Assembly (NCBI RefSeq): GCF_006716745.1
Contig: NZ_VFPP01000001.1
Span: forward strand, 8,381,386 to 8,445,385
DNA: 64,000 nucleotides
From: Saccharothrix saharensis
Lineage (GTDB): Bacteria; Actinomycetota; Actinomycetes; Mycobacteriales; Pseudonocardiaceae
Direction: 5' to 3'
This document shows positions 1 to 64,000 of the stretch, piece after piece. Under the pieces are notes generated by a model that ran no database searches, was not told the DNA's origin, and worked only from the letters and a program-made list of their open reading frames with translations. How positions within the stretch are numbered: position 1 is the stretch's first letter; each line of letters begins with the position of its first letter. The position numbers were made by a program, and so were the translations under genes.

Positions 1-533
1 TGGACGAACGCGTCCGGCCCGCCGCCGTGCACGACGGCGATCGTGCGGTGGCCGAGGTCGGCCAGGTACTCCGCGCACCGGACGCCCGCCTCGGCGCGGT
101 CGACGTCGACCGCGCCGTGCCCGCTCCGGTCGGGCGTCCCACCGACGCGCACCACCGGCACGCTCACGTCGACCGGCGCCGTGGTGGGCGCGACGACGAT
201 CACCGCGTCGGGGTTGCGCAGCCGCACCGACTCGGCGGACGGGCAGATCACCAGGTCCGCCCCGGCCTGCCGGGCGAGGGCGGTGGCGGCCGAGAGGAAC
301 GCGCCGAGCCAGCCCGGCCCGCCGTCCGCCCGGTCCGGCAGCACCAGGGCGATCAGCTTGACGTTCGGCAGCGACCGGGGCGCGTACCCCAGTTGCCGGA
401 CGCTCTCCTCCACCCGCCTGCGGGTCGCGGCCGAGATCGACCTCTTGCCGCTCAGCACGTACGACGCGGTGCTCGTCGCGACACCCGCGTGCCGGGCGAC
501 CTGGGCGAGGGTGACCACGTCGGATCCCTCCAT
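1..533 (-). CDS. LacI-family transcriptional regulator, C-terminus cut by window edge
   Basis: Sugar-responsive repressor of the LacI/GalR family. The start is the ATG at 533, preceded by an AGGAG-type ribosome site. Residues 7-55 form the helix-turn-helix and hinge: VVTLAQVARHAGVATSTAS followed by VLSGKRSISAATRRRVEE. The start of the periplasmic-binding-protein-like sensor domain follows (LIALVLPDRADGG, then VVRVGGTPD). About 177 residues are present; the family is usually 330-350, so roughly half lies beyond position 1. A 14-bp perfect palindrome about 95 bp upstream is a candidate self-regulatory operator. The sugar ligand cannot be told from this part. Confidence 0.93.
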   Translation of the reverse strand, partial: MEGSDVVTLAQVARHAGVATSTASYVLSGKRSISAATRRRVEESVRQLGYAPRSLPNVKLIALVLPDRADGGPGWLGAFLSAATALARQAGADLVICPSAESVRLRNPDAVIVVAPTTAPVDVSVPVVRVGGTPDRSGHGAVDVDRAEAGVRCAEYLADLGHRTIAVVHGGGPDAFV

Positions 534-1005
534 CAGCCACGTCTCCTCTCCTCGCGCGCCTCTGCGCGGGTTGCTGACACTGAAGACGAGCGCTCGACGG
601 CACGCAAGGATTTAACGCTTAAGTTTCGCGTTCGCGAACGCTCGGGTGCGGCGATCCGTCGCGGGGTAGCCGTTCGCATATGTGGACACCGAAGAAAGTC
701 TAGACCAATACCGGTGGTGTGCGTCATGGGTCTGTGACCTGCGACGTTATCATTGGTGTTGGTCACTGAACTTTTTCTCCGCAGGTCAAAGCCGCCTTGG
801 TAGATCCGCATCGCGGTGTGACGCTTGCGCTCCTTCAGTGACTTAACCGCTTAATTATCGAAGCGGTGCGGTGTTCATCATGGTGAACACCGAGTGGTTA
901 TTGTCGTTTCGGAAACCAGTGCGTCAGCTTGCCACCGGGGGCGCTCCCAGCCGCAACGCACGCGCGTTCACCTGCGTGAACGGTGACCCCGTGGTCGATT
1001 CACGC
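534..1005. other. Intergenic region upstream of the LacI gene
   Basis: No convincing gene. The stretch is locally AT-rich. It holds two related short elements, TTAACGCTTAAG at 612-623 and CTTAACCGCTTAA at 842-854, and an inverted repeat at 871-890 with arms GTGTTCA and TGAACAC around 6 nt. These may be operator or promoter elements; nothing shows which gene they serve. Confidence 0.5.
628..641. promoter_or_regulatory. Palindromic LacI-type operator candidate
   Basis: GCGTTCGCGAACGC is a perfect 14-bp inverted repeat with the central CG typical of LacI-family operators. It lies in the AT-richer leader upstream of the LacI gene that starts at 533, so autoregulation is the simplest reading. Binding by this regulator is inferred. 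Confidence 0.55.
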
Positions 1006-1299
1006 TCATCCCTGCTCACCAGGAGGCGCGCAAGGCGGGACGAACGCGAGCGCCGCCGCGCCGGCGACGTGCGGACTGGCCGGCGACCTGCCACGTCGAC
1101 AGGCGGAGTCGGTCGCGCTGTTGCCCGCGGCCACGACGTAGGTGACGCGGGCCGCGGCCGAGCGGCGGATCGCCTCGCGCACGCGTCCTCGTTGCTGCCG
1201 GAGGCGTTGTCGGTGCCCGAGCCGCCGAGGCTGATGTTGGCGACCTCGACCTCGACCTCGTTCGGGTGCGCCGTCACGAAGTCTGTCAACGACAAGTGC
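1006..1299 (-). pseudogene. Remnant of a secreted S8 (subtilisin-like) peptidase gene
   Basis: Two reading frames on the minus strand each hold part of a subtilase core. The first reads DFVTAHPNE, then VANISLGGSGTDNASGSNE. After a frameshift near 1180 the second reads IRRSAAARVTYVVAAGNS, which carries the oxyanion Asn block, and then SPASPHVAGAAALAF, the segment after the catalytic Ser. The Asp and His regions are absent, the GTSMASPH block is altered, and the stretch between the Asn and Ser blocks is deleted. This is a decayed fragment of about 95 codons of a normally 400-residue enzyme. An intact relative from the same family is encoded at 33391-34932. Confidence 0.75.
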
Positions 1300-1373
1300 C
1301 GCAATGCCCCCTACCGCACCTTGTGATCAAGCGGCTCCGCCCCCACCGCGGGTTTCCCCGCCCGTTGACCTCG

Positions 1374-2099
1374 TCACTCGTGCTGGTCGCTCCACGCACG
1401 GGCGTAGCGGTTGGCGTCGGGGCGTTTCGGGTCGCGCCGGCGGTAGACCACGTAGGGGCGGACGAGGTAGCCGACCGGGGCGCTGAACACGTGCACCAGG
1501 CGGGTGTACGGCCAGATGCCCAGCAGCACGAGGACGATCACGTTGTGCACCTGGAAGCTGAGGGGAGTGCCCGCCATCAGCTCCGGTCGGGCGGAGAACG
1601 TGAACAGGCCCCGGAACCAGACCGAGACCGTGGCCCGGTAGTCGTAGCCGCCGCCGATCAGGTTCTCGCCCACGGTGTTGACCATCCCGGTCACGATCGC
1701 CGCCGCGAGCAGCGAGTACATGACCTTGTCGCCCCGCGTGGTGGCCTTGCGCACGGCGGGCACGGTGAAGCGGCGGTACAGCAGGATCGCCATGCCCGCC
1801 ACGGTGGCCGCGCCCGCGAGCGAGCCCGCGGTCACCGAGACCAGGTGGTACATCCCCTCGGTGACCCCGACGAACTCCGTCCAGCTCTTCGGGATCACCA
1901 GGCCCAGCACGTGGCCGCCGATCACGGCGAGCAGCCCGAAGTGGAACAGCGGGCTGCCCAGGCGCAACAACCTGCTCTCGTACAGCTGCGAGGACCGGGT
2001 CGTCCAGCCGAACTGGTCGTGCCGGTAGCGCCAGACGTGACCGACCAGGAACGAGGTCAGCGCGATGTAGGGCAGCGCCAGCCACAGCAGCGTGGTCAT
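1374..2099 (-). CDS. narI: Respiratory nitrate reductase gamma subunit (cytochrome b)
   Basis: Membrane subunit that takes electrons from menaquinol through two b-type hemes and passes them to the NarGH dimer. The 241-residue length is normal. Five hydrophobic helices are visible, with His residues in the expected places: HFGLLAVIGGH in the second/third helix region and the VHNVIVLVLLG...RLVH region near the C-terminus. The ATG at 2099 overlaps the narJ stop as ATGA, which fixes the start and implies translational coupling. It is the last gene of narGHJI. Confidence 0.97.
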   Translation of the reverse strand: MTTLLWLALPYIALTSFLVGHVWRYRHDQFGWTTRSSQLYESRLLRLGSPLFHFGLLAVIGGHVLGLVIPKSWTEFVGVTEGMYHLVSVTAGSLAGAATVAGMAILLYRRFTVPAVRKATTRGDKVMYSLLAAAIVTGMVNTVGENLIGGGYDYRATVSVWFRGLFTFSARPELMAGTPLSFQVHNVIVLVLLGIWPYTRLVHVFSAPVGYLVRPYVVYRRRDPKRPDANRYARAWSDQHE

Positions 2100-2773
2100 C
2101 GTCGTCCTCCCGACTCGGCGTGCGCGTGCAGGCTGGGGTCCATCGCGAACGGCTCCAACCCGACGTCCTCCTCGGGTGGCCCCTCCGCGGCCAGCGTCGC
2201 GATCTTGCGGCGGTCGGCGGCGCTGAGCTCCGGCAACGTGGCGCACACCGCGTCCAGCACGGCCAGGTACGGCGAGCCGCCGTCGGCGAGGGACAGCCGG
2301 ATCATCTCCAGCACCGGTCGGTGCTCCACCAGCAGCCGCCGGCCGGCTTCGGGGTCCGCGGTCGCGGCGAACTCCAGCACGACCGCGAGGTGGTCGGGCA
2401 GCTCGTGCTCACCGAGCTCGACCCCGGCCGCGCGGTAGGCGTGCTTGAACCGCAGCAGCGCCATGCCGCGCTTCCGGGTGTCGCCGTAGGCGTAGTACGA
2501 CAGGTGCAGGCAGTTGCGCTTGCGCAGGTCGAACGTCTCGACGTAGTGCTGCGCGAGCGCGTTCCCGGTCGAGGCCGACGCGTGGTCGACGAACGACACG
2601 AGCGCCGGCCCGGCGGGCGCGGGCAGCGCCGCGGCCGCCGCGCGGAGTTCTGGCAGCATCACGGTGAGCTGCGCGTTCGGGTAGTCGATCAGCAGCGCGG
2701 CGATCCGCCACACCAGCCGGCTGTCCCGGCCCGGCGGGGCGACGGCCTTCTCCCGCTTGCGCAGCAGGCTCAT
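2096..2773 (-). CDS. narJ: Nitrate reductase molybdenum cofactor assembly chaperone
   Basis: Cytoplasmic chaperone that holds apo-NarGH while the molybdenum cofactor is inserted; it is not part of the final enzyme. The 225-residue protein has the all-helical NarJ/TorD-type fold signature, including LLIDYPNAQL near residue 28 and the central HLSYYAYGDTRKRG motif found in NarJ proteins. The ATG at 2773 overlaps the narH stop and its own stop overlaps narI, so the three genes are tightly coupled. Confidence 0.95.
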   Translation of the reverse strand: MSLLRKREKAVAPPGRDSRLVWRIAALLIDYPNAQLTVMLPELRAAAAALPAPAGPALVSFVDHASASTGNALAQHYVETFDLRKRNCLHLSYYAYGDTRKRGMALLRFKHAYRAAGVELGEHELPDHLAVVLEFAATADPEAGRRLLVEHRPVLEMIRLSLADGGSPYLAVLDAVCATLPELSAADRRKIATLAAEGPPEEDVGLEPFAMDPSLHAHAESGGRR

Positions 2774-4431
2774 CCGATGGCCTCGGGTTCGTGCGCGGCC
2801 CCGGCACCCGTGCCGGCACTCTTGCCGTTGCCGTTGCCGTTGGTCGGGAAGAGGCCCTTCGTGCTGGTCCCGTCCCAGTCCAGCAGGTTGATGCGCTTGG
2901 CCTTGTCGGGCGGCGCCGCGCCGTTGGTGTCGCTCAGGCCGAACTTCTCGTCCATCACCTCGAACGCGGTCATGCCCGGGCCGCCGTCGCCGTCCAGGCT
3001 GCACCCCGTGGTCAAGGCCTCCAGCCGGTGCGCGTCCGACCCCGCGCCGGCGGGGATCACGTAGCGGTCCTCGTACTTGGCGATGGCGAGCAGCCGGTAC
3101 ATCGACTCGATCTCGCCGGGCGCGAGCCGCACCGACGCGGCGATCGAGTCGTCCACGTCCTCACCCAGGTTGACCTTGCGCATGTGCGCCCGCATCGCGG
3201 CCAACCGCTGCAACGACGCCCGCACCGGCCCCACGTCACCGGCGGTGAACAGCTCGGCCAGGTACTCCACCGGGATGCGCAGCGCGTCGATCGCGCCGAA
3301 CAGGTTGCCCACCGCCTCGCCGTCGTGCCCGGTCTGGCTGAGCACGTCCACGACCGGCGACAGCGGCGGCACGTACCAGACCATCGGCATGGTGCGGTAC
3401 TCCGGGTGCAGCGGCAGCGCCAGCTGGTAGTCGACGATCAGCCGGTAGACCGGGGAGTTCTGCGCGGCCTCGATCCACTCGGCGGAGATGCCCGCCCGCT
3501 CGGCCGCGGCGACCACGCGCGGGTCGTGTGGGTTGAGGAAGACGTCGAGCTGCGCGGGGTAGAGGTCCTTCTCGTCGCGCACCGAGGCCGCCTCGCCGAC
3601 CTTGTCCGCGTCGTAGAGCAGCACGCCGATGTAGCGCAACCGCCCCACGCACGTCTCGGAGCACACCGTCGGGATGCCCACCTCGACCCGCGGGTAGCAG
3701 AACGTGCACTTCTCCGCTTTGCCGGTCTTGTGGTTGAAGTAGATCTTCTTGTACGGGCAGCCCGTGACGCACTGCCGCCAGCCGCGGCACTTGTCCTGGT
3801 CCACCAGCACGATGCCGTCCTCGGCGCGCTTGTAGATCGCGCCGGACGGGCAGGACGCCGCGCACGACGGGTTCAGGCAGTGCTCGCAGATGCGCGGCAG
3901 GTAGAACATGAACGTCTGCTCGAACTCGAGCTTGACCTGCTCGGACAGCTTGCCCAGCAGCGGGTCCTTGCCGATCTGCGCGGGACCGCCGCCCAGGTCA
4001 TCGTCCCAGTTCGCGCCCCAGGTGACCTTCGTGTCCTCGCCGGTGATCGACGACTTCGGCTTCGCCGTCGGGGTCGTGTCCGACGGCGGCGCGGACAACA
4101 GGTTCTGGTAGTCGTAGGTCCACGGCTCGTAGTAGTCGGCCACGGTGGGCATGTCCGGGTTGGCGAAGATGTTCGCCAACCGCCGCAGCCGCGACCCGGT
4201 GCGCAGCGTCAGCTTGCCGCGCCTGGTGAGCGTCCAGCCGCCCTTCCACTTGTCCTGGTCCTGGTACTGGCGGGGGTAGCCCTGCCCGGGGCGGGTCTCC
4301 ACGTTGTTGAACCACGCGTACTCGACGCCGCCGCGGTTGGTCCACGCCTGCTTGCACGTGACGCTGCACGTGTGGCAGCCGATGCACTTGTCGAGGTTCA
4401 TCACCATGGCGAGCTGTGCCATCACGCGCAT
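2770..4431 (-). CDS. narH: Respiratory nitrate reductase beta subunit (Fe-S protein)
   Basis: Electron-transfer subunit between NarI and NarG. The 553-residue protein has four cysteine groups: CIGCHTCSVTC near residue 16, CEHCLNPSCAASCP, CRGWRQCVTGCP and CTFCYP with the later CSETC. The Trp in CRGWRQC replaces a Cys, as in known NarH proteins where that cluster is 3Fe-4S. The ATG at 4431 shares one base with the narG stop (TGATG); a second possible ATG, four codons further in, gives MAQLAM. The C-terminal 30 residues are a low-complexity Asn/Gly tail not needed for cluster binding. Confidence 0.96.
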   Translation of the reverse strand: MRVMAQLAMVMNLDKCIGCHTCSVTCKQAWTNRGGVEYAWFNNVETRPGQGYPRQYQDQDKWKGGWTLTRRGKLTLRTGSRLRRLANIFANPDMPTVADYYEPWTYDYQNLLSAPPSDTTPTAKPKSSITGEDTKVTWGANWDDDLGGGPAQIGKDPLLGKLSEQVKLEFEQTFMFYLPRICEHCLNPSCAASCPSGAIYKRAEDGIVLVDQDKCRGWRQCVTGCPYKKIYFNHKTGKAEKCTFCYPRVEVGIPTVCSETCVGRLRYIGVLLYDADKVGEAASVRDEKDLYPAQLDVFLNPHDPRVVAAAERAGISAEWIEAAQNSPVYRLIVDYQLALPLHPEYRTMPMVWYVPPLSPVVDVLSQTGHDGEAVGNLFGAIDALRIPVEYLAELFTAGDVGPVRASLQRLAAMRAHMRKVNLGEDVDDSIAASVRLAPGEIESMYRLLAIAKYEDRYVIPAGAGSDAHRLEALTTGCSLDGDGGPGMTAFEVMDEKFGLSDTNGAAPPDKAKRINLLDWDGTSTKGLFPTNGNGNGKSAGTGAGAAHEPEAIG

Positions 4432-7400
4432 CAGTACTGCACCTCCTGGCTGCGGCGACGGATGGTCGTGACCTCGTCGCGCTGGTTGCCCGTCGGACCG
4501 TGGTAGTTGAGCGCGAAGGACTGCTGGGCGTAGCCGCCGATCAGGTGCGACGGCTTGATCATCAACCGGGTGAGCGCGTTGTGGATGCCGCCGCGCTTGC
4601 CGGTCGCCTCGGTCCGCGGCACGCCGACCGCCTTGTCCTGCGCGTGGTACATGAACACCGTGCCCTCGGGCATCCGGTGGGACACGATCGCCCGCGCCAC
4701 CACGATCCCGTTGCGGTTGACCGCCTCGATCCAGTCGTTGTCCTCGACCCCGATCTTCGCGGCGTCCCGGTCGGACATCCAGATGGCCTGCCCGCCGCGC
4801 GACAGGGTGAGCATGTGCAGGTTGTCCTGGTAGGCCGAGTGGATCGACCACTTCGAGTGCGGGGTCAGGTACCGCACGGTCACGCCGCCGTTCAGCGCGC
4901 CGACCGCCGGTTCGTCGAACAGTGCCGTCATGTCCAGCGGCGGCCGGAAGACCGGAAGCTGCTCGCCCAGCTCGAACATCCAGTCGTGGTCGAGGAAGAA
5001 GTGCTGCCGGCCGGTGAGCGTGTGCCACGGCTTGAGCCGCTCGGTGTTGATGGTGAACGGCGAGTACCGCCGGCCGCCGGTCTCGCTGCCCGACCACTCG
5101 GGCGAGGTGATCACCGGCACCGGTCGCGCCTGCGTGTCGGAGAACGTGATCCGCTTGCCCTCGCTCTCCGCCGCCAGGTCGGCCAGCCCGGTGCCGGTGC
5201 GGCGCTCCAGCGCGCGGAAGCCCTCCGTGGCCAGGCGGCCGTTGGTCGTGCCGGACAGGGCCAGGATCGCCTCCGCGGCGTGGGTGTCCTTGGCCAGCGA
5301 CGGCCGCCCGGCCGCGACACCGGACGCGACCGTGCCGTTCGCGCCCTTGAGGTACTCGACCTCCTGGTCGGGGTGCACGGTGACGCCCTTGGTGGTCAGC
5401 CCGACCTGTTCGACCAGCGGGCCGAGGGCGGCCATCTTGTCAGCGACCGCCGGGTAGTCCCGCTCCACGACCACCAGCCGGGGCATGGTCTTGCCGGGGA
5501 TCGGCTCGCACTCGCCGGCCTTCCAGTCCAGCACCCGTCCGCCCGGTTGGGCGGTGGCGTCGGCGGTGTCGTGGGTGAGCGCGACGGCCACGACGTCCTT
5601 GCGCTTGCCCAGGTGCTTCTCCGCCAGCCACGAGAAGCCGCGGGCGATGCGGTGGAACGCCTCGAAGTCGGTCTTGGTCTCCCACGGCGGCGAGATCGCG
5701 GGCGAGAACGCGTGCACGTAGGGGTGCATGTCGGTGGAGGACAGGTCGTGCTTCTCGTACCACGTCGCCGCGGGCAGCACGACGTCGGAGAACAGCGTGG
5801 TCGACGTCATCCGGAAGTCCAGCGACAGCAGCAGGTCCAGCTTGCCGACCGGCGCCTCGTCGCGCCAGGTCACCTCCTGCGGCCGCACGCCGTCGGCGTC
5901 CTTGGCGCGCAGGTTGGTGTCGGTGCCGAGCAGGTGCTTGAGGAAGTACTCGTTGCCCTTGGCCGACGAGCCCAGCAGGTTCGCCCGCCACACGGTGAGC
6001 ACGCGCGGGAAGTTCTCCGGGGCGTCGGGGTCCTCGCAGGCGAACCGCAGGTGCCCGGACTTGAGCCCGTCCACCACGTGGTCGGCGGCGGTCTTGCCCA
6101 GCCGTTCCGCCTCGTCGACCAGGTCGAGCGGGTTGCGGTTGAACGTCGGGTAGCTCGGCATCCACCCGAGCCGGGACGCGAGCGCGATGTTGTCGGCCGC
6201 GGTGCGCCCGGCGAACCGGCCCGTGGCCAGCGGCGAGGACATGACCTCCGCGGTGAACGGGTCGTAGCGCCACTGGTCGGTGGCCAGGTACCAGAAGATC
6301 GTGCCCTGCATCTGGCGCGGCGGGCGCTGCCAGTCCAGCCCGAACGCCAGCGTGGACCACCCGGTGATCGGGCGGCACTTCTCCTGGCCGACGTAGTGCG
6401 CCCAACCGCCGCCGTTCACGCCCTGGCAGCCGGTGAGCATGGTCAGCGCCAGGAACGAGCGGTAGATCTGGTCGGAGTGGAACCAGTGGTTGGTGCCCGC
6501 GCCCATGAGGATCATGGACCGGCCCTTGGAGCGCTCGGCGTTGTCGGCGAACTCCCGGCCGATCCGCTCGGCCGCGGCGGCGGGCACGCCCGTGATCGCC
6601 TCCTGCCAGGCGGGGGTGTAGGGCTGGGAGGCGTCGTCGTAGCCGGTCGGCCACTCGCCGGGCAGGCCGTCACGCCCCACGCCGTACTGGGCCAGCAGCA
6701 GGTCGAACACGGTGGTCACCCGCCGGCCGGCGACGATCCGCGTCGGCACGCCCCGGCGCTGCACGCCCGGCTCGGCGGTGTCGAACCGGGGCAGCGCCAC
6801 GGTGACCGGCTCGCCGCCGTGCGCCGACAGCAGCGGGTCGACGTCGCCGAGGTCGAGGTTCCAGTTGCCCTGGCCCGAGTCGGTGAACCGGTGCCCGAGC
6901 GACCCCGGCGGCACCACGGGCTCGCCGTGCGCGTCCAGCAGGACCGTCTTGGACTCCGCGCCCTCGCCGGTGTCGCCGAGGTCGGCGGCGGTGAGGAACT
7001 TGCCCGGCACGTGGCCGTCCTCGGTCTCGGTCAGCGTGACCAGGAACGGCAGGTCGGTGTAGCGCTTGACGTAGTCGGTGAAGTACGGGGTGGTCCGCTC
7101 GACGAAGAACTCCCGGAGGATCACGTGCCCCATAGCCATGGCCAGCGCGGCGTCCGTGCCGGGGCGCGCGGGCAGCCACTCGTCGGCGAACTTGGTGTTG
7201 TCGGCGTAGTCGGGCGACACCACGACGACCTTCTGACCGCGGTACCGCGCCTCGGTCATGTAGTGCGCGTCGGGGGTGCGGGTGACCGGGACGTTGGAGC
7301 CCCACATGATCAGGTACCCGGCGTCGAACCAGTCCGCGGACTCCGGCACGTCGGTCTGGTCGCCGAACACCTGCGGGCTCGCCACCGGCAGGTCGGCGTA

Positions 7401-8117
7401 CCAGTCGTAGAAGCTGAGCATGGAGCCGCCGACCAGCGACACGAACCGCGCGCCCGCCGCGTGGCTGACCATTGACATCGCCGGGATCGGCGAGAAGCCC
7501 GCGACCCGGTCCGGGCCGTGGACCTTGATCGTGTGCACGTGCGCGGCGGCGACCATCTCGGCCGCCTCCCACCACTCGGCGCGCACGAACCCGCCCTTGC
7601 CGCGCTCCGCCTTGTAGCGGCGGGACTTCTCCGGGTCCTCGACGATGTCCGCCCAGGCGAGCACGGGGTCCTTCAGCCGCTCTTTGGCCTCGCGGTACAG
7701 CTCCAGCAGCACGCCGCGCACGTAGGGGTAGCGCACCCGCGCGGGGGAGTAGGTGTACCAGGAGAAGGACGCGCCACGCGGGCAGCCGCGCGGCTCGTAC
7801 TCGGGCTTGTCCGGGCCGATCGACGGGTAGTCGGTCTGCTGCGCCTCCCAGGTGATCACGCCGTCCTTGACGTAGACCTTCCACGAGCACGACCCCGTGC
7901 AGTTCACGCCGTGGGTCGAGCGCACCACCTTGTCGTAGGCCCACCGGTCCCGGTAGAAGACGTCGGCGCCTCGGCCGCCGATCTGGTGCAAGGTGCGCCC
8001 GTCCACCGAGGTCTCGCCCCGCTGGAAGTGCCTGGCCAGGCGCAGCAGCGAGTCGCCGACCCCCGGATCTTCCCGCGCACCGTCCGGACGAACGCTGCCG
8101 GCAGAGAATTTCGACAC
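4431..8117 (-). CDS. narG: Respiratory nitrate reductase alpha subunit (molybdopterin)
   Basis: Catalytic subunit reducing nitrate to nitrite on the cytoplasmic side of the membrane. It is about 1228 residues, the usual size. The N-terminal 4Fe-4S site is present as HGVNCTGSCSW plus the later GCPRGASFSW, with His as the unusual first ligand. The molybdenum-site region reads DWYADLPVASPQVFGDQTD. No twin-arginine signal is seen, as expected for a cytoplasm-facing NarG. The GTG at 8117 is preferred because GGAGGTGATC sits at 8121-8130, 8 nt upstream; the further GTG at 8126 lies inside that ribosome site. It is first in narGHJI; no narK transporter or narXL pair is seen in the window. Confidence 0.96.
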   Translation of the reverse strand: MSKFSAGSVRPDGAREDPGVGDSLLRLARHFQRGETSVDGRTLHQIGGRGADVFYRDRWAYDKVVRSTHGVNCTGSCSWKVYVKDGVITWEAQQTDYPSIGPDKPEYEPRGCPRGASFSWYTYSPARVRYPYVRGVLLELYREAKERLKDPVLAWADIVEDPEKSRRYKAERGKGGFVRAEWWEAAEMVAAAHVHTIKVHGPDRVAGFSPIPAMSMVSHAAGARFVSLVGGSMLSFYDWYADLPVASPQVFGDQTDVPESADWFDAGYLIMWGSNVPVTRTPDAHYMTEARYRGQKVVVVSPDYADNTKFADEWLPARPGTDAALAMAMGHVILREFFVERTTPYFTDYVKRYTDLPFLVTLTETEDGHVPGKFLTAADLGDTGEGAESKTVLLDAHGEPVVPPGSLGHRFTDSGQGNWNLDLGDVDPLLSAHGGEPVTVALPRFDTAEPGVQRRGVPTRIVAGRRVTTVFDLLLAQYGVGRDGLPGEWPTGYDDASQPYTPAWQEAITGVPAAAAERIGREFADNAERSKGRSMILMGAGTNHWFHSDQIYRSFLALTMLTGCQGVNGGGWAHYVGQEKCRPITGWSTLAFGLDWQRPPRQMQGTIFWYLATDQWRYDPFTAEVMSSPLATGRFAGRTAADNIALASRLGWMPSYPTFNRNPLDLVDEAERLGKTAADHVVDGLKSGHLRFACEDPDAPENFPRVLTVWRANLLGSSAKGNEYFLKHLLGTDTNLRAKDADGVRPQEVTWRDEAPVGKLDLLLSLDFRMTSTTLFSDVVLPAATWYEKHDLSSTDMHPYVHAFSPAISPPWETKTDFEAFHRIARGFSWLAEKHLGKRKDVVAVALTHDTADATAQPGGRVLDWKAGECEPIPGKTMPRLVVVERDYPAVADKMAALGPLVEQVGLTTKGVTVHPDQEVEYLKGANGTVASGVAAGRPSLAKDTHAAEAILALSGTTNGRLATEGFRALERRTGTGLADLAAESEGKRITFSDTQARPVPVITSPEWSGSETGGRRYSPFTINTERLKPWHTLTGRQHFFLDHDWMFELGEQLPVFRPPLDMTALFDEPAVGALNGGVTVRYLTPHSKWSIHSAYQDNLHMLTLSRGGQAIWMSDRDAAKIGVEDNDWIEAVNRNGIVVARAIVSHRMPEGTVFMYHAQDKAVGVPRTEATGKRGGIHNALTRLMIKPSHLIGGYAQQSFALNYHGPTGNQRDEVTTIRRRSQEVQY

Positions 8118-8130
8118 GGCGATCACCTCC
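8118..8130 (-). promoter_or_regulatory. Strong ribosome binding site deciding the narG start
   Basis: On the minus strand GGAGGTGATC matches the 16S rRNA tail almost fully and is followed after 3 nt by GTG. It rules out the GTG at 8126 as the start because that codon is part of the site. Confidence 0.7.
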
Positions 8131-8905
8131 GAAGCAAATAGTGAATCGCTAAATCGACAGCCGTCGTCATCGACCCTGCCGGGCCACCATAGGGGGCCGG
8201 GGTGGCGCCCACCAAGAACGGATTCCGCTTCGCACGCTTTCCGTGTCGAGGCGGTGAGTCGGACGTAACGTCGTGTTCACGGACCTTCCTTCGGTGCGCC
8301 GGAACCTGTTCCGTCGGTATAGCGCTGAACTGCTGCGATGAGGGTTCGTGTGGCCGATCGGTGTCGCGCGTGACCGGAAGTGCCGCGCGGGCGACACGTA
8401 TCTTTAACACCCGGGTCACGCCGTCCGGGGCAGTTGGTGGGTTCACCACCGCCGCGTAGGGATAGGAAGCGGGTATTCCGGACGCGTGAATTTCCCGGTG
8501 GTGAACGGCCGGCCGTAATGCCGGTACGCGGTCCGCCGCGCCGGAGTGCCGAAGGCGTCGTCGCGATTGATCGGGACCGCCGGTGTCGAATGGGTGCGGC
8601 ACACTGCGGCGACCAGGTCCGGCCGCGCGCGGTGGATCACGCCCGACGCCGCTTCGGGCGGCACCTTCGGGTCCGGGCCGATCCGCACGTCCGGCGAGGG
8701 GTGGACGCGGGTCGCGCACCGGGCCGCGCGGAACGCGTGTCCGGCGTCTCGCGCGCGGATCCTGCCGTGGTCACGCAACGATGAGGCGCAGGCCGCCAAG
8801 CCCATCGGGAGCCCCTTCTTCGACTTTCCGGCACCGTAACAAGACGTGGACACCTGGTCACGCCTCGCGACCGCCGGGCGGACCTGCTCCGACGGCCGTG
8901 CCGGA
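8131..8905. other. Leader region of the nar operon up to the transposon insertion
   Basis: Some 775 bp with no convincing gene on either strand: open frames exist but show no family similarity, no good ribosome site, and composition like non-coding GC-rich DNA. The AT-richer stretch 8130-8160 just upstream of narG probably holds the nar promoter. The last five bases, CCGGA, are the left copy of a target duplication. Confidence 0.5.
8901..8905. repeat. Left target-site duplication, CCGGA
   Basis: CCGGA directly precedes the left transposon end and recurs directly after the right end at 17743-17747. Confidence 0.85.
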
Positions 8906-8950
8906 TGTGACTACAGGCCATAGTTGTCACTTACAAGCGATAGTTGTCAC
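8906..8950 (+). repeat. Left end of the Tn7-like transposon with two end repeats
   Basis: Two 18-bp direct repeats lie here: ACAGGCCATAGTTGTCAC at 8913-8930 and ACAAGCGATAGTTGTCAC at 8933-8950. They match, in inverted orientation, the four units of the right end and are the likely transposase binding sites. Confidence 0.85.
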
Positions 8951-9302
8951 TAAGATCGTTGTCTTGGCACCATCGGTGTGACTCCCAGCCATAGATGGCG
9001 GATCCCAGTTCACTCTGGCGGCTGATGGCTGCGGGGCGACGGATGTGGCATCTGAGGTGGGTAGCTGGTGGTGGTGTCCGTCGCCCTGGAGCCTCAGGGT
9101 TCGGCGACCGAGCAGGCAGGCGGTGGTCGGGCTGACACCGCTGATGCGGGCAATTCCATCGTCAGCAGCCGCCTGCCGGTAGGGCGGAAGTCTGGGAACT
9201 GTCCGCAGCTGTAGGTCCGTCATTGTGCGGAGTGGGTTGGTGCGGTGCGGTGCAACGCTGAGATCTGCCAGTCGTCGGACCGGATCAGGGAGGTGTCTTC
9301 CG

Positions 9303-11564
9303 GTGGTGACGCCTGAGGAGGAAAAGCCCAACGATTCCGACACCAAGCCCGCAAACGCAGTTGGCCCCTGTGCGCGCAATACGGCGTCCGGCGTCGTGGG
9401 TGGGGTGGTACAGGCTGGTGCGGTGCACGGTGACGTGCACCTGCACGCGGTACCGCCGCCGCCCATGCCGGTGGTGCCGCGTCAACTGCCTGCCGCGCCG
9501 GGGCTGTTCGCGGGTCGGGCGGCGGAGCTGGTCGGGTTGGATCGCGTCCTGATCCCTGTCACACCGGATGGCTCGGACACGGCCGGACGAGGACGAGCCC
9601 GTGCCGACCTCCCCGCCGACCTACCTGCCGAGGGTGCGACGGCGGTGATCTCGGCGATCGGCGGGGCCGGGGGGATCGGCAAGACCTGGCTCGCGTTGGC
9701 GTGGGCGCGCCGCCACATGGACCGGTTCCCCGACGGGCAACTGTTCGTGGATTTGCACGGGTTCAGCCCCGCCGGGGAGCCGACTGCGTCTGCGGTGGCG
9801 GTGCGCGGATTCCTCGATGCTCTGGGCGTCGACCCCGGCCGGATCCCTACCGACTTGGACGCGCAGGCCGCGTTGTACCGGAGTTTGATTTCGGGCAGGC
9901 GGATGCTGGTCGTCTTGGACAACGCCGCCACGAGTGAGCAGGTCATCCCGCTGCTGCCCGGCAGCGCCACTTGTACCGTGCTGATCACCGGCCGTCACCG
10001 GCTGGCCTCACTGATCGACCGGCACGGCGCCCGTCATGTGACCCTGGGCGTCCTCACCCGCGATGAGGCCCGCGCCCTGCTGACCGCACGCCTCGGTTCT
10101 GACCTCGTCGCCGCCGAGCCCGACGCCATCGACGAGCTGGTCGACCTGTGCGGGGGCCACCCACTGGCTCTGTCGATCACCGCCCGCAACGCCGCCACCC
10201 GCCCCGACATTCCGCTCGCGGGGGTGGCAACCGAGCTGCGCGAGCTGGGCCTGGAGATGCTTGACCACGACACCGACCCCGCCGCCAGCCTGCCCACCGT
10301 GCTGTCCTGGTCGCTGCACCGGCTCACCGGCGAACAGCGCGCCCTGTTCGGGCTGATGGGCATCGCCCCCGGCCCCGACACCACCCTGCCCGCCGTGGCC
10401 GCTCTCATCGGCACAGCCCCGTCCCGCGTACGTAGAGCGCTGTCGGTGCTGGATGAGGCGTCCCTGCTCGAACGGCGACCACACGGCCGGTTTGCGATGC
10501 ACGACCTGGTCCGCGACTACGCAGCCACCACCGCCCACGACCTGCCCGACGGCGTGCGGGAGATGGCACTGGTCCGGGTGGTGGACTTCTATCTGCACAC
10601 TGCGCTCGCCGCCGATCGCCTCCTGAACCCTCCTCGCCCACTTCTACGACTCGACCCGCCCGCGCCCGGCGTCCACTCCCATCCGCTGCCCGATGCCGCG
10701 GCCGCGACGGCCTGGCTGGAAACCGAACACGCCACCCTGCTCGCCACCCAGCGCGCCGCAGTCGCCCTCGACTGCCATCCCGTCACCTGGCACCTTGCCT
10801 GGGCACTGGAAACGTTTCACCACCGGCGAGGGCACTGGCGCGACGCGATCACCGTGTGGCGGGCCGCGCTGGACGCCGCCTCGCACCTACCCGACCCGGC
10901 CACCAGCATCCGTGCCCATCGGTTCCTTGGCCACGCCTGCGCCCAACTGGGCCTGCACGAGGAGGCCACCCGGAACCTGGACCAGGCCCTCCACCTGGCC
11001 GTGCACCACGACAACCCCACAGAACAGGCACACACCCACCAGGTGCTCGCCGTCGCCTGGGCACGACAGGATGAATACCGGCGGGCTTCGGTCCACGCCC
11101 GACACGCACTCGACCTCTACCGCACCCTCGACCAGCCTGTGCGGGAAGCCGCCGCGCTCAACCAGGTGGGCTGGTACGCCGCGCGTTTAGGCAACTTCGA
11201 CACCGCCCACGACCACTGCCTCGCCGCCCTCATCCTGCACCGACACCACCACCACCCCAACGGCGCGGCGCAGACTCTGGGCAACCTGGGGTACATCGCG
11301 CACAAAACCGGCCGGTACCACCAGGCTCTCGAGTACTACCGCGAGTCCGTCGACCTCCTCCGTCGGAGCGGCGACACTTTCCACGAGGCGCTGGCCCACG
11401 ATTGGACGGGGCAGACGCATGCCGCCCTCGGACAACATGATCAGGCTTACGAGGCGTGGCGGGAGGCGCTGTACCTGTACCAGCAACAAGGCCGCGACAC
11501 CGACGCCCAACGGGTCCAACGGCAACTCGACAACCTGACCGACCTCGCCCAGGGCAGGACCTGA
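9303..11564 (+). CDS. NLR-like STAND ATPase: amyloid-type motif, NB-ARC, TPR
   Basis: A 753-residue signalling ATPase of the NB-ARC/STAND class. The GTG at 9303 is chosen because AGGGAGG lies 9 nt upstream. Near residues 25-45 the segment VVGGVVQAGAVHGDVHLHA matches the Gln-Ala-Gly/His repeat pattern of bacterial amyloid signalling (BASS/RHIM-like) motifs. The nucleotide domain follows, with Walker A GGAGGIGKT, Walker B MLVVLDNA, a GLPL-like HPLALS block and a MHD-like FAMHDLVRDYA. The C-terminal 300 residues are TPR-like helices. It lacks the SARP DNA-binding domain of AfsR. As sole intact cargo of the nested element it may act as a sensor in conflict or phage defence; the ligand and effector are unknown. 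Confidence 0.85.
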   Translation: MVTPEEEKPNDSDTKPANAVGPCARNTASGVVGGVVQAGAVHGDVHLHAVPPPPMPVVPRQLPAAPGLFAGRAAELVGLDRVLIPVTPDGSDTAGRGRARADLPADLPAEGATAVISAIGGAGGIGKTWLALAWARRHMDRFPDGQLFVDLHGFSPAGEPTASAVAVRGFLDALGVDPGRIPTDLDAQAALYRSLISGRRMLVVLDNAATSEQVIPLLPGSATCTVLITGRHRLASLIDRHGARHVTLGVLTRDEARALLTARLGSDLVAAEPDAIDELVDLCGGHPLALSITARNAATRPDIPLAGVATELRELGLEMLDHDTDPAASLPTVLSWSLHRLTGEQRALFGLMGIAPGPDTTLPAVAALIGTAPSRVRRALSVLDEASLLERRPHGRFAMHDLVRDYAATTAHDLPDGVREMALVRVVDFYLHTALAADRLLNPPRPLLRLDPPAPGVHSHPLPDAAAATAWLETEHATLLATQRAAVALDCHPVTWHLAWALETFHHRRGHWRDAITVWRAALDAASHLPDPATSIRAHRFLGHACAQLGLHEEATRNLDQALHLAVHHDNPTEQAHTHQVLAVAWARQDEYRRASVHARHALDLYRTLDQPVREAAALNQVGWYAARLGNFDTAHDHCLAALILHRHHHHPNGAAQTLGNLGYIAHKTGRYHQALEYYRESVDLLRRSGDTFHEALAHDWTGQTHAALGQHDQAYEAWREALYLYQQQGRDTDAQRVQRQLDNLTDLAQGRT

Positions 11565-11654
11565 TCGCCGAACCAGTTCGTGCTCAACCCACGTAGGCGC
11601 CCCCCGCTTCGCCATCTCGGCCGGGACCGCTGTCACTCCCGCCGAGCCGCCCCA

Positions 11655-11753
11655 CGCCAGCTAACCCTGGGAAATTCGCCGGCTACCGCTGGGAGCGCCG
11701 CACTATGTACAGTTCCCTCGCCGCAAAGTCGCCATCTACGGCTGGGAGTCACA
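11655..11753. repeat. Right end repeat array of the nested element
   Basis: Three 18-bp units of the form CGCC-N6-8-CTGGGA: 11655-11672, 11677-11694 and 11730-11747. The last is part of the terminal inverted repeat. They mirror the two units at 8983-9021. Confidence 0.8.
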
Positions 11754-11758
11754 ATAGG

Positions 11759-12238
11759 TCGCGACTGCGGTGGTGGAGTGGGTGCGGTGCCGAGACAGCG
11801 GCATGTCTCGACCTCCGGGGCGCAGGCCTGGTGACCAGAGCTTGGAGGCCGGCGGTGTGGGCCGGGCCGGTACTCCGAGAGGAACAGGAGGCCGACGTCC
11901 GGCCGGCGATCAGGCGGGGCGGCAGGTGCGCGGTGTCGGTGCCCCAGGTGATCCACATAGTGGTGCCGCCCTTGGCGAAGATCTTCGCCTGCTTGTTCGG
12001 CAGGTCCAGGTCCTCAACGTTGAGCGCGAGCACAGCAGAGGCGCGGGAGGCGGACTCGTAGAGCATCCGCCACAGCGTCTTCTCCCGCAGGAGCACGTCG
12101 CGCCGTCGGCACAGTCGGTCGATCCGAGACCGCGACACCGCCTTGGTGTCGTCCTGGTTCTCCTGCCGTCGCTCGACAGCGTCCGGCACTGCGGGCGCAG
12201 TCCAGTGCTGTTTGCTGGCGCATCAGGTGAGCCAGATG
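11759..12238 (-). pseudogene. Broken tyrosine recombinase/integrase gene
   Basis: The minus strand encodes LREKTLWRMLYESASRASAV, then LALNVEDLDLPNKQAKIFAKGG, the first-Arg block of the tyrosine recombinase catalytic domain. It continues TTMWITWGTDTAHL and, after a frameshift near 11915, LFLSEYRPGPHRR in another frame. The His-x-x-Arg and Tyr boxes are missing; the C-terminal side stops at the nested element end and the N-terminal side is cut by the IS3-family insertion at 12239. It was probably original cargo or an accessory recombinase of the outer transposon. Confidence 0.75.
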
Positions 12239-13453
12239 TGAGGTCGTCCCCGGAGACCGGACACCGGGTTTTGTGCCACGAGGGCGAGGTCTTGACGATA
12301 GTCGACGCGGGCTTCATGCGGGGTGCGGTAGCCCAGTGTCGAATGTAGACGGTTGTGGTTGTAGTAGCCGAGGTAGGCGAAGACGTCGCGTCGGGCGTCC
12401 TCGCGGGTGTCCCAGACGGTGGTGCCGATCTCGGTCTTGAGGGTGGCGAAGGACGACTCGGCGACCGCATTGTCGACGCACGATCCGGTTCTTCCGGCCG
12501 ACGGGCGGATGCCGTGACCGGCGAGCGTGGGACGGAACAGTCCGGAGCTGTATTGCGACCTGCGATCGGCGTGAAGAACCGCATCATCACTGGTCAGGCC
12601 GCGTCGGACGGCGAGGTCGAGGGCGTCGCTGACCACTTCGGCACGCATGTGCCCGGCCATCGCGTGCCCGATGACCTCGCGGTTGTGCAGGTCGATCACC
12701 GTGGCCAGGTAGAGCCACCCCTCCCGCGTGGGCAGATATGTGATGTCCCCGACCGGTCGTCGGCCGCGTGCTGGGCCGGTGAAGTCCCGACCGATCAGGT
12801 CCGGCACCGGCGCCGCGACGATATCGGGCCTGGTCAATGACCTGCGTCGTCTGCGGGTGATACCGACGATCCCGCACTCGCGCATGACGCGCCCGACCCG
12901 CTTGTGGTTCACCCGACGGCCCCGGCGGCGCAGCGCGACGACGATCCGCGGACGCCCGTAGGCGCCCCGGTGACCGGCGTGGACCTCGCCGATCTCGGCG
13001 GCCAGACGCTCGTCGTCCTGGGCCCGCTCCATTCTGGTCGGGGCGGCGGCGAGCGATTCGTAGAACCTGGGGACGTCGCACGCCCAGGACCCTGCACAGC
13101 CGGGCGACGCCGAAGGCGGCGCGGTGTTCGGCGATGAACCGGTAGCTGCGGGTCAACGACCCGTCTCCGTCGCAAAATAGGCGGCGGCCTTGCGGAGGAT
13201 GTCCTTCTCCAGCTCCAGTTCGGCCACCCGCGTGCGCAGTTCCCGCAGCTCCTGACGTCCTCGGCCGACACGCCACCTGCCGGCGGAACCGCCTGGGCCT
13301 GTTCGGCGGTGCGGACCCAGTTGCGCAGGGTCTCGTGGTTCACGCCCAGCTCGCGGGCGACCTGCCGCAAGGCCGGTCCCAGGAGCGGGCCAGCGCGACG
13401 GCGTCCTTGCGGAACTGCTCGGGGTACTTCGACTTGCCTGACACGGGGAACAT
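12223..13453 (-). pseudogene. IS3-family transposase, OrfA and OrfB frameshifted
   Basis: OrfA would start at the ATG at 13453 (MFPVSGKSKYPEQFRKDAVA) with helix-turn-helix RELGVNHETLRNWV and leucine zipper ELRTRVAELELEKDILRK. At least two frameshifts split it (near 13380 and 13260). OrfB keeps a long intact part from 13032 to 12223 with rve-type DDE residues: D in VGDITYLPT, D in LHADRRSQYSS and E in DNAVAESSFATLK. Its N-terminus is in another frame (breaks near 13040-13070). The OrfB stop lies 14 bp outside the inferred left end of the element. Non-functional as it stands. Confidence 0.85.
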
Positions 13454-13508
13454 CCTTCCCCAGACCGCTGTCTGGGATCAGGGTGTTCGTTTCAAAGGGA
13501 CAACCTCA
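12239..13508. mobile_element. IS3-family insertion sequence, degenerate, 1.27 kb
   Basis: Both ends begin TGAGGTYGTCCC when read inward and agree again at ACACC further in (19 of 27 bases). The trinucleotide ATG flanks both sides (12236-12238 and 13509-13511), a 3-bp duplication typical of the family. The two-frame transposase inside is frameshifted. The insertion interrupts the recombinase relic region. Confidence 0.8.
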
Positions 13509-13748
13509 ATGTTCCCATCTCCCGCGGTCTTGTCGGAGCTCCAAGGGCACCAGAAGGCCGCCATCAGTGGATACGTTTTCAGTCGCCGTCAAGGCGGGTC
13601 ATCATCGAATGCGCCAGTCTTGTTGATCATGGGCCTCGAAGCTCCGATGCCGACAGGCCTCACTTACTCCCAACGCCTTGGATCGCGAGCGTCGTTCAGC
13701 CATTCGTACCTATTGCAATGATGCCGTGTCGCGTATCATCCACTAAAT
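13509..13748. other. Gap between the IS end and the RiPP cassette
   Basis: No gene or clear signal. Base composition shifts here from very GC-rich to moderate, marking the start of the differently derived RiPP cassette. Confidence 0.4.
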
Positions 13749-13763
13749 ATGATAGGGGGTGTC

Positions 13764-13922
13764 GTGGAAAATAAGGCCCAAATAGAAGACAGGATTCGAC
13801 GCGCTCGCCAAATATTAGGCGCGGAGCAAGAAAGAGGGCGTGAAGACGGACCGATTGCCGTGTTTTCCAGTTTTGCTTCCGGTCCCGAGCAAGCGCCTCG
13901 GAAAGCAGAGAAACGGGAGTAG
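13764..13922 (+). CDS. Putative RiPP precursor peptide
   Basis: A 52-codon gene starting at GTG 13764 (AGGGGG just upstream; an in-frame ATG at 13749 would add five residues but has no ribosome site). The peptide is highly charged with a leader-like helical half (ENKAQIEDRIRRARQILGAE) and a core-like AVFSSFASG near residue 36-44. F-S-S and F-A-S are tandem aromatic-x-x triplets of the kind cross-linked by radical SAM three-residue cyclophane enzymes. A charged tail (PRKAEKRE) follows. It ends 3 bp before the radical SAM gene. Being a precursor is inferred from size, position and the FxS motifs. Confidence 0.7.
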   Translation: MENKAQIEDRIRRARQILGAEQERGREDGPIAVFSSFASGPEQAPRKAEKRE

Positions 13923-13925
13923 TCG

Positions 13926-15056
13926 ATGTCTATGTCGGGTTTAGCGGCAGCCTCCATTGTGCCGACACGACTTCTTGTTCTGCAACCCACCGGTTTTTGC
14001 AACATCAATTGTCGCTATTGCTATCTGGCGGACCGTCAGGCGCGACGCAAGATGCGTACAAGTACGGTCCGCGCCCTTGGTAGATTTCTTGGCACGATTC
14101 AGGTCGCCGAGAAACCGTTAACAGTGTCGTGGCACGCCGGAGAACCTCTCACCGCTGGGCGCGATTTCTACGAGAGCGCTTTCAGTATCCTGGCCGAGTC
14201 GCCCGACTGTCCTCCTCTGCGGCACACTATTCAGACAAACGCGACGTTGATCAACAACCAATGGTGTGAACTGTTCACGCGATGGGGTGTACACGTAAGT
14301 GTTAGCCTCGACGGACCCGCCCACATTCATGATAGAGAAAGGCGCGATACCGGGAACCGTGGCACCTACGCTCGTGCACTAGCCGGGTTTGAATCTTTAT
14401 TGAAGCATGACATCACAGTCTCGACTATTGGCGTCCTCACGTACTACGCCATGCAGTTTCCCGACGAAATATTCAGGTTTTGGAGAAGTATTGGAGTGCG
14501 TTCCGTTGCGATCATCGCGGAAGAAGCAGACGGGGCAAATCGAGTTAGTAGCTTGTCCCGTGTCGACGCGGGATCGCGATACTATGGCTTTCTTCGACGG
14601 CTGCTGGAGTTGCGGGATCAGTATCCGGAAATCCACATTCGCGAACTTGAGTTTGTAGAGCAAGCGCTACGCTGTGCCCCCGGCTTGGAGGTCGCCAGCA
14701 TGGAGAACACTCCGGGCGCAATTATCAGTGTCGACACCGAAGGGAACATTTCAACCTTTTCTCCCGAATTGCTAGACCAGGGTCATCAATCCTACGGAAA
14801 TTTCACCTGGGGCAATGTAAATAATCACACATGGGACGAGGTGGTAGGACATGAAAAGTTCATAGGTGTAGCGAAGGATATCCGACTCGGCGTTGATCGG
14901 TGTCGCGCCGAGTGCGGTTTCTACGTCGTCTGCGGCGGAGGGGCGCCCAGTAATAAAATCAGTGAGAACGGGACTTTTATCTCCACTGACACCGTTGCTT
15001 GCAGGCTTCGGATAATGACTGCAACGGAAGCCGTTCTAGATCACTATGGACTATAG
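13926..15056 (+). CDS. Radical SAM/SPASM peptide maturase
   Basis: A 376-residue radical SAM enzyme with the CxxxCxxC cluster at C25, C29 and C32 (GFCNINCRYCYL), followed by VSWHAGEPL and IQTNATLI blocks of the TIM barrel. A C-terminal SPASM-type region has Cys residues in CRAECGFYVVCGGGAPSNK and a final C near VAC. The CGGGAPSNK-ENG pattern is typical of cyclophane-forming peptide maturases (the Fxs/Grr/Amc-like group). The upstream 52-residue peptide is its likely substrate, cross-linking Phe to a nearby residue. Moderate GC and non-host codon use indicate recent arrival as transposon cargo. Confidence 0.88.
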   Translation: MSMSGLAAASIVPTRLLVLQPTGFCNINCRYCYLADRQARRKMRTSTVRALGRFLGTIQVAEKPLTVSWHAGEPLTAGRDFYESAFSILAESPDCPPLRHTIQTNATLINNQWCELFTRWGVHVSVSLDGPAHIHDRERRDTGNRGTYARALAGFESLLKHDITVSTIGVLTYYAMQFPDEIFRFWRSIGVRSVAIIAEEADGANRVSSLSRVDAGSRYYGFLRRLLELRDQYPEIHIRELEFVEQALRCAPGLEVASMENTPGAIISVDTEGNISTFSPELLDQGHQSYGNFTWGNVNNHTWDEVVGHEKFIGVAKDIRLGVDRCRAECGFYVVCGGGAPSNKISENGTFISTDTVACRLRIMTATEAVLDHYGL

Positions 15057-15073
15057 TTGACGGTAGTTTAATC

Positions 15074-15787
15074 CTAAGGTAGTGGAGCCGCGTGCAGGCA
15101 TCGAATTATGCGTTCGTGCGTGTCGCCAACGATGTCGTTGGCGCGAATGCGCGCATCAAAACTCCAGATGACAGCAAGAGCTTTCTTGCTGAAGGCGGCG
15201 AACTCTCGGACCTCCTTCGTAGAATTAGTTGGGGCGAGCGGAGCTCCCGGGCCGACGGCACTGAGCGCGAAATCGTCATCCGGTTTCAATCCTGCGGAGT
15301 TCAATGCGTCAAATACCTCTTGAAAAGTGACCCAACGTTCGTGGGATGCAAGCGAATTCCGGTCGTCGTCACTGTGGAGAATCAATCGATAGTGAATTTG
15401 CTCGACGACACAAGAGCCGGGGCCACCGTTGTTTACGAAGACGGTCCATGCAGCCTTCGAGCCCATCATGGCTCCTTCGCCAAGAGTGTTTCCGGACCAG
15501 CCAAGACTAGGACGAACCGACCTGGCGAACTGACCACGCGCAAGCACCAGGCTTCCGACCAAACCGGTCAGCGCGGCCGCCGCTGGTACACCCAGAAGGG
15601 TGATCCGCCAAGGCAAACCTGCTTGCGAGGAGGCGTCGACATTAACTCTAGTTATCTCCCAGCACAGATCGCCGAGCAGAACCGCGAAGACGGAGATTGG
15701 CAGCACAACGAAAGTCCTGCTTCGACGCACCACTCGCTGGTGACTCTCCGCAAACCAGCGACTTGTCTCCTCGACACGCTCTTCCAT
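15074..15787 (-). CDS. Two-helix membrane protein of unknown function
   Basis: 237 residues starting at ATG 15787. Two hydrophobic helices at about 27-46 (FVVLPISVFAVLLGDL) and 64-85 (ITLLGVPAAAALTGLVGSLV) are followed by a 140-residue soluble domain containing GGPGSCVVEQIHYRL. The gene is convergent with the radical SAM gene, 17 bp away, and shares its lower GC. No family was recognised. It could be an immunity or export partner of the RiPP, but its opposite orientation makes this only a guess. Confidence 0.7.
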   Translation of the reverse strand: MEERVEETSRWFAESHQRVVRRSRTFVVLPISVFAVLLGDLCWEITRVNVDASSQAGLPWRITLLGVPAAAALTGLVGSLVLARGQFARSVRPSLGWSGNTLGEGAMMGSKAAWTVFVNNGGPGSCVVEQIHYRLILHSDDDRNSLASHERWVTFQEVFDALNSAGLKPDDDFALSAVGPGAPLAPTNSTKEVREFAAFSKKALAVIWSFDARIRANDIVGDTHERIIRCLHAAPLP

Positions 15788-16044
15788 GCCTGCAACTTAC
15801 CGCAGTGTGCCCTAGGGCACAGATGGCCTAAGCACGTGGTCTACAAGTCAAGTAGAGCCGATCAGACAGCCCTGAGACCGCTCGTTCTGGGCGGCGGGCG
15901 AGTGGAAACTGTCGATCAGCCCAAGAACACCGACCATGTGGACAACGGCTCCTGCTGGCTCAAGGAGGCGTGATCGCCTGGCGCGGTTACAACGAAAGGA
16001 TTAGTACGACCGTGGTCACCCGCCCGGGCGCAACGCCGGGTGCA
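15788..16044. other. Spacer between the membrane protein and transposase remnants
   Basis: No gene supported; probably promoter DNA for the 15787 gene plus junction sequence. Confidence 0.35.
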
Positions 16045-16375
16045 TCACGCCATTTCCGGTGACACCCTGTAGTTGGCGTCGCGAAGACGGTCGACGGCAC
16101 TGGTGGGTGTGGTAGTCAGCGAGGTTAGTGCGTGCAGAAGATGGCGCAGGTGCACGCCGGGGTTGTTCGCGTCGGGACCGTTGCGGACGTAGTGCATCGC
16201 GATGCGAAGCAGGCCGTTGAACTTGTCGTCGGCGGGGGTGTCCCATCGGGTGTTGGCGGGGCCATGAGGTAGTCGCCGTGGGTCACGTCGCGGCCCAGAC
16301 CAGGACGGTCGCGATCCGGTGTTTGTTCTCGCCCCAGTCGGTGATGGCATCGGACGGACCCCAACGCTTCTTCTC
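16045..16375 (-). pseudogene. Unrecognised gene fragment beside tnsB remnant
   Basis: The minus strand encodes a coherent segment ending at 16045: FNGLLRIAMHYVRNGPDAN, then NPGVHLRHLLHALTSL and a final DANYRVSPEMA. Upstream, in another frame, KRWGPSDAITDWGENKHRIA looks coding and seems to belong with it. The pieces need at least one frame change. The family was not recognised; it does not look like the C-terminus of TnsB. Confidence 0.45.
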
Positions 16376-17030
16376 GGCCGCGCAGATGCTCGAACAGCAG
16401 GCTGCGGATCGCGCCGAAGGCCCGCTCGACGGCGTGCTTGTCGGTCGGCCGCAGCACCCGCGCTGGCACGATGATCGCCCCCAGCACCCGCTGGACCTCG
16501 ACCAGGTGGTGGTTGCGGTAGACCGAGCCGTAGTCGGTGATGATCGTCCCCGGGGTGAAGAACGGCAAACCGGCGACCCGGTGTCCGGCGAACTCCGCGA
16601 CCATTGCGGCGGGCAGCCCTGGGTAGGGCCACTCCAGCTCCTCACCCCAGTCAGGGCGCATCGGCAGCGGCATCGTGATGTCCGCAGCAGCATCGCGACG
16701 TCGATCGCGCTGTCGGACACCAGCGTGAGCCGGAACGCGCTCAGCGAGTGCGTGTAGACGTCAAACGCGAGCGTCAGGTGCACCGAGACCGGGTCGCCGA
16801 ACACAGTCTCACGCACCTTGACCGGCAGGATGATCGTGTCAGCGCGACGACCTGACCGGGCCGGTGCACCACCACGTGCTTACCGCTGGTGGCCGGCGCG
16901 GCCGAGCGGAGATAGCGCTGCCGGCCGCCCCCCGAACCGAACCACTCCCGCCAGACCAGCCGCAGCGTCTCGTAGCTCGGAATCGCCGCGACCGCGTCCG
17001 GGCCGTGCTGCTCGCGGACGAACTCGCGCC
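16376..17030 (-). pseudogene. tnsB-like DDE transposase, truncated and frameshifted
   Basis: Three frames together give a TnsB/TniA-type integrase core. The first Asp is in VVALDTIILPVKVRETVFG, then FDVYTHSLSAFRLTL; the second Asp is in IITDYGSVYRNHHLVEVQ; and the Glu is in PTDKHAVERAFGAIRSLL. Frameshifts are needed near 16835 and 16680. The N-terminal DNA-binding part is lost at the fusion with tnsA and the C-terminal part is missing. In life it would cut the 3' ends and join them to the target, binding the 18-bp end repeats. Confidence 0.85.
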
Positions 17031-17488
17031 GCCGGACGCACGTCGATCAGCCACCGCCCGGTCCGGGTGTCGGCCAGGAAGTCCGGCACATGCTCCCGCT
17101 TCCCATCCTGCACCCGGAACCGCAATCGGAACGGTTGGGGAATCACCTCCACCACGGAGGCGGCGAAGTCCTACACCAACAGCAGGCGGGCCTCCTCCAT
17201 CGACTCGCACCCGTGGAGTCGATCCGTGCTCACCATGTACTGCAACCCCGGCCGGTGCCGCTGCCGACGCGCCCACGAGGACCGTCTGACGGGCTCGCAC
17301 CCCGTCACCGACATCGACGCGAGAGCCCGGACCGGCGCGGTGACCTCGTCGCCCGCGTACCGCCACGTGGCCGACCACCGCTGGGCCCAGTCCAACCCCG
17401 AGTCCAGCACTCCGTGGGCCTGTGCCGAGCCTGTGCCGAGCCGGTGCTGTGCTCGGCCAGCTCGTCTTAGCCACAGCGGTCCCACCAC
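17031..17488 (-). pseudogene. tnsA-like endonuclease, amber stop and C-terminal deletion
   Basis: A TnsA-type 5'-strand endonuclease: basic RRQRHRPGLQYMVSTDRL, then CESMEEARLLLV with the catalytic Glu, DFAASVVEVIPQPFRL, then KREHVPDFLADTRTG with the catalytic Asp, and WLIDVRP where the Lys/Arg site sits. An in-frame TAG at 17171-17173 replaces the codon before DFAAS. Immediately after DVRP the sequence jumps into the middle of tnsB, so one deletion removed the end of tnsA and the start of tnsB. Confidence 0.82.
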
Positions 17489-17610
17489 AGTGCCGTACCG
17501 GACTGACCGACCCGACCGGAACCAGTCGAGTTCACTACAACATCCAAGTCAACAGCGCGCCTTGCCCGGTGCACCGACGCGCGACGACCGCCGCACATTA
17601 ACCCGATCTG

Positions 17611-17742
17611 GTGATAAGTAAGGCCTGTGTGAGAACCAAGTGACAAGTAGGACCTGTACCTGGTGACAAGTACCGCCGGAACCTACGAACGGAACGCCCG
17701 ATCGCGATGGCTCGCTGGTGACAACTGCCGCCTGTAGTCACA
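17611..17742 (-). repeat. Right end of the Tn7-like transposon with four end repeats
   Basis: Units GTGATAAGTAAGGCCTGT (17611-17628), GTGACAAGTAGGACCTGT (17640-17657), GTGACAAGTACCGCC (17663-17677) and the terminal GTGACAACTGCCGCCTGTAG (from 17718). Together with the two left units they form the asymmetric 2+4 arrangement of Tn7-like ends. Confidence 0.85.
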
Positions 17743-17747
17743 CCGGA
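17743..17747. repeat. Right target-site duplication, CCGGA
   Basis: Second copy of the 5-bp duplication flanking the outer transposon. Confidence 0.85.
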
Positions 17748-17784
17748 CCGGAACCCAGGAGCTGCCGACCGCGTCGGACGGGCC

Positions 17785-18828
17785 ATGGCAACCAGCCGGA
17801 TGGCGACCCGGACCGCCGTGGTGCTCGCGCTCGCCCTCACCGCGGTGGCGGTCGATCCCGCGACGTCCGGTGCGTGCGCGTGCGGTGCGTTCGTGGCGAA
17901 CGACCGGTTGCGCGCGCAGGACGAGACCGCGTTGGTCGAGCTGACCGGCCGCACCGAGTCGATCACCCTCTCGGTGCAGGCCCGGTCGGAGGCCACCGAG
18001 GCGGCGTTCCTGATGCCGGTGCCCGCCCGCGCCCGGTTCGAGGTGGCCGACGGCGAGCTGTTCACCGAGCTCGACCGGATCAGCCGGCCGGCGGTCGAGG
18101 TGCGGCGCGTGGTCGTGGACGGTGACGGCGCCGGCAGCGCGCCGGGTGCCGAGGGCGGCGCCACCGTGGTGGACCACGTCGAGGTGGGGCCGTACGAGGT
18201 GGCGCAACTCGCCGGTACCGACGCGACCGCCGTGACGCAGTGGCTGGACGAGCACGACTTCACCCTGCCCACCGCGCTCGGTGGCGCATTGCGGCCCTAC
18301 CTGGCCGAGGGCTGGCTCGTCGTCGCCGTCCGCCTGGCCCCGACGTCCGGCAGCCTCGCCGCCGGCCTGCCGCCGATGCGCCTGGCGTTCGAGACGGACA
18401 CCCCGGTCTACCCGATGCGGCTGTCCGCGACCGCCGAGGCCGCGCAACCGCTGCGCCTGTACGTCCTGGCCGACCACCGGGTGGACATCACCAACCCCGC
18501 GCCGACCGGCAGCCCGGCGGACCTGACGTTCGCGGGCGAGGTGACCCCGGACCCCCGGTACCCGGTGCTGTCCACGACCCTGACCGGCCCCCGCTTCCTC
18601 ACCCGCTACGACGGCCGGTTCCGCCCGGCGCAGATCACCGAGGACATCCACTTCACCCGGTCGGCCACCGACACCCCGTACCGGGCCACCGTGACCGTCA
18701 CCGAGTACGTCCGGTCCTCCTGGCCGTTGCCGGGCGTCCCCCTGCTGCTCGTGGGCGTGGCGGTGCTCGTCGGTACCGGCTTCGCCGTGCGGCGCTGCAC
18801 CACCCGACGGCGGTCGCCGGCCGCGTGA
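17785..18828 (+). CDS. DUF2330 family membrane-anchored protein
   Basis: 347 residues. An N-terminal signal peptide ends in the Cys-rich SGACACGAFVAN motif that marks DUF2330 proteins. A long extracellular beta-rich domain follows (FLMPVPARARFEVADGELF, VGPYEVAQLAGTDA), and a C-terminal helix (LLLVGVAVLVGTGF) with a basic tail anchors it to the membrane. Function in the family is unknown. The transposon end lies only 42 bp upstream of the start, so its native promoter has probably been displaced. Confidence 0.88.
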   Translation: MATSRMATRTAVVLALALTAVAVDPATSGACACGAFVANDRLRAQDETALVELTGRTESITLSVQARSEATEAAFLMPVPARARFEVADGELFTELDRISRPAVEVRRVVVDGDGAGSAPGAEGGATVVDHVEVGPYEVAQLAGTDATAVTQWLDEHDFTLPTALGGALRPYLAEGWLVVAVRLAPTSGSLAAGLPPMRLAFETDTPVYPMRLSATAEAAQPLRLYVLADHRVDITNPAPTGSPADLTFAGEVTPDPRYPVLSTTLTGPRFLTRYDGRFRPAQITEDIHFTRSATDTPYRATVTVTEYVRSSWPLPGVPLLLVGVAVLVGTGFAVRRCTTRRRSPAA

Positions 18829-19232
18829 CGCGGCCGGCCTCCCGGCACGGCTCCGAGTCGGGGGCGGTCACTCGCCGTGGGCCGGTCGCGCGACCGGGAG
18901 CCGCCCACCACGTCGGGTTCGATCACGACGTTGCCCCTCACCGGTGCGTCCCGCGCGGGTGGTCGGCCGGCCCGGGGTGGGGCGCCAGGGCCTCGCCGAT
19001 CAGCGTGTTGTCGCGGTCCCTCGGCGGTGGTGGGGTCGAGGTCGCGCAGCACGTCGGTGCCCCTGCCCTCGGGCGACTCGCCGGCCGCCGGGTGCGGGAA
19101 GCGCTCCTTCGTTCCCCTCGACACCCGCCCGGTTCCACAGCGCCGTGCTGGACGCGGTCAGGTCGCCGCACCCGTCCCGACCGGCTCGACCGCCCGGCCA
19201 GGCGCACCGCCGTGCCGACCGCCGCACGGTGA
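18829..19232. other. Intergenic stretch without a supported gene
   Basis: About 400 bp downstream of the DUF2330 gene. Open frames exist on both strands but give arginine/proline-rich shadows with no family resemblance or ribosome site. Confidence 0.4.
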
Positions 19233-19266
19233 TCCCGGCCGCCGAGGTGAGCGCCTCGGCGGCCGG
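19233..19266. terminator. Strong hairpin after the polyester hydrolase gene
   Basis: A perfect 14-bp stem, CCCGGCCGCCGAGG with its complement, around a 6-nt loop, just past the stop of the gene ending at 19277. There is no T-run, as is usual for actinomycetes. Confidence 0.75.
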
Positions 19267-19276
19267 GACCGTCCCG

Positions 19277-20575
19277 TTACGGGCTGGTGCAGGTGAGGGA
19301 CGTCGGCGGGGTGCCACCGCCGATGAAGCCGAACGCGGCCGACCCGCCGGCCGGCAGCGAACCGTTGTACGCGGCGTTGCGCACCGACGCGGTCGACCCG
19401 TCGACGGTGAGCGTGCCGTTCCAGACCTGGGTGACGGTCTGGCCGCTGCCCAGCGTCCACCGGGTGGTCCAGCCGTTGACGCCGGACTCACCGGCGGTCA
19501 CGGTGACCTCGCCCTGGTAGCCGCCCGGCCACGAGTTGGTGGTGCGGTAGGTGGCGTTGCACGCGCCGACGGGCTGCGGTGTCGTGGTCGTGGTCGTGCT
19601 GGTAGTGGTCGACGTCGTCGTGCTGGTGGTGGTACTGGTCGGCGGCGTCGAGGGAACCAGCGGGCACGTGCTCTGGTAGGTCCTGATGCCGCTCCAGTTC
19701 GCCAGCGGGCAGAGGAACTGCGTGTAGCGGGTGTCGCTGTCGACGAAGACCTTGAACCACGGGATCACGTTGCGCATCATCGTGGAGTTGTTCGAGGTCG
19801 GGAAGCCGTGGCCCGCGCCGGAGAGCTCCAGGTACGCCTTCTCCACCGACGCCGGGATCCCGTTGTAGAGGTTCACCACGCTCGCCGGGGTGATCGTGGT
19901 GTCGTTCTGCCCGGAGAGCAGCATGGTCGGTACGCGGGTCGTCGTCAGGTTCTGCGAGAAGCTGGCCGGCGCGAGGCCGATCGAGGCCTTCAGGGAAGGC
20001 CGTTGCAGCGACGCGGACGCCGCGCCGCCGCCACCCATGGAGTGGCCCATGACCGCCGTCCGCGTGGCGTCCACCCGGTCGCGCACCGAGCTGCGCTGCG
20101 TCAGGTAGTCCAGGGCGGCCAGCAGCTGGGTGCCGCGGGCGGTGTCCCAGTCGTTGCGGTTGTTGGTGTCGATCCCGATGACCACGAACCCGAACGACGC
20201 CAGCCAGTGCCCCATCCACGCGCCCTCGGCGGCCCAGGTCGCGGTGTAGCCGGGCACGACCGCGATCGCGCCGAACTGCCCCTGGCTGGTGTCGGTGGGG
20301 TAGTAGATCACCCCGCCGCCGAAGCCGTTCCCGGCGGCGACGGCGACCTGGGTGGTCGCGAACGTGCCGCGGTTGGCCGAGACGCTGGCGGGCGTCGGGT
20401 CCGGCCCGCGCTGGTAGGGGTTGTCCGCCGCGCCCAACGCGGGACTGGTGCCGCTCGTGACGGTCAGCGCGCCGAGCAGGGTCACCGCCGCGGCCGCGGC
20501 GGCTCCGTGCCGCCACAGCCGTCGGGTGCGAGGCCGACCGGCTAACGGCCGGGCAGCGCCTTCTCGTTCTGCCAC
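19277..20575 (-). CDS. Secreted cutinase/PETase-like hydrolase with CBM2
   Basis: 432 residues with signal peptide, alpha/beta hydrolase domain, Thr/Ser linker and C-terminal CBM2. The hydrolase begins with NPYQRGPDPTPASV and carries FGGGVIYYP, VVPGYTATW and the nucleophile GHSMGGGG, then GQNDTTI with the catalytic Asp and GAGHGFPTSNNS with the His, as in LCC and Thermobifida polyester hydrolases. The aromatic-clamp Trp of the TPW motif in LCC is absent (GLAPASF here). The linker is almost all Thr and Ser, and the CBM2 has NSWPGGYQGEVTV and WTLGSGQTVTQVWNG. GTG 20575 follows GGAGGG by 7 nt. Likely substrates are cutin-like polyesters held near cellulose; activity on PET is untested. Confidence 0.9.
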   Translation of the reverse strand: MAEREGAARPLAGRPRTRRLWRHGAAAAAAVTLLGALTVTSGTSPALGAADNPYQRGPDPTPASVSANRGTFATTQVAVAAGNGFGGGVIYYPTDTSQGQFGAIAVVPGYTATWAAEGAWMGHWLASFGFVVIGIDTNNRNDWDTARGTQLLAALDYLTQRSSVRDRVDATRTAVMGHSMGGGGAASASLQRPSLKASIGLAPASFSQNLTTTRVPTMLLSGQNDTTITPASVVNLYNGIPASVEKAYLELSGAGHGFPTSNNSTMMRNVIPWFKVFVDSDTRYTQFLCPLANWSGIRTYQSTCPLVPSTPPTSTTTSTTTSTTTSTTTTTTPQPVGACNATYRTTNSWPGGYQGEVTVTAGESGVNGWTTRWTLGSGQTVTQVWNGTLTVDGSTASVRNAAYNGSLPAGGSAAFGFIGGGTPPTSLTCTSP

Positions 20576-20820
20576 TGGATGTCCCTCCTACCACGTGACG
20601 TGGACAGGGTCGGGCGCGACACCGGCGACCCGGCGTGCGCGGGGATGGGTGCGGTGGTGCGGTCGGTCGGTGACGCCGACCCGTGCCGCGGCTGCGGCCG
20701 TCGTGGCGACGTCCCGGCGAGCCTGAATATGTCAGGTAGTTTGGCTCCGGTACCGAGAAGTGTCAACAAACGTCTCGATAGGGTCCGGTGGACAGCGCGG
20801 ACCTGCGACGGGAGCACAGC

Positions 20821-21798
20821 GTGATCAGCCCGTTCAACGTGGAGGAGATCTTCCCCGACGTCGCGGCCGGATCGGCGCGGTTGCCGCGCAGGCAGAGCGG
20901 CAGCTCGCCGCAGGGCTTGGCCGTGACGCTGATCGCCGACTACACCATCGGCACCCGCGCCTGGTTGCCGACCACGGCGATCGTGGCGCTGCTGGGCGGG
21001 TTCGGCGTGACCGCCGGTGCCGCGCGCACCGCCATCAGCAGGCTGGCCCGCCGCGGCGTGGTCGAGGGCAGCCGCCAGGGGCGGTCCAGCTCGTACCGCC
21101 TGACCGAGCCCGCCGCCGCGGAACTGCTCGCCGGCGGCATCTCCATCGCCACCTTCGCCACCGAGCCCGACGCGTGGGACGGCTCGTGGACGGTCGTCGT
21201 CTTCACCATGCCGAAGGAGGAGAAGGCCCGGCGCAGCTCGCTGCGGGCGCAACTGCGGTGGCGTGGTTACGGGCCGCTCTACGACGGGGTCTGGGTCTCG
21301 CCGCACCCGTTGACCGAGCAGGCGCACGCGGAGCTGGTCGCGGCGACCCCGGGCTCGCTGACCGCGTTCCGCGGGCGCCTGGTCGGGTTCCGGGCGGACA
21401 TCACGCGCGACCCGATCGAGGCGTGGGACCTGACGGCCATCGCGGAGCGGTACCGGACCTTCGTCCGGACCTGGGAGCCGCTGCTGCCCCGCATCCGGGC
21501 GGGCGAGGTCACCGGCGCGTCCGCCGTGCGGTCCCGCACCGAGGTGATGGACACCTACCGGCGCTTCCCGACGCTCGACCCCCTGCTGCCGGTCGACCTG
21601 CTGCCGGCCGACTGGCCGCGGGCCCGGGCGCGCGAGGTGTTCCGCGCGGTGTACGACGGCCTGATCGAACCGGCCCAGGACTACGTCCGGTCGGTCGCCG
21701 CGCAGGACGGACCGCGTCCCGGCATCCGGGCGCACACCGTGGCCGAGATGAGCACGGGCGTGACGGCCCGGTCCCCGGTGCGCACGGCGTCACGCTGA
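20821..21798 (+). CDS. PaaX-family transcriptional regulator
   Basis: A 325-residue regulator with the PaaX layout: an N-terminal winged helix (TTAIVALLGGFGVTAGAAR, RTAISRLARRGVVE, SSYRLTEPA) and the C-terminal PaaX domain (WTVVVFTMPKEEKARR, LRWRGYGPLYDGVWVSP, FPTLDPLLPVDLLPADWP). The GTG at 20821 has GGGAG about 8 nt upstream; an in-frame GTG at 20788 would add 11 residues without a site. Family members often repress phenylacetyl-CoA catabolism, but no paa genes are near. It is divergent from the polyester hydrolase gene, which is a possible target. Confidence 0.9.
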   Translation: MISPFNVEEIFPDVAAGSARLPRRQSGSSPQGLAVTLIADYTIGTRAWLPTTAIVALLGGFGVTAGAARTAISRLARRGVVEGSRQGRSSSYRLTEPAAAELLAGGISIATFATEPDAWDGSWTVVVFTMPKEEKARRSSLRAQLRWRGYGPLYDGVWVSPHPLTEQAHAELVAATPGSLTAFRGRLVGFRADITRDPIEAWDLTAIAERYRTFVRTWEPLLPRIRAGEVTGASAVRSRTEVMDTYRRFPTLDPLLPVDLLPADWPRARAREVFRAVYDGLIEPAQDYVRSVAAQDGPRPGIRAHTVAEMSTGVTARSPVRTASR

Positions 21799-21799
21799 C

Positions 21800-22226
21800 C
21801 GGGCGTCCGCGGCGCGGCGACCCCGCAGCGCGTGCATCGCGAGGGCCCCGGCGAGGGGCCGGGTGTCGGGAGCAGGAACGCCGGCGCGACCAGGGACGCG
21901 AGGAACCCGGCCCCCGCGGCGGTCGGCAGCACCCCGCGCCACGGCGGCGAGCCGAGGCCCGCGACGAGGTGGGGAGCGTCGAGCCGAGCGGGAGCGCGCC
22001 GATGAGGACACCCGTGGTCCGGCCGCGTCCGGCGCTGAGCGCCTTGGACACCATCAGCTTCATGCCGACCGGGTAGATCAGCCACGCCGCCCGGCGGAGT
22101 CGAGCCCCACTCGCCGCGCAGGCCGGGCGCGACGGCGGACGTGGAGAACCAGACGGCGAGCCCGAGCACCCGCACGGCGGCGATGGCGGCGCGCTGCGCA
22201 CCGGCGTTGCCGGGTCCGCTGGTCAC
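21800..22226 (-). pseudogene. Remnant of an MFS transporter gene
   Basis: Starting at GTG 22226, the minus strand reads AAIAAVRVLGLAVWFSTSAV, then APGLRGEWG, the first helix of a CynX-like MFS protein. Then, in other frames, LIYPVGMKLMVSKALSAGRG, TTGVLIGALPLGSTLP, and PHLVAGLGSPPWRGVLPTAA appear. Helices are missing and three frames are needed; only about 140 of 400 residues can be seen. Confidence 0.75.
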
Positions 22227-22239
22227 GCGGGTCGTCCTC

Positions 22240-23406
22240 TCAGTCCTTCGTGCCGCGTCGCGGGTCGCCCTGCGCCCGGTAGCGGGCCAGCACGTCCTCG
22301 CGCAGCAGGGCGCCGAAGCCGGCACCGGCCAGGCGCAGGCCGAGCTGGTGCTCGGTGACGCCCAACGCCGTCGCGGTGGTCGCGAGGTGCCAGTCGTGCG
22401 CGGCCAGGGTGGTCAGCAGGTGCCCGCGGCGGACCTGCGCCTCGGACAGGCGGAACGTCTTCAGGTACGCCGTGCGCCCCTCGCGGTCGGTGATCAGCTC
22501 GCCGATGTGGTTCTCCTGCTTGAGCCGGAACGTCGGCAGGAACCGGGACAGCGTGTAGTCGCCGGCCCGGTACACGCGGCTCATCGCGTAGGTCTCGCCC
22601 AGCAGCCCGGCGGCCATCGTCGTGTCGTGGAACCGCGCCCACTCCGCCCGCTCCCGTGCCGCCGCCGCGCGCAGGTCCGCCACCGACTCCACGTCGTCGG
22701 CCAGCCGGACGTCGAACCGGGGCGAAGGCGTCGCCAGGGTGGCGTAGTGGTGCACCAGCTCGCCGTACATGTCCTGCAGGAGCGTGGTGTGCAGTGCCCG
22801 GTAGTCGTCCGGGTGCGGCACGACGAACGCCGAGGCCAGCGCGTCGGCCACGTACACCAGCACACCGCACTGGCCCGGGTGGATCTCGAAGTGCTTCAGC
22901 GCGTCCGCCAGACCTTGGACCCGGGCGCCGAGGTACGCCTCCTCCACGCGCGGCGACAGGCCCCGGCGGATCGCGCGCCGCGACCACTCGTCCCACACGA
23001 CCTCCGGGCCGCCGAAGTGCAGCGCCAGGTACCCCTCGACCGCCACGTGCAGCGGCAGGAACCGCAGCCGGTTGCGCTCGACGCGGCGTGCCACCCGGCG
23101 GTGGGAGCGCAGCCGCAGGCCGCGCGCCGGGCGGCCGTCACCGGCGCCGTCGCGCTTGAGCTGCGTGCCGTAGGCCGCCACCGCGGTGTCGTCGTCGAAC
23201 CAGGTCGCCACGAACCCGTGCGGGATGTAGGACGTGTAGTGCGTGCGCGGTCCCACCTCGACCACGCCCGGCTCGTCACCGTAGGCGCGGGCGTGCAGCC
23301 GCAGCCCGGTGATCGGCTCGTCCCGCGTCACGGGCACGAGCCGGACACCGCCCCACACCTGCGCGGCACGGGTGGTCAGCCCGGTCAGGTCGAGCTCCAC
23401 CGTCAC
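22240..23406 (-). CDS. ARPP-2-like domain protein of a TROVE/vWA pair
   Basis: A 388-residue protein starting at GTG 23406, which overlaps the upstream gene's stop as GTGA. The first 100 residues (AAQVWGGVRLVPVTRDEPI, HYTSYIPHGFVATWFDDD) resemble the ARPP-2 domain, known from bacterial conflict loci. The middle contains HVAVEGYLALHFGGPEVVWD. The last 120 residues are helical and end with a possible helix-turn-helix (TATALGVTEHQLGLRLAGAG). Function is unknown; the translational coupling argues for a complex with the TROVE/vWA partner. The domain name rests on recalled resemblance, not a search. Confidence 0.7.
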   Translation of the reverse strand: MTVELDLTGLTTRAAQVWGGVRLVPVTRDEPITGLRLHARAYGDEPGVVEVGPRTHYTSYIPHGFVATWFDDDTAVAAYGTQLKRDGAGDGRPARGLRLRSHRRVARRVERNRLRFLPLHVAVEGYLALHFGGPEVVWDEWSRRAIRRGLSPRVEEAYLGARVQGLADALKHFEIHPGQCGVLVYVADALASAFVVPHPDDYRALHTTLLQDMYGELVHHYATLATPSPRFDVRLADDVESVADLRAAAARERAEWARFHDTTMAAGLLGETYAMSRVYRAGDYTLSRFLPTFRLKQENHIGELITDREGRTAYLKTFRLSEAQVRRGHLLTTLAAHDWHLATTATALGVTEHQLGLRLAGAGFGALLREDVLARYRAQGDPRRGTKD

Positions 23407-24803
23407 CCCTCCTCCAGGAACCGGGCCACCCGGTCGTCGAAGTGCGCGCGCAGGGCCGCGGACCCGGTCCGGCCCTCGGTGAACCGGGCGAACCCGACCA
23501 GGGCGGGCACGTCCTCCGCGTCCCGCACGCCGACGGTCGGCACCGCCGGGGTGAGCCGGCGCACGTCGAAGTCGACCGCGTCGTACACCGGGTTGAGGTG
23601 CACCGCGACCACCCGGCGGTCGGGGTCGAGCCGGGCCCGCCACACCCGCAGCACCTCCGACGCGAGCCCGTACGGCGCGTTGTCCCAGCCGTCGGACACG
23701 ATCAACAGCCGGTCCGGCGCGTGCTCCAGCGCGTCGAGCACCCGGTCGCCCAACGGAGTCATCCCGTACGGGTAGGCCAGCAGCGCGTCCGTGCGCCCCG
23801 AGGTCCACAGGGGGACGTACTCGGTCGCCAGCTCGGCCAGCAGGTAGTGGCAGGCCAACGCGACCGCCAGCGGCCGGCGGCGCTTCTGCGCGGACCCGAA
23901 GGCCGAGAAGCTGTCGTCCAGCACGGCCGCGACCCGGCCCCACCCGCCCGCGACGCGGCCGGCGGCCCGCACCGCGGCGGCCCGCAGGGCCCCGGTCAGC
24001 TCGCCGCGCCGGTCGACCCGCTCGGGCAGCGGCAGGGACAGGACGTAGGAGGCCAGCCGGGTCAGCGGCATCGACCCGAGGTCGACCGCCACGTCGGCCT
24101 TGTCCCGGCGTGCGGACTGCTGCACCCGCAGCCGCTCCAGCCGGGTCATCCGGGGCTCGATGCGCCGCAGGAACGTCGCCCGGTCGATCCGGTGCCGGGC
24201 GGCGAACCCCTCCGCCACGGTGTAGGGCAGCTCGTACACCGACGCCTGCTCGTAGTGCGCCCGCCGCCACGTCTCCAGCAGCGGGGTGTGGTACCGGCGG
24301 TGGCCGCCGGTGAACAGGAACGGGCCCAGCTCGCCGTCCGGCGCGACGTGCGCGTGCCGCAGGGCCAGCTTCAGGCCGGTGCGGTACTTGACGGCGTCGA
24401 ACGCCGGGTCGGGCCGGGCCGCGACCCACTCGCGGATGATCGCGCGGGTGCGCCGGTTGTTCACCCGTGCCCGGCGCAGCGCGCGGAACAGGTCGTACAC
24501 CCGTTGCGGCGGCATCACGCGCAGCCGCCGCGCGATCAGCGCGCCCTCGACCCGCCGCTGCTCCTCGGTCGCCTCACCGGTGGTCTCCAGCAGCTTGCGG
24601 ACCATCAGCGCGGCGTTGTGGTCGTTGATGTCCAGGGCCAGCGCGGCGGCGTACAGGTCGCGGTAGTTGCCGATCACGTAGTCGTGCAGGAAGTCCAGCG
24701 ACAGCCGCTGATCCTCGGCGCCGCCGTGGAACTCGCGTTGCGCCGTGGACGTCGTCGCCGCGTTGATGAACATCAACATGTCGTCGGCGGTGATGGCGTC
24801 CAT
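23403..24803 (-). CDS. TROVE/vWA-like (Ro60-type) protein
   Basis: 466 residues from ATG 24803. An N-terminal helical-repeat region (DYVIGNYRDLYAAALALDIN, LMVRKLLETTGE) resembles the TROVE fold, which binds small RNAs in Ro60/Rsr. The C-terminal von Willebrand A domain has the metal site DDSFS near residue 320 and LLIVSDGWDN later. Residues HRRYHTPLLETWRRAHYEQA lie in between. It overlaps the ARPP-2-like gene by 4 bp and is divergent from a TIR-NLR gene across 228 bp. An RNA-binding or substrate-recruiting role in a conflict system is inferred from this arrangement. Confidence 0.72.
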   Translation of the reverse strand: MDAITADDMLMFINAATTSTAQREFHGGAEDQRLSLDFLHDYVIGNYRDLYAAALALDINDHNAALMVRKLLETTGEATEEQRRVEGALIARRLRVMPPQRVYDLFRALRRARVNNRRTRAIIREWVAARPDPAFDAVKYRTGLKLALRHAHVAPDGELGPFLFTGGHRRYHTPLLETWRRAHYEQASVYELPYTVAEGFAARHRIDRATFLRRIEPRMTRLERLRVQQSARRDKADVAVDLGSMPLTRLASYVLSLPLPERVDRRGELTGALRAAAVRAAGRVAGGWGRVAAVLDDSFSAFGSAQKRRRPLAVALACHYLLAELATEYVPLWTSGRTDALLAYPYGMTPLGDRVLDALEHAPDRLLIVSDGWDNAPYGLASEVLRVWRARLDPDRRVVAVHLNPVYDAVDFDVRRLTPAVPTVGVRDAEDVPALVGFARFTEGRTGSAALRAHFDDRVARFLEEG

Positions 24804-25031
24804 GCGTGCACGCTCCGGGAGTGGTTTCGGGGCCGGCCGGGGAGTGGGGGCGCGAGCAGCGAATCGTCGCTTCACAGGCGGGTTCCGGAAGTCGCACCGG
24901 AGTCCCGCGGCCGGCCGGCGAACTCTAGCAACCACGTGGCACGCTGCGCCCCGACATTAAGGCGTAGCGCTGGGTGCTGTCCGACCGACACAGTGACTGC
25001 GAGGGGCGCCGCGTGCGAGGGGGGACCGGGG

Positions 25032-28000
25032 TTGGAGTGGGATTTCTTCCTGGCGCACGCCGGCGCGGACAGCCCCGCCGCGGAACGGCTGCGGTCGTTG
25101 CTGGAGCCGCACGCCACCGTCTTCGAGGACTCGATGCTGCGCGCGGGCGAGGAGTGGGACGTCGTCCTCGACCGGCACCTGCGCGCGTCGACGATCACCG
25201 TCGTGCTCGTGTCGCGGCGCACCGAACTGGCCGTCTACCTGCGCGAGGAGATCGCCCGCGCGATCGCGCTGGCCCGGTCGGACGGTCGGCGGCGGGTGGT
25301 GCCGCTGGTGCTGGAGCAGGTCGACGCGCTGCCGTACGGGCTGGAGCTGCGCACGCCCGTGCGGCTGGGTGACGGCCTGGACCTGGCGGGCGCGGCGGAC
25401 GTGCTGCTGGAGGCGCTGCGGGACTCCCGCCTGCCGCGCAGCGAAGGGCCGCACGTCGTCGCCGGGCAGCTCGGGCCGCTGCTGCGGCAGCTCGACCTGG
25501 ACGCCCTGAGCGGGGTCCGGTCGGATGTGCTCGCGGCGGCGCTGGCCGAGGTGGGCGAGTCCGACGCGCTGTGGCTGCACCTGGCCCGGCGCGGTCTCGA
25601 CGCGCGCGTGCTGCTGCCGTCCCTGCCCGGTCACGACGAGGCGGCGGCCCGGTGGGCGTTCGGCACCGAGGCCGTGCCGGGCGCGCGGGACCTGCCCGCC
25701 GCCGTGCGCCGGCAGCTCGTGCGCCGGCTCGCCGACGAGCGCACCGACCTGGACGCGGCCTCGGTGCGGCTGCGGCGCGAGGTGCTGTCCGGCCGGGCGA
25801 GCACGCCGGACGCCCGCCGCCTGGCCTCCGCCGTCGTCGCCGCGCTGCCACCGCCGCGGTCGGCGTCCACCCAGGCGGTCCTGGCGTCGAGGGGCGGCAC
25901 CACCGACCTGCCCGTGGCGCTGGCGCCGCTGCACCGGACGGCCTTGGGCATGACGGCCCTGCCGCCGCGCGAGACGGCGCTGGTCGGCCGCACCGCGCTG
26001 GTGTCCGACCTCGTCGACCGCCTCGACGCCCGGCTCCTGCGCCGGGGCCGGGTCACGGCGCTGCTCACCGGCCGGCTCGGCGCGGGGGTCTCGGCGGTGG
26101 CCGTCGAGGCGGCGCACGTGCTGGCCGACCGGTTCCCCGGCGGTGTCCGGTACGTCGACCTGCACGGGCTCGACGACGCGAAGCGGGCGGCGGCGGACGT
26201 CGCCAGGCTGGTGTGCCACAGCCTCGGCGTGACGCCGCAGCCGGGGGCGGAGGCGGAGCACCTGAGAGCTGCGCTGGACGGCCGCCGCCTGCTGCTGGTG
26301 CTGGACAACGCGCTGGACGCCCGGCACGTCGCGCCCCTGGTGCCCGCACCGCCCGGCTGCGCGGTCGTCGTCACCTCCCGCAACCGGACCCAGTCCTACG
26401 CCGACGTGGTCGTGCACGTGCCGCCGCTGGACCGCTCGGCGTCGGTGGAGCTGCTGGCCGACGTGCGGCCCGGCGCGGGCACCGCGGCGTTGGACCGCAT
26501 CGCGGCGGCGTGCGCCGACCTGCCGATGGCGCTGCGGCTCATCGCGGCCTGGATGACCAACCACCCGGAGACCGGCGTCGACGGCGTGGCCCGCCTGCTG
26601 GCGCGGGAGCGGACCAGGCTCGCGTTCCTGGACGACGACGTGCTGCCGATGCGCCTGGCCATCGAGCTGAGCTACCGGCACCTCGACGACGACGGCCGCA
26701 CGGCGTTCCGGTACCTGCCCGCCGCGCCGGGCTCGGCCGCGACCGCCGAGGACCTCGGCCGCGGCCTGAACCGCGATCCCGACCTCACCCGGCTCACCCT
26801 CTACCGCCTCGTGGACCGCAGCGTGGCCGGGTACGAAGAGCCCACCGACCCGCCCGAGCCGGTGTTCCGCCTGTTCGAGCTGGTGCGCCTGTACGCCCGG
26901 GAGCGGTTGGCCGAGGAGGAGCCGCCCGAGGCCGTGGCCCGGTTCCGCCGGCGGCTGCTGACCAGGCTGCGCGACGACCTGCGGTCCGGCGCGGAACCCG
27001 ACCTCGCGCTGCGCCTGGACCCGACCCCGCTGGTGGCCGCGCGCGACCTGGCCGAGCGCGAGGAGTGGTTCGACCTGGCCGGTGACCTGACCGACGGCCT
27101 GCGCACCGTGCACGAGGCGGACTCCGACGACGAGTCCGCGCGCCGCGACCGTGAGCACGCGGCCCGGCTGCGCCACCGCGGCGGCAACGCCGAGGCGGCC
27201 GCCCGCGAGTACCTGGACCTGGCGCGCACCCTCGACGGCCCGCCCGCGGAGGACGCGTTCACCACCGCCGAGCGCATCGCGGCCGACGCCCGGCTCTGGG
27301 ACCTGGTCGGCCGGATCGCGCACGAGCTGGCCGCGCACCACGAGGCCCGGTCGGACCTGACCGCCGCGCTGGCGGCCGGCGACCGGTCGGTCACCGCGTT
27401 GCGCACGGTCCACCGCAACGCCACCGCGCTGCCGGTGGCGATCAACAACACCCGGCTCGCCATCCGCCTGGGCGACTTCGACGCCGCCCGGCGCTGGGTC
27501 GCGGTGGCCCACTCCCTGGCGGATGCCCGCACGCCGACGAGGCTGCGCGCCGACATCGCCTACGAGGAAGCACGGGCGTCGAGCGGTCCCGGCGCCCCGG
27601 CCCTCTGGCGCGCCGCCGCGGAGCTCTACGAACAGGACCGGAACTTCGGCAACGCCGGGCTGGCCGCGTTCTTCGGCGCGCGGGCCGCGCGTGCCCAAGG
27701 CTCCGACGCCGAGGCCGCCGAGCTGTTCCTGGCCGCCGCGCACCTGCACCGCGCGGCAGGCGACCACGACCGGGCGGTGTGGGCGATCGTGGAGCTGTCC
27801 GCCGCTCACGCCGAGGTCGGTCGGTACGAGCAGGCCAAGGACGTGCTGACCGGTGCGTGGGACCTGCACGAGGAGACCTGGGGTCATGGCGTGGCCGCCG
27901 AGGTGGACCTGCGCATCGCCGTGCTGGCCTACCTGATCGACGGCTCCCGGCCACCGCTGTCGCGGCGCGGGCTCGCGGTGGCCGACGACGACGACCGGGC

Positions 28001-28175
28001 ACGGCGACTGGCCGCGGTGGTGCACGCCCTGAGCGGATCCGCGGGCGAGCCGGACGTCCTGCACCGGTTCGTCGGCTCGCCGATGGTCTACCAGCCGCCC
28101 GACCACCGGCCCTGGCTGCACGGCCTGGGCCAGGAGCCGCCGGAGGCCCGGGAGCTGGCCGAGGGGACCGGCTGA
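25032..28175 (+). CDS. TIR - effector-associated domain - NB-ARC - TPR protein
   Basis: About 1047 residues. TTG 25032 is chosen because GAGGGGGGA precedes it; a GTG at 24993 is the alternative. The TIR domain (1-135) starts EWDFFLAHAGADSPAAERL and contains the likely NADase Glu in YLREEIARAI. A helical segment (150-290) resembles an effector-associated adaptor domain. The NB-ARC region runs from VALVGRTALVSDL, with LLLVLDN as Walker B. The P-loop reads GRLGAGVSAVA, with Val where the Lys should be, so nucleotide binding may be altered. The last 400 residues are TPR-like. Probable abortive-infection or conflict sensor/effector with the divergent TROVE/ARPP-2 pair. Confidence 0.82.
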   Translation: MEWDFFLAHAGADSPAAERLRSLLEPHATVFEDSMLRAGEEWDVVLDRHLRASTITVVLVSRRTELAVYLREEIARAIALARSDGRRRVVPLVLEQVDALPYGLELRTPVRLGDGLDLAGAADVLLEALRDSRLPRSEGPHVVAGQLGPLLRQLDLDALSGVRSDVLAAALAEVGESDALWLHLARRGLDARVLLPSLPGHDEAAARWAFGTEAVPGARDLPAAVRRQLVRRLADERTDLDAASVRLRREVLSGRASTPDARRLASAVVAALPPPRSASTQAVLASRGGTTDLPVALAPLHRTALGMTALPPRETALVGRTALVSDLVDRLDARLLRRGRVTALLTGRLGAGVSAVAVEAAHVLADRFPGGVRYVDLHGLDDAKRAAADVARLVCHSLGVTPQPGAEAEHLRAALDGRRLLLVLDNALDARHVAPLVPAPPGCAVVVTSRNRTQSYADVVVHVPPLDRSASVELLADVRPGAGTAALDRIAAACADLPMALRLIAAWMTNHPETGVDGVARLLARERTRLAFLDDDVLPMRLAIELSYRHLDDDGRTAFRYLPAAPGSAATAEDLGRGLNRDPDLTRLTLYRLVDRSVAGYEEPTDPPEPVFRLFELVRLYARERLAEEEPPEAVARFRRRLLTRLRDDLRSGAEPDLALRLDPTPLVAARDLAEREEWFDLAGDLTDGLRTVHEADSDDESARRDREHAARLRHRGGNAEAAAREYLDLARTLDGPPAEDAFTTAERIAADARLWDLVGRIAHELAAHHEARSDLTAALAAGDRSVTALRTVHRNATALPVAINNTRLAIRLGDFDAARRWVAVAHSLADARTPTRLRADIAYEEARASSGPGAPALWRAAAELYEQDRNFGNAGLAAFFGARAARAQGSDAEAAELFLAAAHLHRAAGDHDRAVWAIVELSAAHAEVGRYEQAKDVLTGAWDLHEETWGHGVAAEVDLRIAVLAYLIDGSRPPLSRRGLAVADDDDRARRLAAVVHALSGSAGEPDVLHRFVGSPMVYQPPDHRPWLHGLGQEPPEARELAEGTG

Positions 28176-28203
28176 CGGTCCGCCGCGGCCGGCCCTCGGC
28201 GGG

Positions 28204-29316
28204 TCACTCGAAGAACTTCAGGCCCCACCCGGTGTCGGACGTGGGGCCCGGGACGTTCGCGCGGCGGTAGGTCGTGTCGCCCCACCAGACGAACGTGCCG
28301 GTGTACCAGTAGCGGTTGTCCCAGTGGTACGGCGTGCCCTTGGCCACCGCGTGGTACATCATCGGGAACTTCGGCCCGGCCGGCGGGCTGGTCGCGATGT
28401 CGCCGTCGAGCAGCACGAACGTGTGGTGGCCGGGGCCGTTGACGTGCAGCGTCGGGTCCCACCCGGTCATCATGGTCGCCCGGTTCGAGCCGAACAGGCA
28501 GCCGTTGGACTTGTACCAGTCCCACACGTGGGTGGGGTCGCCCCCGGCGCGCAGCCGCAGGTCCGCGATGCAGTACTGCTCGCTCCAACTGCCGTTGGCC
28601 GAGTACGTGACGTGCAACTGGCCGTTGGGGTCCTTGATGACCTCGGGCGCCTCGTTGATGAACGGGTTGCCGACCACCCGTTCCCACGGCTCGCGCGGCT
28701 GCGAGATGACGTACCGCGCGCCGACCGGCGTGAGCGGGTCGGCCATGCGGGCGATGTAGAGGTTCTGCTCGACGTTGTCGGTGCACTCCCACCCGGACCA
28801 GATGAAGTAGCGCTGACCGTTGAACGTCACGGGCACGCCGTCGATCGCCCACCGGTCACCCGGCAGGGCGAGCTCGACCGCGGGGGTGTAGCCGGTGTCC
28901 GGCGAGGTGGAGCTGATCGCGTACATGCGGTGCGCCGAGTCGTTGCCCGCGGTGAAGTAGATGTAGTAGCGGCCGCCGTCGCGCACGATCTCCGGCGCCC
29001 ACACCGAGCCGAGGTCGGCGGCGTCGCGCCACACCAGCCGCGCGGGCGCCGCGGCCAGCCCGTCCGGTGACGAGGCCTGGCGCACCTGGATCCCGCCACC
29101 GCCCGCCTGGGCCGCGATGTAGGTGCCGCCGACGCGGATCACGCTCGGGTCGGCGGCGCGCAGGCCGGTCCGTCCCAGGGTGGAGAACCCGCACTCGTCG
29201 GGTGCGGCCCGCTCGGCGGCGAGGGCGGGCTGCGCGGGGAGCAGGAGCGCGGCGACGCCCAGGGCGGCCGTGAGGCGCCGCGCGATCGTTCGTCCGACAC
29301 CGGAGGGGAAGCTCAT
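28204..29316 (-). CDS. Secreted GH43 glycosidase (arabinanase/arabinofuranosidase type)
   Basis: 370 residues; signal peptide with an ALA-type cleavage site. It is a five-bladed propeller of family GH43: base Asp in RAADPSVIRVGGTYI, pKa-modulating Asp in DRWAIDGVPVTFN, acid Glu in INEAPEVIKDPNG, plus WAPEIVRDGGRYYIYF. The start ATG 29316 follows GAGGAG by 4 nt. It probably releases arabinose or xylose residues from pectic or xylan side chains outside the cell. It is convergent with the TIR-NLR gene (28 bp) and divergent from sodF. Confidence 0.87.
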   Translation of the reverse strand: MSFPSGVGRTIARRLTAALGVAALLLPAQPALAAERAAPDECGFSTLGRTGLRAADPSVIRVGGTYIAAQAGGGGIQVRQASSPDGLAAAPARLVWRDAADLGSVWAPEIVRDGGRYYIYFTAGNDSAHRMYAISSTSPDTGYTPAVELALPGDRWAIDGVPVTFNGQRYFIWSGWECTDNVEQNLYIARMADPLTPVGARYVISQPREPWERVVGNPFINEAPEVIKDPNGQLHVTYSANGSWSEQYCIADLRLRAGGDPTHVWDWYKSNGCLFGSNRATMMTGWDPTLHVNGPGHHTFVLLDGDIATSPPAGPKFPMMYHAVAKGTPYHWDNRYWYTGTFVWWGDTTYRRANVPGPTSDTGWGLKFFE

Positions 29317-29499
29317 GGGACTCCTCAGCGGTAGCAGGGAACCACTCGCGCGACCGCACGCCCTCCGGCGGCTGTGGACGTGGCGGTGCACGTCCCGGCG
29401 AACGTAACACGCCTGCACGGCTGCGTTCGGAGTCGTGCAGGCCGGATCACCCACCCGTGGCAACCCGCACTCGGATCAATAGTTGCCATAAAGTGGTTC

Positions 29500-29516
29500 T
29501 TGCTACAGAGTGGCAA
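29500..29516. promoter_or_regulatory. Nur-type nickel box upstream of sodF
   Basis: TTGCTACAGAGTGGCAA fits TTGC-N9-GCAA, the core of the Streptomyces Nur box. It lies 29 bp before the sodF start, where it would overlap the promoter. Streptomyces Nur represses the Fe-SOD gene when nickel is present and a Ni-SOD is made. No nur or sodN gene is in this window. Confidence 0.6.
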
Positions 29517-29545
29517 TAAGCCACCACGGAGTCCCGGAGCGCCTC

Positions 29546-30175
29546 ATGATCCAGTACGTGCTGCCCGACCTGCCCTACGACTACGCGGCCCTCGAACCCG
29601 CGATCACCGGGGAGATCCTCGAGCTGCACCACAGCAAGCACCACGCCGCGTACGTCAAGGGGGCCAACGACAGCCTGGAGCGGCTGGCCGAGATCCGGGA
29701 GAAGGAGGACTTCTCCGGCATCGTGGGCTTGGAGAAGACCTTCGCGTTCAACCTGTCCGGGCACGTCCTGCACACGATGTTCTGGGACAACCTGAGCCCG
29801 GACGGCGGCGACCGGCCCGACGGCGAGCTGGCCGCGGCCGTCGACGAGCACTTCGGCTCGTTCGACGCCATGGCCAAGCAGCTCTCGGCCGCGACCACGC
29901 TGGTGCAGGGCTCGGGCTGGGGCGTGCTCGCCTGGGAGCCGCTGTCGCAGCGCCTGGTCGTCGAGCAGGTCTACGACCACCACGGCAACGTCGGCATGAA
30001 CACCACCCCGGTCCTGGTCTTCGACGCGTGGGAGCACGCCTACTACCTGCAGTACCGCAACGTGCGCCCGGACTACGTGCAGAAGCTCTGGTCGCTGGTG
30101 AACTGGGCCGACGTCACCCGCCGCTTCGACACCGCCCGCGCCGGCGGCACCGGGCCGACCGCCCCGTCGAAGTAG
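29546..30175 (+). CDS. sodF: Superoxide dismutase, Fe/Mn family
   Basis: A 209-residue cytosolic enzyme converting superoxide to oxygen and peroxide. Metal ligands are visible: His in [12 protein letters not shown], His in [11 protein letters not shown], and Asp and His in [15 protein letters not shown]. The motif YDHHGN before the metal Asp block is as in Streptomyces SodF. ATG 29546 has GGAG 8 nt upstream. The Nur-type box just before it supports nickel-dependent repression. Fe or Mn cannot be decided with certainty from sequence. Confidence 0.92.
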
Positions 30176-30222
30176 CCCCGGGACCGGCAGTGGGTGCTCC
30201 GACGACCACCGCACTGCCACCA

Positions 30223-30259
30223 CCGTGCCCTCGCCTCCCCCTGGGAGGCGAGGGCACGG
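30223..30259. terminator. Bidirectional terminator between sodF and a convergent gene
   Basis: A perfect 17-bp stem (CCGTGCCCTCGCCTCCC and its complement) around a 3-nt loop, 48 bp after sodF and 15 bp from the stop of the opposing gene at 30275. Confidence 0.9.
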
Positions 30260-30274
30260 TCGCCGGCACCGCCG

Positions 30275-32995
30275 TCAGGTGCAGGTGCGACCGCCCAGGT
30301 AGGTGTTGCCGTCACCGGCCGCGCCTTCCGGGTCGACGGCGTAGACGTGCACCGGGGTGCCCGGCGCGCAGTTCGGCACGGTGAAGCGGAAGCCGTGCAC
30401 GCCGGTGATGCCGAAGTAGGCGTTGACGTCCGGCCGGTCGGTGCCCGTCGGGAACTCGCCCAGGTAGGTGCCGGCACCCGCCGGTCCGCCCCGGTACACG
30501 GCCACCGCCGACGAAGTGGCGGGCAGGTCGACGTCGGCCGCCCACCCCTCGACCGTCGTGCCGGTGAGCAGTTCGAAGTTGCCCCGCGGTGGGGAGGTCC
30601 AGCGGAACACGCGGGTGTCGCCCTCGTTGAACGCCTGGTTCGCCAACTGCGCGCAGTTTCGGCACACCTCGACGTCGTTGGGGTACAACGCGGTCTCGTA
30701 CACGCGTGGCATCGACGCGGGCAGGCGGATGGTCTTCGAGCCGGTGGTGCCCGCGTGGACGGCGACCATGTTGCCGTCGGCCTCCACCGAGTCGCCGACC
30801 GGCGCGAAGTGGTGCACGCCGGCGTCCTCGCTGATCCGGCGCAGCGCGGCGAGCGGCAGCTTGGGCGCGGCGGCGTAGACGGAGGTGTAGCTGCCGCCGC
30901 TGACCGGGATCGCCTTGCGCGCCAACGACACCCCGCCCACCTGGTAGGTGCCCAGGGTCGTGGCGGCCGGGTCGGTGACGGTGAACCACGGCGTCAGCGG
31001 GTAGCCGGGACCGCCGGTCTGGCCGACGAACGAGTAGTTCTGGGTCAGCGCGGGCGTGCCCGAGCCCTTGGCGACGGTGATGCCCGTGAGCGCGGCCATC
31101 GACGCGGTCGAGGCGGCCTGGTCGTCCTGCACGTACCCGGCGGCGTAGAGGGTCAGCACGGTCCGGCCGGGCGTCTTGAGCTTCGTGGTGATCGCCGAGC
31201 GCACGGCGGACGGCACGACGTACGCGTTGGGCAGCACGGCGAGCTTGATCGCGCTCAGGTCGAGGTTGCCCTTGGCCAGGTCGCTGAGCAGGTAGTGCCG
31301 GACGGGCGTGCCCAGCCGGGTCAGGTCCTCCACGAGGTTGGGCAGCTGGTCGCCCGCGAACCCGTACGAGTTCTCGCCGGCCGGCGTGAGCGCGGCCTGG
31401 TAGTTGGGCGACACGTCGTCCACGAACACCGCCACCTGCGGTCGATAGGCGTTCGCGCCGCCGTGCCGGATCTTGTCGACGGCGCGGAACACCGACTGGA
31501 GGTTGGCCCACAGCGCCTCCGAGTCGCCCGCCCGGTCGGGCCGGCCGAACCAGCCGACGCCCTGCAGGTCGAGCATGTGCACGGCCCGGCCGCCGATGCC
31601 CGCCGCGATCAGGTTGCGGCGCAGCACCCGGATGCTGTCCCAGAGGTTGGTGACGGTCTGGAACGGGACGGGCCGGCAGCTCACCTCGCAGGCGAGGAAC
31701 GTGCGGGTGTCGTCCTCGTCCATCCACAGCTTGTTGGACAGCCTCATCGTGTCGGTGATGCCCTGCTGCACGAACCCGTGGGCGAGCAGGCGGCTCTCGC
31801 GGTAGGAGTAGGGGCCGCTGATGATGTCCACGCTCGGGCTGCCGACCAGGGTCGCGAGGTCGTTGTGCCCGCTGACGGGCAGTTCGGTGCCCAGCCCGTA
31901 CTGGTAGCCGTAGAAGGCCGCGGTCAGCACGCGGTTGCCGGTGACCTGCTTGGCCTTGGCGAGCAGTCGGGTGATCGCGGACACCGTGCGCGACGAGTGG
32001 TACTGGTTGTGCTTGGCCGCGCGCAACGAGTCGGGGTCCGCCGGGTCCAGGATCGTGCCGCGCGACGCGCCGGAGACCGGGGGGACCTGGCCGGGGACGG
32101 CGTTGTTGCGCTCGGTCGGGGTGGCCGTCCGGCACCGGGGGAGCAGGCTCGCGGGCAGCCCGGGCCACGAGCAGAAGCCCGCTTCGGCACTGGCCGAGTA
32201 GTCGCCCAGGTAGAAGTGGTGGCGGCCGATCGCGCCGGGCTGGGAACCGGAGTCGTTGGTCCACGGGAACATGCCGCACCTCGGTGCCGCGCCGGGCACC
32301 GGGCCGCACAGCCTCGGGTCGCCCCAGTCCAGCATCTTCCCGGCGGTGTCGTCGTAGCCGTACGGCCGGTGGAACCACTCGCCACCGTTGGCGTACGCGA
32401 TGAGCACACCCATCACCCGCCCGGGGTAGCGGGTGTCCATGCGCGTCAGCACTCGGGAGATCTGCTCCTCCTGGTAGGCGAGCCACGCCTCGTTGAGCGA
32501 CCACGGGTGGCCCGCGCCGTTGGTGTCGTCCCGCACGTTGCCCTGGAGGTCCTTCATCCTGACGGCTTCACGGCCGAACGCGGGCGCGTCCTGCAGGTAC
32601 ATCCGGACCATCAGGTACGGCCGGGGGTTGAGCGCGTTCAGCTTGCCCGCCAACTGGTCGATGAACGCGTCGCTGGTGCTCATCAGGTGCACCTGCAGCA
32701 TGGGCGCGACGTTCATGTCCGCCGCCGCCGTGTTGGCCGCCGCGAGCCGCGCCTGGTAGTCGAAGTACGACCAGTCGCCGTTGCCGACCGGGACGCTCTG
32801 CGAGTTCAGCGCCATGAAGAACGGGGTCGTGGTGCGGCACGGACCGCCCTGGTCGCAGAGCTGGATGACCTTGCGGCCGTTGCGGTTGGCGATCGTCGAC
32901 GCCGGCCCGGACCACGACTGCGCCGAGGCGGTCGGCGGGATCGGCACCAGCGGGACCAGCGCCAGTGCGAACAGGATCGCGAGCAGCCGTCGCAT
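30275..32995 (-). CDS. Large secreted GH-A-like glycoside hydrolase
   Basis: 906 residues with a signal peptide ending ASA. ATG 32995 has GGGAGAA upstream. The body looks like a (beta/alpha)8 enzyme with a later beta-galactosidase-trimerisation-like domain (IKLAVLPNAYVVPSAVR, GRTVLTLYAAGYVQDD). Candidate catalytic segments are SLNEAWLAYQEEQ and KLWMDEDDTRTF. Four paired Cys residues suggest export. The last 90 residues (VEGWAADVDLPATSSAVAVY, RPDVNAYFGITGVHGFRF) are a beta-sandwich found at the C-terminus of many actinomycete secreted enzymes. The exact GH family and substrate were not recognised. Confidence 0.72.
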   Translation of the reverse strand: MRRLLAILFALALVPLVPIPPTASAQSWSGPASTIANRNGRKVIQLCDQGGPCRTTTPFFMALNSQSVPVGNGDWSYFDYQARLAAANTAAADMNVAPMLQVHLMSTSDAFIDQLAGKLNALNPRPYLMVRMYLQDAPAFGREAVRMKDLQGNVRDDTNGAGHPWSLNEAWLAYQEEQISRVLTRMDTRYPGRVMGVLIAYANGGEWFHRPYGYDDTAGKMLDWGDPRLCGPVPGAAPRCGMFPWTNDSGSQPGAIGRHHFYLGDYSASAEAGFCSWPGLPASLLPRCRTATPTERNNAVPGQVPPVSGASRGTILDPADPDSLRAAKHNQYHSSRTVSAITRLLAKAKQVTGNRVLTAAFYGYQYGLGTELPVSGHNDLATLVGSPSVDIISGPYSYRESRLLAHGFVQQGITDTMRLSNKLWMDEDDTRTFLACEVSCRPVPFQTVTNLWDSIRVLRRNLIAAGIGGRAVHMLDLQGVGWFGRPDRAGDSEALWANLQSVFRAVDKIRHGGANAYRPQVAVFVDDVSPNYQAALTPAGENSYGFAGDQLPNLVEDLTRLGTPVRHYLLSDLAKGNLDLSAIKLAVLPNAYVVPSAVRSAITTKLKTPGRTVLTLYAAGYVQDDQAASTASMAALTGITVAKGSGTPALTQNYSFVGQTGGPGYPLTPWFTVTDPAATTLGTYQVGGVSLARKAIPVSGGSYTSVYAAAPKLPLAALRRISEDAGVHHFAPVGDSVEADGNMVAVHAGTTGSKTIRLPASMPRVYETALYPNDVEVCRNCAQLANQAFNEGDTRVFRWTSPPRGNFELLTGTTVEGWAADVDLPATSSAVAVYRGGPAGAGTYLGEFPTGTDRPDVNAYFGITGVHGFRFTVPNCAPGTPVHVYAVDPEGAAGDGNTYLGGRTCT

Positions 32996-33390
32996 ACGTT
33001 CTCCCGGGGCGGCGTCCGGGCGCCATCGGCCGGACAACGGCCCAGAGTGCCACCGCCGCCGCCGGACGCCACCCCGATGTCACCGTGCTGGCCCAGCGCC
33101 GCCAGCGGACCGGACGAGCGGGCGGTGCGGACCTCCGAACTTCTTGCCCCACAACGGTCACCGTCGGTGGATCGGGCGGGCCCTGACGCCGAAGAAGTGC
33201 GGCTTGGCGCGGCGGTCGGCGCAAGGTCGGCGTGATCCTGCGACCGTAGGGATGGGGGCCGGTGCGGCTGCTCAGGTGAATTCGCGCGCTGTTCAGCCGC
33301 TTCCCGCGCCCGACCGGTGCGCCCGGGCGCGGTCCCTCCGTACCGTCTGGCCGGTCCGTGATCCACCCCCGATGCCTCAGGAGGGCAGCG

Positions 33391-34932
33391 TTGAGATCAC
33401 GTCCCAGACCCACCACGCTGGCACTCGTCACGACGGCCGTCGTCGCGGCCGCGACCGCGCTCACCCCGACCGCGTCCGCCGACACCACCGGAGCCGTCGT
33501 CACCGTCGCCGGGGCCGAGGCCGTCCCGGGCAGCTACGTCGTCGTGCTCCACGACGGCGTGGCGGCCACCTCGGTCGTCGACGCGCACGGCGGCCAGATC
33601 CGCGACGTGTGGACCCACGCGCTGAACGGCTTCGCCGTCACCGCGACCGCGAAGCAGGCCGCGAAGATCGCGGGCGACCCCCGCGTCGCGCTCGTGCAGC
33701 AGGACGTCGTGGTCACCGCCGCCGCCACGCAGAGCCCCACGCCCTCCTGGGGCCTGGACCGCATCGACCAGCGGAACCTGCCGCTGGACAACTCCTACAC
33801 CTACCCCACCACGGCGTCGAACGTCACCGCGTACATCATCGACACGGGCATCCGCACCACGCACGCCGACTTCGGCGGCCGGGCCACGTGGGGCGCCAAC
33901 ACCAGCGGTGACGGCAACGACTCCGACTGCCACGGCCACGGCACGCACGTCGCCGGCACGGTCGGCGGCGCGGCGCACGGCGTGGCCAAGGCGGTCAGGC
34001 TGGTGGCGGTCAAGGTGCTCAACTGCGCCGGGTCCGGCACCACGGCCGGCGTCGTCGCGGGCGTCGACTGGGTGACCGCGAACCGGTCCGGCCCGGCCGT
34101 GGCCAACATGAGCCTCGGCGGCGGCGCGCAGCCCGCGCTGGACACCGCGGTCGCCAACTCCATCGCCTCCGGCGTCACCTACGCGGTGGCCGCCGGCAAC
34201 TCCAACGCCGACGCGTGCGGTTACTCCCCGGCCCGCGTCGCGGCGGCGCTGACCGTCAACGCCTCCGACCGCAACGACGCCCGCGCGAGCTTCTCCAACT
34301 GGGGCACCTGCACCGACCTGTTCGCGCCCGGCGTCGGCATCACCAGCGCCTGGGCGACCAGTGACACCGCGACCAACACGATCAGCGGGACGTCGATGGC
34401 GTCCCCGCACGTCGCGGGCGTCGCGGCGCTGCACCTGGCGGCCGACCCCGGCGCCACGCCGGCCCAGGTCAGCGCGGCGATCCTGAACGCGGCCACGCCG
34501 AACGTGGTGCAGAACCCGGGCACGGGCTCGCCCAACCGCCTGCTGTTCGTCGACAACGGCGGCACCCAGCCACCCGGCAAGGTCGCGCTCAACCGCTACC
34601 GCAAGGGCAGCGACCACGCCAGCGCCACGTCCGCGCCCGCCGGTTACGCCCTCGAAGGCGGGATCGGCGCCGTCGCCACGGCCGCCGCCCCCGGCACCCA
34701 CCCGATCTACCAGTGCCTCGTGCGCGGCTGGGACTACATGACCTCGCCCGCGGCCAACTGCGAGGGCACCGCGGTCGTCGGCGTGATCGGCTACCTGCTC
34801 GACGCCCCGGCGTCCGGCGCGAACCACCCGATCCACCGCTGCCGCGTGGCGGCCAACGGCAACCACTTCGACTCGCCCGACGCCAACTGCGAGGGCCAGG
34901 TCGTCGAGGGCGTCCTCGGCTACTCGGTCTGA
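33391..34932 (+). CDS. Secreted subtilisin-like serine peptidase (S8)
   Basis: 513 residues, starting at TTG 33391, 5 nt after GGAGGG. Signal peptide, an I9 pro-domain (SYVVVLHDGVAATSVV), then a proteinase K/aqualysin-type catalytic domain: Asp in YIIDTGIRTTH, His in CHGHGTHVAG, Asn in YAVAAGNS and Ser in GTSMASPHVAG. The C-terminal 130 residues have two similar units with HPIYQCLVRGWDYMTSPAANC and HPIHRCRVAANGNHFDSPDANC, each followed by CEG and a GY motif. These may bind substrate or cell wall. It degrades extracellular protein. Confidence 0.95.
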   Translation: MRSRPRPTTLALVTTAVVAAATALTPTASADTTGAVVTVAGAEAVPGSYVVVLHDGVAATSVVDAHGGQIRDVWTHALNGFAVTATAKQAAKIAGDPRVALVQQDVVVTAAATQSPTPSWGLDRIDQRNLPLDNSYTYPTTASNVTAYIIDTGIRTTHADFGGRATWGANTSGDGNDSDCHGHGTHVAGTVGGAAHGVAKAVRLVAVKVLNCAGSGTTAGVVAGVDWVTANRSGPAVANMSLGGGAQPALDTAVANSIASGVTYAVAAGNSNADACGYSPARVAAALTVNASDRNDARASFSNWGTCTDLFAPGVGITSAWATSDTATNTISGTSMASPHVAGVAALHLAADPGATPAQVSAAILNAATPNVVQNPGTGSPNRLLFVDNGGTQPPGKVALNRYRKGSDHASATSAPAGYALEGGIGAVATAAAPGTHPIYQCLVRGWDYMTSPAANCEGTAVVGVIGYLLDAPASGANHPIHRCRVAANGNHFDSPDANCEGQVVEGVLGYSV

Positions 34933-34939
34933 GCCGGAC

Positions 34940-34972
34940 CCCCGGCGCCGGGCACGAGGCCCGGCGCCGGGG
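34940..34972. terminator. Terminator after the subtilase gene
   Basis: A 14-bp perfect stem (CCCCGGCGCCGGGC and complement) with a 5-nt loop directly after the stop at 34932, between convergent genes. Confidence 0.85.
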
Positions 34973-34994
34973 CGCGGTCACGTACGCACGACCG

Positions 34995-36467
34995 TCAGAC
35001 GGCCGTGCGCGACCACTGCTGGTTGGTGCCGGTGTTGCACGTGTACTGCTTGAGGATCGCGCCGTCGGCGGTCGAGGCGGCCGGCACGTCCACGCACTTG
35101 CCGCTGTGCCGTGCCCGGAGCTGGAACCAGCTGCCGTTGGCGACCATCTGGAACTGCTGGTTCGTGCCGCTGCCGCAGGTGTACTGGACGAGCTCGGCGC
35201 CGTCGGCGGTGGACGCGCTCACCACGTCGAGGCACTTGCCGCTGTGCCGGCTGACCAGCCGCCAGTAGCCGCTGCCCGCGTCCTGGAACTCCCATTGCTG
35301 CCACGCGTTGCCGCTGTAGGTGTACTGGCCGACGCGGGCGCCGTTGTCGGTGTTGGGCTGCTGGACGTCCATCGCCTTGCCGCTGTGGCGCACGTCGACC
35401 CGGTAGTAGGTGGCCGGCGGGTTCGTGGAGCCGTCGCCCCAGGCGTACCGGATCCGGTCGGCGCCGGAGGTGTTGCGGATGGTCAGGTTGAGGTCGGTGC
35501 CGCTGCCGCTCAGCGCGTACATCGAGTACCAGTCGTAGCCGATGGTGCCGGGCTTGCCGCCGAGGGCGGGCCAGTAGGTGCCGCCCATCCGGTTGTCCCG
35601 CATGACCTGCGCCATGGCGCGGATGTGGCGGACGAAGTTGTCGGTGCTGTTGGCGTCGCCGTAGTTCAGGCCGGTGGACATCGGCGCGCCGAACTCGGTC
35701 GCCACCGCGCGGGAGGCGCAGTTGCCCAGCCGCGTCTGGATGTGGCCGCGGAACTGGTCGTAGGTCATGTTGCCGTAGAAGAAGGCGTAGTGGTGGAACG
35801 ACAGCAGCGTGGAGTTGAAGCGGCTGTCGTTGCAGATGTCACGCAGGTCCTGGCTGAAACCGGTGCCGCCGATGAGCACCCGGCCGGGCACCGCGGAGGT
35901 GTGGTAGCTCAGCCAGTTCGCCGCGACGGTGCGCCACTCCGCCGAGGAGTACCCGTGCGGCTCGTTCATCGGCTCGAAGTAGACGTTGGGGTTCGAGCCG
36001 TAGGTGTTGGTCACGCTGGACCACATCGTGTTCCACGCGGCGAGGTTGGTGATCCGGCCGCCGGAGGCCGCGCCGTCCTCCCAGTAGGCGAGGATGACCT
36101 TGAACCCGCGTTCGGTGGCGGCGTCGATCGCGCCGCGGTAGGCGTTCCACCACGTCGTGTTGGCCACGGTGTGCGTGTTGACGGGCAGGCGCACGGTGTT
36201 GACGCCCATGGTGGCGGACATGTCGTCGTAGAGCGCGTTGGCCTTGGCGCGCACGGTGGCGTTGCTGTCGGAGATGCTCAGGCCCTGCACGACGAGCGTG
36301 CCGGTGCTGAAGTTGTCGCCCAGCACGGCCCAGTTCATGCCCCGGAACTGGCTGGTGGCGGCACTGGCGGGCGCCGCGAGGGCGACGAGGCTCGCCGCCG
36401 CGGTGAACGCGGTCACCACCAGGGCGACCAGTGATCGGAGGATTGGTGTCATCAGGGTGTGTCCCAT
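34995..36467 (-). CDS. Secreted GH5-type cellulase/mannanase with ricin lectin domain
   Basis: 490 residues. ATG 36467 is only 20 bp after the preceding gene's stop; ATG 36452 is an alternative. Signal peptide, then a GH5 barrel: acid Glu in YFEPMNEPHG, nucleophile Glu in AVATEFGAPM, and the HHYAFFYGN block. The C-terminal 130 residues are a ricin-B (CBM13) trefoil with repeated HSGKCLDV, QQWEFQ and YTC(G/N)SGTNQQ motifs. Acts outside the cell on a beta-glucan or mannan. Probably co-transcribed with the frameshifted GH43-ricin gene upstream. Confidence 0.88.
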   Translation of the reverse strand: MGHTLMTPILRSLVALVVTAFTAAASLVALAAPASAATSQFRGMNWAVLGDNFSTGTLVVQGLSISDSNATVRAKANALYDDMSATMGVNTVRLPVNTHTVANTTWWNAYRGAIDAATERGFKVILAYWEDGAASGGRITNLAAWNTMWSSVTNTYGSNPNVYFEPMNEPHGYSSAEWRTVAANWLSYHTSAVPGRVLIGGTGFSQDLRDICNDSRFNSTLLSFHHYAFFYGNMTYDQFRGHIQTRLGNCASRAVATEFGAPMSTGLNYGDANSTDNFVRHIRAMAQVMRDNRMGGTYWPALGGKPGTIGYDWYSMYALSGSGTDLNLTIRNTSGADRIRYAWGDGSTNPPATYYRVDVRHSGKAMDVQQPNTDNGARVGQYTYSGNAWQQWEFQDAGSGYWRLVSRHSGKCLDVVSASTADGAELVQYTCGSGTNQQFQMVANGSWFQLRARHSGKCVDVPAASTADGAILKQYTCNTGTNQQWSRTAV

Positions 36468-36486
36468 CGCTCGTTCCGGACCGGGC

Positions 36487-37798
36487 TCAGGCCTGCGCGC
36501 GGCTCCACTGCGGGTTGGCGCCGCTGCCGCAGGTGTACTGCTGGATGTCGGCGCCGTCACCGATGCCGGAGCCGACGACGTCGAGGTACTCGCCGCTGTG
36601 CCGCGCGACGAGCCGGAAGTAGCTGCCGACGGCCTGCCACTGCCACTGCTGGTTGGCACCGCCGCCGCAGGCGTACTGGATGACGTTGGCCCCGTCGGCG
36701 GTGGAGGCGCTCGCCACGTCCAGGCACTTGCCGCTGTTCTGGTTGACGACGCGGACGTAGCCGTCGCCCGCGTCCTGGAACCCCCACTCCTGGTTGCCTC
36801 CGCCGTTCCACGTCCACTGCTTGACCTCGGCGTTGTCCGCGGTGGAGGCGGAGACGACGTCCATGACCCGGCCGCTGTTGCGGTTGGTCACCCGGTGGGC
36901 GGGCGCCGAGCCGGGCACGTCGGCCACCGGCAGGATCGTGCCGTGGCGGCAGCCCGGGCAGGTGATCCGAGCCAGACCGGACCAGGGGTCGAGGTTCGAG
37001 CTGGTGGCCGTCCAGATGCCGCCGTCGGTGTACTTGTCGACCCAGATGCGCCAGGAGCCGTCGGCCGTGCGCAGCACGGCCGGGCCCTCGTAGCCCGAGC
37101 TCCACAGCCGGCCCCGGTTGCTCCACCCGCTGGTGAGGCTCGCGCTGGTCCAGTGCTCGACGTACTTGGAGGTCTCGTTCTCGGCGAAGGCGTGGTACGT
37201 GCTGCCGGACTTCACCACGTAGGTGTCGATGTGGTTGTAACCGAGGCCACCCATCTGCACCGGCCCGTCCCAGGACGTCAACGCGCTGTTCCGGGCGGTG
37301 AAGACGGAGGGGCGGAAGCACTCGGAGCACGTGGTCTGCGCGATGCTCACGACGACCCGGACGGTGCCGCCCTCGACGTAGAACTCGGGCGCCCGGGTGA
37401 ACCGGGTGGTGGCGACGCCGGAGTTCACGGCCGCCACGTGCGTCCAGTTGACGAGGTCGGGGCTGGAGGCGATGGTGAAGTGCGTCGAGTTCGTGGTCCA
37501 CGACTGGACGGTGTGGGCGATGTAGTAAAGCCCGTTGTGCCGGATGACACCCGGGTCGCGCAGCACGCCCGGACGGGCCGCGGTGATGCGTGTCGGCCAG
37601 CACGCTGAAGTTGGTGCCGTCGGTCGACGAGTAGACCCAGAGCTGCTGGTCGGCGGCGGCGTCGCCCGTGAACGTCGTGTAGACGTAGCCGGACGCGGCC
37701 TGTGCGGGAGGTGCGACGGCCACGGCGGTGCCGGCGACCGTGAGCGCGGCCAGGCCGAGCCGGGCCGGCCAGTGCCTGACGTTCGGGTGTCTGTTCAC
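36487..37798 (-). pseudogene. GH43-like enzyme with ricin domain, single frameshift
   Basis: The start at GTG 37798 follows GGGGAGATCACCC. The signal peptide and first 70 residues read AASGYVYTTFTGDAAADQQL, then WVYSSTDGTNFSVLADT. Near 37590 the frame breaks, and the rest of the enzyme continues in the next frame: ITAARPGVLRDPGVIRHNGL with the base Asp, NHIDTYVVKSG, and SSGYEGPAVLRTADG with the acid Glu. A ricin-B domain ends it (NQNSGKCLDVAS, YACGGGANQQWQW). A one-base change restores a full enzyme of about 435 residues, so this is either a very young pseudogene, programmed frameshifting or a read error. Confidence 0.82.
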
Positions 37799-38160
37799 GG
37801 GTGATCTCCCCGGGTCGGTGGAACGGGGGCCGCTGCGCAGCCGCGACCGACGTCGATGCCGTGCGGGGTGCTGGAAGAGGGCGGCGCGGGTTTATCTGTC
37901 CGAAGTGGACTGCCCGGGGGTGGTCGCCTCGCGGCCGACGCTCGGTGGCGCGGCGCGGCGTGCCCCGCGGGAGGGTGAAGAGTTCATCGTTGATCTCCTC
38001 GGGATGCCGACGATGCGCCGGTGGTCGTGACGCGGGCGGCGGCCAAGCGTCGTCACGACGGCGCGCCGCAGGGCGAGAACGCCGACGGCCCATCGGCAGT
38101 TGCCCGGCGCGGCACCGCCGCCGACTTGCGTCGACGGCGCTCCGGCGGGTGAAGAGCCCG

Positions 38161-38180
38161 CGATGTTTGCGTTAACATCG
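38161..38180. promoter_or_regulatory. LacI-type operator candidate upstream of the GH43/GH5 operon
   Basis: CGATGTTTGCGTTAACATCG is an inverted repeat with 8 of 10 pairs matching and a central CG. It lies about 360 bp upstream of the GH43-ricin gene, in the only AT-richer spot of the 37800-38250 leader. Control by a sugar-responsive LacI regulator is inferred. The rest of this 460-bp gap shows no gene. Confidence 0.5.
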
Positions 38181-38258
38181 GAGCGGTCATAGTGTGCGAG
38201 GAAGCACGCGGCGGTGTCAAGGGTGTGACGCCCGGCCGCTGCCGACCGCGTCGCGGTG

Positions 38259-38690
38259 TCAGACCGCCGGCACCGGCGGTCCGGCGACCGGTCGCTCACC
38301 CGGCGCGTCGCCGTCGACCCCGCCGCCGACCGCGATCACCTCGGGCACGAGGAGGTCGGCCACGGGCACGGCGGTGTCCTCCACCTCGGTCGCGTTCAGG
38401 TCGGCGTGGTCGGCGTAGAACGGCTGGGCGAGGCTGCCGGACAGCGTTGCGCCGACGTGGTCGGGGGCGCACTCGTCCTGCCGCACCCGGGCGGTGAGCC
38501 GCAGGTCACCGTGGAGCGTCCCCCCGACCGTGTCGGCGCGCACGGCGCGGCGGAACGCCGGCGTACCCGCCGGTCGCCCGAGGCCGTCGGCCGCGACGTC
38601 GCAACCGCACCGGTCCTCGCCCGGCGGGTGGTCCAGGGTGGACAGCGGCAGCGGGATGTCCCGGCGACCTCCGACCGCGGTCGACGGCAC
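38259..38690 (-). CDS. Hypothetical protein downstream of the AhpD-like gene
   Basis: A 143-residue frame from GTG 38690, 15 bp after the AhpD-like gene. It reads like real protein in part (TVGGTLHGDLRLTARVRQDE, SLAQPFYADHADLNATEVED) with balanced composition, but has no ribosome site and no recognised family. It could be a small lipid- or ligand-binding protein, or a fragment. Confidence 0.4.
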   Translation of the reverse strand: MPSTAVGGRRDIPLPLSTLDHPPGEDRCGCDVAADGLGRPAGTPAFRRAVRADTVGGTLHGDLRLTARVRQDECAPDHVGATLSGSLAQPFYADHADLNATEVEDTAVPVADLLVPEVIAVGGGVDGDAPGERPVAGPPVPAV

Positions 38691-38705
38691 CGGGTCGGTG
38701 CGCGG

Positions 38706-39209
38706 TCAGGCGCGCACCAGACGGTTGCCCAGGGTGGACATCGTGTACGTGCCGATGCCGAGCACCACCTCCAGCGCGTTGCGGGTGGTGAAGCCCGCGT
38801 CCAGGAACTCCGCCAGCTCGTCCTCCGGCACCTCGCCCGCGGTGGCGAGCACGCGGAGGGTGAAGCGGCGCACCGCCTCCAGCCGCGGATCCGCCAGGGG
38901 TTCACCCGCCCGCAGGGCGGTGATCTGCTCCGGTGCGGCGTCCAGGTCGCGCAGCCGGCCGGTGTGCATGGCGACGCAGACCCGGCAGTCGTTGCGGGTG
39001 GCGATGGTCATCACCACCACTTCCCGGGCGAGCGGGTCGAGCGTGCTCTTCTCGAACAACCCGCTGGCGTGCAGGAAGCCGCCGAGCATCTCGGGGGACT
39101 CGGCGAGCAGCGCCACGGCCGGGGGCAGGTGGCCGAGGTGCGCGGCCGTGGACTCCATGAACCGGCGCGAGCCGGCGGGTGCGGTGTCGAGCGTGTGCTG
39201 GGTGAACAC
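38706..39209 (-). CDS. AhpD-like/carboxymuconolactone decarboxylase family protein
   Basis: 167 residues from GTG 39209 after GGAGGTCCCCC. The family signature is EVVVMTIATRNDCRVCVAMH, with the CxxC pair and following His used in peroxidase relay. LGIGTYTMSTLGNRL ends it. Likely a peroxidase-like or detoxifying enzyme in the cytosol. The divergent MarR gene is probably its regulator; the 84-bp shared promoter has repeated GGTTGTCGA elements. Confidence 0.88.
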   Translation of the reverse strand: MFTQHTLDTAPAGSRRFMESTAAHLGHLPPAVALLAESPEMLGGFLHASGLFEKSTLDPLAREVVVMTIATRNDCRVCVAMHTGRLRDLDAAPEQITALRAGEPLADPRLEAVRRFTLRVLATAGEVPEDELAEFLDAGFTTRNALEVVLGIGTYTMSTLGNRLVRA

Positions 39210-39293
39210 GGGGGACCTCCGGTAAAGTCGTCAACGTGGTTGTCGAAACCGTAAACCGGGTTGTCGAGTTTGTCGAGTGCCGGGAGGGCCGTG

Positions 39294-39779
39294 ATGCCTG
39301 ACCGGCCCGTTCGGGGTGCCGCCGAGCCGCCGGGCTTCGAGCTGCCGCTGCTGCTGTTCGCCGGTTTCCGGTCGCTGATCGACCAGCTGCACGCCGAGCT
39401 GGCCGTGCGCGGGCACCCCGACCTGCGGCCCGCGTACGGGTTCGCGATGCAGGCGATCGGCGTGCGCGGCGCGACCGCCACCGAGATCGGACGACGCCTC
39501 GGCGTCTCGAAGCAGGCCGCCGGCAAGACCGTGGACCGGCTCGAGGCGCTCGGCTACGTGGAACGCGTCGACGACCCCGGCGACGGTCGGTGCAAGCTGA
39601 TCCGGCTCACCCCCCGCGGGCTCGACTCACTGGCCCGGGCGGCGGAGGTCTTCGACGAGCTGCGGGCCCGGTGGGTGGAGCGCCTGGGCGCGGACGGTGT
39701 CGCGCGGCTGGAGTCGTCCCTGCGCACGGTCGTGCCCGACGCCGGTTTCCCGGTCGACGTGCCCGGCTGGTTCGGTTGA
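39294..39779 (+). CDS. MarR-family transcriptional regulator
   Basis: 161 residues starting at ATG 39294, 6 nt after GGGAGGG. Winged-helix core: GVRGATATEIGRRLGVSKQA, AGKTVDRLEALGYVERVDDP and GDGRCKLIRLTPRG, the wing. The divergent promoter (39210-39293) contains two GGTTGTCGA repeats and the pair AACCG/CGGGTT, candidate binding sites. Likely represses itself and the AhpD-like gene in response to an oxidant or phenolic compound. Confidence 0.88.
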   Translation: MPDRPVRGAAEPPGFELPLLLFAGFRSLIDQLHAELAVRGHPDLRPAYGFAMQAIGVRGATATEIGRRLGVSKQAAGKTVDRLEALGYVERVDDPGDGRCKLIRLTPRGLDSLARAAEVFDELRARWVERLGADGVARLESSLRTVVPDAGFPVDVPGWFG

Positions 39780-39907
39780 TCACCGGCGGCACCGGTCGGT
39801 CGGGCGGGGAGCGGGCTGGATCGACCGCCGCCGCAAGCCCGGCACCGGGGCGCGTCCACCGGTACCGGGACACCGTCGCACCACGTCGTCCGCCTATTGT
39901 GGACGTT

Positions 39908-40372
39908 GTGACCAGCATCCAGGAGCGCCTGTACCCGACCCTGCCGTGCTTCGGCTGCGGCCACGGCAATCCCGATGGGCTGCGACTGCGCAGCTACCCG
40001 GCGCAGGACGGGCTGGTGACCGCGACGTTCACGCCGTGGCCTGCGCACGACAACGGCCTGGGCTTCCTCAACGGCGGCATCATCTGCACGCTCCTGGACT
40101 GCCACAGCGCCGCCGCCGTGATGCTGGAGGCCGAGCAGCGGGGGTGGGAGCCGCTCGGGGACGCCGCCCTGTCCTACGTGACCGCCGGCCTGGACGTCCG
40201 CTACCTGAGGCCGGCGCCGCTGACCGAACCGGTGGAGCTGCGGGCCGTGGTCACGGCGTCGTCCGAGGCGGAGATGACCGTGGACGTCTCGCTCGTGTGG
40301 GACGGCAAGAACCGTGCCGAGGCGACGGCGCGCTGGAAGCGGTGGCGGCCCCGGGCTGCGGTCGGCGGCTGA
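39908..40372 (+). CDS. PaaI-family hotdog thioesterase
   Basis: 154 residues. The hotdog fold motif is FLNGGIICTLLDCHSAAAV; CFGCGHGNPDGLRL precedes it, as in PaaI-type acyl-CoA thioesterases. GTG 39908 is preferred: TATTGT at 39895-39900 looks like a -10 box placing the transcript start at the codon itself, so the mRNA may be leaderless. GTG 39899 is the alternative. Probably hydrolyses small aryl- or acyl-CoA esters; the substrate is unknown. Confidence 0.85.
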   Translation: MTSIQERLYPTLPCFGCGHGNPDGLRLRSYPAQDGLVTATFTPWPAHDNGLGFLNGGIICTLLDCHSAAAVMLEAEQRGWEPLGDAALSYVTAGLDVRYLRPAPLTEPVELRAVVTASSEAEMTVDVSLVWDGKNRAEATARWKRWRPRAAVGG

Positions 40373-40829
40373 GCCCGTGCCACGAGCGGGCCACAGTGGA
40401 CGGAGAGCACCCGGGTCGGATCGTCATCACCCGGTCCGGTGAATGCCCTGGCCCAGGTCGCTCGCTCCCCACGCCGGATTGATCAGCTCGTTGAGGCTGC
40501 CGTTGGTGTGAAGGACCTCTTCGCGCCAATCGCCGAACATGTCGCTGGAGGACGGGGGAGTTGCCCTGGGCGGCGTCGACCGCGCCGTACTGCGGTGTTG
40601 TCGAACGCCACGCCGGCGTGGGGGACCGTGCCGTTGACGCTCGGACCGGCCGGTCGGCCGTTGGTGCGGCGGATGTCCAGGGGTGCCCTGGGAATCCTCC
40701 CGGACGTGCCGGTCCGGCCTCCGAGCGCGGGGGCCGCGAAAAAACGCCCCGGTCGAAAGCGGCGGCGTGCGCGAGGATGGCCGCGGTCGACCCGCGACGG
40801 GTTCGGCCACCGCACCCCGAGGGAGACCC
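40373..40829. other. Intergenic region with a possible lyase remnant
   Basis: No intact gene. On the minus strand at about 40490-40560 a short frame reads SSSDMFGDWREEVLHTNGSL; the FGDWREEV string is characteristic of PL11 rhamnogalacturonan lyases. It ends at 40427 without the rest of that domain, so at most it is a scrap of a pectin-lyase gene. The remainder is leader DNA for the gene at 40830. Confidence 0.35.
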
Positions 40830-42716
40830 ATGGTCAAGCGAAGATCCCTGCTCGCGCTCGGCGGGGCGGTCGTCGTCGCGCTCTCCGCGTTGCCCGCGAC
40901 CGCGACCGCCGCGCCGCACCACAGCCGGCTCAGTCCCGTGCTCGCATCCCACACGGACTCCGCCGCGCCGCACACCGCGTTCGCGTGGAGCGGTCAGGAC
41001 GTGCCGTTGGGCAGGTCCGAGGCGGACGGCCGGCCGCACGTGTCCCGCGTGTACCTGACGTTCGACGTCACCGCGTTCGCGGGCGCGCGGATCAGTGCCG
41101 CCACGCTGCGCTTGCAGGAGAGCACGACCGCCGACTGCGCCAAGCGGGCGATCGAGGTGTGGGAAACGGAGACCGCCACCGCCGACCCGACCTGGGCGAA
41201 CGCTCCGGAGCGGCGGCGGTGGGTGGACGACGTCACCTCCACCAGCCTGTGCGTCGCCCACCCGTCGTTCGACGTGGCGGCGGTCGTGCGCGACGCCGTC
41301 GAGCGGGGCAGGCCCAGGGCCACGCTGGAGGTCAAGGTGCCCTGGCGGTACGAGCGGGACGCGACCTACGGCCGCACGCTCTCCGGGTACCACGGCGCGG
41401 CGCTGACCGTGGAGCACAACCGGGTTCCGTCCCTCGTGGACCAGCACCGCTACCACGGTGGCCTGGCCTGCGCCACCACCGCCCCGTACCCGAGGCTGAA
41501 CCAGCACTTCGTCACGCTCGAAGCGCTGCCCGCGGACCTCGACCCGGACGACCAGCGGTTCGGCTCCGGGCTCGCGGTCGACTTCGCGCTGTGGGCGCAG
41601 GACGACCCGGCGGCGCGGACCGAGCAGCGGGTGCCGGCCGAGACCACGCGGGTGGCGCGGGCGCAGTTCCCGGCGGACCTGGTCACCGACGGGCGCACCT
41701 ACTCGTGGCAGGCCAGGGTCACCGACGGCGTCGACACGTCGGCGTGGTCGCCGCCGTGCCACTTCACCGCCGACGCCGCCGACCCTCCCACGCCCGCGGT
41801 GACGTCCGCCAACTACCCGCTCGACGGGTCCGGCTGGGCCCCGGTGGGCGAGCCGGGTGTGTTCACCTTCGACGGTGGCGGCGACCCGGACGTGGCCGGT
41901 TTCGAGTGGACCTGGGGCGAGTTCTCCGTGCCCGGCTGCACGTTCGGCGAGCTGGACCGGCTGATCTGCCCCGATCGGTTCGCCGAGCGGAACACCGTCC
42001 GCGCCGACCGGCCCGGCGGCACGGCCACCGTGGACCTCACCCCGTCCGGTTCCGGACCGGTCAGGCTGCGGGTCCGGTCCGTCGACGCGGCGGGCCGCGA
42101 CTCGGAGCCGGCCACCTTCCTGGTCTTCGTGCCGGGCAGCGGTCCCGGGGTGTCCGTCGTGGGCGGGCCGCCCCGGTTCGGCCAGGACGTGACGCTGAGG
42201 GTCACGCCGCACGCGGACGTCGCCGCTCGCACGGTCGACTTCACCTACCGGGTCGACCAGCAGGAGCCGCGGGTCGTCCAGGCGGGCCCGGACGGCACGG
42301 CCACCGTCACGTTCCGCGCCGACCGGGAGAGCGGCCACCGGGTGACCGTGCGCAGCCGCAGCGACAACGGTTGGACGTCGGACGAGGGGTCCTGGTCGGT
42401 GCACTTCCCGCCGTGGCCGGGCGTCACGTCGGAGGTCTACCCGGACGACGGTCAGCCGCACGGCGGTGAGGGCGTGCCCGGCACGTTCACCTTCACGCCG
42501 CCGCCCGGCTGGTCCGACGTCGCCGCGTACCGGTACTCGTTCGACTACTTCGAGCCGCACACCGAGGTCGCCGCCGGTCCCGACGGCACCGCGACGATCA
42601 CGTGGACCCCGCCGACGCCCGGCTGGTACAGCCTGAGCGTCTACGCGGTCCGGCCGGACGGCAGCGTCGGCACCTACGACGCCTCGTACTCGTTCGGCGT
42701 CGCCTGGCCCCGGTAG
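40830..42716 (+). CDS. Secreted DNRLRE-like/beta-sandwich protein
   Basis: 628 residues from ATG 40830 (GAGGGAGA upstream). Signal peptide ATATA-APHH. The first domain (HVSRVYLTFDVTAFAGARIS, AATLRLQESTTADCAKRAIE, VWETETATADPTWANAPE) matches the DNRLRE surface-domain pattern. At least three Ig/Fn3-like sandwiches follow (PADLVTDGRTYSWQARVTDG, GPVRLRVRSVDAAGRDSEPA, PGWYSLSVYAVRPDGSVGTY). No enzyme motif. Likely a cell-surface or secreted binding protein. Confidence 0.8.
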   Translation: MVKRRSLLALGGAVVVALSALPATATAAPHHSRLSPVLASHTDSAAPHTAFAWSGQDVPLGRSEADGRPHVSRVYLTFDVTAFAGARISAATLRLQESTTADCAKRAIEVWETETATADPTWANAPERRRWVDDVTSTSLCVAHPSFDVAAVVRDAVERGRPRATLEVKVPWRYERDATYGRTLSGYHGAALTVEHNRVPSLVDQHRYHGGLACATTAPYPRLNQHFVTLEALPADLDPDDQRFGSGLAVDFALWAQDDPAARTEQRVPAETTRVARAQFPADLVTDGRTYSWQARVTDGVDTSAWSPPCHFTADAADPPTPAVTSANYPLDGSGWAPVGEPGVFTFDGGGDPDVAGFEWTWGEFSVPGCTFGELDRLICPDRFAERNTVRADRPGGTATVDLTPSGSGPVRLRVRSVDAAGRDSEPATFLVFVPGSGPGVSVVGGPPRFGQDVTLRVTPHADVAARTVDFTYRVDQQEPRVVQAGPDGTATVTFRADRESGHRVTVRSRSDNGWTSDEGSWSVHFPPWPGVTSEVYPDDGQPHGGEGVPGTFTFTPPPGWSDVAAYRYSFDYFEPHTEVAAGPDGTATITWTPPTPGWYSLSVYAVRPDGSVGTYDASYSFGVAWPR

Positions 42717-42720
42717 CGGA

Positions 42721-43209
42721 TCAGGCTTCGGGCGGGGACGGCGGGCTGCCGCCGTCCCCGCCCCGCGCGGCGGCGGCGATGGCCGTGACGATGGCGTGGT
42801 AGCCGGTGCAGCGGCACAGGTTGCCGGCGATCGCGGTGCGGATCTCGGCCTCGGTCGGCTCCGGGTTGTCGCGCAGCAGCTCGGTGGCCACCGCGAGCAT
42901 CCCGGGCGTGCAGAACCCGCATTGCAGGGCGTGGTGGCGGCGGAAGGACTCCTGGAGGGGGCTCAGGGACGTGGTCGCCATGCCCTCCACCGTGGTGATG
43001 TCCGAGCCGTCCGCCTGGACGGCCAGGACGCAGCACGAGCGGGCCGTCGCGCCGTCCAGCAGGACCGTGCACGAGCCGCACGCGCCCTGCTCGCAGCCGA
43101 CGTGCACGCCGGTGAGGCCCAGGTCGTACCGGAGGAAGTCGGCGAGCGTGCGGCGCGGTTCGCAGTCGGCCGACCGCGTCCGGCCGTTCACGGTCACGGT
43201 GATCCTCAC
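42721..43209 (-). CDS. Molybdenum hydroxylase 2Fe-2S small subunit (CoxS-like)
   Basis: 162 residues from GTG 43209, overlapping the medium-subunit stop as GTGA. The plant-type ferredoxin cluster is GCEQGACGSCTVLLDG plus the following Cys, and the second cluster is CGFCTPGM with LCRCTGY. It passes electrons from the molybdenum centre to the FAD subunit. Last gene of the three-gene operon and convergent with the DNRLRE gene, whose stop is only 4 bp away. Confidence 0.94.
   Translation of the reverse strand: MRITVTVNGRTRSADCEPRRTLADFLRYDLGLTGVHVGCEQGACGSCTVLLDGATARSCCVLAVQADGSDITTVEGMATTSLSPLQESFRRHHALQCGFCTPGMLAVATELLRDNPEPTEAEIRTAIAGNLCRCTGYHAIVTAIAAAARGGDGGSPPSPPEA
42730..42763. terminator. 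Hairpin terminator embedded in the end of the CoxS-like gene
   Basis: A perfect 15-bp stem (GGGCGGGGACGGCGG and complement) with a 4-nt loop. It starts 13 bp past the plus-strand gene's stop and lies inside the last 14 codons of the minus-strand gene, encoding its Gly/Pro tail. Confidence 0.75.
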
Positions 43210-44051
43210 CCGGCCACCGCCTCTCGCAGCGCCCGACGGGTGAGCACGGCCGCCATGTCGCGGCGGTACGCGGCCGGGGCGTGCACGTCGTCCACCGGGT
43301 CGGTCGCGGCGGCCGCCGCGTCGGCCGCCGCCGCCAGCACGTCGGGCGTCGGCGCTCGGCCGCGCAGGAGGTTCTCCGCCGCACCGGCCCGGATCGGGGT
43401 CGGCCCCGCCCCCGCGACGGCGATGCGCGCGTCGGCGACGACGCCGTCGGCGAGCACGACCGACGTGAACACCGCCGTGATCGCCAGGTCGTCGGGGCGT
43501 CGGCTCAGCTCGGCCAGGCCGTGCCGGGCCGTCGAGGGCGGCAGCGGGACGCGGATGCCGGTGAGCAGTTCGCCGGCTGCCAGCGCGGTCCGGTGGCGGC
43601 CGAGGAAGAAGTCACGCGCGGCGACGACCCTGGTGCCGTCGGGGCCCAGGACCGAGAAGACCGCGTCCAGCGCGAGGAGGACCGCGGGCAGTTCCGCCGC
43701 CGGGTCGGCGTGCGCGACGCTGCCGCCGACGGTGCCGCGGTTGCGCACGGACACGTGGCCGACGTGCGTCAGCGCTTCGGCCAGCAGCGGCACGGTCCGG
43801 CGCACGACCGGGGACGTCTCGGCGGCGCGCAGCCGGGTCAGCGCGCCGAGCGCCAGCGCCGGGCCGTCCTGCTCGATGCGGGTCAACGGCAACCGGGACA
43901 CGTCCACCACGACCCGCGGCCGGCGTGACCGCGCGTTCAGCAGCGGGATCAGGCTCTGGCCGCCCGCCAGCGCGACCCCGCCGCCGCGCAGCGCCTCCAC
44001 CGCCGCCTCCGCGCTGGACGCCCGCACGTAGTCGAACGGCGCGGCCTTCAC
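43206..44051 (-). CDS. Molybdenum hydroxylase FAD subunit (CoxM-like)
   Basis: 281 residues from GTG 44051. FAD-binding motifs are ALAGGQSLIPLLNAR and RNRGTVGGSVAHADPAAELP; the C-terminal CO-dehydrogenase flavoprotein domain follows. Coupled by GTGA overlaps to both neighbours. It accepts electrons from the 2Fe-2S subunit. Confidence 0.94.
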   Translation of the reverse strand: MKAAPFDYVRASSAEAAVEALRGGGVALAGGQSLIPLLNARSRRPRVVVDVSRLPLTRIEQDGPALALGALTRLRAAETSPVVRRTVPLLAEALTHVGHVSVRNRGTVGGSVAHADPAAELPAVLLALDAVFSVLGPDGTRVVAARDFFLGRHRTALAAGELLTGIRVPLPPSTARHGLAELSRRPDDLAITAVFTSVVLADGVVADARIAVAGAGPTPIRAGAAENLLRGRAPTPDVLAAAADAAAAATDPVDDVHAPAAYRRDMAAVLTRRALREAVAG

Positions 44052-46402
44052 CGGTCGCTCCCGGCGCGGATCGCGGCCAGCAGGTCCGGCGGTGTGATCG
44101 GCAGCGACGTGATCCGCACGCCGAACTCCGCCAGCGCGTCCTGCACGGCGTGCGCGATCGCCGCACCGCCACCGATCACCCCGGCCTCCCCGGCGCCCTT
44201 GAACCCGCCCGGGATGTGGTCGGCGGGTGTCTCCATGTGGCTGATGCCGAACGGCGGCACGACGGTGGCCGTCGGCAGCAGGTACTCGGCGAACGACCGG
44301 GTCAGCGGCTCGCCCGAGGCGCCGTAGGCCAGCCGCTCGTACAACGCGCCGCCGATGGCCTGCGCCGCGCCGCCCTGGAGCTGGCCGTCCACGATCATCG
44401 GGTTGATCACCGTGCCGCAGTCGTGCGCGATGAGGTAGCCCAGCAGGTCCACCACACCGGTCTCCACGTCGACGGAGGCCAGCACGGCCGTGCAGCCGAA
44501 CGCCGTGGCGACGTTCACCGGGTCGTACACCTCGCGCTCGTGCAGCGTCGGCGCCTCGTCCTCGGGCAGCACGCCGTGCGGCCGCCGGTAGGCCGCGTCG
44601 CCGATGTCGGCGAGGGTCACGGTCCGCCCCGGCACGCCCTTGACCGACACCACGCCCTCGGAGATCACCAGGTCGTCCGGCGAGGCCTCGAACACGTGCG
44701 CGGCGATGCGCAGCACCTTGGCGCGCAGGCGGGTCGCGGCGTTGAGGACGGCCGCGCCGCCGACGGCCGCGGCCCGGCTGGCCGCCGTGCCGTACCCCGT
44801 GTAAGGCGCGGAGTCCGTGTCGCCCGAGACGACCGTGACGTGCTCCAGCGGCACGTCGAGGACGTGCGCGGCGACCTGCGCCAGCGCCGTGTGGATGCCC
44901 TGTCCCATGGACGTCTGCCCGGTGTGGACGCTGACGTGCCCGGTCGAGTCGATGCGCACCGCGGCTTCGTCGAACCCGGAGTGGTCCAGGCCCGACATGT
45001 TCACGATCCGGGACGGCGCGAACGCCGACACCTCGTTGTGGAAGGCGTAGCCGATCCCGATGTGACCACCGCGGGCCCGCGCGTCGGCCACCCGTTCCGC
45101 CCACCCGGCCCGGCGCACGGCGTCGCGGCACAGGTCGAGGCACTCGGCGTACCGCCCGCTGTCGTAGACGAACACCGGGCTCTGATGGGGGAAGTCGGTC
45201 ACGAAGTTGCGCCGCCGCACGTCGTGCGGGTCCAGGCCGAGGTGCCGGGCGAGGGTTTCCACCATATGCTCGTGCACGAAGTTCGCCTTGGGCAGGCCGT
45301 AGCCGCGGTACGCGCCGTAGGGTGTCTTGTTGGTGACGACGCCGACGACGTCCAGCCGGACCGCGGGGATGGCGTACGGCCCGGCCATCACCGCCGCCGT
45401 CGTCCACACCGGGCTCAGGCCGACCATGCTGAAGTGCGCGCCCAGCACGCCGTGCACGGTGCCGCGCAGGCCGGTGATGGTGCCGTCGGCGCGGGCCGCC
45501 AGCTCGACGTCGATGCGCTGCTCCCGGGCGTGCACGGTGGCGACGAAGCTCTCCCGCCGGTCCTCGACGTACTTCACCGGCCGCCCGGACAGCCGGGACA
45601 GCACCGCGGCCACCACCTCGTCGCCGTAGAACCCCGACTTGTTGCCGAAACCGCCGCCGATGTCGGGCACGCGCACCCGCACCTTGTCCACCGCCACGCC
45701 GAGCACCTCGGCGAACAGCTCGCGGACCAGGTGCGGGCTCTGGGTGTTCAGCCACACGTCCAGGTGCGAGGTGAACGGGTCCCACGTGGCGACCGCGCCC
45801 CGCGTCTCCAGCGGTGCGCCGAGCTGCCGGGCGAACCGGAACGTCTCCCGCAGCACCACGTCGGCCCCCGCGAACGCGGCGTCCACGTCGCCCTGCGCCA
45901 CCACCGCGCGGCCGGCGACGTTGTCCGGCCAGTCCTCGTGCAGCCGGGGCGCGTCCGGCGCGAGCGCCTGCTCCAGCGTCGTCACGGCGGGCAGCGGCGC
46001 GTACTCGACGTCGATCAGCTCCAGGGCGTCCTCGGCGGTGGCCCGGTCGACCGCCGCGACGGCCGCGACGCCGTGGCCGCTGTAGAGCACCTTGTCGACG
46101 GCGAGCGGGTACGTGGCCGGCTCCGGCGCGTCGGGTGCGACGCGCCAGATCACCGGCTGCGGCCGTCGCACCAGCGCCCGCACCTCCGCGCCCGTGACCA
46201 CGGCGACCACGCCGGGGTGGGCGGCCGCCGCCGCCGTGTCGACGCGCACGATCCGGGCGTGCGGGTGCGGGCTGCGCAGGATCGCCGCTTCCAGCAGGCC
46301 GGGCGGCCGCACGTCGTCGAGGAACACGGCCCGCCCGGTGAGCAGCCGCACGTCCTCCGCACGGCTCACCCGTGCGCCGATCAGGCCTCCGCCCACGGTC
46401 AC
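44048..46402 (-). CDS. Molybdenum hydroxylase large subunit (form II CoxL-like)
   Basis: 784 residues from GTG 46402 (an in-frame GTG at 46429 is possible). Xanthine oxidase-family molybdopterin subunit: GGGFGNKSGFYGDE, TSMGQGIHTALAQV and the catalytic Glu loop GGFKGAGEAGVIG. The active-site loop reads GAYRGYGLPKANF, form-II-like rather than the AYxCSFR of true CO dehydrogenase. The substrate is therefore more likely an aldehyde, purine or other heteroaromatic. No maturation genes (coxDEF-like) are adjacent. Confidence 0.92.
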   Translation of the reverse strand: MTVGGGLIGARVSRAEDVRLLTGRAVFLDDVRPPGLLEAAILRSPHPHARIVRVDTAAAAAHPGVVAVVTGAEVRALVRRPQPVIWRVAPDAPEPATYPLAVDKVLYSGHGVAAVAAVDRATAEDALELIDVEYAPLPAVTTLEQALAPDAPRLHEDWPDNVAGRAVVAQGDVDAAFAGADVVLRETFRFARQLGAPLETRGAVATWDPFTSHLDVWLNTQSPHLVRELFAEVLGVAVDKVRVRVPDIGGGFGNKSGFYGDEVVAAVLSRLSGRPVKYVEDRRESFVATVHAREQRIDVELAARADGTITGLRGTVHGVLGAHFSMVGLSPVWTTAAVMAGPYAIPAVRLDVVGVVTNKTPYGAYRGYGLPKANFVHEHMVETLARHLGLDPHDVRRRNFVTDFPHQSPVFVYDSGRYAECLDLCRDAVRRAGWAERVADARARGGHIGIGYAFHNEVSAFAPSRIVNMSGLDHSGFDEAAVRIDSTGHVSVHTGQTSMGQGIHTALAQVAAHVLDVPLEHVTVVSGDTDSAPYTGYGTAASRAAAVGGAAVLNAATRLRAKVLRIAAHVFEASPDDLVISEGVVSVKGVPGRTVTLADIGDAAYRRPHGVLPEDEAPTLHEREVYDPVNVATAFGCTAVLASVDVETGVVDLLGYLIAHDCGTVINPMIVDGQLQGGAAQAIGGALYERLAYGASGEPLTRSFAEYLLPTATVVPPFGISHMETPADHIPGGFKGAGEAGVIGGGAAIAHAVQDALAEFGVRITSLPITPPDLLAAIRAGSDR

Positions 46403-46489
46403 CCCCGATCGTCCAGTCCACCCTGGCACCGACCGGTGGAGCGGGGAAGCGCTCAGTCGGGTTACACCCGGTGCGCCCGCCGCGGACCC

Positions 46490-49405
46490 TCACACGCGCT
46501 GGCGGACGACTCCCAGCCCCGCACGGGCGCGGTCCTGCTCGTCCCGGTCTCCGGTCCCGGTGGCGATCCGCAGGGCGTCGATGTGCGCGGCGCGGGCGTC
46601 GTCCGGCCGGCCCGCCAGGCACAGGGCCTCGCCGAGGCCGTTCAGGGCGCTCGCCTCGCCGTACCGGTGGCCGATGTCGCGGAACCCGTCCAGGGCGGCC
46701 GTGTAGCAGCGGTGCGCCCGGGCCCAGTCGCCGAGCCGGGCGTGCACGTTGCCCAGGTTGCTCAGCGTCACGGCCACGCCGTAGCTGTGGTCCAGGCGCT
46801 GGAACAGCTCCTGCGCCCGGGAGAGGTGGCGGACCGCGTCGGGGTAGCGCCGCAGGCTCGCGCACACGTCGCCGAGGTTGGACAACGCGCTGGCCTGGCC
46901 GACCGCGTCGTCGAGCCGGCCGAACAGGTCCAGCGCGCGTTCCAGGGGCTCGACCGCGTCGGCGTGGTGACCGGGGCGGCTGTGCACGTTGCCGAGGTTG
47001 AGCAGCGCCGACGCCTCGCCGTAGCGGTTGCCCGACCTCCGGTGCAGGGCCAGCGCCTCCTCGTGCAGCGACGCGGCCTCCTCGTGCTCGCCGAGCCGTT
47101 CCTGGACGACGCCGAGGTTCGACAACGCCCGGGCCGCGCCGTGCTGGTCGCCGGTGCGCCGGTGCCGCTCGATCGCCTCGCGCAGGTGCCCGGCCGCCTG
47201 GTCGTAGTCACCGAGCAGCCGCCGCAACGCGCCGAGGTTGGTCGACGCGGCGGCCAGCATGCCGTCCTCACCCGCCCGCCGGGCGGCGCGCAACGCGCAC
47301 CCGTGGACGGTCAAGGCGTCCGCGTAGTGACCGCCCTCCAGGTACCGGTACAGCGTGTTCGCCAGGTCGACCGCGAACCGCGGCCGGTCGTCGTGCTCGG
47401 CGAAGCGGCACAGGGCGACGAGCGTGGACCGCTCGGCGTCGAGCCAGGCACGTGCGGCGTCGCCGGTGGTGAACGGGAGCGGCAGCGTCACGGGGACGTC
47501 CGGCCGGTAGGGGCGGTCGGCCGGGTGGAGCAGGTCCGACGCCGCCGACGCGGCGGCCAGGTGGTGGTCCAGCAACCGTTCGACGGCGGCGGTCCGCTCC
47601 GGCTCCGGGTCGTGCTCCCCGGCCAGCTCCTCGGCGTAGGCGCGCAGCAGGTCGTGCACGGTGAACCGGCCGCCGCCCGCCGGCTGCGCCAGGTGGTTGC
47701 GCGCCAACGACTCCAGGTCCGCACGCGCCTCGTCCGGATCACGGCCGGTGAGGGCGGCGAGCGCGAACGGCGTCACGTCCGCGCCCGGGTGCAGCCCCAA
47801 CCGCCGGAACGCGAGCGCGAGCCGCGGCCGCAACTGCTGGTAGGACCACGAGAACACGGTCCGCACGGCGGCGCGCACGTCGTCGCCGACGTCGAGCACG
47901 CGCAGCCTTCGCCGCCGGTCGGCCAGCTCGCCGGTCAGCTCGGCCAACGAGCTGCCCGGCCGGGACGCGGCCAGCTCGGCGGCGACGCGCAGCGCGAGCG
48001 GCAACCGGCCGCACCGCGCGGCCAGCTCGGCCGCGGCCCCCGGTTCCCCGCGCACCCGCTCGCCGATCAACGCGCGCAGCAACGCCACCGAGTCCGGCAC
48101 GGGCAGCAGGTCCACGTCGACCCGGTGCGCGCCGTGCACCGCGACCAGGCCCGCCAGGCTGTTGCGGCTGGTCACCAGGACCAGGCAGCTCGACGTGCCG
48201 GGCAGCAGCGGCCGCACCTGGTCGACGCCGGCCGCGTTGTCGAGCACGACCAGCACCCGCCGGTCGGCGAGCTCGGCGCGGTAGCGCGCGGCGCGCTGGT
48301 CGGGGTCGACCGGGACGTCCGCGCCGGTGACGCCGAGACCGTCGAGCAGGCGGGTCAGGGCGTCCTCCGCCGCCACCGGCGACCGCGGGTCGTAGCCGCG
48401 CAGGTCCAGGTACAGCTGCCCGTCGGGGAACTCCGACCGGATGCGGTGGGCCCAGTGCAGCGCGAGCGCGGTCTTGCCGACACCGGCCGTGCCGCACACG
48501 ACGACGATCGGCACCCCGGCCCGCCCGGCGGCCGGCACCCGGTCGAGCGCGGCGAGCTCCGCCTGCCTGCCGGTGAAACCGGCCACGTCCCCGGGGAGCT
48601 GGTTCACCGGCGCGCCGGGCGTTCGCGGTTTCGCCGGTGCGGCGGCGCTGTCCCCGGCTGGTTCTTCGAGCGCGGCCAGGTAGGCGGCGCTCAATTCCGG
48701 GCCGGGACCGACGCCGAGTTCCTCGGTGAGGTTGCGGCGCACCGCGTTGTAGGTGTCGAACGCCCGGTCGCGCTGACCGGAAGCGGTGTAAGCCCGGACG
48801 AGCAGCGCCTGCATCGCCTCGTCCAGCGCGTGCTCGGCGGCGTGCTCGACCAGCGCGGGCAGCACGTCGCGCGCCGCACCGGCGCCGATCATCACCTCGG
48901 CGTAGCGGGCCAACGCGGCCCGGCGCTCACCGTCCAGCGTGACGACGCCGGGGTGACCGGCCAGCACCGGCACGTCGGCCAGCGGACGGCCGTGCCACAG
49001 CGCCAAGGCCCGGCCCAGCAGCTCGGCGGCGTGGTGGGGATCGCCGGCCCGGGCCGGGTCGGCGCGGGCCACCAGCGAGCGGAACCGCACCACGTCCACC
49101 GCGTCCGGCGGCAGGGCCAGCGCGTACCCGTCGTCCACGGCCGGGATGGTCGTGCTCGGCGCGCGGCGACCGCGCTCGGGTTCCAGCAGCCGCCGCAGGT
49201 GCTTGACGTGCGTGTGCAGGACGTTGGTCGCGCTGGGCGGCGGTCGTTCGCCCCACAGCGCGTCGACCAGCTCGGCGCGGGTCACCGGCTTGCCGTGCGC
49301 GAGGGCCAGCAGGCCGAGCACAGCCCTGCGCCCGGCCGGTCCGAGCGCCAGCACGACGCCGTCACGCCGGACCCGCAGAGGTCCGAGCACTTGGACGGCC
49401 AGCAC
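46490..49405 (-). CDS. SARP/AfsR-family transcriptional activator
   Basis: 971 residues. An OmpR-like winged helix (VLGLLALAHGKPVTRAELVD, ALWGERPPPSATNVLHTHV) and BTAD (AELLGRALALWHGRPLADV, TYNAVRRNLTEELGVGPGPE) occupy the first 260. An NB-ARC ATPase follows (GTAGVGKTALALHW, VLVVLDNAAG, RFTVHDLLRAYAEELA). The last 300 residues are TPRs with recurring LSNLG and LLNLGNVHSRPGHHADA. Such regulators bind direct heptameric repeats and switch on secondary metabolism. It is divergent from the MFS/ATP-grasp operon (228 bp), its likely target. Confidence 0.93.
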   Translation of the reverse strand: MLAVQVLGPLRVRRDGVVLALGPAGRRAVLGLLALAHGKPVTRAELVDALWGERPPPSATNVLHTHVKHLRRLLEPERGRRAPSTTIPAVDDGYALALPPDAVDVVRFRSLVARADPARAGDPHHAAELLGRALALWHGRPLADVPVLAGHPGVVTLDGERRAALARYAEVMIGAGAARDVLPALVEHAAEHALDEAMQALLVRAYTASGQRDRAFDTYNAVRRNLTEELGVGPGPELSAAYLAALEEPAGDSAAAPAKPRTPGAPVNQLPGDVAGFTGRQAELAALDRVPAAGRAGVPIVVVCGTAGVGKTALALHWAHRIRSEFPDGQLYLDLRGYDPRSPVAAEDALTRLLDGLGVTGADVPVDPDQRAARYRAELADRRVLVVLDNAAGVDQVRPLLPGTSSCLVLVTSRNSLAGLVAVHGAHRVDVDLLPVPDSVALLRALIGERVRGEPGAAAELAARCGRLPLALRVAAELAASRPGSSLAELTGELADRRRRLRVLDVGDDVRAAVRTVFSWSYQQLRPRLALAFRRLGLHPGADVTPFALAALTGRDPDEARADLESLARNHLAQPAGGGRFTVHDLLRAYAEELAGEHDPEPERTAAVERLLDHHLAAASAASDLLHPADRPYRPDVPVTLPLPFTTGDAARAWLDAERSTLVALCRFAEHDDRPRFAVDLANTLYRYLEGGHYADALTVHGCALRAARRAGEDGMLAAASTNLGALRRLLGDYDQAAGHLREAIERHRRTGDQHGAARALSNLGVVQERLGEHEEAASLHEEALALHRRSGNRYGEASALLNLGNVHSRPGHHADAVEPLERALDLFGRLDDAVGQASALSNLGDVCASLRRYPDAVRHLSRAQELFQRLDHSYGVAVTLSNLGNVHARLGDWARAHRCYTAALDGFRDIGHRYGEASALNGLGEALCLAGRPDDARAAHIDALRIATGTGDRDEQDRARAGLGVVRQRV

Positions 49406-49633
49406 CCACGACCCCCATCATGCCGCGCCCGCGGCGGAATTCGGCGGCTCCAGGCTGGCACGCGGTCCAACACCACTCCAGCCGCCATCCAGACCCATTT
49501 CCTGAGCCCGACGAACGTGCGCTCGTCGGACGTGTTCCGGTCCAGTTGCCGTCCAGAGCACGTCCAGTCGGGATCGGGAGCATGGCAGTGCCCGGCGGGT
49601 CGCCGGTGGCGGGACGACCAGGGGGACGGGCGG

Positions 49634-50872
49634 ATGCGGTTGCGGGAGCTGCACCCGAACCTCCGGTTGCGCATCGCCGTGGCGTTCGTCGAACGCGCGC
49701 TGAACACGATCATCACCCCGCTCATGGCCATCTACCTGGCCGGCGAGGTCGGCGCGGCGCGGGCCGGCCTGCTGATCGGGGCGGCGGTCGTGCTCGCGGT
49801 GGCCGCGAGCCTGGTCGGCGGGCCGGTCGCGGACGGCCGGGGCAGGCGGCTGCCGCTGCTGGTCGGCACGGCGGGCACCGCGGTCGCGTTCCTGGGCATG
49901 GCGGCGGCCAGCTCGCCGTGGTGGGGCTCGGCCCCGGCGGTGTTCGCGTTCTACGTGCTCAACAACGCGGTGTCGCACTTCGCCGTGCCCGCGAACGAGG
50001 CGATGATCGTCGACGTCACGCCGACCGGGCACCGCAAGGCCGTCTACACCCTCCAGTACTGGACGGTGAACGCCGCGCTCGCCGCGGGCGCGCTGGTCGC
50101 GAGCTTCCTCTACAGCGGGTACTTCACCGCGATGCTGACCGTCGCGGCGGCGATCGCGGGCGTGGCGGCGCTCGTGAGCCTGAAGTACCTGACCGAGACC
50201 ATGCCGGAGTCGGTCGGCCGGCCCCGGTTCCGCGAGCTGCTGCGCGGCTACGCCGACGCGGTGCGGAACCGGCCGTTCCTGCGGCTCGTCGCGGGCATGA
50301 CGCTGTGGCTCGGTCTGGAGACCCAGCTCGTCGGCTACATCGGCGTGCACCTCGCGCAGACCCACCCGCAGCGGCGCGAGTGGCTCGCGCTCGGGCCGTG
50401 GCACGTCCACCTGAACGGGGTGGAGGTGCTGGGCGTGCTGCGCGCCGAGAACACGCTGCTGATCGTGGTGCTGGCGGCGTTCTCGCACCGGCTGGCGCGC
50501 GGGCTCGCCGACCGGCCCCGAGTCCACCTCGGCATCGCCCTGTTCGCCGCGGGCAACGCGGCCCTGGTCCTCGCCGCCGACCTGGTCGTGCTGGTGCTCG
50601 CCGTGCTCGTGCTGACCATCGGCGAGCTGCTGCACATCCCGGTGATGCAGGCGATGCTGGCCGACCTGGTGCCCGAGCACGCCCGCACCCGCTACCTGGC
50701 GGTGTTCAAGCTCGACGTCCAGGGCGGGCTGCTGATCTCGGCCGCGGGGATCAGCGCGGGCGCGGTGCTGCCGCCGTGGGGGATGGCGGTGGGGTTCGGC
50801 GTGCTGGCGGCGCTGATCGTCACGTCCTACCGGCCCCTGCTCGCCCGGCGGGCGGTCGGCACGTCCACCTAG
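49634..50872 (+). CDS. MFS transporter of the ATP-grasp operon
   Basis: 412 residues, about twelve transmembrane helices. ATG 49634 has GGGGGA upstream. The loop 2-3 motif GGPVADGRGRRLPLLVG is the MFS signature, and NEAMIVDVTP and LADLVPEHARTRYLAVFKLD are like those of YdeA/MDR-type exporters. Heads an operon with the tandem ATP-grasp ligase and DUF6875 gene, so it probably exports their product or imports a substrate. Confidence 0.9.
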   Translation: MRLRELHPNLRLRIAVAFVERALNTIITPLMAIYLAGEVGAARAGLLIGAAVVLAVAASLVGGPVADGRGRRLPLLVGTAGTAVAFLGMAAASSPWWGSAPAVFAFYVLNNAVSHFAVPANEAMIVDVTPTGHRKAVYTLQYWTVNAALAAGALVASFLYSGYFTAMLTVAAAIAGVAALVSLKYLTETMPESVGRPRFRELLRGYADAVRNRPFLRLVAGMTLWLGLETQLVGYIGVHLAQTHPQRREWLALGPWHVHLNGVEVLGVLRAENTLLIVVLAAFSHRLARGLADRPRVHLGIALFAAGNAALVLAADLVVLVLAVLVLTIGELLHIPVMQAMLADLVPEHARTRYLAVFKLDVQGGLLISAAGISAGAVLPPWGMAVGFGVLAALIVTSYRPLLARRAVGTST

Positions 50873-50919
50873 GCACTCACGTCACCACGAAGTCGTCATG
50901 GAGAGAGGGAAACGCCGCG

Positions 50920-53349
50920 ATGGCAGTCAAGAGCATCGGCGACGGCCACGTCGTCGTGCTGAACCGGTGGCGCGACTCGTTCGCCGAGTACGCCCGCTAC
51001 CTCGACCACGACGTCGCCCGCGTCACCTACGTCACGACCGACGTCGGCCGGGCCGCGGTGCCACCGAACGCCCGTGAGGTCGTGGTCGTCGCGGACCTGC
51101 TCGACCACGCCGAGGTGCGCGCCGCGCTGGAACCGGCGTTGCGCGACCACGGCCGCCCGGAGGCCGTGGTCGCGTTGCAGGAGAGCGACTTCGCGGTGGC
51201 GGCGGCGCTGCGGGAGGAGTTCTCCGCACGCGGCCGCACACGCGCCGACCTGCACCACTTCCTGGACAAGCACGCGATGCTGCTGGCCGCGCAGCGCACC
51301 GGAGTGCCCGTGCCGCGCTTCGAGCTGGTGACCGACGCCGCCGGGCTGACCCGGTTCGCCGGGAGGGTCGGCTGGCCGGTGGTGGTGAAGTCGTTGCAGG
51401 GCCGGGCGAGCACGGGTGTCCGGCGGCTCGACTCGGCCGACGCCGTCGACCGGCTGGACGTCCCGTTCGACGCCGAGCACCCGCTGGTGGCCCAGGAGTA
51501 CCTGCCGCACCGCATCTACCACGTGGACGGCGTGCACCTCGGCGGCGGCGTGCTGGGGCCGTGGCGGCTCAACGCCTACCTGAACGTGCCGGGCGGGGTG
51601 ACCCGCGGGCCGCTGGCGTTCGCGATGGGGGAGCCGGTCGGGTCGGTCGAGGTCGACGACCCGACGGTGCTCGCCGAGGTGGAGAAGTTCCTGCGGGTGC
51701 TGGTGCCCGGCATGTCCGTCGACCCGTGGGTGTTCCACCTGGAGCTGTTCCTGACCCCGGACGGCGAGTGGGTGTTCCTGGAGGTCGGGTGCCGCCCGGG
51801 CGGCGGCGAGATCCCGTTCGTGTGGCGGGACGTGCACCGCGTCGACCTGATGGAGTGCGAGTTCTCCCTCCAGTGCGGCGAGACCCCGGAGCTCGCGCCG
51901 TTCGACGCCGACGAGCCGGTGGGCGGCTGCCTGCACGTGCCGCTGGACCGGCCCGCGCCGTGCCGGGTGGTCGCCGCCGAGAGCATGGTCTCCTTCGACG
52001 GCCCCTACTCCGAGGCCATCCCCGCCGTCGGAACCGTCATCCCCCGCACCGCGGGCTCGTACGAGTTCGTCGGTGGGCGGTTCCGACACCGGGGCGGGTC
52101 GACCGCGGAGGTCGCGGCACGGGTGCTGGCGACGGCCGCGACCTACCGGGTGGTGAGCGAACCGGTGCGGGTCGCGGTGATCGGCAGCCGGGTCGAGGTG
52201 GTCCAGGCGGCGGCGGACCTCGGGCTGGACGTGACGCTGGTGCACTTCCCGGACCGCTACGACCGCCGGTCGGACGAGCTGTGCGCGAAGGTGCTGACCG
52301 CGGACCTGATCGCCGAGCCGGACCGGGTGGTGGAGCTGCTGCGCCGCGAGCACGCCGAGCGGCCGTTCACCAGGGTGCTCACGCTGACCGAACCGGGCCT
52401 GCTGCCCGCCGCGCGGCTCAACGCCGAGTGGGGGCTGGGCGGCAACAGCGTCGAGACCGTGCGGCTGCTGAAGGACAAGGCGCTCATGCGCGACCGGCTC
52501 GCCGAGGTCGGCCTGTCACCGGTCCGGTACCGGACCGTGCGCGGGGAGGAGGAGCTGCTGGAGTTCCTGATCGAGCTGGACGGGGTGCCGGTGGTCGTCA
52601 AGCCGCCGGACTCCGGGGGCAGCGACGGTGTGGCGCTGGTCGTGACGCCGCAGGACGTACCGACGGCGTGGCGCCGGGTCGAGGGGTCCGGGCGCACCGC
52701 CGTGCTCGCCGAGGAGTACCTCGACGGGCCGGAGATCAGCGTCGAGGCGTTCAGCCAGGACGGCGTCCACACCGTCGTGGCGCTGACCGACAAGGTGCTG
52801 GGCACCGGGTTCGTCGAGGTGGGGCACGCGGTGCCCGCCACCCTGACCGAACCGACGCGGCGGCGCGTCCGCGAGCTGACCACCGCCCTGCTGGACGCGG
52901 TCGGCCTGGTCGAGGGGCCGTCGCACACCGAGATCAAGCTGACCGGGCGCGGGCCGCGGATCGTGGAGTCGCACAACCGCGTCGGCGGCGACTTCATCCC
53001 GGACCTCGTCCGGCTCGTCCACGGCGTGGACCTGCAACGGCTCGCCGTCGGCGTGCCGCTCGGGCTGGTGCCCTGGCGGCCGGGACCGCGGCCGGCGGAG
53101 GGCGGCGCGGCGGTGCGGTTCCTCCTCGCCGAGCCCGGCACGGTCACCGACGTGACCGTGCCGGGGGCGCTGGACCCGGCCGTGTCGCTGACCGTCACCG
53201 CCGAGCCCGGCACCGAGGTGCCGCCGCTGCGCTGGTCCGACGACCGGGTGTGCGGGCACGTGATCGCCACCGGGGCCGACGCGACCGAAGCCCTGGCGCG
53301 CTGTGAGGACGCCGTCTCACAGGTTCGCATCGGCACCCGAGCGGGCTGA
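50920..53349 (+). CDS. Tandem ATP-grasp ligase
   Basis: 809 residues with two ATP-grasp units. Unit 1 (1-400): FLDKHAMLLAAQRTGVPVPR, GWPVVVKSLQGRASTGVRR and metal-site FLEVGCRPGGGEIP. Unit 2 (420-809): NSVETVRLLKDKALMRDRLA, GVPVVVKPPDSGGSDGV, ISVEAFSQDG, and IKLTGRGPRIVESHNRVGGD with the metal-binding Glu and Asn. The enzyme activates carboxylates as acyl phosphates and joins them to amines, as in dipeptide ligases. Two active sites suggest two successive ligations, or one scaffold and one active unit. Sits 47 bp after the MFS gene. Confidence 0.9.
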   Translation: MAVKSIGDGHVVVLNRWRDSFAEYARYLDHDVARVTYVTTDVGRAAVPPNAREVVVVADLLDHAEVRAALEPALRDHGRPEAVVALQESDFAVAAALREEFSARGRTRADLHHFLDKHAMLLAAQRTGVPVPRFELVTDAAGLTRFAGRVGWPVVVKSLQGRASTGVRRLDSADAVDRLDVPFDAEHPLVAQEYLPHRIYHVDGVHLGGGVLGPWRLNAYLNVPGGVTRGPLAFAMGEPVGSVEVDDPTVLAEVEKFLRVLVPGMSVDPWVFHLELFLTPDGEWVFLEVGCRPGGGEIPFVWRDVHRVDLMECEFSLQCGETPELAPFDADEPVGGCLHVPLDRPAPCRVVAAESMVSFDGPYSEAIPAVGTVIPRTAGSYEFVGGRFRHRGGSTAEVAARVLATAATYRVVSEPVRVAVIGSRVEVVQAAADLGLDVTLVHFPDRYDRRSDELCAKVLTADLIAEPDRVVELLRREHAERPFTRVLTLTEPGLLPAARLNAEWGLGGNSVETVRLLKDKALMRDRLAEVGLSPVRYRTVRGEEELLEFLIELDGVPVVVKPPDSGGSDGVALVVTPQDVPTAWRRVEGSGRTAVLAEEYLDGPEISVEAFSQDGVHTVVALTDKVLGTGFVEVGHAVPATLTEPTRRRVRELTTALLDAVGLVEGPSHTEIKLTGRGPRIVESHNRVGGDFIPDLVRLVHGVDLQRLAVGVPLGLVPWRPGPRPAEGGAAVRFLLAEPGTVTDVTVPGALDPAVSLTVTAEPGTEVPPLRWSDDRVCGHVIATGADATEALARCEDAVSQVRIGTRAG

Positions 53350-53385
53350 CCCGCGTCACCTCACCGCACGTCCGAGAGGCATGTC

Positions 53386-54093
53386 ATGATCGTCGACCCC
53401 GTCGACCCGAACCGCTTCCTGGTCGAGCTGTCCGACCTGCGCGGACCGCTGCCCGAGCAGGTGCGCCGCCACCAGCACGCCCTGTACTCCGTCGTCGGCT
53501 GGGCCCACCAGTACCTGGCCAGGCCGCACCCCGACCTCGGTCGCAAGGGCCCGGTGTGCCCGTTCGTGCAGGGCACCCTGGACAAGGGGCTGCTGTACCT
53601 GGCCGTCCAGCCGGGCCGACCGCGTTCGGCGGCCGAGGTCACCGACGCGCTGGCCCGCTACCGGGCGTGGTACCTGGAGCTGCGCGAGCACGCCGGGCCG
53701 GCCGCGCAGTTCCTCACCGTCCTCGTGCTGTTCCCCGACCTGCCGCTGCGGGACGCGTCCCGGCTGGTGGACGAGACCCAGTCGCGGCTCAAGGCCGACT
53801 ACGTCGCCCAGGGTCTGATGATCGGCGAGTTCCACGACGGGCCGCCGCCGAAGCCGGGCCTGTGGAACCCCGACTTCCGCCCGCTGCGCAGCCCGGTGCC
53901 CCTGCTGGCGATCCGGTCCCTCGTGCCGACGGACTTCCCGTTCCTGCGCGACGACCGCGACTTCGTCGCCGCCTACCTGGACCGCGTCGACCCCGGCGAC
54001 GTGCCACCCCGGTGGCGGGACGAGGTGATCGAGGTCGCCGCCCACTTCGGGCTGGTGCCCGTACCGCCGGCCCTGGACGCGTCGATCGGGTGA
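53386..54093 (+). CDS. DUF6875-type protein
   Basis: 235 residues from ATG 53386, 36 bp after the ATP-grasp gene. The segment DLGRKGPVCPFVQGTLDKGL with a lone conserved Cys-Pro, FLTVLVLFPDLPLRD, and NPDFRPLRSPVPLLAIRSLV resemble the DUF6875 family found in small natural-product clusters. No catalytic motif is known to me. Probably a tailoring or partner enzyme of the ligase. Confidence 0.75.
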   Translation: MIVDPVDPNRFLVELSDLRGPLPEQVRRHQHALYSVVGWAHQYLARPHPDLGRKGPVCPFVQGTLDKGLLYLAVQPGRPRSAAEVTDALARYRAWYLELREHAGPAAQFLTVLVLFPDLPLRDASRLVDETQSRLKADYVAQGLMIGEFHDGPPPKPGLWNPDFRPLRSPVPLLAIRSLVPTDFPFLRDDRDFVAAYLDRVDPGDVPPRWRDEVIEVAAHFGLVPVPPALDASIG

Positions 54094-54149
54094 TCGCCTG
54101 CCCCGCCCCGGTCAGGGCAGGACGCCGACGACCGCCGTCACCTGACCCG

Positions 54150-54605
54150 TGGGTGGTGCCGGCGACGGTCACCTCGCCGAGCCGGTCGGTCGCGCCGGGT
54201 GGCAGCGGCTGCCGGCGGACGGGGACGCCGACGATCCTGCCGTCGGTGGTGGTCTGCACCTGTCCTCGACGGCGTGCTCGACGTGCCTCGCGTTGGACCT
54301 GCACGGCATCGAGGCCGTGGTGCACGAACGGGAACCGTCGTGGAGGTCGGCGTCCCCGCCGTCGACCGCCCGCACCCCGATCTCGCGACGATGGTCGGGC
54401 AGGGCGACCACCGGGTGCTCGGCGACGGGATGTCCCCGGCTGCGCAGCGCAACGGCGACGTCCGCGTGCGCGTCGGCCTGGGACCCCACCGCACCGGCGA
54501 GAACGGGATCGCCTCCGACGCGATCCCGTTCGACGACCCGCCCGCCTCCCGGGCGTGGCTGATCGAGTCGTGCCCGGCATCGCGTTCCGGCACCGCCGCG
54601 TAACG
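54150..54605 (+). pseudogene. Remnant of a TetX-like FAD monooxygenase
   Basis: A first frame ends with ALDLHGIEAVVHERE, the beta-strand of the FAD fold. A second frame continues HPDLATMVGQGDHRVLGDGM, SPAAQRNGDVRVRVGLG and FDDPPASRAWLIE, matching the middle of TetX-type flavin monooxygenases. The GxGxxG start and the GDAAH block are missing. Only about 140 of 380 residues remain, in at least two frames. Confidence 0.6.
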
Positions 54606-54634
54606 GGTTGCCCGGATCCCCGCAACCATGTGGT

Positions 54635-55222
54635 GTGAGCGAGACAATGGCAGACGCGGTGGCCGGCCACGTGGAGCCACAACGGCACCCACCGCCCCGG
54701 GAACGGTCACGCGCCGCGGCGGAGTTCGAGAAGGTCTACCGGGCGCACGTCGGCCCGATCACCGCCTACTTCGCGCGGCGCAGCTCGGACCCGCAGACGG
54801 TGGCCGACCTGACCGCGGACACCTTCGTCCGGGCGATCACCTCGTTCGCCACCTTCGACCCGGTCCGGGGCAGCGCCCGGGCCTGGCTGTTCGGCATCGC
54901 GAGCCGGGTGTTCGCCGGGCACTGCGAGGCGCACAGCCGGCGTGGCGACAGCACGCGGCGGATCGCCGGGCAGCGGCTGCTCGACGCCGACGTGCTGGAG
55001 GACCTGGTCGATCGCATCGACGCGGAGCAGGCGGGAGGAGCCCTGCTCGCAAGACTGGCCGAACTGCCCCGGCTCGACCGCGAGGTCGTGGAGCTGGTGG
55101 ATCTTGACGGCCTGAGCCCGAAGGAAGCGGCCGAGGCGCTCGGCGTCTCGGCGGGCGCGCTGCGCATCCGACTGTTCCGGGCCCGAGCGACACTGCGGAA
55201 GACGACAGGGATGGAACGATGA
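54635..55222 (+). CDS. ECF-type RNA polymerase sigma factor
   Basis: 195 residues. GTG 54635 (VSETMADAV) is preferred because this sequence and the 25 bp before it are conserved in the degenerate copy at 57437. Sigma region 2 is FEKVYRAHVGPITAYFARRS, then VADLTADTFVRAITSFATFD; region 4 is LPRLDREVVELVDLDGLSP, then KEAAEALGVSAGALRIRLFR. The next gene overlaps by ATGA, the usual sigma/anti-sigma coupling. GCAACC at 54620 may be the -35 of an autoregulated promoter. Confidence 0.9.
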   Translation: MSETMADAVAGHVEPQRHPPPRERSRAAAEFEKVYRAHVGPITAYFARRSSDPQTVADLTADTFVRAITSFATFDPVRGSARAWLFGIASRVFAGHCEAHSRRGDSTRRIAGQRLLDADVLEDLVDRIDAEQAGGALLARLAELPRLDREVVELVDLDGLSPKEAAEALGVSAGALRIRLFRARATLRKTTGMER

Positions 55223-55863
55223 TGGCCAAGTTCGAGGACCAGCTCTTCGACGACCTGATGCGCGCCCACGGGTCGGCGCTGGACACCGTGCCGGACCGCC
55301 CGGCGACGTCGCGGCGCGGCGTCGGCCGCGCGCTGGGCATCGGCGGCACGGCGCTGGGCGCGGCGGGTGTTATCGCGCTGACCGGCACGTTCTTCACCGG
55401 CGGGTCCTCCGCCTACGCGGTCACCAAGGGGGCCGACGGCGTGGTGGAGGTGTCGATCAGCGACCTCACCGGTGTGACCGGCGCGAACGAGGAACTGCGC
55501 CGACTGGGCGTGCGGGCGGTCGCCGTGCCGATGCGCGACGGGTGCGTGGACCTGGCGAGCCTGCCGGTGGACACCGCCAGCCGGGGCACCGGGATCACGG
55601 CGTCCACGGACGCGAGGAACGGCAACCGCACCGGCTCGATGAAGTTCGACGCCGACGAGATCCCCGAAGGCGACACCCTGCTGCTGGCGGCGGCCGAGTC
55701 GGCCGACAGCCTCACCCTGGGCGCCGCGTTGATCAAGGGAGCGGCGCCGGACTGCGTGAGCACGCCCAAGCGGCACGCGGGCGAGCTCCCGAACGGGGAG
55801 CGGGGTCAGGAGGTCCGGCCGGACGAGCCCACCGGGAGCGCGGTCCGGCGATCCGGGAGCTGA
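55219..55863 (+). CDS. Membrane partner of the ECF sigma factor (anti-sigma-like)
   Basis: 214 residues from ATG 55219, translationally coupled to the sigma gene. A 45-residue cytoplasmic start (FEDQLFDDLMRAHGSALDTV), one transmembrane helix (IGGTALGAAGVIALTGTFF), and an extracellular domain with LDTASRGT-type segments and two Cys residues. There is no zinc-binding anti-sigma motif. Position suggests it holds or modulates the sigma factor; the family was not recognised. Confidence 0.72.
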   Translation: MMAKFEDQLFDDLMRAHGSALDTVPDRPATSRRGVGRALGIGGTALGAAGVIALTGTFFTGGSSAYAVTKGADGVVEVSISDLTGVTGANEELRRLGVRAVAVPMRDGCVDLASLPVDTASRGTGITASTDARNGNRTGSMKFDADEIPEGDTLLLAAAESADSLTLGAALIKGAAPDCVSTPKRHAGELPNGERGQEVRPDEPTGSAVRRSGS

Positions 55864-55870
55864 CCCCGCG

Positions 55871-55912
55871 GGAACGCCCCGGGGAGGGCGTCGGCGCTCC
55901 CCGGGGCGTTCC
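55871..55912. terminator. Terminator of the sigma factor operon
   Basis: A perfect 16-bp stem (GGAACGCCCCGGGGAG and complement) with a 10-nt loop, 8 bp past the stop codon. Confidence 0.88.
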
Positions 55913-56107
55913 GCCGTGCGCCGGACGGTCACGCCACGCCGCAGTCGGGCCGGTGCGCCATGCGGTTGGCGCAGGTCGCCAGGTTCGCCGTCGACCCCGA
56001 TCCGGTTCCCTGCAACGTAATCCCCGCCAGGGGAGCCCCGCGGTCGCTACCATCCGTCGCGTCACCGGAGCAGGTCTTCGCCCGGTGCCGAAGGGGGAAA
56101 TCGGAAC

Positions 56108-57394
56108 GTGGTGTGGAGTCGTGGACGGGTGCGCCCGGCATTGGTCACGTTGGTCGCCGCCGCAGGGTACGTCGCTGCGGCGTGCACGAGTTCGTCGAGC
56201 GGGCCGTCCACCGCGACGACGCCGTCCACGCCGAGCGACCACGTGCCCGCAGTGGAGCTCTGGACTCCGCACGGCGGGTGGCAGCCAGCGCCCTCGGCGG
56301 CGATCGCGGCTCCGCGGGAGCGGTGGCGGGTGCCGGTCGATCCGGACGGCGCCGGCAGCTACGAGGTCGCCGACGGTGTGATCGCGATGGTGGACGGGAC
56401 CGGCGGCACCGCGACCGTGCGCCGGGTCGACCCGGCTTCCGGCGAGGACCTGTGGTCGGTGCCGCTGCCCGATGTCGCCGTGCCCGCCGAGGTGGAGGTC
56501 GGTCAGGGCGGGTCGCTGGTCTCGGTGAGCAGCACGTCGGCCCCCGCGACCGTGATCCTGGACGCGGCGGACGGGCGGGTCGTGTGGCGCGGCGCCGTCA
56601 AGGGGGTCGGGTCCGGCGTCAGGACCCTCGGTGACCTGGTCCTCCTCGACGTCGGTGAGGGGACCGCGGCCATCGACGTGCCCGCCGGCGCGATCCGGTG
56701 GCAGACCCAGGCCTTCGTGGAGGTGTTCGACACGCGGCTGATCGTCGACGACTCGAAGAGCTTCGGCCTGCTGGACCCGGCGACCGGCCACCCGAGCCGG
56801 ACCGTTCCCAGGGAGCTGTTCAGCGACGCCCACGTCTTCGGCGACACGTTCGTCGTCACCAGCGACCTCGATGGCCCGGAGGACTCGGTTTCCGCCTACG
56901 ACTTGGCCACCGGCGCGCTGCTCTGGCAGACCCCGCTGGAGCACCTCGGCCGGGCCGAGGTCACGTCCGTGGACGACGGCACCGTGCTGGTCGACGGCGG
57001 CGACTCCGCGGGCAACGGGATGTACGTCCTCGCGCTGAGCACCGGCAAGGTCAACTGGGAGGCTGAGGGCGATGGGACCGCCATCCGCGTTGACGGGCAA
57101 CCTCACGTGCTGAACGAGCGCGGTGACCGCCTGGACGTCCGCAGGGGCGTAACGGGCGAGCTGGTCGGCTCGATGCCGTCGCCGGGTGAGCGGACGCCCC
57201 GCGTCGTCGGAGGCGCCCTCTACTACGACGAGGAGGGCAAGGTGCTCGCCGTACGGCTGCCCGAACTGGTCGGCCAGTGGGAAGTCGCCCTGACCGACCG
57301 GGTCGGGGCGATCAGGACGGTCGTCCCCCGCGGGTTCGTGGTCGAGTACCCCACTGCCGGTAGCGGAGGAGAGCTCGTCGGATACGTCGACTGA
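56108..57394 (+). CDS. PQQ-type beta-propeller lipoprotein
   Basis: 428 residues from GTG 56108 (GGGGGA upstream). The signal peptide ends in the lipobox YVAAAC, followed by a Ser/Thr linker. The rest is a repeat propeller: VRRVDPASGEDLWSVPLP, ILDAADGRVVWRGAVKG, AYDLATGALLWQTPLEHL, ALSTGKVNWEAEGDG. These are PQQ-like blades without a known cofactor site, usually protein-binding. It would be anchored on the outer face of the membrane. It follows the sigma/partner genes but after a terminator, so it is a separate unit. Confidence 0.87.
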   Translation: MVWSRGRVRPALVTLVAAAGYVAAACTSSSSGPSTATTPSTPSDHVPAVELWTPHGGWQPAPSAAIAAPRERWRVPVDPDGAGSYEVADGVIAMVDGTGGTATVRRVDPASGEDLWSVPLPDVAVPAEVEVGQGGSLVSVSSTSAPATVILDAADGRVVWRGAVKGVGSGVRTLGDLVLLDVGEGTAAIDVPAGAIRWQTQAFVEVFDTRLIVDDSKSFGLLDPATGHPSRTVPRELFSDAHVFGDTFVVTSDLDGPEDSVSAYDLATGALLWQTPLEHLGRAEVTSVDDGTVLVDGGDSAGNGMYVLALSTGKVNWEAEGDGTAIRVDGQPHVLNERGDRLDVRRGVTGELVGSMPSPGERTPRVVGGALYYDEEGKVLAVRLPELVGQWEVALTDRVGAIRTVVPRGFVVEYPTAGSGGELVGYVD

Positions 57395-57436
57395 CCGGCA
57401 CCGGGTAAGGGGACGGCCGGATCCGGGCAACCAGTG

Positions 57437-57600
57437 GTGTGAGCGAGACAACGGCAGACGCGGTGGTGGACCACGTGGAGCCACTCCCGGCACCCGCCGC
57501 CCGGAAGACGAGAAGGCGCCGCGGACGGGGTCGCGGGGGTCGACCAGACGAACGTCGGCATGATCACCGCCTACTTCACGCCGCAGCGTCGATCCGAGGA
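57437..57600 (+). pseudogene. Degenerate second copy of the ECF sigma factor start
   Basis: The stretch from 57411 repeats the leader and first codons of the sigma gene at 54635: GTGTGAGCGAGACAAYGG and GCAGACGCGGTGG are shared, then GTGGAGCCAC. After a frame change, MITAYFTPQRRSED matches PITAYFARRSSDPQ. The copy then ends. It is a partial duplication of promoter plus region 2. Confidence 0.75.
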
Positions 57601-58086
57601 CGGTGAACCCGCACCACATCTCCGCCCGGCCCGGGATGCCCGTCGAGCGCGGCGGCTCGCCGGCGACCCGACGGCGCCGCCGGGATCATGACCAACCGGC
57701 CGGACCCCGGCTCTCCACCGCGGGCACCGGAGCTGCGCCGGCCGGGTCGATGGTGCGCTACACCGACGGCGATCCCACGACGGCAACGCCGACGACGTGG
57801 ACGCCGCGAAGGTCGGGGACTCCGAAGGCCGGAGCCGGATCCTGCTTTCGGCCCAACCCGGCACCGCCGGCTGAACGACGAGGTCACGCCCGCCGGGCCC
57901 CGGGTCCGGCGGGCGGACTCGCCCGATGAGGTGGTCATCTCACCGAGGTCACGGTCCGTTGGCTTGTGGCGGGCATTGCAACTACCGTCTTCACCACGAC
58001 CGTCTGCTCGGCGCACCCCCCGTGGCCCTGTCACGCCCGTGCTGTTCACTCGGCGCAGAGCCCATCACAGGAAGACGGAGTCGTCG
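57601..58086. other. Non-coding stretch before the GAF-SpoIIE gene
   Basis: No recognisable gene; frames are Arg/Pro-rich shadows. Possibly further decayed DNA trailing the duplicated sigma fragment. The last 100 bp form the leader of the phosphatase gene. Confidence 0.4.
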
Positions 58087-59310
58087 ATGACAGACGTGCG
58101 GAAGCTGACCCGACGTCTGCGCGTGCTGGAGGCGATCACCGACAGCGCGCTGCGCGAGCTGGACCTGGACAAGCTGTTCGAGGTGCTGTTGCGCCAGGTC
58201 CAGGAGCTGTTCGAGGTCGACACCGTGACCGTGCTGCTGGCCGACTCCGGCGGCGGCCAGCTGGTGGCCCGCGCCACCGCCGGCCTGGAGGAGGAAGTCC
58301 TCCAGGGCGTCCGCGTGCCGATCGGCTCGGGTTTCGCCGGCACGGTGGCCCGGCGGCGCGAGCCGCTGCAGATCGACCACGTCGACGCGTCCACGGTCGT
58401 CAACCCGCTGCTCTGGGAGCGGGGGCTGAAGGTGATGCTCGGTGTGCCGATGGTCACCGACGGTGAGCTGATCGGCGTCCTGCACGTGGGCAGCACCACT
58501 TCGCGCCGGTTCACCGACGAGGAAGTGGACCTGCTCCAGCTCGCCGGCGACCGGCTGGCCATGGCCGCGCACATGCACCGCTCCCGGGCCGAGCTGACCG
58601 CGGCGGCGTTGTTGCAGGACAGCCTGCTGCCGGGCCGGCTGCCGACCGCGCCGGAGTGGGAGTTCGCCGCGCGCTACGTGCCCGGCGCGGGCAGCGATGT
58701 GGGCGGGGACTGGTACGACGCCTTCGAGCTGCCCGGCGACCGGATCGGCGTGGTGATCGGTGACGTGGTCGGCAGCGGGCTGTCCGCCGCCGTGGTCATG
58801 GGTCGGCTGCGCAGCGCGCTGCGCGCCTACGCCCTGGAGTTCGACGACCCGGCGGTGGTGCTGGGCAAGCTGGACCGCAAGGCCAGCCACTTCGAGGCGA
58901 ACACCATGGCCACGGTCGCCTACGCCGTCATCCACCCCGCCTCGGCCCGCGTCGACCTCGCGCTGGCCGGTCACCTGCCGCCCCTCCTCGCCGCCGCCGG
59001 CGCGGCGCCCCGCTTCGTCGAGGCCCCGGTCGACCCGCCGGTGGGCCGTGACCTGGCCGTCTCCGGTCGCCGCGGCACGACCGTCGAGCTGCCGCCCGGC
59101 GCGCTGCTCGCCTTCTACACCGACGGGCTGGTGGAACGCCGGGAATCGGACCTGGACACCGGGCTGGAGCGGCTGCGCGTGGCCGTCGAGCCGACGGACG
59201 CCGAGACGGCCTGCATCCGGATCATGGCCACCCTGATCGGCAACCAGGCCGCGGCCGACGACATCGCCCTGCTCGTGGTCCGCCGCCGTCCCGCAGCGGT
59301 CGAGGGTTGA
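58087..59310 (+). CDS. GAF domain - SpoIIE-type PP2C phosphatase
   Basis: 407 residues from ATG 58087. N-terminal coiled coil (LTRRLRVLEAITDSALRELD), GAF domain (TVTVLLADSGGGQLVARATA, GSGFAGTVARRREPLQIDHV, MLGVPMVTDGELIGVLHVG), then a SpoIIE phosphatase: GSDVGGDWYDAFELP, VIGDVVGSGLSAAVVMGRL and YTDGLVERR with the metal Asp residues. These act on anti-sigma antagonists and release stress sigma factors. Substrate is inferred; no partner-switching gene is adjacent. Confidence 0.93.
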   Translation: MTDVRKLTRRLRVLEAITDSALRELDLDKLFEVLLRQVQELFEVDTVTVLLADSGGGQLVARATAGLEEEVLQGVRVPIGSGFAGTVARRREPLQIDHVDASTVVNPLLWERGLKVMLGVPMVTDGELIGVLHVGSTTSRRFTDEEVDLLQLAGDRLAMAAHMHRSRAELTAAALLQDSLLPGRLPTAPEWEFAARYVPGAGSDVGGDWYDAFELPGDRIGVVIGDVVGSGLSAAVVMGRLRSALRAYALEFDDPAVVLGKLDRKASHFEANTMATVAYAVIHPASARVDLALAGHLPPLLAAAGAAPRFVEAPVDPPVGRDLAVSGRRGTTVELPPGALLAFYTDGLVERRESDLDTGLERLRVAVEPTDAETACIRIMATLIGNQAAADDIALLVVRRRPAAVEG

Positions 59311-59569
59311 CGCGCGACCGCGGGTCGAACGCGTCGCCGCCGGTCTTCCGCTGACCCGTGGGGTTGACCACGACGCCGCCCGTCCGGCGCAGCCGGGCGG
59401 TGTCGTCGCGGTAGTGCGGGTCCTTCACCCGGTGGTGGTAGAGGTGGGCGTCGCGCCTCGGTGTTCCCGCCGAAGCGGTTCCAAGACGCCGTGACGTCCG
59501 TGCTGTCCTCGTGCAGGGGACGTCGCGGCCCCTGGCCGAACGTCCTCGCACCCGGCGATCAGGCGACGG
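59311..59569. other. Intergenic region between convergent genes
   Basis: A minus-strand frame reads HLYHHRVKDPHYRDDTARLR and GGVVVNPTGQRKTGGDAFDP, which looks coding-like, but no start, ribosome site or family is evident. Possibly a gene scrap. Confidence 0.3.
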
Positions 59570-60673
59570 TCACAGCAGCCGCGACACCGCGAACGACGAC
59601 TGGCCGCCGAGGGCCCGGACCGCCTGCTGGGCGTTCTCGACCTCCGCCACGCAGCCGGTGAACGGCTCGACGGTGCTCTGGCCGATCCGGCACCCCATCG
59701 CCGTCGCCTTGATCGAGATGAAGTCCGCGATCTGCGCGCCGAACAGGATGGGCCGGCCGAGGATCCGGATGTCTCCCACCGCGTAGCCGGCGTCCGGTGG
59801 CACCTCGAACATCGCCCGGACCGGGTGGTCGGCATCGCCGCGGACGTAGGTCCAGAACGCCTTCGGGTCGGTGCCGTCCGGGGTCGCCCAGCCGGCTACC
59901 GACAGGTCGTCGAAGTACAACCCGACCGGGTTGGCCAGGGCGAGGTCGGCTTTGAGGCGTGCCACGGAGTTCACCACCCCGCCGATGTGCGGGTCGCTGT
60001 TGCGCTGCGGCGCGCCGTACTCGCCGCAGGCGATCAGCTCCTGCTCGTCGGTGAGCACCTTCCCGTCGATGCGGCGCACGATGCTGGCGGCGGCGCACAG
60101 CTCGATCTCCGCGCCGAGCGTGTTCGAGGCCTGGACCAGGTGCATCGCCCCGTTGACCGTGTCGGTGTTCCACCGGTTGCGCCGGATGTAGGCGCCGGAG
60201 CCGTCGAACAGGTCCGCTTCCCGCACCCGGTCGTCCACGTGCTCCCGGTACAGCGCCAGCACGGTCGCGGGGTCGGTCCGGGCGAGCACCTCCCAGTACT
60301 CCGGCCCCTCGCAGGTGAAGGTCACCCGGGTGATCCTGCCCGTGCCGTCGCGGACCACGCTCCACTCGCAGTACTCGTCCTGGACGTCGCGCGACCGGTC
60401 GGCGGCCGTCCAGCGCTGCCGGTCGGAGGTGGCGCGCACCTTGACCTGCCGGGGGAACGCGGTCCACGTGACGTCCTGGTGGACCGCGTCGTCGGCGGTC
60501 GGGGTCCTGGTCAGGTTGTAGTACTGGGCACGGGGGCTGTCGTTCGTGCGGTCGGTGTTGCCCGTGATCGCCCGGTCGGTGGCCTCGGAGATGAAGTCGT
60601 GCCAGGCCTGCCGGCCCTCCGCGTCGAGGTCGGTGAGGTGTCCCGGCGGGTCGAAAGCTCGCAGTGGCGGCAT
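59570..60673 (-). CDS. Unrecognised conserved-type protein, second gene of a pair
   Basis: 367 residues from ATG 60673 after AAGGAGCC. No signal peptide or transmembrane helix. Distinct segments are AWHDFISEATDRAITGNTDR, SPRAQYYNLTRTPTADDAVH, EYCEWSVVRDGTGRI, FTCEGPEYWEVLA, AMHLVQASNTLGAEIELCAA and LIACGEYGAPQRNSDPHIGG. Six or more Cys and several His might bind metal. Family not recognised. It is 24 bp after the 60698 gene on the same strand, so they form an operon and probably act together. Confidence 0.75.
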   Translation of the reverse strand: MPPLRAFDPPGHLTDLDAEGRQAWHDFISEATDRAITGNTDRTNDSPRAQYYNLTRTPTADDAVHQDVTWTAFPRQVKVRATSDRQRWTAADRSRDVQDEYCEWSVVRDGTGRITRVTFTCEGPEYWEVLARTDPATVLALYREHVDDRVREADLFDGSGAYIRRNRWNTDTVNGAMHLVQASNTLGAEIELCAAASIVRRIDGKVLTDEQELIACGEYGAPQRNSDPHIGGVVNSVARLKADLALANPVGLYFDDLSVAGWATPDGTDPKAFWTYVRGDADHPVRAMFEVPPDAGYAVGDIRILGRPILFGAQIADFISIKATAMGCRIGQSTVEPFTGCVAEVENAQQAVRALGGQSSFAVSRLL

Positions 60674-60697
60674 GGGAGGGCTCCTTGTGCGGTGGTG

Positions 60698-62254
60698 TCA
60701 CGTCTTCGGGTGGACCGAGCCGTCCGGCGCCATCCCGAGCAGTGGCGCGGTGTCGGGGATGGTGGTCCGCGGCACGGTGAGGGTGAACTCCGCGAGCTTC
60801 GACCACCGGAACTCCCGGCGGCGCGACTCGGCCAGCCGGACGTAGTCGTCGACGCCCTGCGGGGTGCCGAGGCGGGCGGTGACGGCCCGCACGTAGTCGT
60901 CGATCCGCTCGGCGAAGCGGTCCGGCCAGTCGGGCACCGCCCAGTTCGCCGCGAACTCGGCCTCGGGGCAGGCGTCGTCGTCGGCCGCCGCCACGATGGC
61001 CTCCGCCAACCGCTCGTCCAGCCCGGTGCCGACCGCCATCGGCGTGGTGGGGCAGTGGGCGAGGAGCCGGGCCCGACGTCGGCTGAAGACCGGGTTGGGG
61101 AAGTCGACCATCAGCACGCACGCGACGAACCGCGCGCCGAGGATGCCGGCCTGGATCATCCGGTCGACCACGTGCAGGTCCTCGAACGCGGGCTCGGGCA
61201 CCACGAACGCGAAGTAGGTGTCGCCCGGCTGCGAGAAGTCGCCCTCGGTCAGCCGGTGGTCGTAGTGGCGGACTCGGTCCAGGTAGGCCGGTGCCGACAT
61301 GGTCGGGACCTCGAACCCGGCGGGAATGCCGAGGACGTCCAGCAACGCGTCGTTGTGCAGCCAGAAGCCGAGCGGCGGCGTGAACGTCGGCCGGTCGTCG
61401 AGGCTGGTGTACTCGGTCGTGCTGCTCGCCAGGTTGACCGTCGTGGTGGTGAACAGCTGCCGCAGCAACCAGTCCGGGTGCTCGATCGTCCCCGACGCGG
61501 TGGCCGCCGCGAGCCGTGCGGTGGTCCACCGGTCGACGGCGGCCCGGATCGTCGGTTCCAGCACCTCCGCGTTGGTGAGGAAGGCGAACAGCGGGCTGGT
61601 CCGGACCGGGTCGTCGGGCGCGAGGTGGATCGCCGCGCTCATGGAGTGCCAGTGCAGCCACGGCTGCTTCAGCTCCTTCATCACCACGCTGCCGTTGACG
61701 TGGCTGTCGAAGCACGCCCGGCCGCGCGACTCGGGCCGCAGCGCGGTGTAGGAGTCGCCGGACCACACCCAGGCCCGGTCGATCCGCATGTAGAAGTTGA
61801 ACCGGCCGGCCCCGTCGTCCCACGCCGCCACTTGGAGGAACGCGTCCGCGGTGTGGTCGGTGGCACTGGTGCTGATCATCAGGTCCGCGTCCGACCCGCG
61901 ACCGCGCACGACCGCGAAGCGGAAGTCCTTCACCAACCCCGGCGCGTCCCCGAGCTGCCCGGCCTCGCTGATCAGGTACGACCGCACCGCCGGCACCGCG
62001 CCGACCTGGTCGAGGCCGGCCATGACCTCGCCCGCGGTGAGCGGGAAGCGCCCCCGGCGGAAGAAGGTCGTCGCCATGGGATCGCCGAGCGCCTCCCGCT
62101 CCGCCGTCCCCATCACCCGCGGCCCGCCGCCGTCCCCGACGTCGACGAACCGGTAGAGGGTGTCCGGCAGCAGCGGGGTGCGCGCCACCCCGTCGAGGGC
62201 CCTGACGTCCCCGTACCGTGCCGTGGCGCGCCTGCGCTGTCCGAACTGCGACAT
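60698..62254 (-). CDS. Unrecognised large cytosolic protein, first gene of a pair
   Basis: 518 residues from ATG 62254 after GAGGAG. It has no signal peptide or membrane helix. Visible segments: LPDTLYRFVDVGDGGGPRVM, TAGEVMAGLDQVGAVPAVRS, DLMISTSATDHTADAFLQVA, GRFNFYMRIDRAWVWSGDSY, DSHVNGSVVMKELKQPWLHW and PAYLDRVRHYDHRLTEGDFS. The High Trp and His in the LKQPWLHWHSM block is unusual. I do not recognise the family. Co-transcribed with the 59570 gene. Confidence 0.75.
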   Translation of the reverse strand: MSQFGQRRRATARYGDVRALDGVARTPLLPDTLYRFVDVGDGGGPRVMGTAEREALGDPMATTFFRRGRFPLTAGEVMAGLDQVGAVPAVRSYLISEAGQLGDAPGLVKDFRFAVVRGRGSDADLMISTSATDHTADAFLQVAAWDDGAGRFNFYMRIDRAWVWSGDSYTALRPESRGRACFDSHVNGSVVMKELKQPWLHWHSMSAAIHLAPDDPVRTSPLFAFLTNAEVLEPTIRAAVDRWTTARLAAATASGTIEHPDWLLRQLFTTTTVNLASSTTEYTSLDDRPTFTPPLGFWLHNDALLDVLGIPAGFEVPTMSAPAYLDRVRHYDHRLTEGDFSQPGDTYFAFVVPEPAFEDLHVVDRMIQAGILGARFVACVLMVDFPNPVFSRRRARLLAHCPTTPMAVGTGLDERLAEAIVAAADDDACPEAEFAANWAVPDWPDRFAERIDDYVRAVTARLGTPQGVDDYVRLAESRRREFRWSKLAEFTLTVPRTTIPDTAPLLGMAPDGSVHPKT

Positions 62255-62697
62255 CCCACTCCTCGACCGGACGTGGTCTCCCCTCGACCTCCGAGGTGGT
62301 CGCCACACCCGCAGCACACGGAACCCGTCGAGTGATGCGCTGCTCGTCGGCGGCCCGGCTTCTGCCCGTCCATAGCCGAAACCGCCTCGCGCCCCCCGGT
62401 TTCCCGCCGGTTCAGGCTGCGCGCCGCTGTGCCCTGATCACAAGGACTCACTCGTCGACAACTCGAAAGTGTGAATATCGAGCCGTGTTCGGCGGACCGC
62501 GTACGCGAGCCAGCGCAACCGCACCACGCGCGGCCCACCGAGGACTCCCGCGTGTCGAGGTCGACGATGCCGAGCCGCGCGGGTCTTCGGGGCGATCTCG
62601 TAGGCGTTGCCCTCACGCGTGTCATCGCTGTCGCGCAACGAGATCGCGGTTCCCCGCGATCCTGCCGCCACGGCGTTCGGGCCACGGAGTCGGGAAC
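62255..62697. other. Intergenic region upstream of the unrecognised gene pair
   Basis: About 440 bp with no supported gene. The part near 62455-62480 (CTCGTCGACAACTCGAAAGT) is less GC-rich and may hold the promoter for the operon starting at 62254. Confidence 0.35.
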
Positions 62698-62744
62698 GCG
62701 CCCGGACCGGTGCGTCACCGTCCACAACGGACCGGTCCGGGCGC
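62698..62744. terminator. Hairpin after the small secreted protein gene
   Basis: A 14-bp perfect stem (GCGCCCGGACCGGT and complement) around a 19-nt loop, 17 bp beyond the stop at 62762. Confidence 0.7.
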
Positions 62745-62761
62745 ACCCCTCGTCGGGGCGG

Positions 62762-63193
62762 TCACCACCAGGCGGTGGAGTTGCCCGCCGTGCACGTCCC
62801 GTTCGCGGGCACCACGTAGCACGCCCGGAAGGCGCGGTTCGGGTTGGAGCTCGTCGGGTAGGCCTGCGTGTAGTTGCGGTTGCCCGCGGTGTAGGTCGAG
62901 AAGTCGTCCGCGACGCGGTCGCCGTTCAGGTCGACCTCGAAGCGGATGTACTCGGGCCCGGTGTAGTTCAGGATCCGTCCCCAGCCGTACTGCGCGCCAC
63001 CGCAGTTGCCGTAGCGGACCTGGACGACCCGGTTGTCGACCGTGCGCTGGACCGCCGTGAGCGGGTTGGTGCACGTCGCCGGATCACTCCACCACGGAGC
63101 GGCCGCGCTCGCGGTCGCGGACGTCGCGGTGAACAGCGCTCCGGTGGCCGCGGCGGTCAGCACGACGGCCGCCGCTTTCGTCGTCTTCCTCAT
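62762..63193 (-). CDS. Small secreted protein
   Basis: 143 residues from ATG 63193, preceded by AGGGGGAAATC. The signal peptide (VVLTAAATGALFTATSATAS) leaves a mature domain of about 110 residues with four Cys (ATCTNPL, GNCGGAQYGWGRI, RACYVVPANGTC) that could form two disulfides. It ends in AWW. The Trp/Tyr/Asn-rich make-up resembles small extracellular actinomycete proteins of unknown role. No enzymatic motif. Confidence 0.82.
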   Translation of the reverse strand: MRKTTKAAAVVLTAAATGALFTATSATASAAAPWWSDPATCTNPLTAVQRTVDNRVVQVRYGNCGGAQYGWGRILNYTGPEYIRFEVDLNGDRVADDFSTYTAGNRNYTQAYPTSSNPNRAFRACYVVPANGTCTAGNSTAWW

Positions 63194-63561
63194 GATTTCC
63201 CCCTGGTGCCGGTTCTCGAGGCGGTCGACGTCCCGGCCGAGTCCACGCGTCGATTCCGAGCGAGTTCGTCACTCCGGCGCAGCTCGTGTCGTCGCTCCCC
63301 AGCCGACATGAGCGCCTTGCCGCCCATTCTCATGGTCGCACCACTGGTGGGGGATTGGCACCAACTCGATCGGGTGAACGGGTAGTCACCGCAGGTGCTG
63401 CCTCACGCCCGGTTCACGGATGTCGGGCGAACGAGCGGAGCTCGTCGGGCGCCGGGACGTCGATCGCCGAACCGTCCGCGTTCGCCGACCGTGATCGAGC
63501 TCGAGCCACCCGCGCACGGCGACGTACGTGCCCGTGATCGTGCAGCGCGCTTACCGCGAAC
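63194..63561. other. Intergenic region between secreted protein and TetR genes
   Basis: About 370 bp without a supported gene; contains the promoter of the gene starting at 63193 and the downstream region of the TetR gene. Confidence 0.4.
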
Positions 63562-64000
63562 TCACGAACCCGCCCCCGCGGTGCGCTGCCGGAGCAGGCT
63601 TTCGACCCCTTCGAGGAACGTCTCGCAGATCGGCTCGGGGTCGGACAGGCAGCCGGTGGCCATCGCTCCGTCCCGGAGCATGACGACGTGCCGGGCGGCG
63701 GGTTCGGCCGGTGCGTCACCGATGCGACCCAGCAGTTCGGTGATCGTGCGCGAGAACCACCGCCGGTGCGCGAGGACGGCTTGGTGCACGGGGTGGGCCG
63801 GGTCGGGGTACTCCGCCGCGGCGTTGAGGAAGGCACAGCCCCGGAAGCCGGGGGAGCGGATGCCGTCGGCGATGGACCCGGCGACGGCGCGCAGGGCGTC
63901 CGGCGCCGGCATCCCGCGGCCCACGATGGTGTCGACCTGGCTCCGGATGGCCCGGTCCGCCTCCCGCAGGTAGCTGACGATGAGGTCGTCCTTGCCGGGG
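63562..64000 (-). CDS. TetR-family regulator, N-terminus beyond window
   Basis: The C-terminal 146 residues of a TetR/AcrR regulator. The end of the DNA-binding part is outside the window; the ligand domain begins PGKDDLIVSYLREADRAIRS. GFRGCAFLNAAAEYPDPAHP and HQAVLAHRRWFSRTITELLG are typical of the group with a Cys in the pocket. The C-terminus (ETFLEGVESLLRQR) is intact. The target is unknown. Confidence 0.87.
   Translation of the reverse strand, partial: PGKDDLIVSYLREADRAIRSQVDTIVGRGMPAPDALRAVAGSIADGIRSPGFRGCAFLNAAAEYPDPAHPVHQAVLAHRRWFSRTITELLGRIGDAPAEPAARHVVMLRDGAMATGCLSDPEPICETFLEGVESLLRQRTAGAGS

Follow-up and report, generated by a model that had tools for sequence, protein, structure and literature searches.

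The window, which is the whole 64-kb stretch of DNA analysed here, comes from an actinomycete with a genome of 8.92 Mb. It contains a decayed Tn7-like element, and a smaller element is nested in the left part of this outer element (Table 1). The outer element retains remnants of tnsB and of a tnsA-like gene. The tnsB remnant was compared with the intact TnsB proteins of G157 and G226, which belong to two other genera. The inner element encloses one intact gene, as the original prediction had stated, with a small correction to the start of that gene. The best start of the encoded protein, P0001, is at 9303; position 9225 is merely the start of the longest open reading frame.

Table 1. Features of the inner and outer elements, in window coordinates.
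Feature	Position	Strand	Details
Outer Tn7-like element, decayed (8837 bp)	8906..17742	.	Ends 22/25, duplication CCGGA 5/5
Outer left end	8906..8976	+	71 bp, from outer tip to inner tip; holds two outer repeats, which end near 8951
Inner left 5-bp flank ATCGG	8972..8976	.	4/5 match to 11754-11758
Inner transposase-less element (2777 bp)	8977..11753	.	Inverted ends and 5-bp flanks
Inner left end	8977..9020	+	Tip repeat and second repeat; CCCAG at offsets 7, 27
Cargo gene, 753-aa STAND ATPase (NB-ARC + TPR)	9303..11564	+	Pfam, AfsR structures
Inner right end	11655..11753	-	Three repeats; CCCAG at offsets 7, 60, 82
Inner right 5-bp flank ATAGG	11754..11758	.	4/5 match to left flank
IS3-type transposase ORF	12223..13032	-	Pfam rve + HTH_21; IS3 name by eye
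Radical SAM gene, outer-element cargo	13926..15056	+	PF04055 E 1e-15
tnsB remnant	16377..17025	-	Three pieces, broken frames; 63-87% identity to G157 and G226 TnsB
tnsA-like remnant	17018..17158, approximate	-	PF08722 E 0.0056, below curated cut-off
Outer right end	17608..17742	-	Four repeats, read by eye

Ends and repeats of the inner element

The original prediction had described 24-bp inverted ends with two repeats on the left and three on the right, and this description held. The two ends, 8977-9000 and 11730-11753, are complementary at 23 of 24 positions. They were the sole pair in the 64-kb window when we scanned for 24-nt inverted pairs matching at 23/24 or better and lying 1 to 6 kb apart, and the same scan found 0 pairs in 20 dinucleotide shuffles. 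With at most one mismatch, TGTGACTCCCAGCC occurs at three places in the genome, two of which are the inner ends; the reversed control occurs at one place.

The repeat unit at the inner ends is CCCAG..TAG..GGCG. The left CCCAG..GGCG copies span 8984-9000 and 9004-9020, and the right copies, on the minus strand, span 11730-11746, 11677-11693, and 11655-11671. The inner element thus has the TGT..ACA tips and the unequal left and right repeat numbers of TnsB-type ends. We built a PWM of the inner-type repeats on seven sites, five from other genomes and the two tip sites of the window. In the terminal 150 nt on either side of the inner element, it found four sites with a score of 10 or more; two of these are the training tip sites, and the second and third sites of the right end lie outside the training set. 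Shuffled termini contained 0.05 such sites on average and one at most (300 shuffles). The second left repeat scored 9.5. These results confirm that the inner element is real, with ends and repeats beyond chance. Its ends had been called a separate family related to the outer ends, and they are indeed a subfamily that is related to, yet distinct from, the outer type.

The predicted near-duplication of the flanks is present, with agreement at four of five positions; the flanks of the outer element agree at all five. The flank duplication is also only 4/5 in the inner element of G152 and in an element of G020. The classic duplication hallmark is therefore imperfect where it is most needed.

The cargo gene encodes an NB-ARC and TPR protein

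Pfam identified an NB-ARC domain (E 9e-8) and TPRs in the cargo protein, both above cut-off. This is the NLR layout of a STAND NTPase joined to a repeat sensor domain. The closest solved structures are those of AfsR, 8k60 (E 3e-60) and 8jke (E 2e-59), which match residues 91-724. At E 0.001, Pfam finds no SARP/BTAD DNA-binding domain in the protein. The NCBIfam matches are to AfsR, HaaT, and FxSxx TPR proteins, all below cut-off; the AfsR model scored 293 bits against a cut-off of 1430. The protein is probably a nucleotide-dependent sensor or switch.

The N-terminal regions among relatives of the cargo protein carry a SARP domain or a nucleoside phosphorylase, or are short. The cargo protein itself has the N-terminal motif VVQAGAVHGDVHLH, and a narrow search expression for this motif matches 23 of 100 anchorable relatives. 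We take motifs like VVQAGAVHGDVHLH to be candidates for bacterial amyloid signalling (BASS). PMC12261475 describes a PP motif that is homologous to RHIM and BASS 3.

These features bear on the function that the original prediction had assigned to the gene, an immune-type payload. In that scenario, the protein would act abortively, sensing phage and killing or arresting the cell, and would have spread as a defence cassette. The NB-ARC and TPR layout is in line with this, as is the resemblance of the N-terminal motif to the amyloid signalling motifs. STAND or TPR genes also occur close to other ends of this kind (at G158 L107, with nSTAND_NTPase5 below cut-off, and at L106, with TPR), and in G015 a cyclase-like gene, recognised by eye and with no Pfam match, adjoins an NB-ARC gene. 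However, the best solved relative is the regulator AfsR, the NCBIfam matches all stay below cut-off, and PADLOC matched only a generic TPR model and placed the protein in no known defence family. Other members of the family, as described below, also showed no such ends at up to two mismatches in the 77 stretches around them. We consider the immune payload possible but rather doubtful. The NLR-like label fits the layout of the protein, and the immune role is a guess.

We then compared the cargo gene with NB-ARC genes at other elements of this kind. The window protein is at most 73% identical to any of 120 listed homologues. The NB-ARC part from G015 is 81-89% identical to its 14 best matches, most of the named ones being from Amycolatopsis. 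The NB-ARC protein of the G020 element is 85-87% identical to P0087, P0020, and P0019, all named Actinosynnema. The trees place the three element-borne genes apart, with many weak supports, and the three have three different N-terminal types. A single mobile NLR lineage was rejected, because the element-borne genes have different nearest relatives and stand apart in the trees.

The family is large: the genomes of the genus gave between 9 and at least 43 matches each, 43 being also the number of candidates scored. We searched for inner-type ends around other family members in 77 stretches, made up of 17 stretches and a further 60 regions from the upper part of a longer match list; the three known element-borne copies were left out, and at least two loci are present twice. 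There were no end matches at 0-2 mismatches (control, 2), and at 3 mismatches there were 20 (control, 23). On these 77 stretches we reject the idea that NLR genes of the cargo family reside in such ends, and the cargo therefore looks like a captured member of a chromosomal family. Judged from the alignments and trees, the element-borne NB-ARC genes look like separate captures from that family.

Related ends in other genomes

We searched 390 genomes of the bacterial family for related ends with at most three mismatches. Outer-type ends were found at 36 places in 23 genomes, with one place for the reversed control. Inner-type ends were found at 19 places in 17 genomes, with nine places for the control. 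Because single inner-type matches are only twofold over the control, support from a repeat array was needed, and the inner-type ends accepted were those of the window, G152, G177, G015, and G006. Further copies of the ends thus exist, as the original prediction required: a second two-ended copy lies in G152, and G177, G015, and G006 have single ends. The two-repeat left layout recurs in G152 (L114) and G015 (L044). The right-end layout is alike in G177 L115 (7, 60, 89) and G006 L041 (repeats 2 and 3 near 61 and 84). The single ends of G291, G315, G319, G063, G211, G072, G079, G196, G016, and G290 have one repeat each and were set aside as chance matches or other families. The inner-type ends of G005 and G020 (L117) are degenerate, and no partner end was found for them.

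Two other genomes have related arrays around intact tns genes. A 6.6-kb element in G226 has related end arrays, a perfect AGTGA duplication, and tnsB, tnsC, and tniQ inside (TniQ E 4e-19), with a TnsA-like frame recognised by eye. G157 has the same layout. Both of its ends are present, and its flanks, ACACC and GTGGC, are mismatched, possibly because a second element abuts. Its Pfam matches above cut-off are TniQ (E 7e-19) and TniB (E 1e-6), and those below are rve, Mu C-terminal, and TnsA-like. Since related arrays bound tns genes in G226 and G157, ends of this kind are Tn7-like. In G006, a TnsB fragment that is 51% identical to the TnsB of G157 is located 305 bp inward from the inner-type end, which places inner-type elements in the same transposase group.

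An autonomous element with inner-type ends was not found, with seven TnsB candidates scored per genome. Among ends linked to tns genes, those of the intact G226 operon belong to the wider TGTGAC group, and the exact inner subfamily is represented only by the G006 TnsB fragment. The Tn7-like operons of G016, G142, and G148 were rejected as partners, as their best ends are of the TGTCCTGTC.. or TGTAGGGTC.. types. For G006 (L220) and G087 (L222), the same search found no end pair. An IS21 origin of the ends was first suggested by the istA/istB-like genes, seen by eye, in the inner element of G152. It was ruled out for two reasons: some 62 bp further in, a separate tip, TGTCAGCGGCC (by eye), begins, and in G226 and G157 it is tnsB-tnsC-tniQ that related arrays enclose.

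Small elements without tns genes

We scanned 59 stretches for two-ended elements with an end match of at least 14/25 and flanks matching at 4/5 or better, so that the flank match is a criterion here and not independent proof. Nine elements passed: one with an operon (G226), one decayed (the outer element of the window), and seven that gave no TnsB, TnsC, or TniQ match. The seven measure 213, 365, 682, 2030, 2777 (the inner element of the window), 3072, and 4079 bp. The 3072-bp element of G020 has outer-type ends and carries an NB-ARC/TPR gene alone, whose product is 68% identical to the window protein. The 2030-bp element carries a response-regulator ORF. The 4079-bp element of G152 has inner-type ends and holds the istA/istB-like genes and IS3-like genes, all assigned by eye, with no other cargo recognised. 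After the inner-type left end of G015 come a Tn3-type transposase fragment (identified by eye), then a small gene without an assigned family, and finally, where the contig breaks off, the start of an NB-ARC gene. Tn7-like ends in Pseudonocardiaceae can thus bound very small tns-less elements, which transposase-led surveys would miss.

Alternatively, the inner element could be a decayed autonomous Tn7-like transposon whose tns genes were deleted once it had inserted, without any movement in trans. Loss of this sort is seen in the outer element, as only tnsA and tnsB remnants are left in it, and the G006 inner-type element keeps the TnsB fragment as its sole tns trace in the stretch examined. 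However, positions 8977-11753 gave no match to the TnsB, TnsC, or TniQ of G157 and G226 and have room for one gene, and the only matches in the window are at 16377-17025. Five of the elements, three of 213, 365, and 682 bp and two of 2.0 and 3.1 kb, each resemble a cassette as a unit. We therefore regard decay in place as unlikely for the inner element.

The original prediction had instead proposed a cargo module that is moved in trans, and part of this stands. Seven of the nine two-ended elements gave no tnsB, tnsC, or tniQ match, and one of these, in G020, likewise carries an NB-ARC/TPR gene alone. The full elements with inner-type ends and tns genes that it had looked to did not turn up in the search. 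Transposition in trans is what we infer from these elements.

The inner end begins 71 bp from the outer left tip

In the window, in G152, and in G177, which represent three genera, an inner end begins exactly 71 bp from an outer left tip. This exact placement, with its recurrence in two other genera, was absent from the original prediction. We searched 353 genomes with a pattern in which the gap was left free at 50-80 bp, so that the distance was not selected for. Three matches were found, all at 71 bp, and the control had none. With a distance free to vary within 50-80 bp, the probability of two further agreements at 71 bp would be about 1 in 1000. From the second outer repeat to the insertion point, the three loci have little sequence in common.

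These are the only three nested cases, and they differ in completeness. In the G152 and G177 stretches the outer right end was not found, and "outer" refers there to the left end alone. G177 has one recognisable inner end, its second not having been found. Full nesting is therefore seen only in the window.

The CCCAG spacing beside the outer left end is left-type (7, 27) in the window and G152 (L114) and right-type (7, 60, 89) in G177 (L115). Both orientations of the inner element thus occur at one distance, which argues for repeated insertion. Outer elements without an inner insertion exist (G020 L090 and the autonomous element of G226), so the inner element arrived second. We also found inner-type ends outside outer ends in G006, G015, and G020. 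The outer end is therefore not the sole target; the flank common to the G006 and G015 ends is clear, and that of G020 is weak, which makes an attachment flank shared by all three no more than a lead. Taken together, the placement suggests fixed-distance targeting of another transposon's end.

A single old nesting event, after which the outer-plus-inner composite spread and diverged so that the 71 bp were inherited and not targeted, would account for the left-type inner end that the window and G152 share beside similar outer ends, but it is improbable given the right-type inner end of G177 at an outer end that belongs to a different subfamily and has a left flank which, by eye, is like the one beside the G157 element but unlike the window's, and given the uninterrupted outer elements of G020 and G226.

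Proposed mechanism

We propose, with a probability of roughly 0.7, that the inner element is a non-autonomous Tn7-like cassette that is mobilised in trans and was placed at a fixed distance from the outer end. In this mechanism, TnsB of an autonomous relative, together with TnsC and perhaps TnsA, would bind the inner ends in trans. A target selector resembling TniQ or TnsD would bind the outer repeats and set the insertion distance. Alternatively, TnsC may take this role together with proteins that sit on the outer end, for example a bound outer TnsB. Insertion would then fall some 25 bp further in than the second outer repeat. It would have happened more than once, since the G177 inner end is right-type and those of the window and G152 are left-type.

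In its own genome, the cassette has no evident partner. No TnsA or TniQ match was found there at E 0.001, and the only TnsB is the decayed outer copy. PF06527 (TniQ) was matched in none of six genomes (G000, G015, G020, G006, G152, and G177); among the eight genomes examined, it was matched in G157 and G226, both with intact operons. PF08722 was matched in one of the same six, G006. Because TnsA and TniQ were not found, the cassette looks stranded in its own genome, and its mobility there probably needs an incoming element.

The mechanism may extend beyond this locus. Our broader reading, which we hold tentatively and at a little under even odds, is that, for one lineage of Tn7-like elements, the terminal repeats of a second Tn7-like transposon serve as attachment site. 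A target selector would recognise the left end of that transposon and guide elements, in either orientation, to a point 71 bp from its tip. As part of the same tentative reading, single-gene cassettes would exploit this address, and the transposon end would become a docking site that accumulates cargo. Exact targeting, of chromosomal sites or of RNA-guided ones, is a known trait of Tn7-like elements. If true, docking inside a transposon end would add a transposon-on-transposon class of target, and it would account for the growth of nested islands one gene at a time.

Comparison with known systems

The cargo matches AfsR continuously over residues 91-724, from the NB-ARC domain through the TPRs. 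Unlike AfsR, it has a short N-terminal motif in the place where a SARP domain would be expected, and no SARP domain was found. The new part of the locus is the fixed position, not the payload.

Mobile insertion cassettes (MICs) consist of transposon ends and a passenger gene, lack a transposase, and are moved in trans. The inner element is alike in having a passenger gene between ends without a transposase. However, the ends of known MICs are IS-type, whereas those of the inner element are of the multi-site TnsB type. The term is in use, for example in the title of PMC3913671.

The inner element also differs from transposons of the Tn5053/Tn402 type in its target, which is a Tn7-like transposon end and not a resolvase res site, and from these and integrons in its cargo, a single STAND ATPase gene. 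The res-site hunters Tn5053/Tn402 and the tni-defective class 1 integrons are related to the Tn7 group and insert at a preferred place within other mobile elements, and defective members depend on help in trans. Tn5053/Tn402 and tni-defective integrons are the topic of PMC7765201 and PMC5460862.

Among studies of Tn7-like elements, Benler et al. 2021 treat cargo and nested elements and describe an Actinobacteria-dominated transposon clade with no member characterised by experiment (PMC8649781). Faure et al. 2023 cover target selectors and, among other cases, homing to a position that lies 30-33 nt downstream of a tRNA site (PMC10293859). Tn7 itself inserts just downstream of glmS (PMC2918618). 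Our literature search, with most subscription papers outside its scope, returned no report of Tn7-like homing to a transposon end.

Tn7-like elements have TGT...ACA ends, asymmetric repeat arrays, and a 5-bp duplication, and their insertions keep a fixed distance to the site that they recognise; at glmS, Tn7 inserts in a single orientation. The inner element is alike in its TGT...ACA ends, its asymmetric repeats, and its exact placement. Relatives with such ends carry tnsB, tnsC, tniQ, and a TnsA-like frame. In contrast, the inner element has no tns genes, and its apparent target is the end of another transposon, entered in both orientations.

Flanking repeats and attachment sites

The 5-bp flanks of four tns-less elements (the inner element of the window, the inner element of L040/L114, and the elements of L090 and L093) differ by exactly one mismatch in each case. 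The flanks are perfect in the outer element of the window and in G226, L097, L101 and L105. The outer left ends of G157 (L244-L246) and G177 (L115), from two genera, have a common flank by eye, CTATGGACGCTTCGT.., and this shared flank suggests that the outer family has a fixed attachment site. The downstream neighbor genes of the L090 and L113 elements, also from two genera, look alike by eye. These two elements perhaps use one attachment site.

Positions of elements and genes
Sequence	Position	Strand	Feature
Window	about 24957-28175	+	Large ORF
Window	26064-26897		Match to G020 NB-ARC protein, 33% identity
Window	46670-48721	-	Second NB-ARC/TPR family stretch, 37% identity to G020 NB-ARC protein
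L090 (G020)	1691-4762		Element with NB-ARC/TPR gene
L113	2936		Element
L114 (G152)	12690-16768		Inner two-ended element
C47 (G016; L217-L219)	38000-97000		Region with TnsA-like matches
L223 (G148)	6458-16956		Tn7-like element
L223 (G148)	4208		Outer-type right end

Adjoining elements and insertions

Contig C47 of G016 has three TnsA-like matches in 20 kb. Two or more Tn7-like elements are arranged in tandem there, with the flank CCAAT common to them. The Tn7-like element of G148 has ends of another type and the duplication GTCGG; at a distance of 2.2 kb from it, on the outside, is an outer-type right end. Within the inner element of G152, an IS21-like element, so labeled from istA/istB-like genes named by eye, starts about 62 bp inside the right end, apparently in its second repeat. 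An IS3-like transposase lies deeper inside.

Other NB-ARC and STAND-type genes

Read by eye, the translation of the large ORF in the window contains a TIR-like stretch and, after it, an NB-ARC-like part, and the match to the G020 NB-ARC protein falls inside this ORF. In G158, two outer-like ends adjoin an nSTAND-type gene (L107, contig C102; match below the cut-off) and a TPR gene (L106, contig C5). Their second ends were not found on these contigs, which stop soon after. The two adjoining genes may be further STAND-type cargo.
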